Below are positions 1-64,000 of a DNA stretch of 64,000 nucleotides, in pieces; position 1 is the stretch's first letter, and each line of letters begins with the position of its first letter. Origin of the DNA: Candidatus Jettenia caeni (GTDB taxonomy: Bacteria; Planctomycetota; Brocadiia; Brocadiales; Brocadiaceae); contig BAFH01000004.1 in the NCBI GenBank assembly GCA_000296795.1, forward strand, positions 1-64,000, given 5' to 3'. The notes beneath the pieces are model-generated. The model had not been told where the DNA came from and made no database searches. It was given only the letters and a program-made list of their open reading frames with translations. The position numbers were made by a program, and so were the translations under genes.

Positions 1-59
1 GAGCAGATAAACCGCCAGGATTCAAAATCACACCTACCTCAAGTCCGGAGATTTCATAT

Positions 60-1565
60 ATGCAAAAGAAGCTCGATAGTTTAAAAACCCGATTGGCAGA
101 AATAGACGATCTCAACCATGCTGCTGCCATACTCGGCTGGGACCAGCAAACGTATATGCCTCCGGGTGGTGCGGAGGCACGGGCTCAGCAGCTTGCAACC
201 CTGAGCCATATCTCTCATGAAAAGTTCATTGATAACGCGATTGGAGATATCCTCAACGAACTGCAAGAATATGCTGAAGGTCTACCTGAAGACTCAGATG
301 ATGCAAGTCTCATCCGGGTAACAAAACGCGATTACGACAAGGCGCGCCGGGTACCATCGGCACTGATATCGGAAATCGCACAGGCCGGCGCACAGGCCTT
401 TGAGGCCTGGAAAGAGGCAAAAGACGGATTTAACTTTACCATCTTTGCGCCGTTTCTTAAGCGAAATCTCGAATTGAAAAAACGCTATGCCGAATGTTTA
501 GGTTACACCGGCCGCATCTACGATCCGCTCCTCGATCAATTCGAGCCTGGTATGACAACTGCTCAAGTAGAAACTATCTTTGCAAACATCAGACAAGAGC
601 TCGTACCACTGGTGCATGCCATAACATCAAAATCCACAGTAGTGGACAATTCCTTCCTGCACCAGGAATTCGATGAACAAAAACAATGGGATATCTGCGT
701 TAAAGCTGCCCGATTGATTGGTTATGTATTTGAGCGTGGACGTCTGGACCGTTCACCACATCCATTCACAACAAGCTTTTCTATCGATGACGTAAGAATT
801 ACAACCCGTTTTTTACGCGATTATTTTTCCGCTGCATTTTTTGCAACGTTGCATGAGGCAGGCCATGCACTTTACAATCAGGGCATATCCCGCAAACTTG
901 AACATACCCCCTTAGCAGACGGGGCATCGCTCGGCGTTCATGAATCACAATCACGGATGTGGGAAAACCTTGTTGGCCGCAGCCGTGCGTTTTGGAAATT
1001 TTTCATGCCACATGTAAAAGATATCTTTCCTGAAGAGTTCCATAACATACATGCCGAAAATATGTACCGGGCAGTAAACCGCGTCCAGCCTTCGTTCATT
1101 CGTGTCGAGGCGGATGAAGTTACCTATAATTTACATATCATGATCCGTTTCGAACTGGAAAATGACCTGCTCGAAGATCGCATATCAATACATGACTTAC
1201 CGAATGCGTGGAATATAAAGATGCAGGAGTATCTTGGTATAACGCCACCGGATGATGCACGTGGTGTGCTCCAGGATGTTCACTGGTCATCAGGCAGCTT
1301 TGGCTATTTTCCCACATATTCGCTCGGCAATATCTTTGCAGCACAACTGTTTGATCAGGTCAAAAGGGATCTTCCCGACATCGAAACATCCTTTGAAAAG
1401 GGCGCCTTTCAGAAATTACTCGATTGGTTACGCCAAAATTTACACGCTCATGGCAGAAAGTTTACCCTCGATGAACTTGCAAGGAGGATTACCGGTGAAC
1501 CATTACAAACACGCTCCTTTATTACCTATTTGAAAAACAAATTCGGTGAGATTTATGGACTGTAA
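60..1565 (+). CDS. M32 family metallocarboxypeptidase (Taq-type)
   Basis: Zinc-dependent carboxypeptidase that trims C-terminal residues from peptides; cytoplasmic, with no signal peptide. The 501-residue length is that of the M32 family. The HEAGH zinc motif (HExxH) lies near residue 268 in the context TLHEAGHALYNQG, and the second zinc ligand region follows at HESQSRMWEN (about 295-305), both typical of M32. The HPFTTSF motif just upstream is also family-typical. The ATG at 60 has a GGAG-like ribosome binding site about 10 bases upstream. The next gene is 225 bases downstream, beyond a repeat element, so it is probably monocistronic. The assignment is firm; the physiological substrate is unknown. 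Confidence 0.95.
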   Translation: MQKKLDSLKTRLAEIDDLNHAAAILGWDQQTYMPPGGAEARAQQLATLSHISHEKFIDNAIGDILNELQEYAEGLPEDSDDASLIRVTKRDYDKARRVPSALISEIAQAGAQAFEAWKEAKDGFNFTIFAPFLKRNLELKKRYAECLGYTGRIYDPLLDQFEPGMTTAQVETIFANIRQELVPLVHAITSKSTVVDNSFLHQEFDEQKQWDICVKAARLIGYVFERGRLDRSPHPFTTSFSIDDVRITTRFLRDYFSAAFFATLHEAGHALYNQGISRKLEHTPLADGASLGVHESQSRMWENLVGRSRAFWKFFMPHVKDIFPEEFHNIHAENMYRAVNRVQPSFIRVEADEVTYNLHIMIRFELENDLLEDRISIHDLPNAWNIKMQEYLGITPPDDARGVLQDVHWSSGSFGYFPTYSLGNIFAAQLFDQVKRDLPDIETSFEKGAFQKLLDWLRQNLHAHGRKFTLDELARRITGEPLQTRSFITYLKNKFGEIYGL

Positions 1566-1599
1566 TAAACCTTTCGTCTCCAAGAAAATACATCAAGTT

Positions 1600-1769
1600 A
1601 ATTTACCATAAGAGGCTCTAGAGTATTTGTCATTGCGAGGGGGTTTTTCCCGAAGCAATCTTTTCTACACTATTCAAGAGATTGCTTCGGACAATACCCT
1701 CGCAATAACACGTTAAACACAACACGGACAAACCATGTCCCTGTAAGGGTCGTTTGTCCGTGCCACCCT
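1600..1769. repeat. Composite dispersed repeat, copy A
   Basis: A run of two palindromic modules. The first is the CATTGCGAG...GAAGCAATC / GATTGCTTC...CTCGCAATG inverted repeat (1629-1710). The second is an ACGGACAAAC...GTTTGTCCGTG inverted repeat (1722-1763) ending in GCCACCCT. Nearly the same composite, in the same order and including the flanking ATTTACCATAAGAGGCTC and ACGTTAAACACAACACGG, recurs at 19850-20034. It fills the space upstream of the Slp-type lipoprotein gene. No coding capacity is supported. Confidence 0.85.
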
Positions 1770-1789
1770 GAAAACCGCTTACATAAAAT

Positions 1790-2431
1790 ATGAATAAAAA
1801 CTTAAAGAAAGCCAACAGTATGTATCCTGTTATGTATAGGTTTCCTTTGTTCCCTAAGTCAATACTGATCGTAGCGTTGTTATTCATAGCCAGCTGTGCG
1901 CCGGTTATATCTCAGCGGGTAAGGGAGCAAGCAAGGCCCGATATCACCTTCAAAGAATTGCAGAACACCCCCGAACGCTATAAGGGCCGAGTAATTATCT
2001 TAAGTGGCTTTATTATAGAGACAAAAAACACAAAAGAAGGAACCTTACTGGAAATATTACAGGCTCCTGCGGGCTTCCGGGGAGAACCGAAAGACGCTGA
2101 TAGATCTGAGGGAAGATTTCTGGCGATCAGCGATCATTATCTGGATACAAATATCTATAAGAAAGACCGAAAGGTTACCGTAGCAGGCGAGGTTCAGGGA
2201 AAGAGGGTTCAGCCTTTAGAAAAAACGGAATACGTCTATCCACTACTCCATGTTAAGGAAATACATCTCTGGCCGGTTGAAGAGGTACGCCCATATCCAT
2301 ATCCGTATAGTTACTATCCTTTTGATAGATATTACTGGCGAAGAGATCTTTGGCGTCACCGAATACCAAAGCATCGCAAAGATTGCAAAGACCATAAAGG
2401 CGGTAGAGGTCATAAACAGCGTAAACGTTGA
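1790..2431 (+). CDS. Slp family outer-membrane lipoprotein
   Basis: Predicted lipoprotein: a hydrophobic stretch (about residues 20-36) ends in a lipobox IASC, giving a mature N-terminal Cys near residue 36. The body has Slp-family features: TFKELQNTPERYKGR, then VIILSGFIIET, LEILQAPA and GRFLAISDHYLD, ending with YVYPLLHVKEIHLWP. Slp proteins are starvation-induced outer-membrane lipoproteins of unknown mechanism. The last 45 residues are Tyr/Pro-rich, then Arg/Lys/His-rich, unlike the family core. The start at 1790 sits at the edge of a dispersed repeat with no clear ribosome binding site; an internal ATG at 1820 is an alternative and still leaves the lipobox. It ends four bases inside the longest possible downstream ORF. 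Confidence 0.8.
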   Translation: MNKNLKKANSMYPVMYRFPLFPKSILIVALLFIASCAPVISQRVREQARPDITFKELQNTPERYKGRVIILSGFIIETKNTKEGTLLEILQAPAGFRGEPKDADRSEGRFLAISDHYLDTNIYKKDRKVTVAGEVQGKRVQPLEKTEYVYPLLHVKEIHLWPVEEVRPYPYPYSYYPFDRYYWRRDLWRHRIPKHRKDCKDHKGGRGHKQRKR

Positions 2432-2526
2432 TTTCCCTTTTAGGGGATAAGAGAACCAATACACCAGGATACATTTATAGTATAGCTTTCTTTAACTTTT
2501 TTATTAACAACAAGGTAAAATACAGT

Positions 2527-3798
2527 ATGGGAAAATATCTTATCGCTATTTTTATTCTCTATCTTCTCGTGGTCATTTCAGACCACTGGCTCGAATATCT
2601 CAATCTCTCTCATCTCAAAAAACATGGCGCCTCAATCCCTCCGGAATTCGAAGGGTATATAGACCAGGCATTACTGAAAAAGACACAAGACTATGTTGTT
2701 GAGAATACAAAATTTGAGGTTGTTTCATCTATTTTCCATACCATAATCTTCATATTTTTTCTCTTCGGAAATCTGCTGAATATCTACAATTCGTGGATTG
2801 CCTCTCTGAGATTACCCTTTATCTTATCAGGTTTGATCTTCTTTTTGCTCCTGTTTTATGCTGATACACTCCTAAAAATTCCCTTCGATCTTTATCATAC
2901 ATTTCAAATAGAAAATACCTATGGGTTTACAACTACCACCCGGAGATTATGGGTAACCGATCTCATAAAGTCGCTGGCAATATCCACTATTCTGATGGCC
3001 ATCATACTATCAGGAGGCCTTCTGATTATTCAGGTAAGCCCCAATTTCTGGTGGTTATGGGTATGGTGTCTCTTTCTGGCCTTCAGTATCATAATTATGT
3101 ACATCTTCCCCTACGTAATAGAACCGCTCTTTAATAAGTTTACCCCTATTGAAGATGAGAAACTTCAGGAGGGTATACGCTCTATTATGCAAAGGGTTGG
3201 TATAAAGGTAAAAAAGGTCTTAACCATGGATGCATCAAAGAGAACAAAGCACACCAACGCCTATTTTACCGGTATGGGAAAGGTAAAAAGGATTATTCTC
3301 TACGATACACTCCTGGAGAAGATGGATAATGATGAGACTCTGTCAGTCCTTGCGCATGAGGCGGGACACTGGAAAAGGCGGCATCTTATAAAACATCTTA
3401 TTGCATCAGAATGTATAGCATTAATCGCTCTGTATATATCCTATAAGCTCGTGCAAAGTGATTTCCTTATTCATCTCTTTCATATCAAAGATGCTACATT
3501 TTTTGCAAAGGTTGTTATCCTGGGTTTTTTAGGTTCCCTGGTAGCATTTCCCTTTACGCCGGTATTTCATTTCTTTTCAAGAAGGCACGAAATTGAAGCC
3601 GACCGGTTCTCCTGTGAGTTGACGGGAAACAGCAAGAGTATGATAAGTACCCTCATAAAGCTTTCAAAGGATAACCTTTCAAATCTCCACCCCCATCCCC
3701 TGTACGCCGCCTTTCACTATTCACATCCACCGGTACTGGAAAGAATAAAACGTATTAAGCAGGGGCAGGTTTCAAGCCTGCCCCTACAACAACATTGA
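2527..3798 (+). CDS. M48 family CAAX-type (Ste24-like) membrane metalloprotease
   Basis: Integral membrane zinc protease of the Ste24/CAAX prenyl protease type, about 423 residues from the chosen start. Several hydrophobic segments precede and follow the zinc site LAHEAGHWKRRH (HExxH); the third ligand is in RRHEIEADRFSCELTG (ExxxD). NAYFTGMGKVKRIILYDTLL is also typical of M48. In eukaryotes the family cleaves prenylated CAAX proteins; bacterial members probably act in membrane-protein quality control. An upstream in-frame ATG at 2428 overlaps the preceding gene, but the ATG at 2527 (MGKYLIAIFILYLL) begins directly with the first membrane helix and is preferred. The last residues are encoded by one arm of a GGGGCAGG...CCTGCCCC palindrome (3763-3790), so a repeat has contributed the C-terminus. 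Confidence 0.9.
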   Translation: MGKYLIAIFILYLLVVISDHWLEYLNLSHLKKHGASIPPEFEGYIDQALLKKTQDYVVENTKFEVVSSIFHTIIFIFFLFGNLLNIYNSWIASLRLPFILSGLIFFLLLFYADTLLKIPFDLYHTFQIENTYGFTTTTRRLWVTDLIKSLAISTILMAIILSGGLLIIQVSPNFWWLWVWCLFLAFSIIIMYIFPYVIEPLFNKFTPIEDEKLQEGIRSIMQRVGIKVKKVLTMDASKRTKHTNAYFTGMGKVKRIILYDTLLEKMDNDETLSVLAHEAGHWKRRHLIKHLIASECIALIALYISYKLVQSDFLIHLFHIKDATFFAKVVILGFLGSLVAFPFTPVFHFFSRRHEIEADRFSCELTGNSKSMISTLIKLSKDNLSNLHPHPLYAAFHYSHPPVLERIKRIKQGQVSSLPLQQH

Positions 3799-4310
3799 AA
3801 TTTCTATACATTAAGTAAGGCAATTTGGAATATGCCATGTGACATGTCACACTTCTGTAGCGATACACTTGTGTTGCCTGTCACATTGTACTCATGCCAT
3901 CTTTATAATTCCTTTTTTTACCATTGCTGCGAAAATACTATGAAATTTACTCCGGCTCTTTTCTTGGTATAATTTTTGATGTTTAATTCTTAGCGAGTAC
4001 ACTATCAAGGCGATTCGTAATACCAGAGGTAAATCTGGCTTGTGTTACCAATACATCTCCTTCACCTTATAACCGTAGAATTAAATTTGGCCGTGTAACC
4101 TGTATGAAGCGGAAGAAATAGAGCGCTATACTCCGGAGTATCATTGATATCCGGAATACTATGCATGATACGGCTTTGCACAACTATCCATGTACCGTTT
4201 GCTCGTAATGAGACCTTCGGCAACTTTAGCAACGCGTAGTGGCAAGGAGCGCCTTGCCACTACGTAGTTTGTTTGAATTACCTAAGCATTAAATCAAAAA
4301 GGAGGAAGGA
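3799..4310. other. Intergenic region, mostly unexplained
   Basis: About 510 bases without a convincing gene. It begins with the edge of a repeat (GAAATTTCTATACATT, a short motif that flanks several repeats in this window). A near-perfect hairpin, CGTAGTGGCAAGG-AGCG-CCTTGCCACTACG, lies at 4236-4265, without a T-tract. The remainder should hold the promoter of the cytochrome gene at 4311. I see no clear sigma70 hexamers and no RNA gene. Confidence 0.5.
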
Positions 4311-5918
4311 ATGAAAAAGATTTATTCGCCCATCATATTATTCCCACTGGTAATAAGCATTCTCTCAGCGGGATGCGGACTGATGGAAAGAGAAACCGGT
4401 ACTGGAGAGGAGCCATCTAAAATAACCAGAGAGGAGCGCAAAGCCGACAAAATAGCTGATAAACTCTGGGAAAAGATACAGAAGGAAAGCTACCGGCAGA
4501 ACTGGAAGATGTGGCCAGGCAAGGAGGCTTTCTATCCAGGAAAGGAACCCCATGGAACTTTATTAATTACCTATGTAAATAACGTCGCTTATGATGCAAT
4601 ACTCAATAAAAAGGAACGTATGCCTCCGGAAGCAATAATAATTAAAGAAAACTATACGCAAAACAAAGACCTTGCTTCTATCACTGCAATACAAAAGATA
4701 GAAGGTTTTAATCCTGATGCCAATGACTGGTATTGGGTCCAATTTGGACCAGGCGGTAAAGTTATGACCATTGAAGAGTATGGCCAAACCACGAGGTTAG
4801 CAGGCAAAATTGATGAATGTATCAATTGCCATAGTGAACAGAGCGGTAACGACTACCTTTTTACAGGTTCTTCAGGAGGAACCATGTTTGAGACTAAAAA
4901 AACTAAAGCTGAGGAAACTGAAGAAGATGAGGAAGATAAGGAAGCCGAAGAAGCTCATGAAGAAGCAGCAAACGAAAAAGAAATTGCCGAAGGAATTTGG
5001 AGTAAGATACAGATTGAAAATTATCGGGAAAACTGGAAGATGTGGCCAGGCAAAGAGGCTTTCTCACCAGGAAAAGAGTCACATGGGGCGCATGGGGCTT
5101 TATCAACCACTTACCTGAACGACACTGCTTATGATGCATTGGAAAATAAAGAGAAACAATTGCCTCACGGGTCGATACTGGTTAAAGAAGACTACACGCC
5201 AGCTAAAAAACTTACCGCTATCACGGTAATGAAAAAAATAGAAGAGTATAACCCCGAAGCAAATGATTGGTATTGGGTTCAATACAGAATGGACGGAAAA
5301 GTTGCAACAAAGAAGAAGAATGGCAAAATTATGGCGCTGGCTGGTAAGGTTAGCGACTGCTCCGAATGTCACGCCAGGCGTAACAATAATGATTACATTT
5401 TTACCAGTACATTAGGTGAAGAAATACCCGAAGCTGACATTAAGGAAATAAAGGGAGAAATGCCTACTGATGAGGAAATTGCAGATAAGATCTGGGATAC
5501 CATGGAGAGTGAAGATTATCAAAAAGGCTGGAAGATGTGGCCAAAGAAAGAAGCTTTTTATAAAGGGAGGGAACCCCATGGGGCTTTATTAACTACCTAT
5601 GTAAACGGCCCTGCCTATAAGGCAATTGTGAATAAAGAGAAACAGATGCCTGACGGCGCAATAATTATCAAGGAAAACTATACACCGAATAAAGAGCTTA
5701 CCTCCATAATGGTAATGAATAAAAGGGAAAATTATGGCAGCGAGGTTAACGATTGGTATTGGGTACAGTACGAGCCTGATGGAGAAGTTATGACTATGGA
5801 AAAGGAAGATGAAACGATAACACTCGCAGGTAAGGTAGAGGATTGTATTGACTGTCATGGTAAGAAGATTAACAATGATTACCTCTATACAAGCTCCCTC
5901 AGAGAGTTTCAAAGATAA
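4311..5918 (+). CDS. Lipoprotein with three tandem cytochrome P460-type haem domains
   Basis: Secreted lipoprotein: signal sequence with lipobox LSAGC (Cys about residue 22). Three homologous domains follow (about residues 45-185, 205-370 and 385-530). Each runs W-K-M-W-P...HG...TTY(V/L)N..AYDA...MP.GA.I(V/I)KE(N/D)YT...NDWYWVQ...L.GK and ends in one CxxCH haem motif (CINCH, CSECH, CIDCH). This layout fits the cytochrome P460 family (PF16694), whose members oxidise hydroxylamine or bind NO through a haem cross-linked to lysine. An acidic E/D/K linker joins domains 1 and 2. The start has a strong AAAGGAGGAAGGA ribosome binding site. The P460 assignment rests on motif order; the cross-linking lysine was not identified, although KE(N/D)YT is conserved in all three repeats. 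Confidence 0.8.
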   Translation: MKKIYSPIILFPLVISILSAGCGLMERETGTGEEPSKITREERKADKIADKLWEKIQKESYRQNWKMWPGKEAFYPGKEPHGTLLITYVNNVAYDAILNKKERMPPEAIIIKENYTQNKDLASITAIQKIEGFNPDANDWYWVQFGPGGKVMTIEEYGQTTRLAGKIDECINCHSEQSGNDYLFTGSSGGTMFETKKTKAEETEEDEEDKEAEEAHEEAANEKEIAEGIWSKIQIENYRENWKMWPGKEAFSPGKESHGAHGALSTTYLNDTAYDALENKEKQLPHGSILVKEDYTPAKKLTAITVMKKIEEYNPEANDWYWVQYRMDGKVATKKKNGKIMALAGKVSDCSECHARRNNNDYIFTSTLGEEIPEADIKEIKGEMPTDEEIADKIWDTMESEDYQKGWKMWPKKEAFYKGREPHGALLTTYVNGPAYKAIVNKEKQMPDGAIIIKENYTPNKELTSIMVMNKRENYGSEVNDWYWVQYEPDGEVMTMEKEDETITLAGKVEDCIDCHGKKINNDYLYTSSLREFQR

Positions 5919-6306
5919 AGAGAATAACCAAGACATTCGGCTACCCGGTATAAACTAGGCCTTTCGGCGACTTAAAATATCTATTTTCCCGGCACTGATC
6001 CATCCCCTTTACCCCATATGCATCAAGTTGTCGTTTAGTCAAGGGTGGCACTGACAAACCCTGTTTGTCAGTGTGGTATATTCCCTATCCACGTTGGCAT
6101 TTGAAGCAAGCACGGACAAACTTCGTTTGTCCGTGCCACCCTGAAAACCGCTTACATAAAATGAAAATTCCTATACAATTAAATGTAGAGCAAGGCTTTA
6201 CTTGTCTTCCCGCCTGAATACCTGCACCGGGATAGCCTTTTCCAGTATCAGATGGATACAAAAACCTGTAGAGACGCAAAATCTTGCGTCTCCCCGTGTC
6301 CCCTTT
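5919..6306. repeat. Convergent intergenic region built of dispersed repeats
   Basis: Lies between convergent genes. Contains CACTGACAAACCCTGTTTGTCAGTG (6049-6073), an ACGGACAAAC...GTTTGTCCGTGCCACCCT module (6113-6143) followed by the same GAAAACCGCTTACATAAAAT tail that precedes the gene at 1790, a GTAGAGCAAGGC...GCCTGAATACCTGCACCGGGATAGCC module (about 6183-6240), and the hairpin GAGACGCAA-AATC-TTGCGTCTC (about 6271-6292). The hairpins could also stop transcription from either side, but no clear T-tract marks a classical terminator. Confidence 0.75.
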
Positions 6307-6660
6307 TCACGCCCCCCATCCAAAATGGCTTACAATAACACTCGTAATCCATGAAAAAACCATATAGGTTATCACACCAATAGCAACTGATTTCACAAAT
6401 CCTAACCGGGGCAATAAAAAGATAATGCACAGCACATAGATAATCCATGATGGCGTCATCAAAAGGAGACCCTTTGCATAATGTATTGTAGCAACCTGCC
6501 CACCTCTGTTATAAATCAGGACAGAGGTCAGCAAGGTAATGGCAGGAAAAATCGCCATAAAAGAAGCGAGCAGGCCCCTTCCCTGCGAGCCAATAAATGT
6601 CGCTATGCTCACAATAGTGCCCCCAAGGATAAAATAGAGTATAAAAATTTTTAGCTGCAT
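6307..6660 (-). CDS. Small GlpM/DUF3147-like membrane protein
   Basis: 117 residues, almost entirely hydrophobic, with about four transmembrane helices. The N-terminal segment ILYFILGGTIVSIATFIGSQGRGLLASFMAIFPAIT resembles the GlpM/DUF3147 family of small inner-membrane proteins of unknown role. Its ATG overlaps the stop codon of the upstream metallophosphoesterase gene (TAATG), so it is probably translationally coupled as the last gene of the 9641-6307 cluster. Family placement is by pattern only. Confidence 0.6.
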   Translation of the reverse strand: MQLKIFILYFILGGTIVSIATFIGSQGRGLLASFMAIFPAITLLTSVLIYNRGGQVATIHYAKGLLLMTPSWIIYVLCIIFLLPRLGFVKSVAIGVITYMVFSWITSVIVSHFGWGA

Positions 6661-7901
6661 TATTTTTGCCAGTGTAACGTAAAATCATCAATTAATTCCA
6701 GACGTTCCTTCACAAATTGCCTTTCAAAGGCGCTGTCATCCGGTAATCCCTTCGCTAAATCATACCGCAGACCAAATACTTTACCCTGCAAAATTACCTT
6801 ATTGTTATTATTGGTGCGTACTATAATGTCTACGAAGTGATAAGCCGTTATAAATTCTACACACTGAAAACCATCGAAAGGAATTTGAGAAGTATTACAT
6901 TCACCCATACCTGCCAGAGGAGCGCCTCCGCCGCCTGAAATAATATATACAGGTAATTGCACGTTACCTGTTGTATGTGTCCTGCAGATTCGCTGGTAAT
7001 TGTGCTCATGGCCATTGATAATCAGGAGTACGTTATTTGCGCTGTCATTAAAAAACCTCACATACCGGTCCCGAAATCTTGACGCTCTGGATTCCTTGTC
7101 CATCAGGTCTGCACAACCATGAATCCCAAGAGAATATGGCGGATAGTGTTCGAGAATAATTTTGGGACCGCTAAATTGCTGTAATTCATTCAGAAACCAT
7201 TGGAATTGTTCTTCATCATCAGGTAATGAGGAGTTTAAGATAAGAAATTTTATCTCCAATCCATTGGCCTTCCTGATGAAAGAATACCATGACTGATCCT
7301 CCGCCGTACCCTTCAACACCTCTTTTAAGTAAGAGCTGGAGGAAGGAGGTAATTTATCTCTGATTTCTTCACATAAGACCTCACGGCTCCTCGTCTTTAT
7401 CCTTGATTCTACAAGAGAATTGATCTCTTCGAGTAATTTCTTCCATACCTTTTCCAGAGTACTGTCATCCGAAGGACCCGACGGCAGTGAATCTGATTCC
7501 TCCTCTGGTTTGTCTGCTATGCCCATTTTTCTTAGCACTTCCTTCACCAGCTCATCTACCTTCTCACTGAACATGAGCTCATGATTACCAATAGCAGGAT
7601 ACAACGGGATCGTGGTATCTCCTGTATAATTATTGGTAATTACTTCTAAAAATTTTTCAAACTCATTGTAATAAACCATATCTCCGGAGAACAAAATAAA
7701 ATCAGGGTCCATGCTGCGTATCGCCATTGCTATCGTATTATGTTTTACTTGAGGTTTTCCGATTACCTTAATATCTCCACGGGTGTCTCCATATGCAATG
7801 AAATGCAGTGTTTTAGCATAAAGATCCTGGGAAAAAATGCAAAAAAGAAGGAGAAAATTACTAATGAGGAATGTTACGTGAGTTTGTTTACGCATAGGCA
7901 T
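6660..7901 (-). CDS. Exported calcineurin-like metallophosphoesterase
   Basis: Binuclear metallophosphoesterase, predicted to be exported by an N-terminal signal (hydrophobic residues about 9-25, ending ...DLYAKT). All metal and catalytic motifs are visible in order: AYGDTRGD (about 37-44), FSGDMVYY, AIGNHELM, and the C-terminal IINGHEHNYQR (GHxH). A helical insertion rich in Glu, Ser and Lys (about 125-215) separates GNHE from the second half, which is unusual for the core fold. Purple-acid-phosphatase-like or phosphohydrolase activity on an envelope substrate is likely; the substrate cannot be read. Its start overlaps the stop of the TPR gene upstream (TAATG) and its stop overlaps the next start, so three genes are translationally coupled. 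Confidence 0.88.
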   Translation of the reverse strand: MPMRKQTHVTFLISNFLLLFCIFSQDLYAKTLHFIAYGDTRGDIKVIGKPQVKHNTIAMAIRSMDPDFILFSGDMVYYNEFEKFLEVITNNYTGDTTIPLYPAIGNHELMFSEKVDELVKEVLRKMGIADKPEEESDSLPSGPSDDSTLEKVWKKLLEEINSLVESRIKTRSREVLCEEIRDKLPPSSSSYLKEVLKGTAEDQSWYSFIRKANGLEIKFLILNSSLPDDEEQFQWFLNELQQFSGPKIILEHYPPYSLGIHGCADLMDKESRASRFRDRYVRFFNDSANNVLLIINGHEHNYQRICRTHTTGNVQLPVYIISGGGGAPLAGMGECNTSQIPFDGFQCVEFITAYHFVDIIVRTNNNNKVILQGKVFGLRYDLAKGLPDDSAFERQFVKERLELIDDFTLHWQK

Positions 7902-8665
7902 TAATCATAATCAGATGCCGGGGTTTCTTTTATCAGGTCATCCCTGCTTTCATTCGCCTCTTTTGTTTTCCGTTTGGTCTGGTGAATTACACCTAAAGCA
8001 AAATGGGCGTTGTAGTTATTAGGATTAAGTTCAAGTGCTTTTTGTAAGGACTGAATAGCGTCATCATAGTGATCCTTTTTTGCATAGGTAACGCCAAGGT
8101 TATAATAAGCATTCGAGTATTTAGGGTTAATCTCTGTTGCCTTCTTAAAGGCATCAATAGCTTCGTCCAAATTATCCATAGATGAATAGACAATACCCAG
8201 GTTATAATACCCCTTATCAAATGCCGGATTAAATTCCACGGCTTTTTCAAAAGCCCCGGCAGCGTCGTTGTATTGCTTCTTTTTATAATAGGCAATACCC
8301 AAATTATAGTATGCTTCGACATACTGAGGTGACAGTTCTACAGCCTTTTTCAAAGATCCGACAGCTTCATCTAATCGGCCTGCGTTATGATAAACAACGC
8401 CCAAATTGTTGTATGCCTTTACGAAATTGGGGTCGATTTCCAAAGTCTTTTTGTATTCATTGATAGCTTCTTCCATCATCCCTTTTTCATGGTACACAAT
8501 TCCGAGATTATAATGGGCCTCTGCAGAGTTAGGATTTATCTCTATAGCCTGCTGAAAGGACCTCATAGCGGCATCTAACGATGCATCTTCACCCTGATCC
8601 TGGCTATAACCTGCATTTGTTAATACGAGCAGTATACCTATTACTACCACCATACCAATTCTCAT
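7901..8665 (-). CDS. Exported TPR-repeat protein
   Basis: 254 residues with an N-terminal signal peptide (VVVIGILLVLTNAGYSQDQ), then about six consecutive 34-residue tetratricopeptide repeats, recognisable by AHYNLGIVYHEKGMMEEAI, AYNNLGVVYHNAG, AYYNLGIAYYKKK and similar, each ending in a NP/SP turn. TPR domains scaffold protein complexes; here probably in the periplasm. A GGGGGAG ribosome binding site lies 6 bases before the ATG. It is coupled to the phosphoesterase downstream by a TAATG overlap and lies 28 bases after the membrane-protein gene, so the four genes form one operon. No partner can be named. Confidence 0.88.
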   Translation of the reverse strand: MRIGMVVVIGILLVLTNAGYSQDQGEDASLDAAMRSFQQAIEINPNSAEAHYNLGIVYHEKGMMEEAINEYKKTLEIDPNFVKAYNNLGVVYHNAGRLDEAVGSLKKAVELSPQYVEAYYNLGIAYYKKKQYNDAAGAFEKAVEFNPAFDKGYYNLGIVYSSMDNLDEAIDAFKKATEINPKYSNAYYNLGVTYAKKDHYDDAIQSLQKALELNPNNYNAHFALGVIHQTKRKTKEANESRDDLIKETPASDYD

Positions 8666-8693
8666 AGAGCACTCCCCCTAAAATACTGTAATT

Positions 8694-9641
8694 TTAATCG
8701 ATCCGCAGATAACCTTCTTGTAAAGGTTCACTCAATGTTATGAGAGAAATTGATGATATCGTTTCGAATACAGGAGACTGGACCGCAGGCGCTTCTAATG
8801 TCACATGCAATGGCTCTTGAATAAATTTCAGACCGGAAATCTTCGCAGATAAGCTTGTAACGGGCAACCCGATTTCATAGTGCTCAATGACTGATCTGAT
8901 CTCTCCTGTAATCATAGGCATTTGCGTTACCACAGGCAATAATGATACGTCTTCTTCACCTGTGATTCCCCGGATCATAGAATCATATCCCGCAGTCATA
9001 AACTTCAAATGAGAAATGTTCTCTTTTCTGTCCATATCAACGGGTTGTTCGAGCTGATACTTCTGAGGAAGAGACACAATTCCCTCTTGAACCATAGGTC
9101 TGACTCTTGTAACAGACAGTGATTCCTGAAAATCTGCCATAAGGGGGTCAGCCACTAATTTTTTTAACTGATCCAGAGATGTCTCCAGCAAAAGCTTTTG
9201 ATATCGGAAAGCTTCCTTTTCGGTTATCGTGGTAGTTGGTTCTCTCTTAACGGTATTCATAATCTTATGAACCAACAGATCTCCTACTAACAGTTGTTCC
9301 AGGGAAGCATCCTTTTTTACTGCCTTCAGGAAATGATAATTTACAAAGATGAGTGCAATCCCAAATCCTATCACAAGCACATAGGTAAGTATCTTTGTAA
9401 TGGCGGGAAAGAATTTTATAACCAGGTGGAATAAGAGAATGAAGATCAGGGTCGATACTCCAACCTCTAAAAGACCCGCCTGGGGTGAACCGGTTATTGT
9501 AAAATAAATCAGGACAAGGGCTACAATCAGAAACCATATACAGAGAAAGACGATCATGTGTTTCCATGTATTTGTAGGCACATGAGGGCCGGGCATTCCT
9601 GACGGTTCAGGTAACTGGCTATTTTTGTTCGGCATAGTCAT
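8694..9641 (-). CDS. Membrane protein of unknown function
   Basis: 315 residues, not recognised. Three hydrophobic segments occupy about residues 27-49, 57-77 and 80-103, each spaced like a transmembrane helix. They are followed by a roughly 210-residue soluble part with predicted helix (LEQLLVGDLLVHKIMN, YQKLLLETSLDQLKKL) and a beta-rich C-terminus. It is the first gene of the minus-strand cluster ending at 6307, suggesting a membrane anchor or scaffold for the TPR and phosphoesterase proteins. Two in-frame ATGs sit at the N-terminus (residues 1 and 3); no strong ribosome binding site decides between them. Confidence 0.65.
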   Translation of the reverse strand: MTMPNKNSQLPEPSGMPGPHVPTNTWKHMIVFLCIWFLIVALVLIYFTITGSPQAGLLEVGVSTLIFILLFHLVIKFFPAITKILTYVLVIGFGIALIFVNYHFLKAVKKDASLEQLLVGDLLVHKIMNTVKREPTTTITEKEAFRYQKLLLETSLDQLKKLVADPLMADFQESLSVTRVRPMVQEGIVSLPQKYQLEQPVDMDRKENISHLKFMTAGYDSMIRGITGEEDVSLLPVVTQMPMITGEIRSVIEHYEIGLPVTSLSAKISGLKFIQEPLHVTLEAPAVQSPVFETISSISLITLSEPLQEGYLRID

Positions 9642-9875
9642 ATGGAAATGAGATTGAGATTGTTTATACTATCAATAGAGTTTCCCTTTTGAAATTCCTA
9701 TACATTTAAGTTAAGTCTTAAACAGTTTGACTGACTCAATCAACCATCTTCAGTTGAATCAAAACATTCTATAGTAATGTTAAAAGAAAATGTCGCTTTA
9801 TTTTTGAGATCATGATAGTACAAAAATACCCTATAATTCAGAAGTGATAGCAGATACAATGAAGATGATCTCTAT

Positions 9876-10072
9876 TTCAAGCCCGAAGGGCTGTCATGAT
9901 TATAGATAATGAATAACCCCAAAATCAACAACCCTGAAGAAATAATTATTAGAAAACAACGGCAAATTCCCAGGCAATGACAGGTATACACGGGTTTTCC
10001 ATGCCACCCCTTCGGGGTTCAAACCCTTTCTTCTGCTCTTTTGCTATAATCATACCATCCCTTCGGGATTAT
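9876..10072. repeat. MITE-like dispersed element, long copy
   Basis: Left end CAAGCCCGAAGGGCTGTCATGATTATAG and right end CTATAATCATACCATCCCTTCGGGATTA are imperfect inverted repeats of each other; an internal CACCCCTTCGGGGTTCAAACCC occurs near 10003-10026. A shorter relative with the same ends and the same internal module is at 19487-19596. It has no open reading frame of note, so it would be a non-autonomous element if it is mobile at all. Confidence 0.7.
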
Positions 10073-10270
10073 GAGACAAAAATACCTTGATACTCTATCA
10101 CTCCGTTTCTTTGGGATGAGGAAAAACTGATCTGTACTTTCTGGAAAATTTTACTCTACTCTGTGACATTTTGTTTTGAGATTACTATACCATATTATTA
10201 CATGAACCCAAAGAGATATTTTCCCATACTGTAGTTTTCATTTAGCTTTATGAAAAAGCCGTATAAAAAG

Positions 10271-10325
10271 AAAAGCCTTACCGGGGATATCGGTAAAATA
10301 TCCCGTCAGTAAGGCTATTTCTTTT
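10271..10325. terminator. Bidirectional intrinsic terminator
   Basis: A hairpin with arms AGCCTTAC (10274) and GTAAGGCT (10309), plus an inner GGGATAT/ATATCCC pairing, is flanked by a T-run on the plus strand (ATTTCTTTTT) and by CTTTTCTTTTT on the minus strand. It lies just downstream of the minus-strand gene ending at 10419 and probably terminates it. Confidence 0.75.
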
Positions 10326-10418
10326 TGCTGAAAGATTCTCCCCGGTCTCTTATAGACCTTTTTTATGATCAGGGAAAACGACAAAACCTCTCAGCCTTGT
10401 TAAAACTTTTCTTATTCC

Positions 10419-10610
10419 CTACTTTCTCTGTCCCCCATGGCATTGACATGGACAATCCGGCACTATTTTCGACGGTACATGATTACATTTATCGCACACC
10501 TTTTCCTTTTCCTCTGCAAGAGCAGTATTAATAAAAGTAGTATTTACCATACCAATACCAGAAATTAACGCCCCTGCAACAGCAATACTAAGACAAAATT
10601 TCTTTAGCAT
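10419..10610 (-). CDS. Small exported Cys-rich protein
   Basis: 63 residues: a signal peptide (AVAGALISGIGMVNTTFINTALAEE) and a mature part of about 30 residues carrying CDKC...CPCQCH, which could bind zinc, copper, an Fe-S cluster or (through CxCH) an unusual haem. A strong AGGAGGA ribosome binding site lies about 8 bases before the ATG, and a bidirectional terminator follows, so this is a genuine single-gene unit despite its size. No family recognised. Confidence 0.75.
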   Translation of the reverse strand: MLKKFCLSIAVAGALISGIGMVNTTFINTALAEEKEKVCDKCNHVPSKIVPDCPCQCHGGQRK

Positions 10611-11277
10611 CTCTTATTCCTCCTCACATGAAGAATCTTAAGCCAGCCTACCAGGAACATTCCCGATAAAGATACAGGCTTGATTCGTTACTATTTCAGC
10701 AATACACTTGCCAAAGAATTTTTGTATACAAATTCCTTATATAGTACATCCAATAATCATATGAATATAAAAGACTATAACTTATGAAAAAAGGTATCAT
10801 CTCCTTAATCCTCTTTACTTTCCGTTTTCAGAAGAGATTATCTTTCCCGATATGTATAAGTATCCATACAATCATTCAATGTTATTCTTAAATAATACCG
10901 ATATAAACCTTTATACAATATTTTATGCGACCACAAAAACATACACAAAGTAAGTAATTCCATACACCTTGTCCTGCCGGATAAAAGTACACGATACCCG
11001 GGTTTATCCAAAGCAGTATTTACCTAAGAAGGTATACCCACTTCAAGAACAGCAAAACGATTCCTTCCGGCTGCCTTTTATAACGGTATATATTTTGCTT
11101 GTCTCATACCTATCTTCATGAGATCTTATATAGTATCAAATAGATGAACTCGGACGGAACAAAATGAGTCATGGTTTGATTGTGCCATCACGGACAAACG
11201 AGTTTGTCCGTGCCACCCTATCACAAATACGTTCGGTTTCATATCTTGAGTACTATAAATAAGGAGTTTGAAAGATT
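10611..11277. other. Divergent intergenic region
   Basis: About 670 bases between divergent genes. Only one recognisable repeat is present: the perfect ACGGACAAAC-GA-GTTTGTCCGT hairpin at 11191-11212, followed by GCCACCCTATCAC, the same module as in the composite repeats at 1.7 and 20.0 kb. The AT-rich remainder should hold both promoters; nothing else stands out. Confidence 0.5.
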
Positions 11278-14049
11278 ATGAGAAATATATTACATGGATG
11301 TATTTTTCGGCTCTTTTTATCCATAGCAGCTTTATACTTATTTTCCGGGGTATCGATTATTAATTCATCTGCCTTTGGCTTATCTTTAACATCAGCCAAT
11401 CAAAGTAACAGATATGCTTCTGTGGACGATGCGGCGAAGGTAAAGGCGCAGGAAAACTATGGTAAACTACCCTTCTGTTTTATTCAGAACAAGGGACAAG
11501 TGAATGGAAGTATAAAATTTTATGAAAAGCAGAAAGGGTATAGTATCTTTTTTACGAAAAGGGGAATTTATGTATCATTTGCAAGTAATCATCGGTTAAG
11601 GGAAGAGAAACAGGAGACAGAAGGCAGGAGCCATCTTCTGAAGACAACAGGTAGTGGAGAAGCCCATGATAAAAATCCCTCTGTATCCACCAAATCCCCC
11701 TTTGCATTCACCAAATCCCCCTTTTTTAATAAACCCACTCACACCCTCTTTTCTAACAAATCCCCTCAATCTCCCTTTTCTAAAACATTCACACATTTTT
11801 CCCCCTTTTCTAAAAGGGGACCAAGGGGGATTACACAAGGCAATATTCCACAAAACTCCCAGGAAGAAGCCCAAACAAACAATCCCTGCTTAAAGATAGA
11901 AACTATCAAACTCATACCCCTTGGCGCCAATAAACACCTCGAGATTATCCCGGAAGGTTTACAAGAGACAAAGGTCAATTATCTTATCGGCACAAACCCG
12001 GAAGACTGGAAAACAAATATTCCCACCTATCAGGCAATAGTCTACAAAGACATGTACCAGGATATTGATATGAGATTTTACGGGAATAACCGCCAGTTGG
12101 AGTACGATATCATCATCAAACCTGGCGCAAATCCATCACGGATAAAATTTGCTTACAGAGGTATAGAGAATTTAAGGATTAACAAAGAAGGAGACCTGGA
12201 GATATACCTTAAAAACGGCAAGATGGCGCAAAAAAAGCCATATATATATCAGGAAATCAACGGGAAGAGAGTAGAGGTGAAAGGAGGGTTTGCGATTTCA
12301 GGCTTAGCGTTTGGAGTTCAAAACACGAGACATACCATACGGGATACGAAACACGAGACACAAAATACGGGACACTTCGTCTATGGTTTCAGGGTCGCAT
12401 CCTATGATAAGAGATATCCACTCACTATAGACCCTGCCCTCGTATATTCTACCTATCTTGGAGGAAATAATTCCGACGAAGGGTACAAAATCGCTGTAGA
12501 TTCCCTTGGGAATGCGTATATTACCGGAGAGACGCGCTCCGATACCTTTCCGGCAATCTCTGCTCTTTATAAAAACAAAATAGGGGATGCACGGTTTTCC
12601 GATGTCTTTGTCACAAAGCTCAATGCCTCAGGCACTCGTATTGTATACTCAACCTATCTGGGAGGAAATAGCGATGATATAGGTAATGGAATCGCTGTGG
12701 ACTCATCGGGAAATGTCTCTGTTACCGGATTTACTAATTCAACAAACTTTCCAACCGTCATGGCTCTGTATAAAAATAAAGAAGGGGAATCTGATGCCTT
12801 TATCACAAAGATAAATGCCTCGGGCGATAATCTTGTATACTCTACCTATCTGGGAGGAAGCAGCTCTGACTGGGGACGTGGAATTGCCGTGGATACCTTT
12901 GGAAATGCATATATCACCGGATGGACATATTCAAATAACTTTCCAACCGTTTCCACGATCATGGGAAGTAAAACAGCAGGGTATCAGGACGCCTTTATCA
13001 CAAAGATAAATCCCTCAGGCAGTGAACTTATGTACTCCCTGTATCTGGGTGGAAACAATTACGATACCGGCAACGGGATTGCCGTGGATACCTTCGGAAA
13101 TGCATACGTCACCGGGTATACCAATTCAACGAACTTTCCCATAGTCTCCGCTATCCACAAAAGCTACGCAGGCGGATATCACGATGCCTTTATCACAAAG
13201 ATAAATCCCTCAGGCAATAAACTGGTATATTCTACCTATCTGGGGGGAAGTGGTGATGATATAGGTTATGAAGTCGCTGTAGACGTCTCCGGAAATGCCT
13301 ATATCACCGGACTAACATGGTCAAACAATTTTCCAACGACTTTGCCTCTCTATAAGAATATTGCAGGAAATAATGATGTCTTTATCACCAAGCTCAACAC
13401 CGCAGGCAGCGTTATATACTCTACCTATCTGGGAGGAAGTATGTATGAGAGCGGTCATGGGATTGCTGCCGATATCTCCGGGAATGCATATATCACCGGA
13501 GTAACCCGTTCCGATGATTTTCCGGTAACCTCTGCTCTCTATGAAAGGGGTGCAGGAAATAACGATGCCTTCATCGTAAAGCTCAATGCCGCAGGAAATA
13601 AACTTTTATACTCTCTGTACCTTGGAGGAGACAATGAGGATGCCGGTTATGGAGTTGCTGTAGATACCGAAGGAAATGCATATGTCGCCGGAAGAACAGA
13701 ATCAGATAATTTTCCGGTAATCTCTGCAGTCTATGGGAATAAAACGGGGGATCATGATGCCTTCATTACAAAAATTGCCCTGATGAAAGGCAAGATATAT
13801 GGGTATGTGGCAGATAGTGAAAATAGCCCCGTTGGATATGCAAGCATAGTCCTTAAAGGGACAAAAGCTATGTCCAGGTTTATACTCTCCGATGAAAATG
13901 GCTCTTTTCAGTTTCGTGATTTAGATGCAGATATGTATACTATTTCTGCAATGAAAAAGGGTTATGAGGAAGCCAGGAAGAAAGTAGGAATTGAAGAGGA
14001 TAAAGTAAAAGTAATTATGCTAAGAATGAAGAAAAAACAGCGATCGTAA
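11278..14049 (+). CDS. Exported SBBP beta-propeller protein with repeat-derived inserts
   Basis: 923 residues: signal peptide (about 1-35), a DUF7948-type N-terminal domain (NKGQVNGSIKFYEKQKGYSIFFTKRGIY ..., YKDMYQDIDMRFYGNNRQLEYD), then seven SBBP repeats from about residue 394, each with YS(T/L)YLGG...D.G.GIAVD..GNAY(I/V)TG, predicted to form a beta-propeller. A carboxypeptidase-regulatory-like beta-sandwich follows (about 835-915). It is probably cell-surface or periplasmic, with a binding or structural role. Two stretches of repeat DNA are read in frame: residues about 128-195 (11690-11850; SPFAFTKSPFFNK type peptides) and about 346-366 (12312-12372; NTRHTIRDTKHETQNT). AAGGAG precedes the ATG by about 11 bases. 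Ku follows after 20 bases, possibly by chance. Confidence 0.88.
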   Translation: MRNILHGCIFRLFLSIAALYLFSGVSIINSSAFGLSLTSANQSNRYASVDDAAKVKAQENYGKLPFCFIQNKGQVNGSIKFYEKQKGYSIFFTKRGIYVSFASNHRLREEKQETEGRSHLLKTTGSGEAHDKNPSVSTKSPFAFTKSPFFNKPTHTLFSNKSPQSPFSKTFTHFSPFSKRGPRGITQGNIPQNSQEEAQTNNPCLKIETIKLIPLGANKHLEIIPEGLQETKVNYLIGTNPEDWKTNIPTYQAIVYKDMYQDIDMRFYGNNRQLEYDIIIKPGANPSRIKFAYRGIENLRINKEGDLEIYLKNGKMAQKKPYIYQEINGKRVEVKGGFAISGLAFGVQNTRHTIRDTKHETQNTGHFVYGFRVASYDKRYPLTIDPALVYSTYLGGNNSDEGYKIAVDSLGNAYITGETRSDTFPAISALYKNKIGDARFSDVFVTKLNASGTRIVYSTYLGGNSDDIGNGIAVDSSGNVSVTGFTNSTNFPTVMALYKNKEGESDAFITKINASGDNLVYSTYLGGSSSDWGRGIAVDTFGNAYITGWTYSNNFPTVSTIMGSKTAGYQDAFITKINPSGSELMYSLYLGGNNYDTGNGIAVDTFGNAYVTGYTNSTNFPIVSAIHKSYAGGYHDAFITKINPSGNKLVYSTYLGGSGDDIGYEVAVDVSGNAYITGLTWSNNFPTTLPLYKNIAGNNDVFITKLNTAGSVIYSTYLGGSMYESGHGIAADISGNAYITGVTRSDDFPVTSALYERGAGNNDAFIVKLNAAGNKLLYSLYLGGDNEDAGYGVAVDTEGNAYVAGRTESDNFPVISAVYGNKTGDHDAFITKIALMKGKIYGYVADSENSPVGYASIVLKGTKAMSRFILSDENGSFQFRDLDADMYTISAMKKGYEEARKKVGIEEDKVKVIMLRMKKKQRS

Positions 14050-14069
14050 GTCTTTTGGAGAAGAGAAGC

Positions 14070-14846
14070 ATGCGTGCAATTTGGACGGGAATCATGCGTT
14101 TTGGACTTGTCAATATTCCCATTCGGCTTTACAGCGCCACAGGAGAAAGAAGGCTTAAGTTTCATTACCTTCATAAAAAAGATCTGTCACCCATCAGACA
14201 TGCCCGTATTTGCCGGGAAGATGGACGAGAGGTCCCCTATGAGGATATTGTAAGAGGCTATGAATATCAAAAAGGTGATTATATTATCTTAACAGATGAG
14301 GATTTTAAGAAAGCAAACCTCCGGAAAACAGGGACTATTGATATTATAGAATTTGCAAAAGAGGAGGAAATTGACAGTAAGTATTTCGAGAAACCGTATT
14401 ACCTGGAACCAGGCCGTGGAGCCGATAAAGCTTATGCGTTGCTTCGTGAAGCCTTACAACGTTCTAAAAAAGTAGGGATAGCCAGGTTTGTTCTGAAAAG
14501 CCGGGAACATCTCGGCATTATCAAACCTGAAGGAGATGTGATAGTTCTTAACCAGCTCAGATTTAAAGATGAGCTACACGATATCGGAGATCTGAAACTA
14601 CCTTCTAAAGCTGGAAAAAATAAAGAAATAGAATTAGCTCTTGCATTTATTGATCAGCTTACAGAACCATTTAAACCGGAAAAGTACCACGATACCTACA
14701 GCGAGGAACTCAAAGAGGTCATTCCAGAGCGAGTACATGGCAAGGCCCCTGCTCCGGAAAAAGAGAAACCGGTACCAACGCCTGCCACCGATTTGATGTC
14801 TATCCTGCGGGAGAGCCTGAAGCGGGCCAGGCAAAGGGCGTCATAA
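14070..14846 (+). CDS. ku: Ku protein (non-homologous end joining)
   Basis: Bacterial Ku homologue that encircles DNA ends and recruits LigD. Family landmarks: MRAIWTGIMRFGLVNIPIRLYSATG at the N-terminus, then LHKKD...I.HARICREDGREVPYEDIVRGYEY, YFEKPYYLEPGRGADKAYALLREAL and GIARFVLKSREHL. The length (258 residues) and the short charged, Pro-rich C-terminal tail are usual. A TTG at 14055 is in frame, but the ATG at 14070 with GGAG 9 bases upstream begins exactly at the conserved MRAIW and is preferred. No ligase D gene lies in this window. Confidence 0.95.
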   Translation: MRAIWTGIMRFGLVNIPIRLYSATGERRLKFHYLHKKDLSPIRHARICREDGREVPYEDIVRGYEYQKGDYIILTDEDFKKANLRKTGTIDIIEFAKEEEIDSKYFEKPYYLEPGRGADKAYALLREALQRSKKVGIARFVLKSREHLGIIKPEGDVIVLNQLRFKDELHDIGDLKLPSKAGKNKEIELALAFIDQLTEPFKPEKYHDTYSEELKEVIPERVHGKAPAPEKEKPVPTPATDLMSILRESLKRARQRAS

Positions 14847-14905
14847 AGATTAGGGAAATATTCCAAATTGAGGGTTCAGGTTATAAACCTGAACCCGCCC
14901 AGGAA

Positions 14906-14946
14906 AGAATTTCCCCCTTTTCTAAAGGGGGATCAAGGGGGATTAC
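14906..14946. repeat. G/C-skewed palindromic repeat
   Basis: TTTCCCCCTTTTCTAAAGGGGGATCAAGGGGGATTA, the same element found at 30130, 30330, 47070 and 56780 and, in frame, inside the genes at 11278, 24708 and 25765. At 15020-15045 a TTATTTTGAGTAATTAC motif follows, matching one terminal repeat of the element at 30376-30526. Confidence 0.8.
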
Positions 14947-15078
14947 TTCTTCTTTGCTTTGCTCCGAGCTTTGGCTTGCTCACAATAATTGTGAAAAGAT
15001 AATCTTTTTGGACAACTCCCAAGTCAGGTTTGCACCTTATTTTGAGTAATTACATGATTATAACCCACACCTTCAGGT

Positions 15079-18000
15079 TTAAGAAACTGGTTTAAACGCT
15101 GGTAAAACTACGCTAACCTTGGTAAACTTCCCTTCAACACTATCAATAATAAACCTGCCCTCATGGTCTCTGATAATACTATAACTGATGCTTAACCCCA
15201 GTCCTGTTCCCTTACCCCGGGGTTTTGTGGTATAAAACGGTTCTACTACTCTATCTCGTATCCTGGCAGGTATACCCGTGCCATGATCATAGAAGGTAAT
15301 CTTTACCGCCGGACGGTTATCTATCGTTGTTTCTTCCCCGATAATCTCCAGGATTTTATTCTCATGCACCTCTGGATATTTCTGGTTTAAGGCATATCGC
15401 GCATTACTGATAGCATTCAGAAAGACTTGTTGTATTTGCTGGGGATGTGCAATAATTTGGGGCAATTTTTGAGAAACATCTAACGTTATCGTAATACCCT
15501 CTTTTCGTAATTGTGCCTCTGTCAGAACAAGCGTATTTGTTATTATTTCATGAACACTGACAATGCTTTTTTTCTCCTTCGCATCACCCTGTCTTGCAAA
15601 GGAAAGAAGACTGCTGGTTATGTTCGCTATACGGTTAGCCTCTTTGATAATCCGGCCGGCAATATCCCTTTCCTTACTTCCTTCGCTGCTTTTATTCAAT
15701 AATATCTGGGCACAGTTAATAACACCGGTTATGGGGTTATTGATCTCGTGGGCTACACCCGCTGCCAGTTCACCTAATGATGCCAGATGTCTGGACCGTT
15801 CAGCCTCTCTTTGCAAGGTTATCTTTTCCGTGATATCCAGAAATACGCCTAAGATGCCAAGAACATTACCCTTTTCATCTTTTATCGGGGTTCTCACCAT
15901 ACGGACAATCAATGTCTTTCCATCTTTCATATATTCTTCTTCTCTATCATCTGTTTGCCCTGATTCCATAATCTGCTTATCTTCAGCTCTGTACTTCTCG
16001 GCAAGTTCTTTGGGAAAAAAATCATAATCGGTCTTTCCTGTGATCTCATCCGGTCTGATGTGAAAATCTCTTGCTAAATTCTCATTACAAGATACAAACC
16101 TGAGAGCTTTATCTTTAGAAAATATTCTTTGAGGAAGATTTTCAATAAGAAGCCGATATTTACTTTCGCTTGCGCGCAACACATCTTCAGCACGTCTGCG
16201 TTCGGTAATATCGCGGGCAATACCCAAAATCCCGATTACTGATCCTTTCCGGATTTGTGGAGTCACTTTAAATTCTCCAACCAGATAATTACCGGACTTG
16301 CTCAGAATACGCAATTCAAAAGCCGGAGGTATTTCCTTCTGATGAACACGTTGCAGCAACTTTAATGCGATGGACCTGTCATCAGGATGAACCAGGGGGA
16401 TAAACTGCTTATGCAGCCATTCCGTACGCAACCAACCCGTAATAGTCTCAAAAGCAGTATTGAGCGAGACAATAGTTCCGTCTACAGTAAGCGTGTAGAT
16501 TACATCCAGGGCATTCTCAACAAGGTTTCTGTATCGTTCTTCCGATTCATGCAACGACTCATCCGCCAGCTTATGCTCAGCCATTTCTTTCCGGAGTTTT
16601 TCATTTACCATGATAAGATCTGCTGTCCTTTTTGTCACTCGTTCCTCGAGAGACTTATTAAGCGCCTTCAATTCCTCCTCTATCTTTTTAAGCTCCGTAA
16701 CATCCTGAATTGTCCCGTTCATCTGAATTGGCTTTCCCGTAGTATCATAGATAACTTCCCCCTGACAGTGGGCAAAACGCACCGTGCCATCGGGCAAAGA
16801 TATCCGATGGTCAATGATAAAGGGTTTTCCCTCATATAAGGCCTCGTGAATAGACTTTCTCACATATTCTCTATCACCGGGATGAATAGCATTCATAAAT
16901 ATCTCATAACTTATATCAGATGTTTGCGGAGATAAACCAAAGATCCGATAGACCTCATCAGACCAATAGAGTATATTTTTTTCTTTATCCCATTCCCAGT
17001 TTCCCACATGAGCAATTCTTTGGGCATTGGAAAGACTGGCCTCGCTTTTGCGGAGCGCCGATTCCGCCCGTCTCTGTTCGGTAACGTCTCTGGCTGTGCC
17101 AATAGTTCCTATGATATTCCCCTTTTCATCCCGCAGGGGAAAATTTTTATATTCACAAACCCTTCCCGTATCTCTGAAAGAAAGTTCAAACAGAAGGCTT
17201 TCTCCCTTTACGGTTCTTGTACAGACATCTATTGCTTTTTTCAGGTTTTCTTCGTCAAAAAGAGGCGCAAATGGCTTTCCAAAAAATTCCTCAGGTTTGT
17301 GACCCGTTAATATTCCGAATATCTTATTTACAAAGAGAATATTTCCTCTGGTATCACAAATGTACGCAAGATCCCGTATCTCAGAAAATAATATCTCATA
17401 TTTTTTCAACCGTCCCTCTGTCTGCTTACGATTTTCGATTTCTCTCCGAAGTTCTTCATTGCCCTTCGCAAGCGACATTGTCCGATCATTCACCTGTTGT
17501 TCAAGGGATTCATTCAGCGTCCTCAGTTCATCCGCCATCCGCTTGTGCTCGGCAATCTTCCCGGCAAGTTTCTCTGCCATAGCATTAAAGCATGTGGCCA
17601 AAACGCCAAACTCATCTTTGCGATTCGCTTTTACCCGGAAATTCAATTCCCCCCATGCGAATTTTTCTGCTGCATCCGTTAAATCCTTGACTGGCCTTGA
17701 TGTCGAGACAGCAAAGACAGTCCCCGCGCCGGCGGCAGCGGCAATACCTATCATCCCCATAAACAAGGTAATAAAACCAAACTTTTTTAATGACGCAAAG
17801 GCCTCTGCCTTATCCATCTCTGCCAAAAGTATCCAGCCATATTCTGGTATATCTAATGCAGCGCCAACAGCGGGTATTCCTCTATAGTCTCTGTATATAC
17901 CAATATACTCTTTCTTACCCCTGATAATCTGGCGGACTGGCTCTGTATCTACCATCTGCCTGAGAGGCGCATTGTCGATAAATCTTGACTTCGTAAGCAT

Positions 18001-18660
18001 CATCTTGTCTCTATTGACCAGGTATAGCTCAATGGTCTCTCCCATTCCGGCACGGTTGATCGCAATCTCGCTCAATATGGTAAGGCTGTAGGTACAAATA
18101 ATGGAGCCAAGCGGCTCAGCGCTATATTCAGAGATAATTGGCGCAGAGATACATACGCAATCTTTATCAAAGTAAGAAAAGTAATGCGGCTGGTCAACGT
18201 CTACAGTATTGTGGCCTATATCTTGTGGAAATACGCCCTTATGAGAAATATCTTTGCCAATCAACTTCTCACTCGTGGATGTTGTAACCTTACCATGTTC
18301 ATCGAGAAGGGTTATTGCGATAAGTTGACGGCAGAGCGGAAGTTTATCCTCTATGAGGTATCTCTGTAAGGAAGCTGCTTCAGGCTGTTTGGAAATCCCT
18401 TCACGAACAACAGTCTCAAAAGCGCTTTTGATAAACTTGTCAGCGCTGAAATCTATGGCACGCGTCTTTTTTATCTCCATAAGAGACAGAAAATGAAGTC
18501 TTTTTGATTCTGCAAGCCCTTTTAGCTTCTCCAGAGTTTGATATTTCAGTGTATTTCTGATAGAGAAGTAGCAGGTAGTTGCAATTACGACAATAGGAAT
18601 AAGAGAAATACACAATACAAATATGAGCAACTTTTTCTTAATCGACAGGAATAGTCTCAT
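15079..18660 (-). CDS. Large multi-PAS sensor histidine kinase with Cache sensor
   Basis: About 1193 residues. Order: TM helix (about 5-28), extracellular double-Cache-like sensor (to about 290), second TM (about 295-318, FITLFMGMIGIAAAAGAGTVFAV), HAMP, coiled coil, four PAS domains (starting near EILFSEIRDLAYICD, IAHVGNWEWD, YRNLVENALDVIYTL and YRLLIENLPQRIFSKD), HisKA with phospho-acceptor His in GVAHEINNPITG, and HATPase (NARYAL, DHGTGIPARI, GKGTGLGLSIS). There is no receiver domain, so it must signal to a separate regulator. A TTG at 18681 is in frame, but the ATG at 18660 has AAGGA about 8 bases upstream. Its C-terminal half is closely similar to those of the kinases at 20284 and 50858. 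Confidence 0.9.
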   Translation of the reverse strand: MRLFLSIKKKLLIFVLCISLIPIVVIATTCYFSIRNTLKYQTLEKLKGLAESKRLHFLSLMEIKKTRAIDFSADKFIKSAFETVVREGISKQPEAASLQRYLIEDKLPLCRQLIAITLLDEHGKVTTSTSEKLIGKDISHKGVFPQDIGHNTVDVDQPHYFSYFDKDCVCISAPIISEYSAEPLGSIICTYSLTILSEIAINRAGMGETIELYLVNRDKMMLTKSRFIDNAPLRQMVDTEPVRQIIRGKKEYIGIYRDYRGIPAVGAALDIPEYGWILLAEMDKAEAFASLKKFGFITLFMGMIGIAAAAGAGTVFAVSTSRPVKDLTDAAEKFAWGELNFRVKANRKDEFGVLATCFNAMAEKLAGKIAEHKRMADELRTLNESLEQQVNDRTMSLAKGNEELRREIENRKQTEGRLKKYEILFSEIRDLAYICDTRGNILFVNKIFGILTGHKPEEFFGKPFAPLFDEENLKKAIDVCTRTVKGESLLFELSFRDTGRVCEYKNFPLRDEKGNIIGTIGTARDVTEQRRAESALRKSEASLSNAQRIAHVGNWEWDKEKNILYWSDEVYRIFGLSPQTSDISYEIFMNAIHPGDREYVRKSIHEALYEGKPFIIDHRISLPDGTVRFAHCQGEVIYDTTGKPIQMNGTIQDVTELKKIEEELKALNKSLEERVTKRTADLIMVNEKLRKEMAEHKLADESLHESEERYRNLVENALDVIYTLTVDGTIVSLNTAFETITGWLRTEWLHKQFIPLVHPDDRSIALKLLQRVHQKEIPPAFELRILSKSGNYLVGEFKVTPQIRKGSVIGILGIARDITERRRAEDVLRASESKYRLLIENLPQRIFSKDKALRFVSCNENLARDFHIRPDEITGKTDYDFFPKELAEKYRAEDKQIMESGQTDDREEEYMKDGKTLIVRMVRTPIKDEKGNVLGILGVFLDITEKITLQREAERSRHLASLGELAAGVAHEINNPITGVINCAQILLNKSSEGSKERDIAGRIIKEANRIANITSSLLSFARQGDAKEKKSIVSVHEIITNTLVLTEAQLRKEGITITLDVSQKLPQIIAHPQQIQQVFLNAISNARYALNQKYPEVHENKILEIIGEETTIDNRPAVKITFYDHGTGIPARIRDRVVEPFYTTKPRGKGTGLGLSISYSIIRDHEGRFIIDSVEGKFTKVSVVLPAFKPVS

Positions 18661-18905
18661 TTTGTAGATCCTTAAGGTCAAGCTATCCCAATGTTAAAGT
18701 AAGGAAAATATTCCTCATACTTGAAGATATGTCTGGCACAAATTAATGAATAAATATAAGAGTTTAGTATGGTAAATGTTAATTTGGTAATAAATAACTT
18801 CTTTATATATGAATAAGCAATCTTAATACCTTTATTAGTAATTAAAAGGTTTTATTTTTAGGAAGTATAAGTATAATTTACATAAATACTAAAAATAAGC
18901 CAGGG

Positions 18906-18979
18906 GTAGGGGCGAAGCATTTGCCGTTCAGCGTATACATAGTATTTTAGGCCAATAACGGCAAATGCTTCGCCCCTAC
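18906..18979. repeat. GTAGGGGC-type long palindrome
   Basis: Arms GTAGGGGCGAAGCATTTGCCG and CGGCAAATGCTTCGCCCCTAC are perfect inverted complements separated by about 30 bases. Same terminal motif (GTAGGGGCG / CGCCCCTAC) as the palindromes at 3763-3790, 30404-30496 and 46999-47032. Confidence 0.8.
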
Positions 18980-19005
18980 AATAAATATTGAAATTTCTAT
19001 ACATA

Positions 19006-19068
19006 AATGTAGGGCAAGGCTTCAGCCTTGCCTCCCCCGTCTGAATTGTCCACGGGAATGGCAAACCT
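19006..19068. repeat. GTAGGGCAAGGC bipartite repeat
   Basis: GTAGGGCAAGGCTTCAGCCTTGCC, then CCCGTCTGAATTGTCCACGGG, then GGCAAACC. Related modules occur near 6183, 20075-20147, 22938-23008, 24013-24087 and 40169-40249, in both orientations. Confidence 0.75.
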
Positions 19069-19486
19069 AAAGAGTCTGTGCAGAAAGATATATTTTCAGG
19101 GTAAAGAATATAAAAATAGAGGAAGGCAGATACGCCAAGTTAAAACCTGCTGGCTTATCCTCAAACTCTTCTCATATTCATGAGAGCATGGTTTGAGAGA
19201 AAAACCCTGTTTCCTGAACTAAAGAGTACATAGGCATAAGAAAAGCTTCTTAAAAATAGAATTTATTGATAAAGATAATATCCTAAATAGAATTTTAGGA
19301 AAGAAATGAAACAAAAGAAATAAAAACGTACAAAAATGAACAACAATACACATTTATGTGCAAAAAAACTGATTCATGCGTAAGAAAAGATGGGAACAAT
19401 AAACGATTCAACTAACATGCAACTGATATTCAAGAGGTTTTCACGAATATCTTATAGTACCCTCTGTATGAAACTGAACATACCGC

Positions 19487-19596
19487 ATTCAATCCCGAAG
19501 GGATGACATCTTAACGCAGATATCCTATGTCACCTCTTCGGGGTTGAAGGGCTTTTTTCTGCTTTTTCTATAATCATAACATCTCTACGGGATTAG
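19487..19596. repeat. MITE-like dispersed element, short copy
   Basis: Ends TTCAATCCCGAAGGGATGACATC and ATAATCATAACATCTCTACGGGATTA are imperfect inverted repeats; an internal CACCTCTTCGGGGTTGAAGGGC is shared with the long copy at 9876-10072. Confidence 0.7.
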
Positions 19597-19849
19597 GCAG
19601 GAAAATGAAAAGAGAGACGCAAGATTTTTCGTCTCTACAACCAGCAAACGCAAAATCGTGTATCTCTACGAGTGTTTCCATGGTAAAGATTAATCACGAT
19701 ACCGGAGGGCGTGTGGTTCCGACCTGTTCCCAAACTCTTCCCCGTTTACATGAGGACATGGTTTGGGAACAAGCTACTAGAACCTATAAGGAATTGAAAC
19801 AATCATACAAAGAAAGAATTGTTAAGCTTCACAAGCCTTTCATTCAAGA

Positions 19850-20034
19850 TAATTTACCATAAGAGGCTCCAGAGTATTTGTCATTGCGAGGGGGTTTTTT
19901 TCCCGAAGCAATCTTTTCTCAACTATGCAAGAGATTGCTTCGGACACTACCCTCGCAATGACACGTTAAACACAACACGGACAAACCATCCCTGTTCAAG
20001 ATATACAGAGACAGGGTTTTGTCCGTGCCACCCT
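19850..20034. repeat. Composite dispersed repeat, copy B
   Basis: Same order of modules as 1600-1769: ATTTACCATAAGAGGCTC, CATTGCGAG...GAAGCAATC palindrome (19879-19964), ACACGTTAAACACAACACGG, then ACGGACAAAC...TTTGTCCGTGCCACCCT. The loop of the last hairpin differs (an extra CCTGTT...AACAGGG-like inner arm), consistent with independent decay or a different loop insertion. Confidence 0.85.
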
Positions 20035-20074
20035 ATCATGATAATGTACGGTTTCATCCTTTGAATACTATAAA

Positions 20075-20147
20075 GTAGGGCAACCCTTCAGGGTGCTACC
20101 TCCATGCATATTCAGACGGAGGAAAGCAAGGCTAAAGCCTTGCCCTA
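20075..20147. repeat. GTAGGGCAACCC bipartite repeat
   Basis: GTAGGGCAACCCTTCAGGGTGC, CATATTCAGACGGAGG, GCAAGGCTAAAGCCTTGCCCTAC: two hairpins with complementary outer ends (GTAGGGCAA near-complement of TTGCCCTAC). Confidence 0.75.
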
Positions 20148-20283
20148 CATCGACTCTGTTCTTTCATGAGGAGAGACGTAATATTTTACGTCTCTCCTGC
20201 CCATGGTAGCCTCATGGATGATTCATGTAAATACAGAGTAACAAAACAATGATCAGGTGTGTTTCTATGTAAGAATCTATAGC

Positions 20284-22392
20284 TTAGCTTGAATACCGGG
20301 GCAGCATTATGATGATTTTGGTATATTCTCCCTCTCTGCTATCAATCATAAGCTTACCACCATGATTCCTGATAATAGTATGACTAATACTTAATCCTAA
20401 CCCAATCCCCTTATTACTATATTTTGTTGTAAAAAAAGGATTGATTACTTTATCTCTCATTTCGGCAGGGATACCGGTGCCGTGGTCACAAAAAATGATC
20501 TTTACATAGGCATTATTATTCATCGTTGTTTCTTCCCCTGAAATCTCAAAGATTTTATTATCGTGCGTTTCGGGATATTTCTGATTCAGGGCATATCGGG
20601 CATTGTTTATGATACTTAAAAATACCTGCTGAATTTGCTGTGGATGCGCAAGGATTTCAGGTAATTTTTGGGAAATATCTAACTTCATCGTAATACCCTC
20701 TTTTCGTAATTGCGATTCTATCAGGGTAAGCGTATCAGACAATATTCCATGCATGTTAATAATATTCTTTTTTTCACTATCGGGCCGGGTAAAAGACAGA
20801 AGACTATGTACGATATTAGCTATACGATCTCCTTCCTTGATAATTCGTCTGGCAAGGTCTTTTTCCTTACTTCCCTCGCTACTTTTATTCAATAATATCT
20901 GGGCACAGTTAATAACGCCGGTTATGGGATTATTAATCTCATGGCCTACACCCGCAGCCAGTTCACCTAATGATGCCAGATGTCTGGACCGCTCAGCCTC
21001 TCTTTGTAAGATCACCTTCTCGGTAATATCCCAAAATATGCCTAAAATACCAATAACAGCGCCTTTTTCGTCCTTTACAGGAGTTCTTACTATACGGATA
21101 ATTAATTCCTGTCCATCTTTACTATACTCCTCTTCTCTTTCATCTGTTTGCCCTGATTCCATAATCTGCTTATCCACGGCTCTGTATTTCTCGGCAAGTT
21201 CTTTGGGGAAAAAATCATAATCGGTCTTTCCCGTAATCTCATCCGGCCTGATGTGAAAATCTGCTGCTAAATTTCTATTGCAGGATACATACACTAAACT
21301 CTTGTCCTTATAAAATATCCTTTGTGGCAGATTCTCAAGGAGGAGCCGATACTTGCCTTCACTGATACGCAGGGCATCCTCAATCATTTTCCGATGGATA
21401 ACAACGCTTAATTGGGTAGCAACCGAAGAAATAAGCCTGGTCAACCGTTCATCTTCATCCCGTTGTTCTTGCATAAAGAATGTCAGTACGGCAATAACTT
21501 CATCATTCGTTACGACGGGAATACCCATTGCTGCTTTAAAGCCAAATTTCTTGCAAAACTCTGCATGGGGGAAGTTTCTCCTTACCATAGACTCGATCAT
21601 CCATTCTGGCTTCTTTAAAGACCATACACGGCCCGGAAGACCACATTCCGGCGAAAAGGCAAGCATTTTACTGTCTTGTTTAATTTCTTCCATTTTTTTA
21701 GGATCTCTATGCCATGCTACACAATATTCGAGGTATTTACCGTCAGGAGAGATAAGCCATGCCTCACCATAAACCCAACCGGTAGCCTCGCATACTTTAC
21801 GCAGTACAATGCCAAGCGTAGAAGAGAAATCTTCTGCCTCAACAATTGCAAAGGTCATTGTTTGCAGCAGCTTAATCTCTTCTTCCATCTCTTTATGCTC
21901 AGCGACTTTCATACGAAGCTCTGTGTTTGCCTTTGCCAGCGCCGATGTCCGTTCTGCTACACGGCATTCTAGAGATTCGTTAACCGTTCTTAGTTCTTCT
22001 TCAACCCTCTTGTGTTCAATCGCATACCGTATGGAACGCGCCAGCAATTTGTAATTCACTTCCTCCTTAACAAGATAGTCCTGCGCCCCCGCCTGCACCG
22101 CCTTAGTACCTGTTACTTCATCAATAAACCCTGTCAATACTACAATGGGTAATTTTGGCGACTGTGTACGGACCTGACTAAGCATGTGAAGGCCTCCATT
22201 ATCTGGTACGTTGAGGTCCAGAAGTAACACATCAAATCGTTTTTCTTTCAGATACTCCAGTCCTAATAAAAACTGACTGGCGTGTTCCAGCTCAAATTTG
22301 ACAGTATCGTCTTCTTTTAGTATCTCCTGTATCAATCGGACCTCATCTGAATTATCATCTATGAGTAAAACCCTGATGCGTTTCTTGTTCAT
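20284..22392 (-). CDS. Receiver-GAF-PAS hybrid histidine kinase
   Basis: 702 residues, soluble (no TM). An N-terminal receiver domain (about 5-125; RVLLIDDNSDEVR, phospho-acceptor Asp in DVLLLDLNVPD, Lys in DYLVKEE) is followed by a coiled coil, a GAF domain (about 190-335), one PAS domain (about 350-465, YRLLLENLPQRIFYKD), HisKA (GVGHEINNPITG) and HATPase (NARYAL, DHGTGIPAEMRD, NKGIGLGLSIS). Receiver-first kinases usually take a phosphate from an upstream kinase and relay or gate their own output; the neighbouring Cache kinase at 15079 is a plausible partner. Strong AGGAGAGGTG ribosome binding site before the ATG. The last about 330 residues are near-duplicates of the same region in the kinases at 15079 and 50858. 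Confidence 0.9.
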   Translation of the reverse strand: MNKKRIRVLLIDDNSDEVRLIQEILKEDDTVKFELEHASQFLLGLEYLKEKRFDVLLLDLNVPDNGGLHMLSQVRTQSPKLPIVVLTGFIDEVTGTKAVQAGAQDYLVKEEVNYKLLARSIRYAIEHKRVEEELRTVNESLECRVAERTSALAKANTELRMKVAEHKEMEEEIKLLQTMTFAIVEAEDFSSTLGIVLRKVCEATGWVYGEAWLISPDGKYLEYCVAWHRDPKKMEEIKQDSKMLAFSPECGLPGRVWSLKKPEWMIESMVRRNFPHAEFCKKFGFKAAMGIPVVTNDEVIAVLTFFMQEQRDEDERLTRLISSVATQLSVVIHRKMIEDALRISEGKYRLLLENLPQRIFYKDKSLVYVSCNRNLAADFHIRPDEITGKTDYDFFPKELAEKYRAVDKQIMESGQTDEREEEYSKDGQELIIRIVRTPVKDEKGAVIGILGIFWDITEKVILQREAERSRHLASLGELAAGVGHEINNPITGVINCAQILLNKSSEGSKEKDLARRIIKEGDRIANIVHSLLSFTRPDSEKKNIINMHGILSDTLTLIESQLRKEGITMKLDISQKLPEILAHPQQIQQVFLSIINNARYALNQKYPETHDNKIFEISGEETTMNNNAYVKIIFCDHGTGIPAEMRDKVINPFFTTKYSNKGIGLGLSISHTIIRNHGGKLMIDSREGEYTKIIIMLPRYSS

Positions 22393-22582
22393 TTCACCTC
22401 TCCTGAGTCACCATTATCAAAGATAAGATTTTAAAAATAGCAGAGAAAATACCTATAATACTCCTGGATACAATAATTCCGCCATACCTATAGCATCCAA
22501 GAGATGAAACTGAACAGGATGTGGCAAAAGTCGAGTCCTTGATTGTATGCTGATGTATGAAACGTATGAAATCCTTAAAAAT

Positions 22583-22654
22583 GTCATTGCGAGGGGTGAG
22601 CGACGAAGCAATCTCTGCCTTTGGGATTGCTTCAGACAATACTCTCGCAATGAC
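22583..22654. repeat. CATTGCGAG palindromic repeat
   Basis: GTCATTGCGAGGGGTGAGCG-ACGAAGCAATC and GATTGCTTCAGACAATACTCTCGCAATGAC are inverted. Same family as the first module of the composite repeats at 1.63 and 19.88 kb. Confidence 0.8.
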
Positions 22655-22937
22655 CAGCGAGGTAGTCTTTCCTCTGTTGAGGATTATGTTCGATTTCATC
22701 CTTGGAATACTATATTTGTAATCGATATTGCGGAAGTAGCGGAAGTAAAGGTTTAAAATTCTTTGTAAATATAAAACTTTCGTAGTATATTTCAAGATAA
22801 ATTCATAATTTATTAATGTAAAATGAGAAAACTCTGTAAATTTGAAAGATTTTTAGAAAAAAACTATAGATACATTCATCAGAATTATGGTATATCCTGG
22901 TTTACAACCTCATGGAATGTAGAGGAATTTCAATTCT

Positions 22938-23008
22938 GTAGGGTAACCCTTTAGGGTTGCCAGTGCACATATTCAGGCGGGGAGGCAAGGCTGAAGCCTT
23001 GCCCTGCG
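22938..23008. repeat. GTAGGGTAACCC bipartite repeat
   Basis: GTAGGGTAACCCTTTAGGGTTGCC, CATATTCAGGCGGGGAGGC, AAGGCTGAAGCCTTGCCCTGC. Same family as 20075-20147. Confidence 0.75.
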
Positions 23009-23313
23009 TCTTACGAAGAGATAAAAGTCGCCGAAGGCCTCATGAAACGTGAATAGTAAAAGAATAACAACGAAGCATTTCTCCTTAAGGTATCTATGTG
23101 TTATTATAGAAGGCTTACAGGAGGAACGGTCTGCCGGGTCGTCTCTATCTTTCTATCCATGCTACCCGGATAGAAGGGTTGTAAGGGCATAAGCGTTACC
23201 TTAAGCAGTATATGGGGTGGCACGGACAAACAAGTTTGTCCGTGTTCAACCTGAGAGATGCAGTTAAGTAAGGGAGCAGAATATCCAGAAACATAAAATG
23301 GTGTTAAACTCTT

Positions 23314-23967
23314 ATGCAAGCGATACTATTTGACATGGATGGAGTACTTGTTGACTCTATGCCTTATCACGCAGAAGCCTGGGATATGGTACTAAAGACT
23401 GTTGGTATCAATATTGAGAAAAAATTGATTTACGAGCTTGAAGGCGCAAATTCCCGGCAGGTAATTGATGCCATATTCAGACAGTTCGGCCGCATCCCTA
23501 CCGATGAAGAAATACAAGAAATTACCCGTAAAAAGTTAGAGATATTTGAGCGGATAGCACAGGTAAAACCCTTCGATGGTATACAGGAGTTCCTTGAGAC
23601 AGTAAAATCAAAGTATAAGCTGGCCGTCGTTTCAGGTTCTCACCGTCAGACGGTAAAGAAAACAATAGACACCTTCTTCCCGGATACTTTTGAGGTGGTT
23701 ATTGATGGGGAAGAAACCAAAATAAGTAAACCGTCGCCGGAACCTTATCTTATAGCCGTCCGGAAACTTCACATACCGAAGGATCATTGCCTTGTTGTCG
23801 AAAATGCCCCTCTTGGCATACGGTCAGCAAAGAGCGCAGGCCTGCGATGTATTGCTATTACCACCTACCTTGGCAGGGAGTATCTGAAAGAGGCGGACTG
23901 GATTGCAGAAAATCACCGGGAGATGATAGCATATATCCAGAGAGGAACAGCAAACTTTTCCCTCTGA
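23314..23967 (+). CDS. HAD family phosphatase / beta-phosphoglucomutase-like
   Basis: 217 residues. HAD motif I FDMDGVLVDS (Asp nucleophile about residue 7, acid/base Asp two residues later), cap domain (about 15-80), motif II VVSGSHR, motif III Lys in KISKPSPEPYL, and motif IV-like region HCLVVENAPLGIRSAKSAG. In motif IV the usual ED/DS acidic pair reads VENA, so one acidic residue is replaced by Asn. It belongs to the beta-phosphoglucomutase/sugar-phosphatase group; substrate unknown. Stands alone between repeat regions; no strong ribosome binding site is visible. Confidence 0.88.
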   Translation: MQAILFDMDGVLVDSMPYHAEAWDMVLKTVGINIEKKLIYELEGANSRQVIDAIFRQFGRIPTDEEIQEITRKKLEIFERIAQVKPFDGIQEFLETVKSKYKLAVVSGSHRQTVKKTIDTFFPDTFEVVIDGEETKISKPSPEPYLIAVRKLHIPKDHCLVVENAPLGIRSAKSAGLRCIAITTYLGREYLKEADWIAENHREMIAYIQRGTANFSL

Positions 23968-24012
23968 AGAGCTTATCTTTACTCAACCTGATGTACAGGA
24001 ATTCAGTTACGC

Positions 24013-24120
24013 GGGGTAATCTTTTAGGGTCGCCATCCCTGATCACTTATTCAAGCGGGGGAGCAAGGCTAAAGCCTTGCCCTACATTTAATGGAGAGAC
24101 GCAAAATCTTGCGTCTCTCC
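24013..24120. repeat. Bipartite repeat plus GAGACGC hairpin
   Basis: GCGGGGTAATCTTTTAGGGTCGCC and GCAAGGCTAAAGCCTTGCCCTAC (to 24087), followed by the perfect 12-bp stem GGAGAGACGCAA-AATC-TTGCGTCTCTCC (24093-24120). The hairpin lies between convergent genes and could act in termination, but lacks a T-tract. Confidence 0.7.
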
Positions 24121-24193
24121 AGGTTTGTGTCCATCTGAAAGGAAGAAAAGGTAAAAATCTCTTTTATAAATACCCACTATTTCAGATCAGCTC

Positions 24194-24547
24194 TTATTCA
24201 CTGCCTTCCGGCACATAGATTACCTTTCCATCTTTTAATCTATATGCTATCCCCAGACGGGTGCCTTCGCCCTGTACACTCTTGTCGGTAACTTTTTCAA
24301 CCTTTACCTGCTTTCCCTTTTTCGTAACAATCTCTATCTGACCATTATCATTTTTCCTCACCGTCGTAATCTCTGTTTTTGGAGAAAGAAGATCAAGCAG
24401 GCTGTATGCGCTGATTAACGCCCCGATAAGACCTACAATAAACACAACTCCAACATCAAAAAGATTCGCCACGCCTGACAGGGGATCTTCCTGATGGAGG
24501 TCAACTTCCTTTCTGATGGCCCTGCGCCTTTTTTTCAGGTATCTCAT
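24194..24547 (-). CDS. DUF2149 family protein (HmuV-like)
   Basis: 117 residues. Basic N-terminus, then DPLSGVANLFDVGVVFIVGLIGALISAY: a single transmembrane helix (about 27-50) with an Asp just at its start, the DUF2149 signature. A soluble beta-rich domain of about 65 residues follows. The topology copies ExbD/MotB: one helix bearing an acidic residue plus a periplasmic domain. DUF2149 genes are typically found beside MotA/TolQ/ExbB-type and CobN-type genes, as here, and in Bacteroidota hmu operons (HmuV). It is last in the minus-strand series starting at the receptor gene at 33327, 160 bases after the channel gene. A role as proton-channel partner is inference. Confidence 0.82.
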   Translation of the reverse strand: MRYLKKRRRAIRKEVDLHQEDPLSGVANLFDVGVVFIVGLIGALISAYSLLDLLSPKTEITTVRKNDNGQIEIVTKKGKQVKVEKVTDKSVQGEGTRLGIAYRLKDGKVIYVPEGSE

Positions 24548-24707
24548 TTTTGCAATTTAGTTCACCGCCGAGATACAGAAGATACGAAGGAATGAAAAGA
24601 TCAGGGAGATGGAAGACTGGAGAGTTGAAAATTTCTTAGTCTCTCATTTTTCCAACTTCTTATCTTCTGATTTTTTTCTCCGTACCCTCTGTATTCTCTG
24701 TGACTAA

Positions 24708-25583
24708 CTACTCCTCATCTTTCATAATACATTCCGTAAAATACTCAAGATTCTTTATATCTTCATGGATCCACCTATTTTTTACCGTAGAAAGAAAATA
24801 AGCGGTAATTCCAATTGCTAACCCCACGACAGTTGTGGTAAAGGCAATGGTAATATTACCTGAAAGTTTCTCAAGATCGCCCTGCGATAATGCTGATAAA
24901 GCAGGTCCCATAGGAATTATCGTTCCCATCAGCCCAAGAGTAGGTCCTGCACGGATCATGAGCCGAAGCTTATCCAGGCTTCTGGTCATTTTTTGTTCCT
25001 TACTTTGCAAGAGGTATTCAACACGGGTCTCTTTGCCACTTTTACTCTTTTTTAATTCACCGGCAAGTTCCTTAAAATATTCCCTAAAATAAAATGGTAT
25101 CTCTGACATTATCCTCCCTGATTCCCCTTCACAAACTTCCCCTGCCTCTCCCTTCCTAATCCCGCCTACCCCTCCCTTACTAGCTCCTCCCCCTGTCTCC
25201 TCTTTCCTGATTTCTCTCCCTGTTCCCTCCCTCCTAACTCCTTCCACTCCCTCCTCTTTCCCAATTCCTCCTACTCCCCCTCCTTCCCTAACTCCCTCCA
25301 TTCCCTCCCCTTTCCTAGTTCCTTCCATTCTCCCCCCTTTCCTAAAGGGGGGATGGGGGGAATTAGAAAATACAGCCAGTTGCGATGGCAGCATAAAAGA
25401 TTCTATAAACTCTTTTACATCTTGCCTGCGAGCCTGCTTCTTTCGTTCTGAATATTCAGAAACAAAACTTCCTGTAGTTATAATTACCCAAATAAAAAAG
25501 ACAACCAATAAAATCATAACGGGATAGAGCATCGCTGATGAAAGAATAGAGAGAATGTTTTGTACCAGGTTGAGAAAACCCAT
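24708..25583 (-). CDS. MotA/TolQ/ExbB-type proton channel (HmuU-like) with repeat insert
   Basis: 291 residues. TM1 at about 16-37 (AMLYPVMILLVVFFIWVIITTG); the C-terminal part has the MotA_ExbB pattern LRLMIRAGPTLGLMGTIIPMGPAL (about 210-235) and TM3 IAFTTTVVGLAIGITAYFLST (about 247-267). It should form a proton-driven channel with the DUF2149 protein to energise an envelope partner. Between TM1 and the channel core, residues about 72-158 are a low-complexity insert of tandem 8-9-residue units such as RKGEGMEGV and REGGGVGGI, encoded by 24-27-bp tandem repeats grown from a dispersed palindromic element (25100-25370). Without it the protein would be of normal family length (about 205). Confidence 0.85.
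   Translation of the reverse strand: MGFLNLVQNILSILSSAMLYPVMILLVVFFIWVIITTGSFVSEYSERKKQARRQDVKEFIESFMLPSQLAVFSNSPHPPFRKGGRMEGTRKGEGMEGVREGGGVGGIGKEEGVEGVRREGTGREIRKEETGGGASKGGVGGIRKGEAGEVCEGESGRIMSEIPFYFREYFKELAGELKKSKSGKETRVEYLLQSKEQKMTRSLDKLRLMIRAGPTLGLMGTIIPMGPALSALSQGDLEKLSGNITIAFTTTVVGLAIGITAYFLSTVKNRWIHEDIKNLEYFTECIMKDEE
25110..25372. repeat. In-frame minisatellite (24-27 bp units) inside the MotA/ExbB-like gene
   Basis: About nine imperfect units reading CCTAACTCC.TCC..TCCCTCC(T)TTTC on the plus strand; the 25330-25370 end is the intact dispersed repeat CCCCCCTTTCCTAAAGGGGGG ATGGGGGGAATTAG. All units keep the host reading frame (multiples of 3). Confidence 0.85.
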
Positions 25584-25764
25584 AGTTCATTATCCTTAAT
25601 AAAAATATTTTACCGTTAAGCCGTAAAAGATGCGAAGAAGCACCTGCATAAAATAATGAAGATCTTTATACAATTACATTAAGCTGCCTTTGGCAGATCG
25701 AAGTAGAGCGAGGTTTTAGCCTTGCCTTACGGTGAAATTCCTATACATTAAACAGGTGAACCCC
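25584..25764. other. Short intergenic gap with repeat fragments
   Basis: Between the CobN-like and channel genes. Contains GTAGAGCGAGGTTTTAGCCTTGCC (about 25701-25725) and the GAAATTCCTATACATT motif (about 25733). No promoter or terminator recognised, so read-through from the upstream gene is possible. Confidence 0.5.
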
Positions 25765-28700
25765 CTATAAAAATCTCTTCCTTACCCATCCATAAAAAAA
25801 GAAACCGATGCATCCTAATACTATTATCATAGCAAACCACGACCTGTTCGATGTATCTACAGAAGAGGATATGCTGCGACGCGCCTCTCCTTTATCTTCA
25901 TTGGCTTTTATCTCTTCCATTTCGAATCCATTCACGACTTCTGTCTTTTCGTCTAAAGATACCTCCGTCTCTTTTCGTTCTCCTAAATCTTCTAATTCCC
26001 TTTTATCTTCTCTTCCTAACGCCCCTAATCCCCCCTTCCCCCCTTTACTAAAGGGGGGTAATGGGGGATTACCAAAGGAGGGTAAGGGGGGATTAGGAAA
26101 GGGGAGTAAAGGGGAATTAGGAGAGGAGGGATCAGGGGGATTAACCGAGGGTGGAGGGGATAGAGAAGTAACTGGCCGCCCGGCTTTACTCAATTGTGGT
26201 ACCTGAGACTGAACAAGCTTATCCATCTCTGTCTTCCGCTCGTTGAGTGTTTTCCCTGTAGCGGTTTTTAAAATCTCAGCATATTGAACCAGGATTTCAG
26301 GATTTACAAGACCTGATGTACTCAAAACGTCCATGGCATATTGTTGAAAAGCTGGGTTATTGCAGGTATGCTCACAGCAGGATACACCATGCTCTAGTAC
26401 CGTTTCCATATATTCCGTCGCCAAAGTTTGTTTCACCTTTTCCGTAGGATGCCAATAATCCTTTCGTACAGCCTCCAGCATACGAGCTGTAAGGGCCTGA
26501 TAAGCATAGGGGTTTTTCTTGCCAAAAAATTCTTTTAAATCCATCCCGTATTTATCTTCAACGTAGACTTCAAATGTCTGCTCCCAACGGGCATCGTCTA
26601 TTGTCTCGGGTACAGTGACCTGCCAGCCCCACATATTCTCAACAAATTCAGACATCTTATTGGCCCCTTCAAATCCCTCTTTCTTCATCCCTTCAATCCA
26701 TTCGGGATTCAGGTAGCGGGACCGCAGTTCCATGCCCATCATCCTATCGATCGGTGTCATCTCCGGCTTTGCCGGGTTCATGATATTTGTAACAACCAGA
26801 CCGGGAGATTTTCCATCCAGTTCCCGAATTGCTGCAGCAAGCCCTCCGGCATACATATAAAAATCATCATTATCAAGTGTCCCGTAAACATTGGTAGAAC
26901 GGCTGTGGACTACCATCCTGGTTCCACTCAATACCATCTTATAGACCTCTTCCATTGGCTCGCCCCACAAACCGTTTCCATAACCGTGGCTCATTCGTTT
27001 CAGATATTCCTCTGCGACCACGGAATCATCTTCCCAGGTCCCGCTTGCACTCACAATCCGTGAGACATTCAAATCGTAACGCCCGGGTGCTTCATCAAAG
27101 ATTCTTATGGCAGCATATTGTTCAGCCTTCTTTCTGGGCCAGCCTTGCTGAACCAATTTCCCGGTCAATTCTATGATATGTTGCCGGACAAGGTTATCTT
27201 CCTCATCAAGCTTCTTTACCATTTGAACAGCCTGATCGATGTAGTGAGTCAACTGCCCAAACATCTCTTCTGCTGCTGAAGAGACGACGATATCGATTCT
27301 CGGACGGCCTAACTCTTCTTTTGGTATGACCTTGATTCCTGTTACCTTCCCCCACTCATTCCAGATGGGCTCAACTCCCAGTAAATAGAGTATCTGGGAT
27401 TCCAGTATACCTTCATGACGTATCGTCTCAGTGCCCCATATAACAAATGATAGTTTTTCGGGATAGTTACCGTTATGTTTCGCCTGATACGTATCAAGCA
27501 GTTCCCGGGCTAATTTCATACCGACCTGCCATGCCTCTTTTTTGGGAATCTTTTCAGGATTAAAGGCATAAAAATTTTTCCCCGTTGGTAAAGAGCTTGG
27601 ATTCCTTACAGGATCATTTCCTGTCCCGGTCGTGATAAACTGCCCATTCATAGATTTCATCATGCTGGATAACTCCCGCTTCGCACCTTCCTGAATATTT
27701 TTATCTAACTCAACAGCAGAAATATCTTTCATAACTTCTTGTATCGCCTGAATGGTAGACGAACGAAGGGATTCATCAGGTGCATTGCCAAAGGTATGCA
27801 ATCCATATGGCATATTTAACTGTTTCATCTCTTTAAGAAATTCTTCAATTTCATGAATAACCTCATGGTCAAGTTTGTGGGAATTTCTCTCCACTTCATA
27901 ATTATTTCTTGTTTCATCATGAGTAATCCCCCCTAACCCCCCTTTAGGAAAGGGGGGATTCTTGGTATCTCCCTGCACCAGGTATTCACTGATATTTATA
28001 TCCTTATCAAGTCCCAGGGCTTTTACTTTTTTTATAATATTTTCCTGATACTGCCCTGCATGCTCGGCACCCTGCTCAAGGGCCTGATCATGACTGCTTA
28101 TCATCTCTTCAAGCCCGGCATATTCATGATACAGTCCACCCTTTTTTAAGGGTGGAATCATGTGGTCTACGATAACTGCCGAGCCTCTTCGTTTCGCAAC
28201 AAGTCCCTCACCAACATCATCTACAATATAAGGGTAGATTACCGGTAAATCCTGAATCAACGCTTCCGGCGCATCATCCCCAGAAAGACCGCCACTTTTT
28301 CCTGGCAGCCATTCATGCGTACCATGGGTACCAAAATGAATAACGGCATCAGCACCAAAACCGTACTTCAGCCATGCATAAACCCCCACATATTGATGAT
28401 GCGGAAACAGGTCTTTGCTGTGAAACATGGCTTCGATATCCTCCATCCAACCCCTCACGGGCTGTGGCAGGATAACAACATTTCCCTGCCTTACCGCAGG
28501 AATAACCATATACTTTTTCTTCTGTTTCGGATCGGTCCATATCATAACATTTGATTCTTCAACCGGCCCCCAATCCGCAGTAACCTCTTTGATGAAATTT
28601 ACCGGCAAATTTCTGATCCACTTCTCGTAATCTTCCAGTGGCAGCAATACGCATTTTCCGTGCTTTACCATTTCATCAAGTTCACCGGGCACCCAATTCC

Positions 28701-30054
28701 CAATGTTTCTCCCGTATCTCAGGGAATTTTCAAGGAGTATTTCTTCATCAATTGCTTCATTACCAATATCATATCCATCATCCTTCATCCTCTTTAAGAC
28801 AGTATCAATACTGGCAAAAACATTTAAATAGCTGGCACCGATATGCTGTTTTCCTGGCGGATAATTCCAGTAGAATATCGCTACCTTTTTATCTCCGTTA
28901 TCTTTTTCCTGTAAATTGATCCAGGCACGTATGCGATTAACAGCCCGGCCGATACGTTCCGGTATCGGCTTTCGCTCCTCAACAAAGAAACCTGTTTCAT
29001 CATCCTTTTCACGGATACGATACGATACGACAGTAGGCTGAATAAGCCCTGCAATCTCAGGGATCGCTAACTGCCAGCTTACTTCCAAAGAACTCAGACC
29101 TTCAGGGTCGTTCTCCCATGTCTTCCCGTCCTTCCCATACACCGTAATCAAATTGATTATTGGTACTCCACATTTTTCCAGCGAATTCACGGCTTTGAAA
29201 TCTGAAAAGCGAAATAAAAATGAGAGTATGCCGGAAACCCTTGGAACCCCTTTGGAATCTACCAATAGTCTCTCGACTGCGGCCCCTTCAGGATACCCAA
29301 ACGCTACAAAGGCATTCAGTCCTTTTTCCTCAAGGGTACGGATTATATCATCCTCCACTTGATTCTGACCCTGCTCACAGAACGATGAATAGGTCAGGAC
29401 TGCAACCCATTTTGCATCTTTCTTACAATAGCCTTTTTCCTTATACCAGCTCTCATATTCCTCAAATGTCTCAAAAAACATCCCTTGTGAGTTGTGGCGA
29501 TGGTAGTAACCATTTTTTAATAACTTCTCTGGCGGCTCTGTCTTTATCCCGGAAACTCCGGCATATTTCTTCAGAGAGAATAGCAGCATGTTTTGGAAAT
29601 TCTCTATCCCGCCGGAATCAAAATACGAGCGGAATTCTTCATCATACGTAAGTCCCAGCTCGATATACTCCTTATCTAAACCTGCAGAGTGGTTTATGGG
29701 TAATATATGTGCCCCGCGGGAAATAGCCTTTTTAATTGCCTCCTGATCAAAACCTGCTTGTGTTGCGGTTGAAATCCGTATCCCCATGATGTCGATAACA
29801 ACGATATCAGCATCTTCAATCTCATGAGGATTGAAACCGGAATCGAGATCGGTAGTACTCACCAGCTCAAAGTCTATGCAGTTCTTAAGGGACGGATATT
29901 CCTTCCAGGTATTTTTTATTGCCTTAATAACGGTAGGAGTAAGGTAGTTTCCCACGATAAAGGTATATTTCAAAGACCTCGCTTCTTCTGCATGGGAAAA
30001 AGGCAGGTAAGAAGTAAATATGATAAACAGTATGAAAATTGCATATCTTCTCAT
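25765..30054 (-). CDS. Membrane-anchored exported CobN/ChlH-family chelatase homologue (HmuS-like)
   Basis: 1429 residues of the CobN/magnesium-chelatase-H superfamily. Core signatures include HFGTHGTHEWLPGKSGGLSGDD (about 575-600), NAPDESLR, FVIWGTETIRHEG (about 905-917), RPRIDIVVSS, DEAPGRYDLNVSR and a C-terminal VTNIMNPAKPEMTPIDRM region. Unlike the cytoplasmic cobaltochelatase it has an N-terminal signal peptide (MRRYAIFILFIIFTSYLPFSHAEE) and a C-terminal TM anchor (about 1402-1422) with RKRFL stop-transfer, so the chelatase domain should lie in the periplasm. Size, topology and neighbours (TonB receptor, MotA/ExbB, DUF2149) match HmuS, the CobN homologue reported to remove iron from haem. 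Cobalamin riboswitches upstream suggest a corrinoid or cobalt substrate here. Three repeat-derived peptides are embedded, the largest at about 1300-1365. Confidence 0.9.
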   Translation of the reverse strand: MRRYAIFILFIIFTSYLPFSHAEEARSLKYTFIVGNYLTPTVIKAIKNTWKEYPSLKNCIDFELVSTTDLDSGFNPHEIEDADIVVIDIMGIRISTATQAGFDQEAIKKAISRGAHILPINHSAGLDKEYIELGLTYDEEFRSYFDSGGIENFQNMLLFSLKKYAGVSGIKTEPPEKLLKNGYYHRHNSQGMFFETFEEYESWYKEKGYCKKDAKWVAVLTYSSFCEQGQNQVEDDIIRTLEEKGLNAFVAFGYPEGAAVERLLVDSKGVPRVSGILSFLFRFSDFKAVNSLEKCGVPIINLITVYGKDGKTWENDPEGLSSLEVSWQLAIPEIAGLIQPTVVSYRIREKDDETGFFVEERKPIPERIGRAVNRIRAWINLQEKDNGDKKVAIFYWNYPPGKQHIGASYLNVFASIDTVLKRMKDDGYDIGNEAIDEEILLENSLRYGRNIGNWVPGELDEMVKHGKCVLLPLEDYEKWIRNLPVNFIKEVTADWGPVEESNVMIWTDPKQKKKYMVIPAVRQGNVVILPQPVRGWMEDIEAMFHSKDLFPHHQYVGVYAWLKYGFGADAVIHFGTHGTHEWLPGKSGGLSGDDAPEALIQDLPVIYPYIVDDVGEGLVAKRRGSAVIVDHMIPPLKKGGLYHEYAGLEEMISSHDQALEQGAEHAGQYQENIIKKVKALGLDKDINISEYLVQGDTKNPPFPKGGLGGITHDETRNNYEVERNSHKLDHEVIHEIEEFLKEMKQLNMPYGLHTFGNAPDESLRSSTIQAIQEVMKDISAVELDKNIQEGAKRELSSMMKSMNGQFITTGTGNDPVRNPSSLPTGKNFYAFNPEKIPKKEAWQVGMKLARELLDTYQAKHNGNYPEKLSFVIWGTETIRHEGILESQILYLLGVEPIWNEWGKVTGIKVIPKEELGRPRIDIVVSSAAEEMFGQLTHYIDQAVQMVKKLDEEDNLVRQHIIELTGKLVQQGWPRKKAEQYAAIRIFDEAPGRYDLNVSRIVSASGTWEDDSVVAEEYLKRMSHGYGNGLWGEPMEEVYKMVLSGTRMVVHSRSTNVYGTLDNDDFYMYAGGLAAAIRELDGKSPGLVVTNIMNPAKPEMTPIDRMMGMELRSRYLNPEWIEGMKKEGFEGANKMSEFVENMWGWQVTVPETIDDARWEQTFEVYVEDKYGMDLKEFFGKKNPYAYQALTARMLEAVRKDYWHPTEKVKQTLATEYMETVLEHGVSCCEHTCNNPAFQQYAMDVLSTSGLVNPEILVQYAEILKTATGKTLNERKTEMDKLVQSQVPQLSKAGRPVTSLSPPPSVNPPDPSSPNSPLLPFPNPPLPSFGNPPLPPFSKGGKGGLGALGREDKRELEDLGERKETEVSLDEKTEVVNGFEMEEIKANEDKGEARRSISSSVDTSNRSWFAMIIVLGCIGFFFYGWVRKRFL
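26020..26165. repeat. In-frame palindromic repeat and 24-bp tandem units in the CobN-like gene
   Basis: CCCCCCTTCCCCCCTTTACTAAAGGGGGG, then about four 24-bp units of GGATTACCAAAGGAGGGTAAGGGG type. Read on the minus strand they encode NPPDPSSP / NSPLLPFP / NPPLPSFG / NPPLPPFSKGG. They sit between the chelatase core and the C-terminal membrane anchor, so they lengthen the stalk. Confidence 0.85.
27925..27966. repeat. In-frame palindromic repeat in the CobN-like gene (second site)
   Basis: TAATCCCCCCTAACCCCCCTTTAGGAAAGGGGGGATT, read in frame as NPPFPKGGLGGIT within the chelatase region. A third, shorter cognate, CCACCCTTTTTTAAGGGTGG, at 28137-28156 encodes PPLKKGGL. Confidence 0.8.
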
Positions 30055-30126
30055 TGATCAGCATCCCCTTGAAAAGGTTACCGGTTAGCGGTCATTGCAA
30101 GCAAGTGAACCAAAGCCAAAAGTAAA

Positions 30127-30363
30127 GGAATAATCCCCCTTGATCCCCCTTTAGAAAAGGGGGAAAATTTCCCCTTCTAAAGGGATAGAGGAGTTATGGA
30201 TTCCCTTTTCTCTTTCTCCTCTTTTATACTCCCCCTTCTACTATTTCTCTCATATATTTCCCCCTCTTGTATTTTCCCCTTCTCTAAAACACTCACACGT
30301 TTCCCTTTTCTAAAACACTCACACATTTCCCCCTTTTTTAAAGGGGGATCAAGGGGGATTAAG
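30127..30363. repeat. G/C-skewed palindromic repeat with internal tandem array
   Basis: Begins TAATCCCCCTTGATCCCCCTTTAGAAAAGGGGG, continues with degenerate CCCTTTTCTAAAACACTCACACATTT-like units, and ends TTTAAAGGGGGATCAAGGGGGATTA: the two ends are inverted copies of each other. The same internal units occur in frame at 11760-11850. Confidence 0.85.
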
Positions 30364-30375
30364 ATACTCCAGTTG

Positions 30376-30526
30376 TAGTTACTCAAAATACTGTTGGATC
30401 ATAGTAGGGGCGAACCTTGTGTTCGCCCACCCTTTGCGCAAATTCAAGCTCTGTGCGTTTTCCCACGACTAGGGCGAACACAAGGTTCTCCCCTACCCCG
30501 GTTTTGCACTTTATTTTGAGTAATTA
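30376..30526. repeat. MITE-like element with 15-bp terminal inverted repeats
   Basis: Ends TAGTTACTCAAAATA and TATTTTGAGTAATTA are inverted with one mismatch. A nested palindrome, GTAGGGGCGAACCTTGTGTTCGCCC (30404-30428) and GGGCGAACACAAGGTTCTCCCCTAC (30472-30496), lies inside. About 150 bp, no coding capacity. A lone copy of the right end is at 15026-15042. Confidence 0.75.
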
Positions 30527-30596
30527 CCCCAGTTATTTCTCCTTAGCGATGGACATAATAGTACCTTTTGGACATCTCCTTGCATCCCTATTGATA

Positions 30597-30992
30597 TTAT
30601 TCACAAGCTCCCTTATTTACCCTGCAGGAACAAACATCCTTTGCGTATTCCCATTTCATACGATCACCCTCATTGAGAATACAGGTATTTGCAAAGGATG
30701 TCGCACGTTTACCGTTGATATGGTAATACCATACTTTGTCGCCAACTTGCCCCTCTACCTTATCGATAGAGGTAACTAAAAAATGTTCACCCTTTTGTTG
30801 TGTTTCAATCTTTGCAACAGATTGAAGTACCTCCAGCGCGGTAATACCTTGTTTCCATGGTATTTCCACCTCACGATTCTGATGTAATCCTCCGGAATCG
30901 ATCTCTACCGTTACATTTCGATTAGCACAAAATGCCGTTGACAAAAAAATGAAAAAGATAAAACCCCCTACTACTCTACCGAAGTGTTTCAT
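30597..30992 (-). CDS. Exported DUF4430 (transcobalamin-like domain) protein
   Basis: 131 residues from the chosen start: signal peptide (GRVVGGFIFFIFLSTAFCA) then one DUF4430 domain: VTVEIDSGG, WKQGITALEVLQSVAKIET, FLVTSIDKVEGQVGDKVWYYHINGKRA and NEGDRMKWEYAKD. DUF4430 (PF14478) is related to the C-terminal beta-domain of transcobalamin/intrinsic factor, which caps bound cobalamin. The C-terminus carries CSC...C. The ATG at 30992 has AAAGGAGGA about 9 bases upstream, overlapping the end of the receptor gene (17-base gap), so the two are co-transcribed under the cobalamin riboswitches. A periplasmic corrinoid- or ligand-binding role is inferred. Confidence 0.82.
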   Translation of the reverse strand: MKHFGRVVGGFIFFIFLSTAFCANRNVTVEIDSGGLHQNREVEIPWKQGITALEVLQSVAKIETQQKGEHFLVTSIDKVEGQVGDKVWYYHINGKRATSFANTCILNEGDRMKWEYAKDVCSCRVNKGACE

Positions 30993-31008
30993 AATTTTTG
31001 TTCCTCCT

Positions 31009-33327
31009 TTAGAATTTAAATTCCAATCCTCCATATGCTGTAAAACCAAGCGAGCCAAAGCCTGTTACCTCTTCGTAATCGTAATCAAAGAGGTTTTCGA
31101 ACCTGATATATGCAGTCATCAACTTTGTAATGTCGTAGCGAGTCACCTGATCAACGGTCCAATAGTTATCCATTTCTCTGCTATCACTATCTATCCTGTC
31201 CCTTGCCATAACTCCGGTTACATTGATACTCAATTTTTCAAGAGGCTGCGTATGCATACCAAGAGTTGCTCTATTTCTGGGTCTGCGGGGTAACTGCTGA
31301 TCTTTCCCCCTATCTGTCGTCTCGGTATATGTGTACGTCCCGATCAATGAAAGCTTAGGAAGAGGTCTGTACGTTACCGTAGACTCAATCCCTTCCGATT
31401 CTGCCCTGGCTACATTTTCTGCCAGAAAACTTCCGTCAGGTTGTACTGCAGCAGTGATCAAATTGGTAAAGTCGTTCTCAAAATATGTAATATCCATAGT
31501 TAGTTTCTCTTTGATGATTTCCTTCTCAATACCGAAGTCCCAGCCCTTACTCTCTTCCGGATTAAGATTGGGGTTACCAAAGAACGGGAAAAAGAGTTCA
31601 TTCAGACTCGGTGCCCGGAAACCTGTCCCCCACGATCCGTGGAACCGGGTACCGATCTCTTCAATGCCATACGATACCGTTGTTCGATAGGTGAGATTAT
31701 TTCCGAACGTGCTGTAATCATCGTAACGGAATCCGGCAGTCCAATTGAATGATTCAAACAGTTCTATTTGATTTTGGAAAAAAACAGAGTTGTTCCAAAA
31801 TCTCTTATCAAAATTGCCAACGTTTTCACCTTCCTGCACCTCATACTCATACCCGAAGGTTACCGTATCAATATCAAATAAAACAAAATCTGATTGATGC
31901 TCCAGCCTCCAGACCCGTGTAGGTATACGAAACTCTCCTGATGTATTTGTGGGATCAAAGCCCTTTAATTCTGTATCGTTAACGGAAATGAGAAACGAAG
32001 GTGTCCAGATATCAAAAAAGGTTTTATTGATCTTTGTAGAAAAAAGGACCTCATCTGTTGTAAGGCGCCGATCGGTATCATCTACCGGACCGACACCGAA
32101 TTGAAATGTATCATATTCCAAATCTGAGTGAGCCGCTCTTACCGTTGCATCGATTCTTCCGTCATCCATAAAATTCCACCCTACCCGTGTAGAGCCGGTA
32201 AAATTCTCATAACCATCCGCTTCATCCCCACTGCTGGCAGAAGAAATACCATGAGTTTTCAAGTAGGAAGCGCCCAGGGAATAATCAAATTTTTCTTTCC
32301 CACCGGAGACACTGGCAGTCTCCCGATAGGTATCATGCATCCCATATTCTGTCCCCACAGTAACGGCCGTATCGCCTGCACCTCTTTTTGTAAAAATATT
32401 GACAACACCGCCAATTGCCTCCGAGCCGTATAAGGTACTTTGCGGACCGCGCAGGATCTCAACCCTCTCAATATTGTCTGTTGTAAGATTTGCAAAATTA
32501 AATGCCCCGGTTGTGGGGCTATTCATCTGGATACCATCGACAAAAACAAGTGTCTGGGCAGAAGAGGCTCCTCGTATGAACATGCTGGTGGTCCCCCCTA
32601 TTCCACCCGTTCTTGCTACTTCAAGTCCGGGTGCCCGGCGTAATACATCAAGGAGCAGCGGGGCCTTGCTATTTTTTATATCCTCCCCGGTAATAACAGA
32701 TACGGAACTACCGGTATTCTTTAATAATTGTTTTGTCCTTGTAGGAGTGATAACAAATTCCTCATTATTACTCCTCTTACCTTCATCCTCCCTTTCTTCC
32801 TTTGTATCCTCTTCCTTATTCTCACCTCCTTCTTTATCTTCATTTTCTAGTTTGTTTTCATCCTTCTTTTCATCGTGATCCTTACCCTCGCTCTTATCCT
32901 CATCCTGATTCTTATCCTTATCTTCATTCTGTATTGGTTCGTCTGGTAATACAGCAGTTTGAATAATTTCGCCTTTAAATATGAGGCTTTGAGATGACGA
33001 TCTTAAATCGTGTTCGGGATCATGTGTCCTTGATATTTTGAGAGACTGATCAGCACTATCATATTCATCTGCAAAGGCATCTTTTCCTGGCAGATCTTTC
33101 TCCACATCAGTATCCTCTTCTTCTGAAAGAGAAGGGAAAGGCACTGTGGTCTGATTAACACTTGCAGTAGCATGGTTTTCTAAAACCTGCTTTCTTAATT
33201 CCAATAACTCTCTTTTCAAATCTTCATTTTCCTTGATAAGTTCTTCTGTCGTCTTTTCTTCAGCATGGCAATACGAGATCAGTATAGGAAAAACCAGAAA
33301 CATAACGCATAAACATTTCATTCTCAT
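31009..33327 (-). CDS. TonB-dependent outer-membrane receptor (BtuB/HmuR-like)
   Basis: About 772 residues: signal peptide (MKCLCVMFLVFPILISYCHAEE), a coiled-coil start (ELIKENEDLKRELLELRKQV), an unusual D/E/K-rich linker (mature residues about 125-195), the TonB box EEFVITPTRTK, plug domain (SVSVITGEDIKNSKAPLLLDVLRRAPGLEV, FIRGASSAQTLVFVDGIQMN, ERVEILRGPQSTLYGSEAIGGVVNI) and a 22-strand-type barrel ending in an aromatic Phe (GGLEFKF). It imports corrinoid or another tetrapyrrole. The longest ORF starts at 33411 inside the riboswitch; the ATG at 33327 with GAGGGG upstream and a proper signal peptide is preferred (33321 also possible). Two cobalamin riboswitches precede it. Confidence 0.92.
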   Translation of the reverse strand: MRMKCLCVMFLVFPILISYCHAEEKTTEELIKENEDLKRELLELRKQVLENHATASVNQTTVPFPSLSEEEDTDVEKDLPGKDAFADEYDSADQSLKISRTHDPEHDLRSSSQSLIFKGEIIQTAVLPDEPIQNEDKDKNQDEDKSEGKDHDEKKDENKLENEDKEGGENKEEDTKEEREDEGKRSNNEEFVITPTRTKQLLKNTGSSVSVITGEDIKNSKAPLLLDVLRRAPGLEVARTGGIGGTTSMFIRGASSAQTLVFVDGIQMNSPTTGAFNFANLTTDNIERVEILRGPQSTLYGSEAIGGVVNIFTKRGAGDTAVTVGTEYGMHDTYRETASVSGGKEKFDYSLGASYLKTHGISSASSGDEADGYENFTGSTRVGWNFMDDGRIDATVRAAHSDLEYDTFQFGVGPVDDTDRRLTTDEVLFSTKINKTFFDIWTPSFLISVNDTELKGFDPTNTSGEFRIPTRVWRLEHQSDFVLFDIDTVTFGYEYEVQEGENVGNFDKRFWNNSVFFQNQIELFESFNWTAGFRYDDYSTFGNNLTYRTTVSYGIEEIGTRFHGSWGTGFRAPSLNELFFPFFGNPNLNPEESKGWDFGIEKEIIKEKLTMDITYFENDFTNLITAAVQPDGSFLAENVARAESEGIESTVTYRPLPKLSLIGTYTYTETTDRGKDQQLPRRPRNRATLGMHTQPLEKLSINVTGVMARDRIDSDSREMDNYWTVDQVTRYDITKLMTAYIRFENLFDYDYEEVTGFGSLGFTAYGGLEFKF

Positions 33328-33367
33328 TCTTCTTTTCCCCTCGAAAATAAGAATTAACCTTAGATTA

Positions 33368-33545
33368 TTCGAATAGGTCTCCTGGCTTCCGGGTCTACCT
33401 ACTTTCTGCACCTTCCCAGAAAGCTGTTTAATCAGTTTAAACCGTTTAAACGGCTTTCCAGTGGCTTATTGCAGATTTCGTCGCCGGTTACAGTTGCGGG
33501 GCAGCTCCTTTTTATGGGATTCCCTTGTATCCGAACTGTTATTAA
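33368..33545 (-). promoter_or_regulatory. Cobalamin riboswitch, receptor-proximal copy
   Basis: Read on the minus strand: GGGAATCCC, the conserved CTGCCCCGCAACTGTAA block, the B12-box GCCACTGG (complement of 33458-33465), a palindromic arm CCGTTTAAACGG, GGGAAGGTGCAGAAAGTAGG, and the closing GAAGCCAGGAGACCT (complement of about 33374-33390). It ends only about 40 bases before the receptor ATG at 33327, with no terminator between, which favours control of translation initiation. Confidence 0.92.
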
Positions 33546-33630
33546 ATAAGCTTAACTACTAATGGATACGGATAAACACGGATAAGGTCAGTGGCCTCAG
33601 CAATAATTTTAAAACGCACTTTTATTGAAA

Positions 33631-33669
33631 TAAAAAAACCCGTTCCTTCGTATAAGAAGAAACGGGTTC
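33631..33669 (-). terminator. Riboswitch-associated intrinsic terminator
   Basis: Minus strand: AACCCGTTTCTTC - TTATAC - GAAGGAACGGGTT followed by seven Ts. The stem is 13 bp with one wobble. It lies downstream of the distal aptamer and upstream of the proximal aptamer, so it is the likely expression platform of the distal riboswitch. Confidence 0.9.
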
Positions 33670-33727
33670 AAATGACCAATCGCAACGCTTCACCTCCTTT
33701 ACTACGAAGAAGTTTCTCAGCAAAACA

Positions 33728-33878
33728 TGACAGGCAGGTCTTCTGACTTAGCGGATCATCCTACTTGCTGCGCCTTCCCGGAAAACCGTTTAATCAGTTT
33801 AAACGGCTTTCCAGTGGCTCTTGCAACATTCGTCACCGAATACAGCGGCGGTACCGTTCCCTTTTCTCCCATTTGAAA
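33728..33878 (-). promoter_or_regulatory. Cobalamin riboswitch, distal copy of the tandem pair
   Basis: Read on the minus strand: AAAAGGGAACGGTACCGCCGCTGTATTCGGTGACG, B12-box GCCACTGG (complement of 33811-33818), CCGTTTAAACTGATTAAACGG arm, GGGAAGGCGCAGCAAGTAGGATGATCCG and the closing AGTCAGAAGACCTGCCTG. The GGATGATCCG ... GAAGACCTGCCTG part closely matches the riboswitch at 39.7 kb, whereas the CCGTTTAAACGG arm matches the proximal copy. Followed by the terminator at 33631. Confidence 0.92.
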
Positions 33879-34103
33879 CCACAGATGACGCAGATTACAC
33901 AGATAAAAAATGATCAATTTATGGAGTCGTTTAAAATGGGAGTTGGGATTCCCTTTTTATCCCGATGGATATATCGGAATACCTGTATGTATCATTTATA
34001 CGAATATTATGCGCTACACAGCATGCTCCTTTCGGGGTCGTGGAATCACTGAATATTGTTGGTAACAAAACTTTCTAAAATTACACTCGGTATTGAACAA
34101 TTC
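33879..34103. other. Promoter region between cobQ and the tandem riboswitches
   Basis: Should contain the promoter of the receptor operon. Includes a common repeat fragment, ACCACAGATGACGCAGATTACACAGAT (33887-33913). The ORF at 33765-34052 overlaps the riboswitch and is not a gene. No clear terminator for cobQ is visible. Confidence 0.5.
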
Positions 34104-35651
34104 TCACCTATAATTTATTGATGAATTTAACATATCGTATATTACGTCCATATGTATATTCCTGCGGACAATATCGGCCAGTTCGTTGTATCGGTGCTCT
34201 TTTATATTTTTAAAATTTACCTGACAGCCGTCTGATGATGTTAAGCCTTTTTTACATTTCAAATAATTAATAAGTTTTGACCGGAACTCATCATTATCAA
34301 AGATACCGTGGATATAAGTACCTATTACGTTGCCATCGGCAGAAACACTTCCATCCAATACATCTACATCCTCTCCGGCCCGTTCAGCAATTCTTGCAAA
34401 ATATCTAGCAGAATTATGTCCATTATATGTTGTCTCTCCCATATGGATCTCATACCCTGTTAATTCATTATCGGCATGGAACAAACCTTCGTGCTTTAAC
34501 ATACGAGCCTTCACCTGATAGGTATGCTTTTCCCTGGCAAAGGTGGTTATCGTGTTTAACAAACCTAAACCCTGAATACTATCCCTGGATGACTCTACAT
34601 GATATGGATCACGAATTTGCCTTCCCAGCATCTGATATCCACCACAAATACCCATTATCATTGTCCCACATTTTGACAGTTTGATAATCTCTTCAGAAAT
34701 GCTCCTTTCCTGCAGAAACAGTAAATCCTCTATGGTGTTCTTTGTACCTGGAATAACAAGCAAGTCCGGCTTGCCAATATCGTTTGCTCTATCTGCAAAT
34801 CTCAATCTCACATCCTTCTCATGGGTAAATATATTGAAATCCGTGAAATTTGATATGCGGGGCAGTTTGATTACTGCAATATCAATATCATAATGCTCTT
34901 TATTGATATCATTACCGTTGTTATACTCAAGCGATACGGAATCTTCGTCATCTATACTCAGGTTGTGGATATAAGGAATTACACCAACAACGGGCTTATT
35001 GATACGACTTTCAAGCATATCGAGTCCGGGCTTTAATATGCTCTTGTCTCCCCTGAATTTGTTAAAAACAACACCTCTCACGAGATTTCTCTCATCCGCA
35101 GTTAATAATTCCAATGTCCCGACAATCCATGCGAAAGCGCCGCCCCGGTCAATATCTGTTACCAGTAATACAGGGGCTGATGCCATCCGTGCCATACCCA
35201 TATTCACAATGTCGCCGTCCTTCAGATTTATTTCGGCAGGGCTTCCCGCTCCTTCAATAACAATAATATCGAATTCAGTTCTTAAGGTATCATAGACTTC
35301 TTGTACGATTGAAATAAATTCATTCTTTTTTTGATAATATTCCTTAGCTGTCATATTCCCTACCGGCTTACCCATAAGAATAACCTGGGAACCGCAGTCT
35401 CCGGTAGGTTTCAGGAGTATCGGGTTCATCTCCACCCTGGGGAGAACACCTGCTGCTTCTGCTTGTGCTACTTGCGCCCTTCCCATTTCTTTCCCGTCTT
35501 TCGTTACAAATGAGTTTAAGGCCATATTTTGGGCTTTAAACGGCGCAACCCGATACCCATCTTGTTTCAGGATACGGCACAGGGCGCATACGAAAATACT
35601 CTTACCCACATGAGATCCCGTACCCTGTACCATAATGGATTTATTTTTCAT
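34104..35651 (-). CDS. cobQ: Cobyric acid synthase
   Basis: 515 residues. Amidates four side-chain carboxylates of adenosylcobyrinate a,c-diamide using glutamine and ATP, giving adenosylcobyric acid. Synthetase half: P-loop GTGSHVGKS (about 11-19), FKAQNMALNSFVT, ILLKPTGDCGSQVILMGK and IEGAGSPAEINL. Glutaminase half: nucleophile Cys in MGICGGYQMLG (about 330) and His in GTYIHGIFDND. Starts 11 bases inside cobD, so it is translationally coupled, and is the last gene of the cbiM-cobQ operon. The symbol cbiP is equally apt because oxygen dependence of the pathway cannot be judged from this gene. Confidence 0.95.
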   Translation of the reverse strand: MKNKSIMVQGTGSHVGKSIFVCALCRILKQDGYRVAPFKAQNMALNSFVTKDGKEMGRAQVAQAEAAGVLPRVEMNPILLKPTGDCGSQVILMGKPVGNMTAKEYYQKKNEFISIVQEVYDTLRTEFDIIVIEGAGSPAEINLKDGDIVNMGMARMASAPVLLVTDIDRGGAFAWIVGTLELLTADERNLVRGVVFNKFRGDKSILKPGLDMLESRINKPVVGVIPYIHNLSIDDEDSVSLEYNNGNDINKEHYDIDIAVIKLPRISNFTDFNIFTHEKDVRLRFADRANDIGKPDLLVIPGTKNTIEDLLFLQERSISEEIIKLSKCGTMIMGICGGYQMLGRQIRDPYHVESSRDSIQGLGLLNTITTFAREKHTYQVKARMLKHEGLFHADNELTGYEIHMGETTYNGHNSARYFARIAERAGEDVDVLDGSVSADGNVIGTYIHGIFDNDEFRSKLINYLKCKKGLTSSDGCQVNFKNIKEHRYNELADIVRRNIHMDVIYDMLNSSINYR

Positions 35652-36735
35652 ATACGTTTTTCATTGCCGTAATGAGCCGCTCATTTTCTTCTCTTGTCCT
35701 CACTGCCACCCGAAAATACTTATCGCTGAGTCCCGTAAAGTTAGAGCAATCGCGAATGGCAATGCCGTACTCCAATAATTGTTCACGCAACAGAGAAGAG
35801 GTCATATCCCTTTTCTTAATCTTAACAAGGATATAATTAGCCGTGGGTTCATACGGCACAAGCCCATGGATACCCGTCAATTCGTTCAATAAAAATACCC
35901 GTTCTTTCAGCATAAATTCCCTGCTTCTGGAAATGAACGCTTCATCTTCCAGGGCAGCCAGAGCAGCGCATTGGGCAAGGGCATTTACCGACCACGGCTC
36001 CTTGTATTTCATCATCTGTTTCACCAAGTCCGCATGGGCAACCAAATATCCGATTCTCAGGCCAGGGAAACCGTAGAATTTTGTAAGCGATCTGACCACT
36101 ATCAAATTACGCAGCATGCCTGCCTCGTGGATAACATGGTATCTTTCAGGCTCATCAACAAAATCTATAAACGCCTCATCTATAACAAATGTTATATCGT
36201 GATGCCGCCTTATCATATCCAGAAGAACAGTCTTTTCTATCAACAGTCCTGTAGGATTATTGGGATTACACAAAAAGACTATCCCTGCCTTGTTATCACG
36301 AAAATACTCCTGGCGATATTCAAAGCGAAAATCATCCTCTTCCTTCAATACATGATGAGTTACTCCCGTGTGGCTGCACTGTAATGCCTCGGCAAACTCG
36401 CTAAAGGTAGGTTGAAAAATAATCCCCCGTGCCGGTTGTAACGAGCGGGGGATGAGGTAAAATAATTCCGTAGAACCGTTCCCTACAATAATCTCATCAG
36501 CAAGATGTCCAATCTTCCGGGCAATATATTCCCGTAAGCTGGAACAGTCAATATCAGGATAATGTACGATATCATCAAAATTTTCCCCTATGACCTTTCG
36601 GACATTTTCCGGATATCCAAGAGGATTAATACTTGCGCTAAAGTCGAGGATGCCATGGTTTCTCTTCTGTACGCTAACGTTGCCGTTCACATAATCCGTA
36701 ATAGGTTTTATATCCCCGCCGTGGCCTTTAAACAT
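35641..36735 (-). CDS. cobD: L-threonine-O-3-phosphate decarboxylase (CobD), PLP-dependent
   Basis: Fold-type I aminotransferase relative that makes (R)-1-aminopropan-2-ol phosphate, the linker of the cobalamin nucleotide loop. The N-terminal HGGD motif (MFKGHGGDIKPI), DFSASINPLGYPENVR, YPDIDCSSLRE, FLCNPNNPTG, FVIDEAFIDF and the PLP-lysine region SLTKFYGFPGLRIGY are as in CobD and its HisC relatives. The operon context (cobQ, cbi genes) favours CobD over HisC. The longest ORF starts at 36774 and overlaps the ATPase gene; the ATG at 36735 begins just before the conserved HGG and is preferred, though its ribosome binding site is weak. Confidence 0.88.
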   Translation of the reverse strand: MFKGHGGDIKPITDYVNGNVSVQKRNHGILDFSASINPLGYPENVRKVIGENFDDIVHYPDIDCSSLREYIARKIGHLADEIIVGNGSTELFYLIPRSLQPARGIIFQPTFSEFAEALQCSHTGVTHHVLKEEDDFRFEYRQEYFRDNKAGIVFLCNPNNPTGLLIEKTVLLDMIRRHHDITFVIDEAFIDFVDEPERYHVIHEAGMLRNLIVVRSLTKFYGFPGLRIGYLVAHADLVKQMMKYKEPWSVNALAQCAALAALEDEAFISRSREFMLKERVFLLNELTGIHGLVPYEPTANYILVKIKKRDMTSSLLREQLLEYGIAIRDCSNFTGLSDKYFRVAVRTREENERLITAMKNVYEK

Positions 36736-36743
36736 AATTTCTT

Positions 36744-37598
36744 TCAGGAAGATGCCGTATGAGAATTCATACATAACTTATCTATCAAAAATTTTCTTGC
36801 CTCTCCTACCGTAAGTGGCAAGCTGCTCATAGAGACATTATTTTCGTCTCTTAAAAGCTGCATTAACTGCGCAATTTGAGGAAGTTCCAGACAAGCCGCT
36901 TTTATCTCATCGGTATTTGAAAATACCTGTTCAGGAGTGCCCGCTCTGAGCACATTACCATGGCGCATAATTGCTAACCTGTCCATATACACCGGCACTA
37001 AATCGACGGTATTTGTTGCCATAATGATGGTAATGCCATGCTTCCTGTTCAACTCTTTCAGCAAGGTCATAATAGAAGTCACACCGGCGGGGTCAAGCCC
37101 GCAAGTAGGCTCATCCAAAACAAGTATCTCCGGTCTCATTGCAAGTACCCCGGCAATACAAATCCGCTTCTTTTGCCCGAAACTTAAGGCATCGATTGCC
37201 CTGTCTGCATATGGCGCCATACCTACCAGCGATAATGCTTCATCTACCCTGTGGATAATCTCCTTTTTTGAGAGATCCAGATTCATCGGTCCAAACGCTA
37301 TGTCATCCCATACTGACGGAGCAAACAACTGATCATTTGGGTCCTGGAATACGATACCCACTCGTTGAAATATTTCTCTGGTTGAATAGTGAGCCAAAGG
37401 CTTTTGCTCAAGCAGTATCTCTCCTGACCGGGGTTTTAAGAGACCATTGAGGTGTTTTAACAGGGTTGTTTTTCCCGATCCATTCGGACCCAGTACAGCT
37501 AAAAATTCCCCTTTCACAATATCCATACAAGCGCCCTGTAATGCCTGTATTCCATCGTGATAGTGGTACCGTATATTTCTGATTTGCATTATTACCAT
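36744..37598 (-). CDS. cbiO: Cobalt ECF/ABC transporter ATPase
   Basis: ABC ATPase energising cobalt uptake. Walker A GPNGSGKTT, Q-loop VFQDPNDQLFAPSV (with the CbiO-type NDQLF), signature LSFGQKKR and Walker B ILVLDEPTCGLDP are all present. Two candidate ATGs (37598 and 37589) lie across the cbiQ stop codon (GTATGGTAATAATG), so translation is coupled to cbiQ; an upstream extension to 37679 is an overlap artefact. With the permease and CbiM below it forms the CbiMNQO importer. Confidence 0.93.
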   Translation of the reverse strand: MVIMQIRNIRYHYHDGIQALQGACMDIVKGEFLAVLGPNGSGKTTLLKHLNGLLKPRSGEILLEQKPLAHYSTREIFQRVGIVFQDPNDQLFAPSVWDDIAFGPMNLDLSKKEIIHRVDEALSLVGMAPYADRAIDALSFGQKKRICIAGVLAMRPEILVLDEPTCGLDPAGVTSIMTLLKELNRKHGITIIMATNTVDLVPVYMDRLAIMRHGNVLRAGTPEQVFSNTDEIKAACLELPQIAQLMQLLRDENNVSMSSLPLTVGEARKFLIDKLCMNSHTASS

Positions 37599-38380
37599 AC
37601 GGGTATAGTCCCTGCGTAAACAAGAAAAGGTGCAAGAAAAAGTATTCCTGTCGTAAAGAGATATTCTCTTTTTCTCCACGGCGATAAGTTTACCATCAAT
37701 ATACCATCTCCTTTATAACCCCTTACCTGCATAGCCTCATAGGTTCGCTCTGATCTTTCAAAGGCACGGATAATAAGCATGCCTCCCAATATTCCAAACG
37801 ATTGTATCGTCTTCTTCCACGATGCATGACCAAGCCGCGATTTTTGAGCAATCCATATTGTGGCAACTTCATCCAGAAACAGGAAAATATAACGGTACAT
37901 AAAAGACAATAATTCAATAACGGTATCGGGTATACGGAACCATTTCAGACCAGTACACAGATGACGTATTGTTGTAGTAAAAGAGAGGAGCATTACGAGT
38001 GAAACACCACCAAGCACCTTGGAACAGATATGGATCCCGCTCCACAACCCTTCTTCTTTCAAAGCCACTTTGTATCCGATGAATGAAAAGGACATCCACA
38101 CCCTCTCGCCCTCATGCAAGCCCTTCATAAGCAGAATGAAAATCGCCAATAACATCGGCAGGAGTAAGTTCCGAAGTATTACAGGAAAAGGAACTTTTAC
38201 AGAAAGGACCAAAACAAACGATGTGAAAAGAAAAAATAATGGGACAGAGATATTCTTTGCCAATACATTTATCGAAAGTAATGAAATGATATACAACAAC
38301 TTTACGCGTATATCAACCCTTGTTAACCAATTATTTTTGCGTGCATATACTTCAGAAAAGGTATGGTGTAAAAATCCCAT
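37592..38380 (-). CDS. cbiQ: Cobalt ECF transporter transmembrane protein
   Basis: 262 residues. The T-component/CbiQ family is seen in the N-terminal RVDIRVKLLYIISLLSINVLA (conserved D-R-K pattern), multiple hydrophobic segments, the coupling-helix region RYIFLFLDEVATIW and RAFERSERTYEAMQVRGYKG with the A-R-G signature that docks on the ATPase. Its stop overlaps the cbiO start. Sits 65 bases after the CbiN-like gene. Confidence 0.93.
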   Translation of the reverse strand: MGFLHHTFSEVYARKNNWLTRVDIRVKLLYIISLLSINVLAKNISVPLFFLFTSFVLVLSVKVPFPVILRNLLLPMLLAIFILLMKGLHEGERVWMSFSFIGYKVALKEEGLWSGIHICSKVLGGVSLVMLLSFTTTIRHLCTGLKWFRIPDTVIELLSFMYRYIFLFLDEVATIWIAQKSRLGHASWKKTIQSFGILGGMLIIRAFERSERTYEAMQVRGYKGDGILMVNLSPWRKREYLFTTGILFLAPFLVYAGTIPVW

Positions 38381-38445
38381 CAGCCCACGGCTCCACTAAA
38401 TTAAGTTGGGTTTTAAAAGACAAAATTCAATGACATTTCTTTACA

Positions 38446-38742
38446 TTACTTCTCATAAAAAAGCTTACGTACATTAAAACCGATAATAAATCCACCGATC
38501 ACTCCGGAAATAGTAAATACAAAAAGGAGCAAATCACCTTTATCGGTATTGATATAAGGGTCGCGTGGGGGATGACCGTACTTCGTTGCATATTTACCCA
38601 CGATACTTACATCAATACCCGTCCAGACCTCGTCTTCTGCTTGTGTTGGAGTTGCCCCTCCATCTGTTTTTCCCTGACGTTCCTCTGCAAATACTGCCCC
38701 GGATAACGGTATGCAGAGTATAAAAACAAGAAAGAGGTTCAT
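38446..38742 (-). CDS. CbiN-like small component of the cobalt transporter
   Basis: 98 residues from the chosen start: N-terminal signal/TM segment (MNLFLVFILCIPLSGAVFAEE), a periplasmic stretch with VWTGIDVSIVGKYATKYG and PRDPYINTDKGDLL, and a C-terminal TM (LLFVFTISGVIGGFIIGFNV) ending in a short basic tail. Two helices flanking a roughly 50-residue outer loop, and the position between cbiM and cbiQ, match CbiN, but the sequence is not an obvious CbiN, so I leave the symbol blank. An ATG 30 bases upstream would overlap cbiM; the ATG at 38742 lies 4 bases after the cbiM stop with CAGG upstream. Confidence 0.75.
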   Translation of the reverse strand: MNLFLVFILCIPLSGAVFAEERQGKTDGGATPTQAEDEVWTGIDVSIVGKYATKYGHPPRDPYINTDKGDLLLFVFTISGVIGGFIIGFNVRKLFYEK

Positions 38743-38746
38743 CGTC

Positions 38747-39442
38747 TTATACCTGAATCGGTTTTGTATCATCCCTGATTATCCCGAGATTTAACAAAAT
38801 ACCCGGTCTTCTTTTATAAATAAAGACCAGCACAAAGCCCACTACAATACCCTCAACAATACAAAGAACCCCTTGCGAGGTCATCATAAACATCCCGAAA
38901 ATCTCTGCAACCGCTCTAAAAAATGATCCTCCTTTATAAATCACAAGCAATCCTAATTCAAGAGAAGTACCGAAATACGTAAACAGGTCGGAAATTACTC
39001 CGGCCAGAAACCCGCACCAAAACAAACTCAATCCGCATCGCTGCGCTGTTTTAAACGCAAAGTAACCGGAAAAAGAGCCCAGAATACCCATGGAAAAGAC
39101 ATTTCCACCGAGGGTTGTTAATCCGCCATGAGCAAGAAATAAGGCTTGAATAAGTAACGCAATAGCCGCTATAAAAACACTCACAAAAGGTCCTAATAAC
39201 ACCGCACTCATACCAGTGCCACAAGGATGAGATGTCGCCATTCCATTCAGGGCAATTACCGGAATGGGAAAGCATGAGAAGACAAATACAGCCGCTCCCA
39301 GCATGCCTGTCAAAGGCAGATACCCGGGTACCGTTTTTTTCTTTCGTTTTACCTGATATATTCCAACTCCCACAAAAGGGGCTGATACAGCAAACCATGT
39401 AAAAACCCATTGAGGAGGCAAAATTCCCTCTGTTATATGCAT
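38747..39442 (-). CDS. cbiM: Cobalt-specific substrate-capture protein CbiM
   Basis: 231 residues from the chosen start. Begins MHITEGILPPQWV: in CbiM/NikM the N-terminal Met and His2 coordinate the metal, so the start must be here; the longer ORF to 39496 is excluded on this ground and because it would run into the terminator. About seven TM helices; conserved NGMATSHPCGTGMSAVLLGPF and HGGLTTLGGNVFSMG. AAGG lies 8 bases upstream. First gene of the cobalt/cobalamin operon, directly downstream of a cobalamin riboswitch and terminator. Confidence 0.95.
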   Translation of the reverse strand: MHITEGILPPQWVFTWFAVSAPFVGVGIYQVKRKKKTVPGYLPLTGMLGAAVFVFSCFPIPVIALNGMATSHPCGTGMSAVLLGPFVSVFIAAIALLIQALFLAHGGLTTLGGNVFSMGILGSFSGYFAFKTAQRCGLSLFWCGFLAGVISDLFTYFGTSLELGLLVIYKGGSFFRAVAEIFGMFMMTSQGVLCIVEGIVVGFVLVFIYKRRPGILLNLGIIRDDTKPIQV

Positions 39443-39486
39443 AGCGTATACCTTTTCCAAATATAAAATTACTCCGTATAAAAACA

Positions 39487-39521
39487 AAAAACCCATATCC
39501 TCCCGGAGAAGATATGGGTTT
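39487..39521 (-). terminator. Riboswitch-associated intrinsic terminator before cbiM
   Basis: Minus strand: AAAACCCATATC-TTCTCCGGGAG-GATATGGGTTTTTTG. A 10-11-bp stem with a T-run, ending about 45 bases before the cbiM start. Probable expression platform of the riboswitch at 39.7 kb. Confidence 0.9.
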
Positions 39522-39697
39522 TATTTTATACGCATGGGCAACCTAAAACGCCCATAAGACATACAATGAGAAACCACAAACTGCGCAGATAACACAAAAA
39601 ACCTGCCTCAAATTCTTAGCCGGCCATGCAATCTGGAATTTACAGCCACTCTTATACCCTTCACCTTCTTTACCATCGAAGACTACGTGAAGCAATT

Positions 39698-39858
39698 ACA
39701 GGCAGGTCTTCTGGCTCCCGGATCATCCTACTTATCACTCCTTCCCATCCTGTTTTATCCAGGACAGTGGCACTGTGATTTTCGTTCCCGGCTACAGCGG
39801 CGGGTCCGCTCCTCATCCCATTTCATGAAACAGGACATGGATTCCCTTTTACTCATCC
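39698..39858 (-). promoter_or_regulatory. Cobalamin riboswitch controlling the cbiM operon
   Basis: Minus strand: AAAAGGGAATCC, GAGGAGCGGACCCGCCGCTGTAGCCGGGAACGA, B12-box GTGCCACTG (complement around 39765-39773), ATGGGAAGGAGTGATAAGTAGGATGATCCGGGAGCC and closing AGAAGACCTGCCTG. About 175 bases separate it from the terminator; that stretch contains a purine-rich GTAAAGAAGGTGAAG also seen after the distal receptor riboswitch. Confidence 0.92.
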
Positions 39859-40447
39859 ACATACCTGTGGAGAATAACCTGTAATTATGTAATTAGATTT
39901 ATCATAAAAAGAACATCGTACAGTACGTTGAGCAATTCTACTTTAGGTATTTGATATTTGTCAACCAAAAATAATTCTTATTGCGGGAAAAGTATGAAAG
40001 CAGTAACAGAATACCTATTTATTTTTCCTTTGATTCTCCAGGATAAGAAGTATAAAATACTGCCTAAAAAACAGGCATTCCAAGGTTTAAAATGAGAATT
40101 TTATATCATTAATTTTTTGACTATTTTCTCATGAGGATACCTTTTGGCATCATCATGAAAAACAGTGCTGATGCAGGGCAAGGCTTCAGCATTGCTTCCC
40201 CCGCCTGAATATGTGCACGGGGATGGCAACCCGAAAGGGTTGCCCTGCAGAATTGAAGCACAACTCCCTTTGTCTCCTTTATTGAGGGAAGTTTTTTTAA
40301 GTACCTATAGATTTGCGAAACTACCACAAAATTCCTGTATCTATACCTGTACAATGAATTTACTATACTTCGGCGGATTTTTATTCTTTCACTGATTCAA
40401 TCGTTCCTGATTGAATCAAAATTTTTAGTTAGGGGAAACATATTATT
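39859..40447. other. Divergent intergenic region
   Basis: Promoters for the cbiM operon (minus) and the mltA remnant (plus). A bipartite repeat, GCAGGGCAAGGCTTCAGC...GGCAACCCGAAAGGGTTGCCCTGC (40169-40249), is the only recognisable element; the ORFs over it on both strands are not genes. Confidence 0.55.
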
Positions 40448-41597
40448 ATGAAATCAAAAAGGTATATTTTTAAAGGTTTGCTGTCATTGATACTTTTATT
40501 CACAATTTTGGGATCAGGTTGTGCAATGTTTAAGAAGAGACCCCATCTTGTGCCCAGAGAATCCGGCGATACACTGGTAGAAATTACCGATCCAAAATTA
40601 CTCCCTGATTTTAAAGATGATTACAGCAGACATACTCTTTTAAATTCAATAGATAATAGCCTGAACTACTTTAAGAAGGTTAAGTTCAATCCTCATGGTT
40701 TCCGTATGGCAGAATTCTCAAATCAAAATCTGGAAGACACCTTAAGACTCTTTCGGGAAGGCCTTGTTAACAGCCAAAATACAGAAGATCTTAATGAATT
40801 TATCATCAAAAACTTCAGGGTCTTTCAGGCTATAGGGGGAAAAATATGAAGGTCAGGTACATTTTACTGGTTATGGAACTCCTATTTATGATGGGAATCT
40901 TACACCAACAGGAGAATTTCGTTACCCTCTGTATAAAGTTCCGGCCGATTTCAGAAAACCGTACTATACACGACGTGAAATTGAGGAACGAAATCTCCTG
41001 CGAGGAAATGAAATTGCCTATCTGAAGTCAAAACTCGACGTCTACCTTATTCAAGTGCAGGGTTCAGGACAAATCAAGCTCCCATCAGGAGAAAAGATCT
41101 ATGTAGGATACGGAGCCGATTCCGGCCACAAATATACCAGTCTTGGACGTCTCCTCGTTATGGATGGAAAAATTCCGGAAGAGGATTTGACCCTTTCTAA
41201 TCTTATACAATACTTTGAGCAACATCCCGATGAGTTGGATTCCTATCTTAAGAAAAACGATCGCTATATCTTTTTTAAAGTGGTAAACTACACCGTTCCT
41301 TACGGTTCCATAGGAGTGCCCGTCACCCCTATGAGGAGTATTGCTACAGATAAGACGGTTTTCCCTGCGGGGGGACTGGCCTTTGCTGTTATCGAACCAA
41401 AAAAATCGGAAGGATTCTGGCAGTTCCGGAAGAAAAAAGGACCTGAAAAATCCTTCTTCGCTTTAGATCAGGATACAGGAAGTGCAATTCAGACTGCCGC
41501 CAGAGCCGATGTTTACTTTGGAATCGGCAACCAGGCAATGTCTGAAGCAGGAGATTTAAATTCTTATGGCCAGCTCTATTACCTTTTAAGGCGGTAG
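40448..41597 (+). pseudogene. mltA: Frameshifted membrane-bound lytic murein transglycosylase A
   Basis: Two reading frames make one MltA. Part 1 (40448-40849): lipoprotein signal with lipobox GSGC, then the N-terminal domain ending ...FRVFQAIGGK. Part 2 (open from 40845 to 41597 in another frame) continues YEGQVHFTGYGTPIYDG..., YLIQVQGSGQI, PVTPMRSIATDKTVFPAGGLAF and the 3D domain DTGSAIQTAARADVYFGIGNQA with its catalytic-type Asp. The break is at GGGGGAAAAA (40835-40844): removing one G or A joins the frames without losing residues. It may be a genuine inactivation, slippage correction during expression, or a sequencing error in a homopolymer. An internal ATG at 41055 could only give a truncated protein. 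Confidence 0.88.
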
Positions 41598-41607
41598 ATT
41601 TCTTTGC

Positions 41608-41637
41608 TTGACATAAATCATAGGTATTCGCTATAAT
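41608..41637 (+). promoter_or_regulatory. Sigma70-type promoter of the hemerythrin operon
   Basis: TTGACA at 41608-41613 and TATAAT at 41632-41637 with an 18-base spacer, both perfect hexamers. TTGAC-ATAA-ATCAT overlapping the -35 resembles a CRP/FNR-family half-conserved palindrome, and an AT-rich palindrome (ATTATGATTATAAT) follows the -10. Regulation by an FNR/NnrR-like factor is only a suggestion. Confidence 0.75.
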
Positions 41638-41696
41638 TTCAATTTAGATTATGATTATAATTTAGCATTGAAACCCCTAACATAAGGAGGATCTTT

Positions 41697-42494
41697 TTGG
41701 ACAAAGTACTAAATAAAGAGATAAAACAAATCATCGATACCTATCCGGAAGTAGGTCGTATTCTTGATGAATACGGTATCGGTTGTGTTCCCTGCTCAGT
41801 GGGAAGCTGTCTTCTCAAAGATGTAGTTGGAATCCACAATCTTGATCCTCAGCAAGAAGCTACGTTGATGTACAGAATAGAAAAAGCCATCTATCCGGAA
41901 CGGGATGTTCCCGAACCTAAGGTAGATCTGACAAAAAAATCAGCCCCAAAGAAAATCAGCTATTCACCACCGGTCAAAAAACTTGTGGATGAACATGTAC
42001 TCATTAAGCGGCTCCTGGCTCTAATACCCTCTATTGTAGAGTATATTGAAACAAGTATTAAAGTAGATAAGGATTTGGTTTTAAAATGTGTAGACTTTAT
42101 CCGTACGTATGCAGACAAATACCATCATATGAAAGAAGAGGATATCTTGTTTAAATACGTTGATGATAAAGCGGAAATTATCCAGGTTATGTTTAAGGAT
42201 CACGATATAGGAAGAGGCCATATACGGCAAGTTGTTGAAGGCGCTGAAAAGGGCAATAAGGCTCAGATTAAAGAACATATTCTTGCTTATAGGGACCTAT
42301 TGACACAACATATTAAAAAGGAAGACGAGATTCTTTATCCGTGGATCGATCGCCAGCTATCCGTAACGCAGGTTGGTGAAATGTTCCGAAAGTGTAATGA
42401 AGCAGATGCCTCAGTGGGAGATGAACTGCCGAGGAAGTATGAGAGGTTTATTGTTGAATTAGAAGAAAAATTTTTACAGGAGGTTACAAAATGA
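41697..42494 (+). CDS. Hemerythrin HHE domain protein
   Basis: 265 residues. The N-terminal about 75 residues include a GIGCVPCSVGSCLLKDVV motif with three Cys, similar to DUF1858/DUF542-like modules. The C-terminal domain (about 98-225) is a four-helix hemerythrin-like bundle with di-iron ligands visible as HVLIKRL, KYHHMKEEDILF, DHDIGRGHIRQV and HIKKEDEILYP. Such proteins sense or buffer O2, NO or iron. Start codon is TTG (41697), supported by AAGGAGG 6 bases upstream. Overlaps the next gene by ATGA, so they are coupled. Its own strong promoter lies just upstream. Confidence 0.88.
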   Translation: MDKVLNKEIKQIIDTYPEVGRILDEYGIGCVPCSVGSCLLKDVVGIHNLDPQQEATLMYRIEKAIYPERDVPEPKVDLTKKSAPKKISYSPPVKKLVDEHVLIKRLLALIPSIVEYIETSIKVDKDLVLKCVDFIRTYADKYHHMKEEDILFKYVDDKAEIIQVMFKDHDIGRGHIRQVVEGAEKGNKAQIKEHILAYRDLLTQHIKKEDEILYPWIDRQLSVTQVGEMFRKCNEADASVGDELPRKYERFIVELEEKFLQEVTK

Positions 42495-42952
42495 GTGGAT
42501 GTCCAGGGTCAAGAACAATTGATTTTAGCGAGAAAACGAATCAAGAGGGTAACGATTCAGGAAAACGCCCTTCTCAATTAAGGCAGTGGCCGATACAGAT
42601 GCATTTAGTTTCTCCTCAAGCGCCTTATTTTCAGGGGAAAGATGTGTTGCTGGCAGCAGACTGTACAGCCTTTGCGCTTGGTGATTTCCATAAGGATTAC
42701 CTGAAAGGGAAAAGCATAGGAATCGCCTGTCCAAAGCTTGATTCAGATCAGGAAGTTTACGTTGAGAAGATAAAATCATTGATTGATGATGCAAAAATCA
42801 ATACCTTGACCGTTATCATTATGCAGGTGCCCTGTTGTTTCGGACTTGCTCAAATTGCGAAGGAAGGAGCCGAAAAAGCTTCCCGTAAGATTCCCGTTAA
42901 ACAGGTTGTTGTCGGCCTGGAAGGGAATATCTTATCCGAAGAATGGATTTAA
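42491..42952 (+). CDS. Conserved Cys-containing protein coupled to hemerythrin
   Basis: 153 residues, cytoplasmic. Starts MSGCPGS and contains LLAADCTAFALGDFHKDYLKGK, IGIACPKLDSDQEVYV and VIIMQVPCCFGLAQIA, giving conserved Cys in DC, CP and PCC contexts. It resembles proteins annotated as iron-sulfur cluster-binding oxidoreductases, but no CxxCxxC ferredoxin motif is present, so any cluster would have to be held by scattered Cys. The ATGA overlap with the hemerythrin gene implies a shared function. An intrinsic terminator follows. Confidence 0.8.
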   Translation: MSGCPGSRTIDFSEKTNQEGNDSGKRPSQLRQWPIQMHLVSPQAPYFQGKDVLLAADCTAFALGDFHKDYLKGKSIGIACPKLDSDQEVYVEKIKSLIDDAKINTLTVIIMQVPCCFGLAQIAKEGAEKASRKIPVKQVVVGLEGNILSEEWI

Positions 42953-42985
42953 AAGTTTTTTTAAACCGTGCAGGAATACAATAAA

Positions 42986-43027
42986 AAATTCCCTGGAGAA
43001 GAATACCTATCCGGGGAATTTTTTTAT
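42986..43027 (+). terminator. Intrinsic terminator of the hemerythrin operon
   Basis: AAATTCCCTGG-loop-CCGGGGAATTTTTTTATTT: 9-10-bp stem followed by seven Ts, about 35 bases after the stop codon. Confidence 0.88.
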
Positions 43028-43111
43028 TTCCGTCCATACAAAAAACATTAATGCTCATGTATCTCAAAAATTATTTCCTCAACTTTACACCTTATGGCAT
43101 AGTTTCTCTGG

Positions 43112-43663
43112 CTATGATGTACAGTTCAGACGAAAAATAAGGCGTTGTGCCCTTGTGCTTTCTCCGCGTTTTAGATCTACAATGATTTCCCTGCCGCTGC
43201 CGGTAAATTCATACACCAATTTTCCTCCTTTTTCCTCTGAATGACTGGAAAACAGAGTTCTTCCTGAAACAGATTCTCCGTCAAAGCTGGCAGCAATGAT
43301 TTTTAACGGTAAACAACAGGCCGCTTGAAAAATGAAGCAATTGTCAGATATTAAAAGTTTCGTGTAGTGTGGCTTTCGGAAACCTTTTTGTCTCATACCG
43401 GAACGTAAAGCTTCAGGAGATTGCGATACCGCCGCATTCATGGGCTGCGTTTCAATCATATACTTCTCTTTCGCTTCAATGATATTTTCCGGACAGAAAT
43501 CTACCTTTACACCGGCAAACTCAAGCATCATCATCGCATCTTCCAGATCCTGCAAAACGTTTTCTCCCGATATGCTGCTCCCTGATCTGGTTCTTTGATT
43601 CAGCGCTTTTGGCGCGGTGGAGTCTGCCAGAGGAAGCTTCTCATACTCATATACTATAGTCAT
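43112..43663 (-). CDS. Hypothetical protein
   Basis: 183 residues, no recognised family, signal or TM segment. The N-terminal third is Ser-rich and probably disordered (KALNQRTRSGSSISGEN), then a helical stretch LQDLEDAMMMLEFAG and a C-terminal part predicted to be beta-rich. AAGAAGG lies about 6 bases before the ATG. It follows the long coiled-coil gene by 54 bases and may be the last gene of that transcription unit. Confidence 0.6.
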   Translation of the reverse strand: MTIVYEYEKLPLADSTAPKALNQRTRSGSSISGENVLQDLEDAMMMLEFAGVKVDFCPENIIEAKEKYMIETQPMNAAVSQSPEALRSGMRQKGFRKPHYTKLLISDNCFIFQAACCLPLKIIAASFDGESVSGRTLFSSHSEEKGGKLVYEFTGSGREIIVDLKRGESTRAQRLIFRLNCTS

Positions 43664-43717
43664 TACCTTCTTATCTCCGAAAATTGAAAAGCAGAAATTG
43701 CATAAAAATTGTTTCTT

Positions 43718-46267
43718 TTAGGTTTGAGAGAGGGGTAAACCCTTTTCCTGGTTTTGATATTTTCTGACAATAGTCTTCTTTTCAATTTCTTTTATTAAAT
43801 CTTCAATATCCTCTTTTTTCGGCTCTTTGAATGCTTCACCTACCTGATAATGAAATATCGTATCGACACTTTCCTGAAACATGCGTTCTGTCGATTTATC
43901 CATATCTATTAACCTTACGTCAATATTACTGAGTAAATACGTTATCTGATCAAACAAGACACTGGTTGCTACACCTGATTGAATAAACGAATGCCGGTGT
44001 AAATTACTTTCAATATCATGCATAAATCCGTACATTTGGGTAATTTGGTTCTGCAGGAGAAGGATGGCCTTTTCCAGATTTTTTCGTATCAGTTGAGAAT
44101 TTTTTAAATAATTGATATGAATATCAGGCTCTTTCGATACCTTTTTGCCACTATTTCTATTATAGGACGAAATATGGGAATCAATCTCTTTTGCCTCATC
44201 GATCAAACAATCAAAATCTTTTTCTAACATCTTAAATTCTGATATGTTCTTATAGTAGCAGGTATCTTTCAATTTTTCATGAAACTTTACGATCTGCAGG
44301 AGAAATTCGTCCAGTTCTTTTGTACTATAAGAAAAGAATTCTGCTTCATTTTTAAAGGTATCGATCTTTTTAATTTGGGACTCCTTTTCGATAATATTTT
44401 GGATACCCATTTTGATATCGATAATAGTTTTAAAAGTAGGATTTTGATTCAGTTTCGATAGAACGGTATAGACAGTAGTGTCCTTTTCCGTGTTCCATTT
44501 ACTTTTATTGATAATACCATCTTCCAGAGATTGTATCTTATGTAAAATTTCAAGATAGGTATTTTCTTTAAGCGGCTTATCAAAAAGAAGCTTTTGTAAA
44601 TCCATGAGTATTCCAGAAATCAATTCTTGTTTCTGTACAGACTCTAAAATCCCCAGCGTATTTAAATCTTTACAAAGGATTTCAAATTTATTGGATTTAG
44701 AGAAGATAGCCTTAAAGGGGTCTTGTATATCCTTTTTATTTTCTATATTCTTAATAAGCTCTTTTAATCGATCCAGGGTATCCGATAAATTCGTTAATTG
44801 TGGCACTCTTTTACGCGCTTCTAAAAAGGCATCTTCGCCATTACTCGTTTTTAATTTCGATATCTTTCCCAAATCCTCATGAAATTTCATGATAAGTTTT
44901 CGAATATCTTCTTCCTGCTGGGTCTTAAAACCCTGATCCTGGCGAAAAACAGGTTTTTTGGAGATATCGATCTGTATGGAAAAAATTGACTCAACATATT
45001 TTTTTATCCTGGCAGCAAACTTCTTTGACGATCTTCCTGCAATATCAATCACATTCTGAGCGCCATCCTCATGGGCATGGGTATTCCCTATGGTTAAAAA
45101 GTCTAAATACGCCAGCAGCTTGCTGAAGGAATTCAATAACTCCTGGTAATCATGCTGTAACTTCGGATGGTTAGCAACGGCAGGAAGCTTTTTTAATTCG
45201 TTATAATTTGCCGTTAAATCATACTGTTCGCTGCGGAAATCCGATTTATGCTTGAATAATTTTTTTGTTAATTTCGCAATAAACTTTTCAATACATTGGG
45301 CATAGGTTAAAAAAAGATTGTATTCTTCCAAAAATTTAAATTGGCTGTTTAATTTCTGGGCTGCGGAATAGATATAACCAGCATATGCCGGAATCGCTTT
45401 CCAGTTGTTATTCTCTATGATATGCTCCAGCCTCATTAAGTCTAAGAATAAACTCTCATTCGATAACAATGGATTATCTGCCGACGCTATGTAATTAAAA
45501 ATATCGGCAAAAAAACCCAATTCATCAATCTTTTCTTCTACTACCCTAAGATCATTCTCCTGCGAGTTAAAGATCCTCAGCTTTAAATAATGCTGTTCCA
45601 AATCTAATTTGAGGATTAAAGAGAGAAAAGAAAGGTTTGTATAAATCTCTTTAAGACCTGTGGTGGTAAAGACCCTGTTTTTCGTTTCAATTTTATTGAA
45701 CCGAAGCTCATGTCCTATTTTTTCAGATGTTAGAGGTAATCCGTTTAAAATTAAATAATCATTTAATCTGCCGGTATATTTCTCATAGGACTCGGCATAC
45801 GTGATGTAGTTATAGTGAATATAATCCGGCGTAAAGTTATCAAGCTGATTTTGTTCTGTCTCATCGATAATCAAGAGATTGCTTGCGCCCCTGGCAATCC
45901 CTTTTTTACAGTGCAACACAATATGAGGTTTCATCAGGTACTGTATCAGCGCTTCAACCTCACTTACCGTGGCAGTCATATTCGCTTCCACGAGGTCATG
46001 TTCTCTCAGGGTATAAAGGCTATCAATTTTTCCTTTACCGAACAAACGTTTAGAAACAATCCTAAGGGTCTTTTCAAAAGAGCTATCAATAACCCGCCCT
46101 TTAAATTTGACGGCAAAAGATTTTACCGGTTCCTGAACTACCTTTTCTGTTATTTTCTCTTTAATTTTAGCTATCTGAGAACGTATAATCTCCGAGGTGT
46201 GGTACTTTTTCTTGAGTAACTCATACAAGTAATTTTCTTTTGTTAAAGTTTCCATTTTCATGCTCAT
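43718..46267 (-). CDS. Large coiled-coil protein of unknown function
   Basis: About 849 residues from the ATG at 46267 (the ORF is open to a TTG at 46309; start unsettled, further ATGs at 46261 and 46255). No signal peptide or TM. Very rich in Leu, Lys, Glu, Ile and Asn, with long amphipathic helices throughout and few Pro or Gly. N-terminal about 140 residues look globular (FAVKFKGRVIDSSFEKTLRIVSKRLFGKGK). The lower-GC Asn/Lys-rich composition differs from the neighbours and may indicate acquisition. Possible cytoskeletal or scaffold role; nothing specific can be claimed. Confidence 0.7.
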   Translation of the reverse strand: MSMKMETLTKENYLYELLKKKYHTSEIIRSQIAKIKEKITEKVVQEPVKSFAVKFKGRVIDSSFEKTLRIVSKRLFGKGKIDSLYTLREHDLVEANMTATVSEVEALIQYLMKPHIVLHCKKGIARGASNLLIIDETEQNQLDNFTPDYIHYNYITYAESYEKYTGRLNDYLILNGLPLTSEKIGHELRFNKIETKNRVFTTTGLKEIYTNLSFLSLILKLDLEQHYLKLRIFNSQENDLRVVEEKIDELGFFADIFNYIASADNPLLSNESLFLDLMRLEHIIENNNWKAIPAYAGYIYSAAQKLNSQFKFLEEYNLFLTYAQCIEKFIAKLTKKLFKHKSDFRSEQYDLTANYNELKKLPAVANHPKLQHDYQELLNSFSKLLAYLDFLTIGNTHAHEDGAQNVIDIAGRSSKKFAARIKKYVESIFSIQIDISKKPVFRQDQGFKTQQEEDIRKLIMKFHEDLGKISKLKTSNGEDAFLEARKRVPQLTNLSDTLDRLKELIKNIENKKDIQDPFKAIFSKSNKFEILCKDLNTLGILESVQKQELISGILMDLQKLLFDKPLKENTYLEILHKIQSLEDGIINKSKWNTEKDTTVYTVLSKLNQNPTFKTIIDIKMGIQNIIEKESQIKKIDTFKNEAEFFSYSTKELDEFLLQIVKFHEKLKDTCYYKNISEFKMLEKDFDCLIDEAKEIDSHISSYNRNSGKKVSKEPDIHINYLKNSQLIRKNLEKAILLLQNQITQMYGFMHDIESNLHRHSFIQSGVATSVLFDQITYLLSNIDVRLIDMDKSTERMFQESVDTIFHYQVGEAFKEPKKEDIEDLIKEIEKKTIVRKYQNQEKGLPLSQT

Positions 46268-46328
46268 AATGTAATAAAATTCTCCAAAACTGTCAAAAAA
46301 AATATCCAACTCTGTACTTTTACCTTTA

Positions 46329-46985
46329 CTAATTACTCACGATCTGTTCCCCGGATGTAATTAACTTCTGGGCAAGTTTAAAGACAATCTTTTCTATCGC
46401 ATCCTCCACGGCAGGTCCGTACTTTGGTCCGTCGGTTTTCCACCATCCCCCCTCCGTCTCATAATCAATTAAATCTAAATATTTCCCTTCTGCACGTAAC
46501 TCTTCATGAAATATTTCCTGTAAATCTTTATCGAAGAATGATGCCTGAATCGATAGATAATGATTCCCGATAGCTCGCCAAACTGATTCTTCAACGATCA
46601 ATTCCAACTCAGATGCCTTTAACTGCAACATCAAAACAGCTGCCAGTCCGATCCTTTCCATGTGTTCATGATTCGGTAGCTCATCCAAAACAGTAACTTT
46701 ATCAAACACCCTCATCATCATGTCTTCTACACTCCTGGCAAATGGTTCACCGATAGGGAATATATAATGATGTCTCCCTACAATCATACTTGTTTGCCAC
46801 TCTTCCTGATTGAGATAACGTAATGATGGTTCAATAAAGAGCCCTGCATGGAAAGGAAGTGAATGAATTTCTTTTAAACGCTTATCAAGTACAGGCTTGA
46901 TTGAAATTTTCTTTCCAGGATTGTTTTCACAATCTACAACAAAGAGAAGGATAAAAATAAATAAAAGTATCTTTTGTAACCTCAT
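46329..46985 (-). CDS. Putative lipoprotein of unknown function
   Basis: 218 residues. Signal sequence ILLFIFILLFVVDC with a possible lipobox (VVDC, Cys about residue 19). The mature part has AGLFIEPSLRYLNQEEW, IFPIGEPFARSVEDMMMRVFDKV and ...GGWWKTDGPKYGPAVEDAIEKIVFKLAQKLI, a pattern (glycine/proline-bounded IGE, C-terminal amphipathic helix) reminiscent of small periplasmic lipoproteins such as LPS- or curli-assembly partners, but not assignable. First in the block reading toward the coiled-coil gene (62-base gap). Confidence 0.7.
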   Translation of the reverse strand: MRLQKILLFIFILLFVVDCENNPGKKISIKPVLDKRLKEIHSLPFHAGLFIEPSLRYLNQEEWQTSMIVGRHHYIFPIGEPFARSVEDMMMRVFDKVTVLDELPNHEHMERIGLAAVLMLQLKASELELIVEESVWRAIGNHYLSIQASFFDKDLQEIFHEELRAEGKYLDLIDYETEGGWWKTDGPKYGPAVEDAIEKIVFKLAQKLITSGEQIVSN

Positions 46986-47331
46986 AATCCCCCTTGGTCC
47001 CCCGTAGGGGCGGGTTTCAAACCCGCCCCTACAAAAGAGGGAAATCCCTCGTTTCCTCTTTTCTAAACTTATCCTTCTTTCCCCCTTTTTTAAAGGGGGG
47101 TAGGGGGATTAGAGGGAAACATGGACACACATGGCTCTTTTTCCAGGGGGATATCTCCTTTTTCATGGAACACTATCCTTAGCTTGATGCATACAGAATT
47201 ACCTCTTCCTGCAATCCTCTAAAAACCACATATGTATAGAAAACTTTGCAGATACGATAGAGAAGGCATCGAAGACCTGATTTATTTTGTCATCTATATC
47301 TATCAAAAAAACGCCTAATTAACATCCTGTG
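46986..47331. repeat. Intergenic region with two palindromic repeats
   Basis: GTAGGGGCGGGTTTCAAACCCGCCCCTAC (about 47003-47031) and the G/C-skewed element CCCCCTTTTTTAAAGGGGGGTAGGGGGATTA (about 47080-47112). The small plus-strand ORF across them is not supported. Confidence 0.75.
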
Positions 47332-48081
47332 TTAAACAGCCAATGTTACAAGCAAGCCAATATGATCTGAAGGTCTCTTCCCACCGGTATCATAATTATT
47401 CGCAACAATCTCAACAGCCGTAATCCGCTGCTTTAAACTATCATTAGCCCATGCATAATCAATGCGTTTTGTTAGATGGTCAGATTCGAAAGTATAGCCA
47501 TTATCCTGAGGACAGAGTTCTGCCCAGGTATCAGCCCAACCTTCTTTACGAAACCGATTGATTATATCCGTATCTGGCGTTGTATTGAAATCACCTACCA
47601 AAAGGGCATATCCGGTAAAAGAATTTATGTAAGGAAGAGTCTCGTGCACATTATCGGACGCTTGTTGATAAACCCATGAGAAATGTGCATTAAAGAGGTA
47701 AAATGGGCCCGTTTTTAAATTCAGTACGGATGTAAGCACTACACGTTGATTGACATCTTCAAGACCCGGACGCAAGGTTAATTTGAGACAACTTGCCTCG
47801 ATTATATTAAGACGGGAGAGAAAAGCTGACCCTCCTGAATTTCCATTCTCATCATGCATTGCTGGTTGAAAAATGATATATCGGTATTCAGGAAGCAATT
47901 CGGCAATCTGTGTAGCCTGATCCGCACCATTATTCACACCAAACTCTTTCCGAACTGCCTGGAGGGCGATTATATCCGGACTTGCGTCCTGAATGGCGTT
48001 TCGGATAAGTATTTTACGAGTAGACCAGGGACCGTGTTTGGTACTATAAGAATTAATATTGAACGTCATAACTTTAAGCAT
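47332..48081 (-). CDS. Endonuclease/exonuclease/phosphatase-fold protein with altered metal site
   Basis: 249 residues, EEP superfamily. Present: MTFNIN (Asn ligand), NAHFSW, VGDFNTTPD (catalytic Asp-x-Asn), RIDYAWAN and PSDHIGLLV (C-terminal Asp-His). The metal-binding Glu of the usual LQE motif reads LQA (PDIIALQAVRKE), a one-base GAA-to-GCA-type change. The nearby Glu of RKE might substitute. No signal peptide. AAAGG precedes the ATG. It stands alone between repeat and intergenic regions, and the substrate (nucleic acid, lipid or sugar phosphate) is unknown. Confidence 0.85.
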   Translation of the reverse strand: MLKVMTFNINSYSTKHGPWSTRKILIRNAIQDASPDIIALQAVRKEFGVNNGADQATQIAELLPEYRYIIFQPAMHDENGNSGGSAFLSRLNIIEASCLKLTLRPGLEDVNQRVVLTSVLNLKTGPFYLFNAHFSWVYQQASDNVHETLPYINSFTGYALLVGDFNTTPDTDIINRFRKEGWADTWAELCPQDNGYTFESDHLTKRIDYAWANDSLKQRITAVEIVANNYDTGGKRPSDHIGLLVTLAV

Positions 48082-48398
48082 AGCATACCTTTTCTCTGCA
48101 GATTGTCCCGATGCATCTGTTCTCCTTCAACTTTTACATGACACTATCCCACCTCTTAGGCGTCTAAAAAAGCATCTTTTTATTATATCTAATATAAAAT
48201 AAGTTCCTTGTAGTGTCAATATGTTAAGTAATATTGCGGCGGGTAATTTTTATCCCTGTAATGCATAATATAACGGATACCTGATTCCTGCTTAAAACAT
48301 ACAGGAACAGTAATTTGTGCATTCCATTCATTCTTATGTAAAGAATAATCTGCAGCATTTTATCCTTGCATTGGCCGTTTGCTTGATCTTACAATAGT
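48082..48398. other. Divergent intergenic region, nothing recognised
   Basis: About 317 AT-rich bases between divergent genes. Presumably holds both promoters. No repeat, hairpin terminator or RNA gene recognised. Confidence 0.4.
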
Positions 48399-49532
48399 TT
48401 GGTAAGAAAAATTTTGGGCGATGATGAGCCGAAACTCCGGATAATTTGTTTTTCAGGGAGAAAGATTATTAATACAAAAGATATTCACTTTTCACGAAGA
48501 AATTTCTTGAAACATTCTGCTCTTGGTATCGCCGGGTTTGGACTGGGACTTAAAGGTTTTGAGGGTCTGCAATGGGCAATCGGAGCGGATAATCAGGCAT
48601 CTCCTGGCGATAAAAGTAAGGTAATTGCAATCAAAAGCGGTGGAATTATGAGGAATGGAAAGCCCGAACCAGAGGCTGTCCAAAGGATGATGGATGAAGG
48701 GATGTTTACGCTTACGGGCAAAAAAACGACTGCCGAAGCGTGGCGAGCATTCTTTACTCCCGACGATGTTGTAGGCATCAAGATTAATCCGATCGGCGGA
48801 ATAAAGCTCTCTACACGACCTGAGGTTGTAAATGCAATCATTCCTGGTCTCAAAGCTGCCGGAGTAAAGGAAAATAATATCATTATATGGGATCGCTTTA
48901 GCTACCATCTGATCACGGCAGGTTATCCCCTGAACAAGGGAAGCAGCGGGGTTCGCTGCTATGGCACTGAGCCAACAGCCGGGTATGATAAGGAGATATA
49001 TTATGAATCATTTGATGATGATTACAAATTACGCCAGGATGATGGAGCACGATCACTCTTCAGTACAATCGTTACTCAGCATGTTACCGCCATTATTAAT
49101 GTTCCGGTCATGAAGGATCATGGAATTGCAGGGGTAACCGTATGTCTTAAGAATTTGGCCTTCGGCGCTATTAATAATACCCCAAGGTTTCATCCGTCAC
49201 CCTATTTCTGCGACCCCGCTTCAGCAGAGGTCTGCGCACATCCGGCGCTGAAAGATAAGATACGTCTGCATATCGTCGATGCATTACAGGCTTGTTTTGA
49301 GGGAGGTCCGGCAAGTATGAAGACATGGACGATGTGGAATGAGGAACGGCTCTTCTTTGGAACCGACCCGGTAGCAATCGATAGAGTAGGCCTTGAGATT
49401 ATAGATAAAAAACGTAAAGCAAATAATTATATGCCGGTATCTCAAAAGGCTAAACATATTGCTACTGCAGGCAGAATAGGGTTAGGCGTTTATGATATGA
49501 ATGCTATTGAGTTGGTAGAGCTTAATGTATAG
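48399..49532 (+). CDS. Tat-exported DUF362 family protein
   Basis: Up to 377 residues. A twin-arginine signal (FSRRNFLKHSALGIAGFGLGLKG, about residues 31-53) precedes a DUF362 domain: PDDVVGIKINPIGGIKLSTRPEVVNAIIPGLKAAGV, NVPVMKDHGIAGVTVCLKNLAFG and GTDPVAIDRVGLEII. Many DUF362 proteins carry ferredoxin motifs; here none is seen. The start is uncertain: the open frame reaches a TTG at 48399 with no ribosome binding site, no in-frame ATG lies before the Tat motif, and AGGGAG (48455-48460) is well placed for ATT at 48468, which would give a normal-length Tat N-region. Confidence 0.85.
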   Translation: MVRKILGDDEPKLRIICFSGRKIINTKDIHFSRRNFLKHSALGIAGFGLGLKGFEGLQWAIGADNQASPGDKSKVIAIKSGGIMRNGKPEPEAVQRMMDEGMFTLTGKKTTAEAWRAFFTPDDVVGIKINPIGGIKLSTRPEVVNAIIPGLKAAGVKENNIIIWDRFSYHLITAGYPLNKGSSGVRCYGTEPTAGYDKEIYYESFDDDYKLRQDDGARSLFSTIVTQHVTAIINVPVMKDHGIAGVTVCLKNLAFGAINNTPRFHPSPYFCDPASAEVCAHPALKDKIRLHIVDALQACFEGGPASMKTWTMWNEERLFFGTDPVAIDRVGLEIIDKKRKANNYMPVSQKAKHIATAGRIGLGVYDMNAIELVELNV

Positions 49533-49600
49533 GAACATAGAATCCCGGATACGTAATTGAAATTTCTTTCTGTTAACATATATGAATCTTGTAGAATAAG

Positions 49601-50797
49601 ATGAATAACCAGGCATCCCTTACAGCTTTTGAAGAGAATCTTATTCAGGAATGCTATTCTCGTTCACTGCAGTTACTAAAAGGCAATTCAACCTCTGCTG
49701 GTATTATTGCCTGTGCAAAATCCAGGAAGGCCGTGGACAGGTCATATGCCAGCATCTTTGGGCGTGATGCAGCTATCTGCTCTCTGGGTATGATTGCATC
49801 AAAAGACCCGGAGCTTGTACATAACGCGAAGATAAGCATCCTTACCCTGGCGCAGTACCAGGCGCCTAACGGACAAATTCCAAAGTATGTAAAACCTGAA
49901 CTCAAAGAGGTAGATTTCTGGTATTCAGGATGCATTGATGCCACGCTCTGGTGGCTCATTGCGGTAAACTTTTACGCCCGCACTTTCCCGGAAGAGCGGT
50001 TTACAGAACATCTGCGCACGACAATAGATCATGCCCTCAATTGGCTTTTTTGCCAGGAACATCAGGGACTATTTCTGTTGCAACAGAATGAAGCAAGTGA
50101 CTGGGCTGATATTATGCCAAGATCTGGCTTTGTACTTTACTCGAATGCCTTGTGGTACCATGTGAAAAAACTCTACAAGATCTCTACTGCTGATAAAACA
50201 AAACATTACTTTAAAACCGTATTCTTCCCCTTTGATAAAGCGGTTCCGGAACACCGGCGGGCACGCATCCTGGCTCACTATATCAGGAACAAGGCAAAAT
50301 GCAGCAATTTTTATCTCAGTTTTGTAAACTTCTCCTTTTGGGGAGAAGAGATAGATGTATTCGGTAATATCCTGAGCGCCATCTTTGGACTGGCTTACGC
50401 CTCCAAGGCATCACGCATAGCGGATACTATCCTTAGTTTAAAGGCTCACAGGCCCTATCCCATAAGAGTAACTCATACCCCCATACAGGAAAAAAGTCAG
50501 TTATGGCGCCCTTACATGCAACGGCACAAGCAGAATCTTCCGTATCAGTACCACAACGGTGGTATATGGCCGTTCGCCGGTGGCTTCTGGATAATACTGC
50601 TTATGAAGCTGGGAAGAAAAGGGCTTGCATGGAATGAACTGGGATGTCTTGCCGAGGCAAATAAAATCAATAACTGGGAGTTCAATGAATGGTTTCACGG
50701 AAAGACGGGCGAACCTATGGGCATGGCGGGTCAATCCTGGAACGCAGCTATGTTCATGCTGGCATTTCATGCCTTACAAGATAGTATTCATTTTTAA
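49601..50797 (+). CDS. (alpha/alpha)6-barrel glycoside hydrolase (invertase/amylo-glucosidase-like)
   Basis: 398 residues, cytoplasmic. Motifs of six-hairpin glycosidases: SYASIFGRDAAICSLGM, YQAPNGQIPKYV, DFWYSGCIDATLWWLIA, NEASDWADIMPRSGFVLYSNALWY and YQYHNGGIWPFAGGFW, ending EFNEWFHGKTGEPMGMAGQSWNAAMFMLAFHAL. The pattern is closest to neutral/alkaline invertase-like (GH100) and amylo-alpha-1,6-glucosidase-like enzymes; the DWAD and NEWF motifs probably supply the acidic catalytic pair. Substrate not determinable. Lies 69 bases after the DUF362 gene on the same strand. Confidence 0.8.
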   Translation: MNNQASLTAFEENLIQECYSRSLQLLKGNSTSAGIIACAKSRKAVDRSYASIFGRDAAICSLGMIASKDPELVHNAKISILTLAQYQAPNGQIPKYVKPELKEVDFWYSGCIDATLWWLIAVNFYARTFPEERFTEHLRTTIDHALNWLFCQEHQGLFLLQQNEASDWADIMPRSGFVLYSNALWYHVKKLYKISTADKTKHYFKTVFFPFDKAVPEHRRARILAHYIRNKAKCSNFYLSFVNFSFWGEEIDVFGNILSAIFGLAYASKASRIADTILSLKAHRPYPIRVTHTPIQEKSQLWRPYMQRHKQNLPYQYHNGGIWPFAGGFWIILLMKLGRKGLAWNELGCLAEANKINNWEFNEWFHGKTGEPMGMAGQSWNAAMFMLAFHALQDSIHF

Positions 50798-50857
50798 TTT
50801 ATTTTGTGTTGTTTTGGGATATAGTGCACACCGTGCCAATTTTTTATTTTTGTGTCC

Positions 50858-53800
50858 TCATGCTGTTTTTGATTGTGCCGGCAGGATAATAATAAGCTTG
50901 GTATATTCTCCTTCAACACTCTTAATGAAGAGCTTACCACCGTGATCTTTCACAATACCATGACTGATACTCAAGCCTAATCCAGTCCCTTTACCTGTAG
51001 GTTTTGTGGTAAAAAAGGGGTTCATTACTTTATCCCGTATGCGAGCCGGTATACCAGTGCCGTGATCGCAGATGGTGATCTTTATGTATGGATAATGATC
51101 TATTGTTATCTCTTCTCCTGAAATCTCAAGGATTTTATTACTATGGGTGCTAGGATACTTCTGATTCAGGGCATACCGTGCATTGTTAATAGCATTCACG
51201 AATACCTGTTGAATGAGTTGCCGGTTCGCAACAATTTCTGGCAGTTTTTGGGACACACCCAGCGTTAGCTTGATACCTTCCTTTCGCAATTGTGCACCTG
51301 TCAGTGCTAGCGTATCAGATAGTATTTCCTGTATGTTAGCAATGTTCTTTTCCTCTTTACTACCAGGTCTTGCAAAGAAGAGAAGGCTGTGGACGATCTT
51401 CGCTATCCGATCACCCTCCTTCAGAATACGGGTAGCAAGGTCTCTTTCTCTGCTTTTCTCCTGACTTTTATTAAACAAAATCTGTGCACAGTTAATAATA
51501 CCTGTGACGGGGTTATTGATCTCATGGGCGATGCCTGCCGCCAGTTCGCCTAATGATGCCAGATATTTAGAACGCTCTGCTTCCTTCTGCAAAACTATCT
51601 TCTCAGTAATATCTAAGTAAGAGCTTAATATGCCAATAGTATGGCCTTCTTCATCCTTTACGGGAACTTTAATCATATGTATGAAGGATTCTTTACCATT
51701 CATGAGATATTCTTGATCTCTATCTATTTTTTGCCCCGATTCTATAACTCTTCTATCATTATCCCGATATTTATCAGCAAGTTCTTTCGGAAAGAAGTTG
51801 TAATCGGTCTTTCCAGAGATTTCCTCTGCTTTAATATGAAGATCTTTGGCAAAATTTTCGTTGCAGGATATATAGATTGAGTTTTTATCTTTATAAAATA
51901 CTCTCTGAGGAAGGTTCTCAAGAAGTAGACGGTATTTACTTTCAGATTTCATAAGTGTATCTGCTGTTTGTTTATGCTTATCGATCTCAGTCTGTAGTTC
52001 TCTGTTTACTTTTGCCAGGTCTAATGTCCTCTCTGCTATACGCTCTTCAAGAGATTCATTGAGCGTTCTTAGCTCCTGTTCTATTTGTTTCAGCTTAGTA
52101 ATATCCGTCCCGTATAAGTTCACATAATCAGTAGTAGTAGTTACAGGCACAATGGTAAAAGAAAATATTTTGCCTCTCTGCCCGATTTCAACACGCCTTA
52201 TTATTGATCTCGTATTCAAAGCTTCTTTGATTATTTGAAATATAAAATCCGGTACCTGTTTGCCCATTTCACATTTCCAATCACGCAGAAAAGAACTACC
52301 CGATAGATTTGCATAAAGGACAGTGCCCTCTTTTGCAATACGTAATACAGGATTTGGATTCTCCGAAGAAAACCTTGATACACTTTTTATTTCATCCTCT
52401 ATACGCTTTTGTTGGGTAATGTCAATGACAAATCCAACAATTTCCTGTGGTTTGCCATGGGAATCATGCATTACCCTCATTTCATCATGTATCCAGCGAT
52501 ATGTTCCATCTTTGTGTTTAACACGGTATATAAGGATGTGCGACCCTTTTTCAATACCATACTTCATTTCATTCAGGGCACGAGGGATATCCTCTGGATG
52601 TATGTACTTAATCCAAAGTGAAGGATTTTCAATAAATTCATTCGGCTCATATCCCATCAACCTTTTAATATTACTACTAACAAATATGGTTTCACAATTA
52701 CCCGATGGTTTGCAACTATAGATAACCGCAGGGCTATTCGTAAGGAGGTATTCCAACCGGGATTGGGTTTCGATAAGTTTCTTTTTTAGCATCTTCCGCT
52801 CAGTGATCTCCTGAATTGTTCCGTTCATCTGAATCGGCTTGCCAGTATGATCAAAAACGACCTCAGCCTGTGTATGAATACTACGTTCAGAGCCATCTGG
52901 TTGAATTATGCGTACATCAATACTGTAAGGCTTCCCCTCATAAAAGGCCTCGTTAACAGATTTTTTAAAGAATTCTCTATCATCGGGATGAATTCGATCC
53001 AGAACGGCCTCATTGGTTGCATTAAATGACTGTGGTGTTAAACCAAAGATACGATAATGCTCATCAGACCAGTGTATTTTATTTTTTACTATATCCCAAT
53101 CCCAGCTTCCCACATGGGCAATCCTTTGTGCATTTGCAAGACTTGCCTCACTTTTTCTCAGCGTATCTGATAGAGATTTTTGTCTTTTTATTTCATTCTC
53201 AAGGTTCTCAGCCATGATATTAAACCTGCTTGCCAGGGTACCAACTTCATCCTTACCCGTTACCTTTATTCGATACTCTAACCCTCCTTGTGAAAATCTC
53301 TCTGTTGCGTGTGTTAACTCCTCAATAGGCCTGGTCATCGAAACAGCATAGATGATTCCCAAGATAGTCACTGTACCAGCCATACCTATCCAGAGAATTG
53401 ATACAATGATACTGATCGTTTTTATTGGTGCAAATGCCTCTGATGTATCCATCTCTGCCAAAAGCGTCCAGCCATATTCAGGCATAAACATCGAAGCGCC
53501 CAAAACAGATTTCCCCTGATAGTTTTTATAAATACCAACCATCTCCTCACCACTTTTCATACTCCTATGAATAGGCTCTGTATCTACTATCTGTTTAAGT
53601 GATGCATTCTCCATAAACCTTGATTCAGTAAGCATTGTCTTATCCCTGGTAACCAGGTATACCTCGCCAGTTTTTCCTAATCCAACATGGTTGACTGTAA
53701 TCTCGTTTAGGGTTGAAAGGGGATAGGCAAGGATCAAGACACCAAGAGGTGCATCATGATGTTTATGGTAAATGGGCGCAGAGACAAAGAAGCAATAGGT

Positions 53801-54350
53801 AGGTAGGTAGGTAGGTAGGTAGGTAGGTAGGTAGGTAGGTAGGTAGGTAGGTAGGTAGGTAGGGTGATGTGGGCTGACCAACGTATGATTCTCCATATCC
53901 TTGCTTCATCCCTTGCACAAAGGCGTCCTGGCCAGACATATCCTTACCAAGTAATTTTTCATTCGTGGATGAGATAACCTTGCCATACCTATCCACAATA
54001 ACTACTGCGACAAAACGCCTGTGCAGGGGCATTTTATTCTCAGAGAGATGTCTATCTAAACCAAGTGTCATTCTTCGATCAGCATCTCCTCCATGAACAA
54101 TTGTCTTAACCTTCGTTCTTATATACCCATCAGTGCTAAAATCTGCTACACGTATCTTTACTCTTTCCATAAAAGCAAGGACGTGCTGCTCTTTTGATTC
54201 TGCAACGGCCTTCAACTTCTCGGTAACTTGATACGTGAGAATACTTTTTACGTGAAGGCAGTATATCGAGGTAATGATAGCAATAGGTATGAGAGAGATA
54301 GAAAGGCCGAATACAATTAATTTACCCTTTATTGATCGAAATGGATTCAT
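50858..54350 (-). CDS. Cache/multi-PAS sensor histidine kinase split by a (TAGG)17 tract
   Basis: Two overlapping frames form one kinase. Frame 1 from ATG 54350 gives TM1 (KLIVFGLSISLIPIAIITSIYC) and the first half of the Cache sensor, then runs out of frame after the tetranucleotide tract at 53863-53796, with its stop at 53763. Frame 2 (53896-50858) resumes FFVSAPIYHKHHDAPLGVLILAYPLSTLNEI, then TM2, HAMP, four PAS-type domains, HisKA (GIAHEINNPVTG) and HATPase (NARYAL, DHGTGIPARIRD, GKGTGLGLSIS). Losing one 4-base unit (16 copies) joins them into 1162 codons. The repeats encode (PTYL)n. The intact kinase at 15079 aligns across the junction, with no tract. AAGG lies about 9 bases before ATG 54350. 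The current state should be off, or truncated from internal starts. Confidence 0.9.
53796..53863. repeat. Tetranucleotide microsatellite (TAGG)17
   Basis: Seventeen perfect tandem TAGG units (68 bases); CCTA on the coding strand. Because 68 is not a multiple of 3, unit gain or loss changes the frame: 16 and 19 units join the two kinase frames, 17 (present) and 18 do not. Confidence 0.98.
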
Positions 54351-54680
54351 TTTAAAAACCTTATAAGATGGTAATGTTTTTGGAATGTATACTTGGAGTG
54401 TTTTAGGAACCGGGTTTTGTGCTGATTTTTCACTATTCTATACTCATTAAAAATGTCTGCACTATTGCACAGAAAAAAGTATACCCAATTTAAGTATTAC
54501 TTTCTAAAATGATTATATTATACGGAATAATTCCGTTGTAGTAAAATTCAAATATAACACTTCGTTCAATGATATTCGTAATACGTAAGTGTTTTGAAAA
54601 AGGAGAAACCTGGGAAGCCTTATCAAAGGAGAAATACAGGAATTGTTAATCCCCTTTCCTCATTTATCTTTATAACAGCC
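54351..54680. other. Upstream region of the split kinase
   Basis: About 330 bases, AT-rich, between the kinase start and the end of the octaheme cytochrome gene, both on the minus strand. No repeat, riboswitch or clear terminator recognised; should contain the kinase promoter. Confidence 0.4.
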
Positions 54681-56273
54681 TCATTTCCCCCATTCTTTCC
54701 GCTTCCATCCCAGCAACATATCGGTATATTCTCCATGCTTCCAGAATGGATAAGCGGTATGCTTTATGCCAAGTTTCTCTTCAATTTCTGCAAAACGTTT
54801 AAGCTTACTGGCTTCATCCTTGATCTGAATAAGCCATCGATCCTGAGCCCACTCCCAATAACCATAGATTGGACTGTAATAGGCATTGTGGGATTTGGCC
54901 TTGTAAATAGCGCCGACAATATCAACTAACATCTCATAGGTTAACCTTTCGATATTGGAGATATTATACTTCCGCATCTCTCCTTTCCCCGGTAAAAGGC
55001 TAAATATCGTATGGCCTCTGGAATCGGGGGCAAGATCGTCAGGCATGGGATCAATGAGATTATCCTTGTATAAGTTCATTACAATACCCATTGCTTCACG
55101 ATATTTCGTAAAACTTAATTTTACTGCCTCATCCATAGCCTCTAAGTGGTCCTTAGCAAATCTGGGTGAATGACAGCCTTTACAGGCATTTATCCATGCA
55201 TCACGAGTTGCCTTGTAACGATAGGCACCCCGATCTGCAAGAGAAGTACCCATATAGGTATAAACAGTAGACATCCTGGTAACATTATGTTCTCCTTCGG
55301 GCATATGGCAATACGCACACGTTGGAGTCACATAATTTTTGGCATTGAGAGGTTTTGTCCAATCCCAGGTTTGCCCTTCACCCTGATATATCATGCCATG
55401 ATACGACTGCATATACATCTCATATTCATATTGCTCGGGGCCGGAATGACACACCGCGCAACTGGTAGGTTTTCTTGCTTCAGCCGTAGAAAAACGGTGC
55501 CGTGTATGACAGCCATCACACCGGTTCTCGGCAATGGCATGGCAGGCCAAACAGGCAGTTGTCTCTTCGGCGGGTTTCTCCATTTGACATCCCTGGTCTA
55601 TAAGCTCAAGATGATAGGCGTGGGCGTGCGAGCCTCTACCACCACCATCACGATGCCCTTTGAGTTGTTTCTCATGACATTCGCCACAGATAGTATATGA
55701 AGGCATTACAAGCCTCTCATGATTCTTCCCATGACACCGGTCACAACCAACAACCTCCTTACCTTCAGATGGCGTTCCATGCTTGCTTTGCTTCCATTGG
55801 GTCACAATGCCCGGACTTTCTCCCCTATGACAGGTGACACATTGCTCATGAGTATATTCACCGGTTACCGTACTACCGGGATGAAAGACATCACTATTAA
55901 AATAATATGCAGGGTCATACCATCGTATTACAGGGAGAAATTTATAGAGATGCCCTAATCTTCCCTTCCCCGGAAAGAGTTCTCCCGGACCAGTATAGTA
56001 GCTTGCAAGACCACCTGTCTTATAGACGTCCCCTGAATCATCCGCTCCAACCTTCTCTTCCAGAAATTCGGCCATTTCGTGGCGGAATCTCATATTACCG
56101 GGTATTCTGTGTGGTGTTGCAGTTGTCTTAACTGATGGTACATCAACAATTGGAGAATTTACATTTTCAGATTGAAGTTGAGAAGAATAGGTAGTGGTTT
56201 GAGGAATAAAAAAACTGTATATAAAGAATAAAGAGGTGAAGAATTGCTTTGTAGGAAAATACAGTTTATTCAT
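54681..56273 (-). CDS. Octaheme c-type cytochrome, hydroxylamine-oxidoreductase family
   Basis: 530 residues from the chosen ATG, with an N-terminal signal peptide (FFTSLFFIYSFFIPQTTTYS). Eight CxxCH motifs in order: CVTCH, CDRCH, CGECH, CLACH, CDGCH, CAVCH, CAYCH, CKGCH. The spacing, CHMPEGEHNVTRMS, CKGCHSPRFAKDHLE and the C-terminal helical part (YYSPIYGYWEW...) match the HAO family that oxidises or reduces small N-compounds in anammox and nitrifying bacteria. Tyrosines near the expected haem-cross-linking site are present, but I cannot decide whether the P460-forming Tyr is conserved, which separates oxidative from reductive types. The ORF to 56315 would start inside gcvH; ATG 56273 lies 22 bases after the gcvH stop, so it is co-transcribed with it. 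Confidence 0.9.
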   Translation of the reverse strand: MNKLYFPTKQFFTSLFFIYSFFIPQTTTYSSQLQSENVNSPIVDVPSVKTTATPHRIPGNMRFRHEMAEFLEEKVGADDSGDVYKTGGLASYYTGPGELFPGKGRLGHLYKFLPVIRWYDPAYYFNSDVFHPGSTVTGEYTHEQCVTCHRGESPGIVTQWKQSKHGTPSEGKEVVGCDRCHGKNHERLVMPSYTICGECHEKQLKGHRDGGGRGSHAHAYHLELIDQGCQMEKPAEETTACLACHAIAENRCDGCHTRHRFSTAEARKPTSCAVCHSGPEQYEYEMYMQSYHGMIYQGEGQTWDWTKPLNAKNYVTPTCAYCHMPEGEHNVTRMSTVYTYMGTSLADRGAYRYKATRDAWINACKGCHSPRFAKDHLEAMDEAVKLSFTKYREAMGIVMNLYKDNLIDPMPDDLAPDSRGHTIFSLLPGKGEMRKYNISNIERLTYEMLVDIVGAIYKAKSHNAYYSPIYGYWEWAQDRWLIQIKDEASKLKRFAEIEEKLGIKHTAYPFWKHGEYTDMLLGWKRKEWGK

Positions 56274-56295
56274 ACAAAATATTTCATTATTAATA

Positions 56296-56685
56296 TTAAT
56301 GCCCAAATCCGGCAACAGTCTCGTATTGGCCTGAGTTTAACAGTTTATTGAACTCATTTGGGTCTGATATCTCCATATGAAAAAACCACCCTTCACCATA
56401 AGGGTCTTCATTCACAAGCTGTGGCTCTTCCTGGACTTTTTGATTAATTTTAGTAACTTTACCTGACAGAGGAGAATAAATATCATAAGCAGCCTTCACA
56501 GACTCTACAACTGCGCAGGGCGCGCCCATCTTCACTTCTTTTCCTATCGATGGTAATTCAACGAAGACGATATCTTTCAATTGCTTCTGCGCATAGTCAG
56601 TAATACCAACAACTGCTTCACGGGGGCCTATCTTCTTCGCCCACTCATGTGTCTTGGTATAAAATAATTCATTTGGTATATTCAT
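56296..56685 (-). CDS. gcvH: Glycine cleavage system H protein
   Basis: 129 residues. Lipoyl carrier shuttling the aminomethyl group between P, T and L proteins. The lipoyl-lysine motif VVESVKAAYDIYSPLSG is present (Lys about 62), with YTKTHEW at the N-terminus, KDIVFVELPSIGKEV and NEDPYGEGWFFHMEIS as in the family. The C-terminal 15 residues extend slightly beyond the usual end. Flanked by gcvT upstream and the octaheme cytochrome downstream. Confidence 0.95.
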   Translation of the reverse strand: MNIPNELFYTKTHEWAKKIGPREAVVGITDYAQKQLKDIVFVELPSIGKEVKMGAPCAVVESVKAAYDIYSPLSGKVTKINQKVQEEPQLVNEDPYGEGWFFHMEISDPNEFNKLLNSGQYETVAGFGH

Positions 56686-56769
56686 TGATTTAAACTTCCT
56701 TTTTGTAAATGGTGAGAGCAGAACTCCATATGCATCAAACTAAAATGTGGAAACGGTGAAGAATAACAA

Positions 56770-56880
56770 ACCACCCGTAACCCCCCTTGATCCCCCTTTA
56801 AAAAAGGGGGAAATGGTGAATGTTTTAGAAAAGCGGAAAAAAAAGAAGTCTCCCTTTAGAAAAGGGGAAATCCCTCGTTC
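56770..56880. repeat. G/C-skewed palindromic repeat between gcvT and gcvH
   Basis: TAACCCCCCTTGATCCCCCTTTAAAAAAGGGGGAAATGG, then a degenerate TTTAGAAAAG unit run ending CCCTTTAGAAAAGGGGAAATCCCTCG. The same CCCTCGTTTCC/TTCTTTTCTAAACTTATC tail also follows the copy near 47040-47070. Confidence 0.8.
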
Positions 56881-56894
56881 CTTCTTTTCTAAAC

Positions 56895-57995
56895 TTATCT
56901 TTCTTTTTTAATACTGCGGTAAAACGGGATCTTCACAACACGTGCATTATAGTTATTATTTCTGATCTGAATTTGAAACTCCTCTCCTGTTTTGGCATAC
57001 TGAGTTTTTACAAAACACAGGCCAACATTCTTGTGTGTGGAGGGGCTGAAGGATCCACTGGTAACCTTACCAATACTCTCATTCCCTTTTAATACCGGAT
57101 AACCATGACGTGGAATGCCGAGGTCTGTCATCTCAAATCCCACCATTTTTCTGACGGTCCCCTTCTCCTTCTGTCTTGACAGGGCCTCTCTGCCGATAAA
57201 ATCACCTTTGTCAAACTTTACCGTCCAGTCGATAATCGTTTCAAGAGGGGTTATTGTTTCATCCATATCATTCCCATATAACAAAAGACACGCCTCTAAG
57301 CGAAGCGTATCCCTTGCGCCAAGGCCTATTGGATTCAACCCATTCTGCTTATTTTTTTCCAAAAGCAGATCCCATAGTCTCACAGCTTGTTTCGCATCCA
57401 CAAATATCTCAAAACCATCTTCTCCGGTGTACCCCGTTCTGGAAATTACTATTTGTGTATCATCCCATAGAAAATTATCAAAGGAAAATCTTCTGAGATG
57501 ATCAAGTTTGTAAGATAAGGTAGCTTCAAGCATGCGACCCGATAAAGGGCCCTGGAATGAGATAAGGGATACACGATCAGTAACATCCTTCATTTCTAAT
57601 GGTTGGTAGTTTGTTGCTTGTTTTTGTAACCACAAAAAGTCCTTTTCTCTATTCCCGCAGTTTACTACAAGCATGAAGCTTTTATCATGCCATTTGTAAA
57701 CAAGGATATCATCGATAATTCCACCTTGCTCGTTGCATATAGGCGTGTAGAGAGCTTGTTTATCTGCCAGCCGAACTACATTATTTGTGATAACGTGTTG
57801 AATAAAGGGAAGCGCTTTATCTCCTGAAATCTCGAATCTTCCCATATGAGACACATCGAAAAGACCGGCATTTTCCCTAACACAAAGGTGTTCATTAATA
57901 ATGCTGCTATAGTGGAGAGGCATGGAATAGTCATGGAAAGATACCATCGTTCCATTGAGTTTAAGGTGAGTATCGTAGAGTGAGGTCTTTTTCAT
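56895..57995 (-). CDS. gcvT: Glycine cleavage system T protein (aminomethyltransferase)
   Basis: 366 residues. Transfers the methylene group from the H protein to tetrahydrofolate, releasing ammonia. Motifs: TSLYDTHLKLNGTMVSFHDYSMPLHY, VRENAGLFDVSHMGRFEISG (with catalytic-type Asp region), GGIIDDILVYK, RTGYTGEDGFEIF and GLGARDTLRLEACLLLYGNDMDE, followed by the C-terminal barrel (GSFSPSTHKNVGLCFV). No gcvP lies in the window. Starts 18 bases after the stop of the YkgJ-type gene. Confidence 0.95.
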   Translation of the reverse strand: MKKTSLYDTHLKLNGTMVSFHDYSMPLHYSSIINEHLCVRENAGLFDVSHMGRFEISGDKALPFIQHVITNNVVRLADKQALYTPICNEQGGIIDDILVYKWHDKSFMLVVNCGNREKDFLWLQKQATNYQPLEMKDVTDRVSLISFQGPLSGRMLEATLSYKLDHLRRFSFDNFLWDDTQIVISRTGYTGEDGFEIFVDAKQAVRLWDLLLEKNKQNGLNPIGLGARDTLRLEACLLLYGNDMDETITPLETIIDWTVKFDKGDFIGREALSRQKEKGTVRKMVGFEMTDLGIPRHGYPVLKGNESIGKVTSGSFSPSTHKNVGLCFVKTQYAKTGEEFQIQIRNNNYNARVVKIPFYRSIKKER

Positions 57996-58013
57996 AAAGT
58001 ATAGAGATACTGT

Positions 58014-58382
58014 TTATTCATCATATTTGTAACCACACGTAGATTTGATATGATCAAAATAATCTTCACTATTATAAGGATACAGTGAACACATATGCGG
58101 TTTCCGGTCGTATACCTTACAGAGAGAAAGTCCGTTCTCATCGTACTCGAGATATTGACATTTAAAAGATGCATGGCAGCATCGGCCGCACCGCAGGCAG
58201 TTCCCCTTTCTTTTCTCCAGAGAGTGATAAATTTCACGTTTATTGAAGACATAATAAAACCGCCTCCATACCTGAAATAAGAGCGCAGAGCAGAATATAT
58301 CTATCCTTGATGCTATCTGTTGAACCTTTTGTACTACCCGACTGATTTTTTTTATTTCAAGCTTATTAATGAATTCGGTCAT
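58014..58382 (-). CDS. YkgJ family Cys-cluster protein
   Basis: 122 residues with the YkgJ/CxxCxxxCC metal-binding pattern: GNCLRCGRCCHASFKCQYL, then LCKVYDRKPHMCSLYP. Such proteins bind zinc or an iron-sulfur cluster and are of unknown or maturation-like function. An N-terminal helix of about 50 residues precedes the motif. It directly precedes gcvT and should be the first gene of the gcvT-gcvH-cytochrome cluster. Confidence 0.85.
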   Translation of the reverse strand: MTEFINKLEIKKISRVVQKVQQIASRIDIFCSALLFQVWRRFYYVFNKREIYHSLEKRKGNCLRCGRCCHASFKCQYLEYDENGLSLCKVYDRKPHMCSLYPYNSEDYFDHIKSTCGYKYDE

Positions 58383-58509
58383 GGATTTTTATCCTTTTTG
58401 ATTGATAAAGTCAATAAATAGCTTCTTTTTTATATCAAATTTATATATTTTTTATATATTTCAGTCAAGATAAATGATAATAAATTGAGAAAATTATTTA
58501 TGTGCTCTT

Positions 58510-58893
58510 ATGCTCTATAGCAACCACACTTGTCAAAATTTTACCGTTGACTTCAAAAATGCCTTGTGGAATAATTGCATCATGATTCTCAATCCTCATA
58601 TATCAAAATTTATCAAAATAGGCGCTGTGTTATTTTGCTTTATGTGTCTTTTTTTTGCCATCAATACGGCATCAAAGTATGAATATCAAAAAACAGAAAC
58701 TGAGATTCAGAGCAATAAGGTAAGAGAACTTGAGGAAAAGATACGTGAATTAACGATCATAAACCAGGAACTTTTACATATACGCGTGATATTGGCGCAA
58801 GACAGAGAACAGTTAATGAAAGAAATCAGCTCCTTACAAAAAAAATATCCCGAATTGGAAGATTGGAAACTTACCTCAAAAAACGAACCTTAA
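58510..58893 (+). CDS. Small single-TM coiled-coil protein
   Basis: 127 codons as an open frame; an internal ATG at 58582 (MILNPHISKFIK) is a better start, giving about 103 residues. One TM helix (IGAVLFCFMCLFFAINTA) followed by a strongly predicted coiled coil (TETEIQSNKVRELEEKIRELTIINQELLHIRVILAQ). The layout resembles FtsL/DivIC-like or other bitopic coiled-coil proteins, but no family is assigned. No strong ribosome binding site at either start. Downstream gene is convergent. Confidence 0.6.
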   Translation: MLYSNHTCQNFTVDFKNALWNNCIMILNPHISKFIKIGAVLFCFMCLFFAINTASKYEYQKTETEIQSNKVRELEEKIRELTIINQELLHIRVILAQDREQLMKEISSLQKKYPELEDWKLTSKNEP

Positions 58894-58935
58894 AAAAGAC
58901 ATCTGTTAAGAATGAAAGAATACAGAGAATTCGTG

Positions 58936-59604
58936 TTAACGGGATTTTGGAAACAATTTTATAAGAATAATGCCTAAAATAAACCCGCCAATATGCGCCC
59001 ACCATGCAACTCCTCCACTTTCGACTGAAGAAATTGCTGCTGTTCCACTGAAAAACTGAATAAAGAACCAAAAACCCAATACAATTACGGCGGGTAATTC
59101 AATAAGCTGCCAAATAATGAACAACGGTAGAATAACGAGCACCCTTGCTTTTGGAAAGCTAATCATATAAGCTCCTAATACACCGGCAATTGCGCCACTT
59201 GCTCCTATACAGGGGACTCCGGACTGATAATTGAAGTAAACATGCACAATGGCAGACCCAATTCCACAAATAAGATAAAAGAGGATAAATTTGAATCGCC
59301 CCAGCATAGCTTCGATATTATCGCCGAAAATCCACAAATACCACATATTTCCGATGAGATGAATAAAGCCCCCATGGAGAAACATATAGCTAAAAAAGGG
59401 AAAATATGCCTCTGCCATACTCATATCAGGAATTTCATCGCGGTAGGATAATTTAGCAGGAATAACACCAAATTGAAAAAGGAAGGATTCTAATTGATGA
59501 CCCAATGAGAGTTCAAAGAGAAAAACTATCACATTTAAGGAAATAATACTGGTGGTGATAAAAGGAAATACGCCTGAAGGATTTCGGTCACGAATGGGTA
59601 TCAT
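58936..59604 (-). CDS. Rhomboid family intramembrane serine protease
   Basis: 222 residues with six to seven TM helices. Catalytic Ser in GASGAIAGVLGAY, catalytic His in WWAHIGGFILGI, oxyanion/loop motif LIGNMWYLWIFGDNIE and N-terminal PIRDRNPSG..FPFITTSII typical of this bacterial subgroup. Cleaves single-pass membrane proteins within the bilayer. Convergent with the small coiled-coil gene and about 100 bases downstream of the amidase gene. Confidence 0.95.
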   Translation of the reverse strand: MIPIRDRNPSGVFPFITTSIISLNVIVFLFELSLGHQLESFLFQFGVIPAKLSYRDEIPDMSMAEAYFPFFSYMFLHGGFIHLIGNMWYLWIFGDNIEAMLGRFKFILFYLICGIGSAIVHVYFNYQSGVPCIGASGAIAGVLGAYMISFPKARVLVILPLFIIWQLIELPAVIVLGFWFFIQFFSGTAAISSVESGGVAWWAHIGGFILGIILIKLFPKSR

Positions 59605-59712
59605 GGAATCTTGGAGCGAATAGAAGGAACTTGGTTACATCGGCTAAATCCTTCCCGGACCAGACAAAGCTACACAAGCCGTTGTAATCCACATCTAAAA
59701 CAAAATTCGGCG

Positions 59713-60306
59713 TTACCACTTAGCACTTTGAGCAAGTACTTTATAATAAGGAAAATTTCTTCCGGGACAGTCCGTATCTTTAATATGCTTATGGGTAATA
59801 ATGTTTTTTGAAGGAATATGGCACCTGTCCTGAAGATATTCTACCAGCGCTGAAAGAGAAGCCATTTGTGCCGGCGTTGGAGAAGATTCGTTGAAATTTC
59901 CAACCAGGCATATTCCAATTCCATAATGATTGTATTCCTTAACACCGGCATGAGCGCCATCGATCTGATTTACCCATCTGTTACCAATCTCGATTTGTCC
60001 ATCACACGAACCACATCCATTCCCTATCACAAAATGGTAACCCAGACCGTTTTCCCAACCCCTTGTTTCTCTGTGGAATCTATCAAATTCGGCGGCACAA
60101 CCAGATGCTGAAGCGCTATGATGGATAACGATATACTTCCAGTCCCGCACAAAATAGCGATCTAGCTGTGTGATAATATATGGTTCTTTCTTTGGGAGAG
60201 GCCTCATAGGAGTTACTGGTTTGAACGTAGGCGGTGTATAGCAGCCGTATAAGAAAAAAGTGGTAAGAAGAATAAAGACGATATAGCGTTTCCACCGACC
60301 TGACAT
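59713..60306 (-). CDS. N-acetylmuramoyl-L-alanine amidase (Amidase_2/PGRP-like) lipoprotein
   Basis: 197 residues from the chosen start. Signal peptide with lipobox LYGC (Cys about residue 22), then an Amidase_2 domain: IVIHHSASASG (zinc His), FDRFHRETRGWENGLGYHFVIGNG, WVNQIDGAHAGV (zinc His), YGIGICLVGNFNESSPT and THKHIKDTDCPGRNFP (third zinc ligand plus catalytic-type residues). Cuts the amide between MurNAc and the stem peptide. The ORF extends to 60408, but ATG 60306 has AGGAG 6-7 bases upstream. Its presence with MltA argues for a peptidoglycan layer or remodelling of it. Confidence 0.92.
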   Translation of the reverse strand: MSGRWKRYIVFILLTTFFLYGCYTPPTFKPVTPMRPLPKKEPYIITQLDRYFVRDWKYIVIHHSASASGCAAEFDRFHRETRGWENGLGYHFVIGNGCGSCDGQIEIGNRWVNQIDGAHAGVKEYNHYGIGICLVGNFNESSPTPAQMASLSALVEYLQDRCHIPSKNIITHKHIKDTDCPGRNFPYYKVLAQSAKW

Positions 60307-60527
60307 AGACAGTCTCCTGAAATAATGATGTTTAACACTGACGCTGCATGTACATCTGATAAATCTGATACCACACGGGAAGTATATCACATGTGTATTT
60401 TTTGTCAAATAACAAATTTTTTATTCAAAACCTGGTAAGCTTGAAAATAACTCAAAATATGATACTATATGTAGTGTGCTATCAATTACTTGATCAAATC
60501 AAGCAAAAAAAGGGAAAATAAATCATT

Positions 60528-61505
60528 ATGGTACACAAATACCGTAACACGTTTCGATATCGAAATTTCACGGTAGTACTTTGGTTCATCCTTTCACTTC
60601 CCTCTCAAATCTTATGCCACATACCCAAAACGATTGCCGCAGAAAATACGGTTCTTGTTATTCGAAGTCAATCAATTGCAGCCTACAATGAAGCAATTAA
60701 AGGTTTTGAAGAAGGATGCAAAGGGAAGAATATCTCTATACAAGCGCTGTATGATTTGAAGGGAAATTTAGAGGAGGGCAAGAAAGTTATTCGGGATCTG
60801 AAAGAGAATAAGACGAAACCCGATCTTATCCTGGCTGTAGGTATCCTTGCTGCAACCATTGTAAAAGATCAATTTACGGATATACCGATCATATTTTGTA
60901 TGGTTATCAACCATGAACGCTTTAATTTACAGGGAGCCAATATTACCGGCATCTCTTCTGAAGCATCGGTAGAAAACCAATTTACTGTTCTTAAGGAATT
61001 TCTCGGCGCCCATAAGAATATAGGGGTTATTTACGATCCAATGAAAACGGAAGAGATTGTTTCGGAGGCAAGCCGTATTGCAAAAAAGTTTGAATTTAAT
61101 CTTATTACAGCACAAATCAGGTCAGACAGAGAAGTAGCTTTCGCATTAAACACGATGTTGAAAAAAATTGATGCGTTATGGATAATCCCTGATGGTACCG
61201 TAATTACCAAAGAATCGCTCGAAGCCCTGTTGAAAGGGGCACAGAAACAGCATCTTCCTACCTTCTGCACATCCAGCGCAATTGTAAAGGCAGGAGCATT
61301 AATCTCTGTCTCGACAGATTATATCCATACAGGTATCCAGGCAGCGAAGATGGCGCAAACATTATTAAACAGCCCGGAGGTTCTTTCATTGGGTGTTCAA
61401 CCGCCGGACAAGTTAAAGTTAACCTTAAATACCCAAACGGCAGAAAAAATCGGGATAGACCTTGCATCTATCCAAATGGATCCGGATGTAGTCTTTTATC
61501 CATAA
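60528..61505 (+). CDS. ABC-type substrate-binding protein (PF04392-like)
   Basis: 325 residues, exported (signal region FTVVLWFILSLPSQILCHIPKTIA). The pattern NTVLVIRSQSIAAYNEAIKGFEEGCKG ... PDLILAVGILAATIVKDQFTDIPIIFCMV ... LQGANITGISSEASVENQFTVLKEFL ... NIGVIYDPMKTEE belongs to the ABC_sub_bind family. No ABC permease or ATPase is nearby; instead a sensor kinase starts 24 bases later, so it is likely a ligand-sensing partner of that kinase. Confidence 0.88.
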   Translation: MVHKYRNTFRYRNFTVVLWFILSLPSQILCHIPKTIAAENTVLVIRSQSIAAYNEAIKGFEEGCKGKNISIQALYDLKGNLEEGKKVIRDLKENKTKPDLILAVGILAATIVKDQFTDIPIIFCMVINHERFNLQGANITGISSEASVENQFTVLKEFLGAHKNIGVIYDPMKTEEIVSEASRIAKKFEFNLITAQIRSDREVAFALNTMLKKIDALWIIPDGTVITKESLEALLKGAQKQHLPTFCTSSAIVKAGALISVSTDYIHTGIQAAKMAQTLLNSPEVLSLGVQPPDKLKLTLNTQTAEKIGIDLASIQMDPDVVFYP

Positions 61506-61529
61506 TCGTTTTTCGGTTGGAAATGCATA

Positions 61530-63233
61530 ATGAGTATCCGTACAAAACTTATCCTCTTTATAAGCACGCTGATAATCATTATCGGAGCGCTCAGTTGTCT
61601 CTTCTTCCTCGTCAATTCGAAAAAGCAGCAGGAAGATGCGCTAAGAAGGTTCGGTATCTCTCTTATTATGCTGTTTGCCCAGGATGACGAGGTCAAACAC
61701 GCGTTGAGTTACACACAACCTGCATTCTTAGACGCCCCTATTAAAAGAATAAAGGCGCTTGATACCGAAGGGGAAATTGGTTATTTGCGTATATCAAATA
61801 CTCAAAAAATTATGGTTGAAGAAAAAGCCCCCTGGATTACTGCTGATATGGAAAAAATTCCTACAGGTGATACTATTCAAAACCCTGACGTATCGTTTAC
61901 TAATCGGATGTGGACAAGAGGCGGCATACGGCATATTGATTCTTCCCGGAACCCCGATATATTGATCACGAATAACATCGTTATCTCTTCAATACATGAA
62001 TTTTACGATTTTTCACTTCCTATCATTGAGAAACATACATTTTCAGAGGAAGAATTTGCTGCACAGATCTTAGGTGAAGCTGATGCCGTTAAAGAAGATA
62101 GGCATATTCTGGGATTTGTACAAATCGGATTATCACGGCATAAGTTACATGAAAGGATTCATGCAATCGTTCGAAGAAGCATTATTCCCATGGGGATAAC
62201 AATCATTGCGGGAGGAGTGTGTATTACCTTCTTTCTCACCAAATATATTATTTCTCCAATAAAACACATGGCAAATATCACACTCGACATCGCGAAAGGG
62301 AATCTTACCCGCACGGTAGATATTCGTTCTAAAGACGAAATTGGTCAATTATCTATAAATTTTAATCAAATGACCAAGGCCCTGAATACTTCCTACGATG
62401 AAAAAGAAAAAATTATGGTACAACTACGGGAACATATTACTAATTTATTTCAAACAAACAAAGAGTTAACGAAAATAAATGAACAATTAAACGATGCACA
62501 GGAACGTTTGGTGCGTTCAGAGAAATTGGCTGCCATCGGTAAATTAGCATCGGGCATTGGACATGAACTGCGAAATCCGCTCGGTTGCATTAAAAATGCA
62601 CTTTTCGTTATAAGAAAGAAAACCCTACCTACCGGGATGTTGCCTGATCCTGATAACCAAAGAATAAACCAATTAATAGAAGTTGTTGAAAAAGAGACTG
62701 AACGAAGTATAAAAATTGTGAATGATTTACTAGAATTTTCAAGAACTACAAAACCTACCGTGTCCCCTACAAATATTCATTCTCTTATTGAATCTTCTCT
62801 TTCAAGACTTACTATCCCTGAAAAAATTAAACGAACTGTGCGTATAGAAGAACCTCTACCATTAATAGCGGTTGATGCAACTCAAATCGAACAGGTATTT
62901 ATCAACCTGATTCAAAATGCGTGTGACGCTATGCCTATGGGCGGCCTCTTAACTATTCATGCACAAAAAGAAAACGGTTCTTTAACCGTTACCTTTACCG
63001 ATACCGGATATGGCATTCCCGATACTATTAAAAATAAGATATTTGACCCTCTTTTTACTACAAAGCCGAAAGGGATGGGATTAGGGTTGGCTATCAGCTT
63101 CAATATTATACAAAGACATGGTGGAAATATTGACTTAAAGAGTAAAGAAGGGGAAGGCGCCAGTTTTATTGTTACATTACCTACAGAAAAGGATAGTAGA
63201 ACAAAAATCCAGACAACAACATACGCTACCTAA
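61530..63233 (+). CDS. Sensor histidine kinase
   Basis: 567 residues: TM1 (LILFISTLIIIIGALSCLFFLV, about 7-28), a periplasmic sensor of about 180 residues, TM2 (IIPMGITIIAGGVCITFFLT), HAMP (SPIKHMANITLDIAKGNLT), a coiled coil, HisKA with His in GIGHELRNPLGC, and HATPase (NLIQNACDAM, DTGYGIPDTI, GMGLGLAISFNII). Of a different lineage from the three large PAS kinases upstream. Sits between a periplasmic binding protein and a receiver-cyclase gene. Confidence 0.93.
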   Translation: MSIRTKLILFISTLIIIIGALSCLFFLVNSKKQQEDALRRFGISLIMLFAQDDEVKHALSYTQPAFLDAPIKRIKALDTEGEIGYLRISNTQKIMVEEKAPWITADMEKIPTGDTIQNPDVSFTNRMWTRGGIRHIDSSRNPDILITNNIVISSIHEFYDFSLPIIEKHTFSEEEFAAQILGEADAVKEDRHILGFVQIGLSRHKLHERIHAIVRRSIIPMGITIIAGGVCITFFLTKYIISPIKHMANITLDIAKGNLTRTVDIRSKDEIGQLSINFNQMTKALNTSYDEKEKIMVQLREHITNLFQTNKELTKINEQLNDAQERLVRSEKLAAIGKLASGIGHELRNPLGCIKNALFVIRKKTLPTGMLPDPDNQRINQLIEVVEKETERSIKIVNDLLEFSRTTKPTVSPTNIHSLIESSLSRLTIPEKIKRTVRIEEPLPLIAVDATQIEQVFINLIQNACDAMPMGGLLTIHAQKENGSLTVTFTDTGYGIPDTIKNKIFDPLFTTKPKGMGLGLAISFNIIQRHGGNIDLKSKEGEGASFIVTLPTEKDSRTKIQTTTYAT

Positions 63234-63285
63234 AAATCGATGGCAACTATGGCTTTTCTTAAAACTTAATACACAGATACCTGAT

Positions 63286-64000
63286 ATGGCATACGAAGTA
63301 TTGAATAAAATTTGTATCATGCTGGTGGATGATGACCTCTCCGTCCTGCAAACAACTGCAATAATTTTAGAAGAAGAAGGCTATACTATTGTAACTTGCT
63401 GTGGAGGAAAAGAGGCTATCGATAAATTGAATGATACGATCTTTACGGTAATACTCGACATCAATATGCCGGATATGTCCGGCCTGGAAGTTTTTGAGAT
63501 CATGAAATCGAGAAACCAATACCTACCCATCATTTTTCATACAGGTTATGGTGAGAAAGAAAAAAGAACTGATATCCGTAAACATTTTCGGCCACATGCT
63601 TATGTGGTTAAGGGGAGCGACCCGGAGCAATTACTCGATACCGTCGCTGGCGCTGTCGAATCGTACAAGAATATCCTGGAAAATGTTACCTTAAATAATG
63701 CCCTTAAGGAGCGAAACGCATTAATTGAGGAATTCAACCGTTCCCTGGAAGATAAGGTAAAAAGGCAAGTGGAAGAAATTCAAAGAACAAGCCGCCTGAA
63801 AAGGTATGTCTCTCCGCAAATTGCTGACACTATCATCTCGAACGGAAGCGATAAATATCTGATTAGCGCCCGAAAATTGCTGACAATCTGTTTTGCCGAT
63901 CTAAAAGGTTTTACCGAAGCCAGCGAAAGCATGGAACCAGAGGATACGGTAAACTTATTAAATGAATATTTCGCAGAGATGACCACTATCATTTTCCGGT
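63286..64000 (+). CDS. Response regulator with C-terminal adenylate/guanylate cyclase domain (partial)
   Basis: Open from ATG 63286 to the window end, cut at the 3' side; about 238 codons visible. Translation shows a receiver domain (CIMLVDDDLSVLQ; phospho-acceptor in VILDINMPDMSG; Lys in AYVVKGSDPEQ), a coiled coil (ALKERNALIEEFNRSLEDKVKRQVEEIQ), then LKRYVSPQIADTII and LTICFADLKGFTEASE, the start of a class III cyclase domain with metal-binding Asp. Output would be a cyclic nucleotide, triggered by the upstream kinase (52-base gap). Confidence 0.88.
   Translation, partial: MAYEVLNKICIMLVDDDLSVLQTTAIILEEEGYTIVTCCGGKEAIDKLNDTIFTVILDINMPDMSGLEVFEIMKSRNQYLPIIFHTGYGEKEKRTDIRKHFRPHAYVVKGSDPEQLLDTVAGAVESYKNILENVTLNNALKERNALIEEFNRSLEDKVKRQVEEIQRTSRLKRYVSPQIADTIISNGSDKYLISARKLLTICFADLKGFTEASESMEPEDTVNLLNEYFAEMTTIIFR

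Follow-up and report, generated by a model that had tools for sequence, protein, structure and literature searches.

What would a chelatase homologue do outside the cytoplasm, on which substrate would it act, and what would drive it? These questions are raised by a locus of the anammox planctomycete Candidatus Jettenia caeni, which we analysed within a window of 64,000 nucleotides (contig BAFH01000004.1, positions 1 to 64,000). On its minus strand, two tandem cobalamin riboswitches are followed by genes for a TonB-dependent receptor, a DUF4430 protein, a CobN homologue, a MotA/ExbB-type protein and a DUF2149 protein, in this order. A preliminary description had named these parts, their strand and their order, and Rfam, Pfam and NCBIfam matches bore all of them out.

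Organization of the locus

The features of the locus and of the neighbouring operon, in window coordinates, are the following.

33716..34000 (-): cobalamin riboswitch 1 of the tandem pair (Rfam RF00174, 82 bits)
33355..33549 (-): cobalamin riboswitch 2 of the pair, directly 5' of the receptor gene (RF00174, 74 bits)
31009..33327 (-): BtuB-like TonB-dependent receptor, 772 aa (PF07715, PF00593, TIGR01779)
30597..31001 (-): exported transcobalamin-like DUF4430 protein, 134 aa (PF14478)
25765..30054 (-): BtuS-type class I chelatase, exported and C-anchored, 1429 aa (PF02514, 1039 bits)
24708..25583 (-): MotA/TolQ/ExbB-type proton channel subunit, 291 aa (PF01618, 54.9 bits)
24194..24547 (-): DUF2149 protein (PF09919, 100.3 bits)
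39684..39897 (-): third cobalamin riboswitch, 5' of a cobalt-import/cobalamin operon (RF00174, 90 bits)
38747..39496 (-): CbiM, substrate component of the cobalt importer (PF01891, 164 bits)
37592..38380 (-): CbiQ, transmembrane component of the cobalt importer (PF02361, 146 bits)
36744..37679 (-): CbiO-type ATPase of the cobalt importer (PF00005 and adjacency to CbiQ)
35641..36774 (-): CobD, threonine-phosphate decarboxylase (TIGR01140, 312 bits, above cut-off)
34104..35651 (-): CobQ, cobyric acid synthase (NF001989, 650 bits, above cut-off)

The two riboswitches claimed earlier (74 and 82 bits) and the third (90 bits) all exceed the RF00174 gathering score of 31.5 bits. The outer member of the pair extends about 120 bases past the end of the stretch first described (33878), and the third heads the CbiM/Q/O-CobD-CobQ operon, placing a riboswitch-controlled cobalt importer next to the chelatase locus. 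The GTG start listed for the receptor (33411) falls within a riboswitch, and translation likely begins at the ATG at 33327. The same gene set recurs across many phyla, so that the arrangement is no product of chance.

A corrinoid as the probable substrate

The preliminary description had proposed a corrinoid or cobalt tetrapyrrole as the substrate, and a corrinoid is well supported by the riboswitches, the BtuB-like receptor, the CobN-type motif of the chelatase, the exported CbiZ and BtuF-CbiZ proteins encoded near related loci, and the fold of the DUF4430 protein; we regard a corrinoid as very probably the substrate class. The receptor consists of Plug and beta-barrel domains (PF07715, PF00593), and its best NCBIfam model is TIGR01779 (TonB-B12), at 324.1 bits and below the equivalog cut-off of 599.7, against 167 bits for the haem model. 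Its best PDB relative is BtuB (158 bits, compared with 73 bits for PhuR).

Tandem riboswitches precede the receptor gene both in the window genome and in Brocadiales relatives. When loci with at least 6 kb of upstream sequence were counted, a B12 riboswitch was present at 37 of 49 BtuS-type relatives and at none of 6 haem-type loci (out of 9), related loci being non-independent in these counts. The association is usual and not invariable, and related loci in other phyla show it as well; the check set out in the preliminary description, on homologous loci elsewhere, thus did not refute the corrinoid reading. Genes adjoining related loci encode exported CbiZ, BtuF-CbiZ fusions, CbiK, CbiM/N/Q/O and cob/cbi products; our literature search found no paper on fused BtuF-CbiZ in the periplasm.

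The DUF4430 protein matches PF14478 at 38.4 bits (gathering score 23.8). Sequence profiles yielded no useful PDB relatives, and a fold search with its AlphaFold2 model (pLDDT 78) matched the beta domain of transcobalamin, haptocorrin and intrinsic factor with Z scores of 11-12, the next unrelated row scoring 6.8. Fourteen of the top 15 rows were cobalamin carriers and the other was a bacterial putative metal-binding protein. The modelled fold therefore appears to be common to the bacterial protein and these three carriers, from which it differs in consisting solely of a signal peptide and the beta domain, at 10-18% identity. The protein may serve as a periplasmic corrinoid holder, its fold being supported by prediction and its binding activity presumed.

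It is extremely improbable that the locus serves haem-iron uptake, as an hmu system whose B12 control is a coincidence. The receptor is nearer to BtuB than to haem receptors, no HmuY is encoded at the locus, corrinoid enzymes occur in operons of relatives, and the residues and insertion specific to HmuS are absent, although the chelatase, MotA-type and DUF2149 proteins are indeed homologous to HmuS, HmuU and HmuV.

The chelatase and its known relatives

The signal peptide and C-terminal anchor described earlier for the chelatase homologue correspond to a hydrophobic N-terminus (residues 4-22) and a transmembrane helix (1405-1425). In our tree, the protein falls into a "BtuS" clade that is sister to the haem dechelatase HmuS and separate from cytoplasmic CobN/BchH. 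Its His577, in HFGTHGTHEW, aligns with the catalytic His538 of HmuS in HFG(T/A)HG. Of the haem site-1 ligands of HmuS, Met79 has Met90 as its counterpart, but Phe281 stands at the position of His254. The neck segment in chelatase relatives reads ILSFLFRF. The HmuS motif LSLDHxxEFMGG, with the second active-site histidine (His1209) and Glu1212, is replaced by LDNDDFYMYAGG, in which D1064 occupies the position of His1209 within a CobN-like DNDD, and the Met-rich insertion of HmuS is missing (64 residues, compared with 243 in HmuS). Conservation was seen for the CobN-type motif as well as for His577.

The Bacteroidota hmuYRSTUV operon (PMC12583661, PMC10100974) shares with this locus an exported, anchored class I chelatase homologue, a TonB receptor, a MotA/ExbB-type protein and DUF2149. 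Compared with the Prevotella locus, Jettenia has counterparts of R, S, U and V only, lacking HmuY and HmuT, and adds DUF4430 and the B12 riboswitches. Since three HmuS-defining features (site-1 His254, His1209/Glu1212 of LSLDHxxEFMGG, and the Met-rich insertion) are all absent, the chelatase is not a member of HmuS, and its locus and the hmu operon are sister systems, not one and the same; the hmu-like reading of the preliminary description holds for the homology of the chelatase, MotA-type and DUF2149 proteins and fails on these features.

Membership in CobNST was also rejected. The best score against NCBIfam cobaltochelatase equivalogs was 939.7 bits (cut-off 1619), with 602.9 bits for TIGR02257 (cut-off 822), and no AAA+ partner was found: queries with Azotobacter CobS/VWA and Halorussus VWA gave no phmmer match among the ORFs of 109 related loci, and the window locus has no annotated gene of the CobS/VWA AAA+ kind, whereas AAA and VWA genes adjoin Azotobacter cobN. 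Cytoplasmic CobN shares the class I chelatase fold, the HxGxHG histidine and a similar acidic motif before GG, but it has neither signal nor anchor and uses the AAA+ proteins CobS/CobT.

As outlined in PMC6460266, Rodionov et al. (2003) predicted a BtuS family of CobN-like proteins that differ from CobN and ChlH, are encoded in B12-regulated loci and act in metallo-tetrapyrrole salvage. The Jettenia chelatase shares these family traits, being CobN-like, distinct from CobN and ChlH in the tree, and encoded in riboswitch-controlled loci. The BtuS idea therefore has precedent, and riboswitch-linked hmu-like operons were already noted in PMC10100974; new relative to the earlier name and prediction are the active-site motif, the DUF4430 fold, the motor linkage, the exported CbiZ context and the missing BtuC/BtuF. 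Work on the proteins that bear the name BtuS in B. fragilis has been confined to haem, and BtuS2 is HmuS. On plasmid pSZ77/pGLOV01 of Trichlorobacter (Geobacter) lovleyi, a CobN lies in the same core gene set behind tandem riboswitches; the authors who described it linked this protein to cobalamin, pointed out that CobS/CobT were lacking and left its role unassigned (PMC3403914). That cluster differs in including DUF2162 and ExbB-ExbD-TonB, with no DUF4430 annotated in the part of it that was compared. The plasmid version occurs in a cultured organism.

The MotA-DUF2149 pair

In a profile alignment to ExbB (5sv0), T221 and T251 of the MotA-type protein align with ExbB T148 and T181. DUF2149 has an ExbD-like topology, in which a single transmembrane helix with Asp31 as an invariant residue is combined with a small beta domain; its structure model, built from an alignment with one plasmid-derived row left out, is of low confidence (pLDDT 69, pTM 0.35) with a weakly modelled beta domain, and sequence profiles gave no useful PDB relatives. 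The pair accompanies the chelatase in all 37 complete loci.

The ExbB/TolQ-type sequence and ExbD-like topology would also suit a pair that only energises the receptor via TonB while the chelatase needs no motor, which is how HmuU and HmuV are assigned in published work on hmu operons (PMC10100974, PMC12583661). We consider this rather unlikely, since separate ExbB, ExbD and TonB genes are often present in the same loci (12 related loci and T. lovleyi pGLOV01), a sister Jettenia carries receptor-ExbB-ExbD-TonB behind the same riboswitches in place of the entire cassette, DUF2149 never parts from the chelatase in the complete loci, and both the chelatase and DUF2149 families are present in Methanosarcina acetivorans, an organism without an outer membrane. 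Given the frequent co-occurrence with ExbB-ExbD-TonB, MotA-DUF2149 probably acts as a proton motor dedicated to the chelatase, and we think it reasonably likely, from the strict linkage and the conserved channel residues, that the two are directly coupled. The proton flow onto the chelatase envisaged earlier is consistent with the anatomy of the pair. HmuS needs NADH in vitro and a need for HmuU/HmuV was not demonstrated there (PMC12583661), so that the requirement for a motor is unproven even for HmuS. A wider generalization, that BtuS and HmuS form a class powered by its own MotA-DUF2149 stator motor instead of AAA+ proteins and that BtuS extracts cobalt from intact corrinoids, is tentative and somewhat doubtful.

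Proposed function

We propose, with about even confidence in the whole explanation, that the locus is a cobalamin-repressed periplasmic corrinoid-processing system, with cobalt release and import as its most likely net result in this organism. The tandem riboswitches would permit expression under B12 shortage, and external corrinoids would enter the periplasm via the receptor, as its homology to BtuB suggests. The DUF4430 protein, with its predicted transcobalamin beta-domain fold, may hold them there. BtuS, held to the membrane by its C-terminal helix on the periplasmic side, would take the corrinoid into a CobN-type site centred on His577 and Asp1064, driven by MotA and DUF2149 as an ExbB/ExbD-like proton motor in the place held by the AAA+ ATPases CobS/CobT or ChlI/ChlD in cytoplasmic chelatases. 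Most likely, cobalt freed from scavenged corrinoids would then enter through CbiM/Q/O and supply the de novo synthesis of B12, a route parallel to that of HmuS and FeoAB for haem iron. For the direction of the reaction, namely cobalt release, our confidence falls a little short of even. The corrin ring binds cobalt very tightly, which counts against release, and to our knowledge removal of the metal by an enzyme has not been described.

The importers of the host bear on two other readings. The window genome has no BtuF and no full-length BtuC, and in a search that, among B12 importers, covered BtuC and BtuF, both were missing from 9 of 11 Brocadiales genomes, or 8 of the 10 that keep the chelatase system. 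BtuC and BtuF do occur alongside the chelatase system in two Brocadiaceae, and FecCD permeases are present in most relatives outside Brocadiales; thus, loss of an inner-membrane corrinoid importer is not general. The missing BtuC/BtuF would be explained if BtuS and MotA-DUF2149 were a proton-driven corrinoid acceptor and translocator that replaces BtuCDF and moves no metal, and many relatives encode a 7-TM protein, DUF2162, beside MotA. This DUF2162 gave no useful PDB relatives by sequence profile and, considered as a candidate equivalent of HmuT, only 0.6% probability in a profile comparison with one HmuT. We find a translocator fairly improbable, because a mere carrier would need neither His577 nor the conserved CobN-type motif, the window genome lacks DUF2162, the homologue HmuS is an enzyme (PMC12583661), and BtuS also occurs beside BtuC/BtuF.

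The second reading makes BtuS a periplasmic counterpart of cytoplasmic CobN, one that loads cobalt into scavenged corrinoids lacking a metal or carrying the wrong one, and it appears very unlikely to us. It draws on the CobN-like active-site motif, and a similar speculation for Chlorobaculum tepidum is mentioned in PMC8620254. However, what BtuS made would then require import across the inner membrane, yet BtuC/BtuF are absent, and the organism, judging from the presence of CbiD, already makes B12 by the early-cobalt route.

Implications

If the proposed periplasmic processing of corrinoids is right, it would assign a testable role to a chelatase family that is annotated as "CobN" across many phyla, in organisms lacking CobS/CobT, and likewise to DUF2149, DUF4430 and DUF2162, and the assignment of HmuU/HmuV as TonB energisers would have to be revised. 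It would also predict an extracytoplasmic route by which bacteria recycle cobalt or corrin rings and, should cobalt extraction be true, the mining of B12 for cobalt by cells. Because anammox, nitrite-oxidising and sulfate-reducing bacteria carry the system, it would bear on which organisms in wastewater and sediments compete for cobalt and B12.

Locus and genome

The window is part of contig 4 in a genome of 4.09 Mb that is close to complete, and the 92% identity of its chelatase to that of the nearest named relative, Candidatus Jettenia ecosi, identifies the host as an anammox planctomycete. The arrangement given in the preliminary description is present in full on the minus strand, where a tandem pair of cobalamin riboswitches is followed 3' by genes for a TonB receptor, a DUF4430 protein, a CobN-family protein, a MotA/ExbB-type protein and DUF2149:

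33716-34000, minus, cobalamin riboswitch, first of the tandem pair
33355-33549, minus, cobalamin riboswitch, second of the tandem pair

A third riboswitch directly upstream of the locus heads CbiM, CbiQ, CbiO, CobD and CobQ. The CobN homologue is the sole one in its genome, and its hydrophobic N-terminus and single C-terminal membrane helix agree with the earlier view that it is exported and membrane-anchored. The locus also carries CCCCCCTTT-AAAGGGGGG repeat elements (25155-25365, 26024-26164, 27922-27970 and 30135-30361), several of them in frame within the MotA and chelatase genes, where they read as PPFxKGG stretches, and others intergenic.

Chelatase family and distribution

The closest solved structure to the window chelatase is HmuS (PDB 9d26), the haem dechelatase of the Bacteroidota hmu operon. 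In an alignment against published HmuS features, His538 and Met79 of HmuS correspond to His577 and Met90, the His254 position is occupied by Phe, and the Met-rich insertion is absent. The second active-site histidine of HmuS, His1209, sits in the motif LSLDHxxEFMGG, whereas the window chelatase has LDNDDFYMYAGG there; because this resembles the site in Azotobacter CobN (LDSNDYYQFQGG) and Halorussus CobN (FDSSDWYAFHGG), the position is CobN-like. A FastTree tree places the exported chelatases in one group separate from cytoplasmic CobN and BchH (support 99), within which HmuS clusters with the LSNHH-motif type (97) and the DNDD proteins form a clade of their own (94; core 99). The DNDD clade matches the "BtuS family", which was predicted as a third group among the CobN relatives (Rodionov and colleagues 2003, as cited in PMC6460266). 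Chelatases with the motif LSNHHxYEYLGG are a third exported, anchored and MotA-DUF2149-linked type, and their loci (L036, L037, L046, L048, L050, L052 and L059) have no cobalamin riboswitch.

Scanning 84,980 species genomes for chelatase relatives, we kept 79 loci, from Brocadiales, Nitrospirota, Desulfobacterota, Geobacter relatives, Verrucomicrobia, Gammaproteobacteria and others. Full-length relatives have a hydrophobic N-terminus in 67 of 71 cases and a C-terminal membrane helix in 70. Homologous loci across many phyla were found behind cobalamin riboswitches: 37 of the 49 loci with 6 kb or more of sequence 5' of the chelatase gene have one upstream, 36 detected by a model from Brocadiales examples or Rfam and one (L135) added by Rfam, these counts being given without a p-value since related loci are not independent. 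Wherever the motif of a riboswitch-bearing chelatase was readable it was DNDD, or DTDD in one second copy, and no riboswitch reached the gathering score or a clear model score in any of the six haem-type loci (LSLDH or LSNHH motif) whose upstream sequence was comparable. Hmu-like operons without HmuY have also been located behind cobalamin riboswitches (PMC10100974). In Candidatus Brocadia pituitae (L042 and L072), a second tandem-riboswitch operon, with a different TonB receptor and ExbB-ExbD-TonB, adjoins the BtuS operon.

The MotA-DUF2149 pair

DUF2149 has an invariant Asp31 within its sole membrane helix, at the place matching the essential Asp of ExbD, TolR and MotB, and T221 and T251 of MotA align with T148 and T181 of ExbB. 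Published schemes treat HmuU/HmuV, the corresponding hmu proteins, as the ExbB/ExbD pair of the TonB receptor. This reading is the less favoured of two, because MotA and DUF2149 accompany the chelatase in all 37 loci with complete flanks, separate ExbB, ExbD and TonB genes occur in 12 loci and on plasmid pGLOV01 of Trichlorobacter lovleyi, and a sister Jettenia (L060, 4215-8428) carries a receptor-ExbB-ExbD-TonB cassette in place of window 24377-33298, that is, of the entire receptor-DUF4430-BtuS-MotA-DUF2149 block. The cassette lies behind the same tandem riboswitches between flanks 94-97% identical to the window, and a 48-residue DUF2149 remnant is kept. The better reading is thus that MotA-DUF2149 serves the chelatase as its own proton motor. 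Within the phylum, 29 of 294 genomes have DUF2149, and nearly all of these loci include MotA and an exported CobN homologue. Both the DUF2149 and CobN families are present in the genome of Methanosarcina acetivorans (family presence only), an organism that lacks an outer membrane. The related loci searched yielded no CobS/CobT-like AAA+ protein.

Corrinoid substrate

A corrinoid substrate, as proposed earlier, is strongly supported, because several independent lines agree: the riboswitches, the CobN-like motif, a receptor nearer BtuB than haem receptors, the DUF4430 model and the CbiZ neighbours. The AlphaFold2 model of DUF4430 (pLDDT 78, 16 sequences) matches haptocorrin, transcobalamin and intrinsic factor with Z 11.0-12.1 over about 91-99 residues; the bacterial putative metal-binding protein 3u7z belongs to the same top-scoring group, and the next unrelated structure has Z 6.8. 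The human transcobalamin beta domain was solved with bound cyanocobalamin (5np4). DUF4430, restricted to Brocadiaceae among the surveyed BtuS-type loci, is thus predicted to share the transcobalamin-type fold, which by itself is no proof of cobalamin binding.

Outside Brocadiaceae, operons include proteins containing CbiZ (adenosylcobinamide amidohydrolase), often fused with a BtuF-like domain; a signal peptide is present on most of them, so lower-loop removal would likewise occur outside the cytoplasm. Such signal-bearing CbiZ and BtuF-CbiZ proteins stand beside BtuS in L084, L101, L113, L110, L124 and about 20 more loci. Frequent neighbours are CbiK (by Pfam), CbiM/N/Q/O (by pGLOV01 annotation) and CobA-type, CbiD, CbiE, CobO and CobD genes (by sequence similarity). 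The order on pGLOV01 is riboswitch, riboswitch, receptor, DUF2162, MotA, DUF2149, BtuS, ExbB, ExbD, TonB, receptor, with another riboswitch and CbiMNQO farther along; this chelatase copy has been connected with cobalamin, with no role assigned (PMC3403914). DUF2162 joins the operon in 40 loci of relatives outside Brocadiaceae as a polytopic membrane protein beside MotA (e.g. L084, 8287-9054); it has an invariant PCPxC motif and a conserved His, and is perhaps a metal or thiol transporter.

Direction of the reaction

Cobalt release in the periplasm followed by import fits best, because there are a receptor and a binding protein, no known inner-membrane corrinoid importer, and an adjacent, similarly switched cobalt importer. 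An external corrinoid would enter the periplasm, BtuS would release its cobalt there, and the metal would be imported by the neighbouring CbiM/Q/O, the same logic as that of HmuS and FeoAB for haem iron. The window genome encodes CbiD, which marks the anaerobic route to B12, but no periplasmic BtuF family member, and its FecCD match is below threshold. Of the 11 Brocadiales genomes searched, 9 lack BtuF and a strong BtuC match, including 8 of the 10 that have kept the system. One BtuS genome of the same order (L058 and L082) is without CbiD and BtuF matches, possibly an organism without anaerobic-route B12 synthesis and a useful contrast case. Cobalt insertion into a corrinoid by BtuS and transfer of the intact corrinoid stay as rivals, because cobalt is very difficult to remove from corrins, BtuC and BtuF do occur in two Brocadiaceae, and FecCD permeases are found in most relatives of other phyla. 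BtuS is a predicted branch beside HmuS, and the mechanism of BtuS is possibly novel.

Follow-up and report, generated by a model that had tools for sequence, protein, structure and literature searches.

The window analysed here, a 64,000-nucleotide stretch of DNA from Candidatus Jettenia caeni (contig BAFH01000004.1), carries on its minus strand a sensor histidine kinase gene at 50858..54350, which starts with an ATG at 54350 and stops at 50858. An AAGG lies a few bases 5' of this ATG, and we take it to be a candidate ribosome site. The whole gene encodes a two-part dCache sensor, HAMP and PAS domains, HisKA and HATPase_c, and its frame is broken by a TAGG repeat tract at 53796..53863 (minus strand), the proposed switch. 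As assembled, it is read as two minus-strand ORFs: one of 195 aa (53763..54350), with the start helix, the distal dCache half, PTYL repeats and a stop, and a downstream one of 1012 aa in another frame (50858..53896), with the remaining dCache and all of the signalling domains. In the Pfam search the short ORF matched the first part of dCache_1, and the long ORF matched its second part together with HAMP, PAS, HisKA and HATPase_c; the two ORFs are therefore halves of one membrane sensor kinase. The gene has the domains of a dCache sensor histidine kinase (dCache_1, HAMP, HisKA, HATPase_c), divided at n = 17 units between two frames. An earlier note on this DNA had located the tract inside the Cache sensor, and dCache_1 does match both gene halves; the match of the N-terminal half, at 24.9 bits, is below the curated whole-domain cut-off of 45, as expected for half a domain.

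Positions 53796-53863 consist of 17 perfect TAGG units with no interruption, exactly the number first counted. The coding strand reads (CCTA)17, and each of the three tract frames translates to a PTYL peptide repeat. When the gene was translated from the ATG at 54350 with differing numbers of units, n = 17 gave a stop after 195 residues, and an open full-length protein was obtained at n = 13 (1158 aa), n = 16 (1162 aa) and n = 19 (1166 aa), and likewise at n = 1, 4, 7 and 10. The rule for a full kinase is n = 1 mod 3, and with every unit number tested from 0 to 22 that breaks this rule, translation ended at residue 175-210. Restoration of the frame by loss of one unit or gain of two, as the earlier note had claimed, is thus borne out, and so is a (PTYL)n peptide in each in-frame state; the 1162 codons given there hold for the loss of one unit, and the gain of two yields 1166.

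A relaxed pattern of four TAGG units with up to three mismatches matched the window 15 times, always inside the tract; dinucleotide shuffles gave a mean of 0.22 matches, and none of 100 shuffles reached 15. Repeat scans took in samples of about 10% of the window's genome (G000) and of a sister genome (G002). The second-longest perfect tetranucleotide run in the 464 kb sampled from G000 (the window and 20 further stretches) was 3 units, and the other perfect tetranucleotide runs in the 400 kb from G002 were likewise of 3 units or fewer. The kinase gene thus shows one hallmark of a contingency locus: its ORF contains a tandem repeat far above chance length, in units whose size three does not divide.

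The comparison within the genus covered three genomes, one per species: G000, G001 and G002. In G002, which is a single contig, the kinase was found at C1:1332388-1333466 with 90% DNA identity across the tested 1.1 kb, and a (TAGG)12 tract occupies the site matching the (TAGG)17 of the window. The repeat number at the matching site differs (17 vs 12) between the only two genomes of the genus that bear the gene. The G002 kinase also requires n = 1 mod 3, and at n = 12 it is translated for 198 residues before a stop; the two assemblies occupy the two different wrong frames, and neither holds an in-frame (ON) allele. The edges of the tract differ as well, with GTGA after the tract on one side in the window and TTTT before it, on the other side, in G002, and the distance between common anchors is 72 bases in the window and 52 in G002. 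In G001 the matching site is empty: contig C27 joins the matches of window positions 50790 and 56293 with about 112 bases between them, and both the kinase and the adjoining HAO-like cytochrome are absent there (window 50791-56292). Tracts of at least six TAGG units turned up in 2 of 33 family genomes and in 2 of a phylum-wide sample of 392, in every case at the kinase site. Relatives of the Cache domain are widespread, with a match in 32 of the 33 family genomes. The host had been called anammox-like, which agrees with its named relatives, Ca. Brocadia and Ca. Loosdrechtia.

The window and G002 kinase genes were compared codon by codon, using a codon alignment that permits whole-codon gaps only. 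Past the tract, the 977 aligned codons contained 212 substitutions and no stops, with one open frame per species. Substitutions at the three codon positions numbered 62, 57 and 93 (chi-square p 0.0046), and dN was 0.060, dS 0.140 and omega 0.424 (bootstrap interval 0.314-0.58). When 212 random substitutions were placed in a neutral simulation, a mean of 5.6 stops arose and only 57 of 20,000 runs were free of stops. In a nucleotide alignment, where the frame is unforced, the gap runs past the tract were all of 3 bases as far as about base 2950 of 3493, and two one-base gaps immediately 5' of the tract cancelled one another. The 161 codons before the tract contained no stops and had an omega of 0.473, with an interval of 0.235-0.955 that makes this weak evidence for that part. 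Since there is no stop and no net frameshift past the tract, and the omega interval is 0.314-0.58, the reading frame there has been maintained since the species split, although both assemblies read OFF. This is not the picture of a pseudogene, as 977 codons contain no stops or frame-breaking indels and the omega interval excludes 1; whole-unit changes restore the frame of a gene that is otherwise intact and under selection. The argument from selection presumes a long tract in the common ancestor, the alternative being separate, late growth from a common seed.

For comparison, omega was 0.211 between the paralogue in the window and the corresponding gene of G002, 0.278 for a second intact pair, and 0.067-0.139 for five neighbour genes, so that the kinase value is about twice that of the two intact paralogue pairs and well above that of the five neighbours. 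A further paralogue pair (L087/L095) was dropped from this set; its members were poor counterparts, with 711 codons, a dS of 2.49, 21 gap runs and a bootstrap interval for omega that extends below zero. The weaker constraint relative to the paralogues fits part-time use of the kinase and also fits a slowly relaxing constraint. One member of the kinase family in G000 (L085, C3:1007185-1010117) serves as an internal control for decay: internal segments have been deleted from it and a single base inserted, and its G002 counterpart is an intact ORF of 1219 codons. A transposase-like ORF lies near this decayed gene. Divergence along the window kinase (50858-53795) from G002 is mosaic, with the last third 97-99% identical and the middle 86-88%, and this uneven identity is a hint of recombination, making past exchange possible.

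A paralogous dCache-HAMP-PAS kinase at 15079..18660 (minus strand, likely ATG at 18660) lacks the tract, as had been noted previously; its homologous site reads QPHYFSYFDKDC. After identical rows were merged and matches not spanning the site excluded, the PTYL repeat was absent from all 45 distinct homologue rows, and those homologues whose DNA was read had at most one CCTA unit there. The typical homologue sequence at the site is GQPHYSPYLDANC, and its Pro-Tyr-Leu codons, a few changes away from CCCTACCTA, are a likely seed of the tract. At the upstream tract edge (53864..53875, minus strand) lie the S-P codons of SPYL, where homologues encode S-P-Y-L/F, and the tract probably grew from a Pro-Tyr-Leu seed at this edge.

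A PDB sequence search with a 33-row Cache alignment found no match at an E value of 0.01, and the sensor fold was therefore placed through a model of the paralogue. In the model of the paralogue sensor, built from six sequences with middling confidence (mean pLDDT 74, pTM 0.64), a two-part alpha/beta sensor is preceded by a long helix at the start and followed by another at the end, and its Foldseek matches include dCache sensors such as DctB (3by9). The modelled site comprises residues 157-168, lies in the first subdomain between its strands 154-156 and 168-176, and falls in the worst region of the model (confidence below 50 across segment 141-165). Homologues differ in length at this site, and a (PTYL)n loop of about 20 residues would be tolerable in principle. 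The earlier note also proposed that sensor geometry varies with the tract; the length of (PTYL)n does differ between in-frame states, but in the paralogue model the site is a low-confidence loop and not a rigid linker, so that varying geometry is plausible but weak.

About 200 bases 5' of the paralogous kinase lies a (TTATAC)n hexanucleotide, with 2 copies in the window (18865-18876), 8 in G001 and 5 in G002 (L091:4142-4189; L096:4309-4338). The TATACT within it resembles a -10 box, and its copy number might tune transcription of that kinase.

The upstream neighbour of the kinase on the same strand, 330 bases away, is an HAO-like multihaem cytochrome gene (54681..56315, minus strand). Both genes are present in G000 and G002 and both are absent at the site in G001, and such a neighbour suggests that the kinase may have a role in nitrogen or redox respiration. 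An intergenic segment between GcvH and GcvT (window 56720-56906) has many dispersed copies in all three genomes of the genus. The 10% sample of G000 contained one other short repeat that lies where an ORF begins and whose unit length is no multiple of three, (CGTGT)5 at C3:801,558 (L157:1558-1600). It lies directly 3' of an ATG, in a signal peptide, and a GGGAGG site-like sequence accompanies the ATG; 3 or 6 units bring the ATG into frame with a secreted-protein ORF, and 5 units do not. No ortholog of this gene was found in G001 or G002, where the match is limited to a dispersed repeat upstream. This second candidate contingency locus strengthens the case for such loci. G000 also carries a perfect nonanucleotide array, (TGGCTTGTT)23, at L172:9315 (C1:69315), which has several open frames on both strands and is probably intergenic.

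Taken from its sequence, the (TAGG)n tract in the kinase is probably a simple-sequence contingency (phase-variation) locus. Slipped-strand mispairing during replication would add or remove whole TAGG units, each shifting the frame by one base, and alleles with n = 1 mod 3 would give the full kinase. With any other n, translation would stop shortly past the tract to leave a short half-sensor without kinase domains. Since the frame follows this rule, a population would be expected to mix cells with and without the sensor kinase, and ON cells would differ in the loop length of the membrane-distal sensor subdomain. We infer both reversible ON/OFF switching and a role for the loop. The phase-variation reading was already that of the earlier note, and it gains independent support from the 12 units in the sister species, the confinement of the tract to the kinase locus and the frame kept by selection, set against the lack of an ON allele in the assemblies. 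Counting against it, G000 and G002 are both OFF, which has a chance of 4/9 if the three frame classes are equally likely, and the third species is without the gene. A wider reading, which we hold tentatively and regard as somewhat less than an even prospect, is that the genus may hedge its bets via hypermutable repeats, with random kinase switching, a loop-tuned sensor and further loci such as (CGTGT)5.

The main rival is that the gene is decaying and that the tract is a passive microsatellite, expanded while function was being lost or once it had gone. Both assemblies that bear the gene are out of frame, the omega of 0.42 exceeds that of the intact paralogues, G000 contains a decayed kinase of the same family and G001 is without the kinase and its neighbour, all as decay would have it. 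However, decay has to be reconciled with 977 codons free of stops or net frameshift since the species split with the tract present in both species, with a stop-free outcome in only 57 of 20,000 neutral simulations and with an omega interval that excludes 1. We consider decay unlikely on this account, and the counter-argument would fall if the long tracts had arisen separately and late in both lineages.

Two further explanations were weighed. The consensus may be an artefact, with most cells in frame, 17 units chosen or miscounted, and the tract only a variable in-frame loop; a single unit number was assembled per genome, and sequencing is known to disturb repeat-tract counts (PMC6889271). This would need an error in two separate assemblies, whose tracts are 5 units apart in length and do not share the same edges, and we think it very improbable. 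Alternatively, the OFF allele may still yield kinase, either because the ribosome or the RNA polymerase slips on the tract, along which the codon set repeats every 12 bases, or through an internal start of the 1012-aa ORF, which has an ATG at 53896 in the downstream frame. Against an internal start, the open downstream frame of G002 has its first ATG 96 codons in, past the tract, and loss of the first transmembrane helix would leave the product with no proper sensor; of the explanations weighed here we give this one the least credence.

The kinase resembles DctB-type dCache sensor histidine kinases in its sensor fold, as judged from the paralogue model and 3by9, and in its domain order, and differs from them in having the tract. 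Clostridioides difficile cmrRST likewise represents phase-variable signal transduction with a sensor kinase. That system switches through site-specific DNA inversion and not through repeats. The contingency genes of the pathogen Haemophilus influenzae encode methyltransferases and surface structures and are not known to be homologous to the present kinase. What they share with it is a tetranucleotide tract within the ORF, and most of the H. influenzae tracts have at least 15 units, longer than composition predicts (PMC4235727). We also considered Helicobacter pylori ArsS as a parallel and set it aside, as the excerpted ArsRS texts treat target genes and make no mention of an arsS tract. Judged from titles and the beginnings of abstracts, literature searches brought up no account of such a switch for anammox bacteria or planctomycetes, nor of a phase-variable histidine kinase with tetranucleotide repeats of this sort.

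Long simple repeats in bacteria are reported to accompany reliance on eukaryotic hosts (PMC4060949). If the contingency reading is true, such loci would serve host-free, slow-growing bacteria too, and enrichment cultures taken as uniform would contain cells that differ in one signalling state or more; if the bet-hedging reading is also true, switching would occur within reactor or sediment populations of host-free, slow-growing chemolithotrophs. As in Bordetella pertussis bvgS, where 6 vs 7 cytosines decide the state of the kinase (PMC1891110), a repeat-length frameshift within a sensor kinase gene would switch the kinase off. Unlike bvgS, which has a mononucleotide tract and regulates virulence in a host-bound pathogen, the present gene has a 17-unit tetranucleotide in its sensor domain and belongs to a free-living anammox bacterium. 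The mechanism is already known, chiefly in pathogens, and what would be new is its setting, a sensor kinase in an unexpected organism, a free-living anammox planctomycete.
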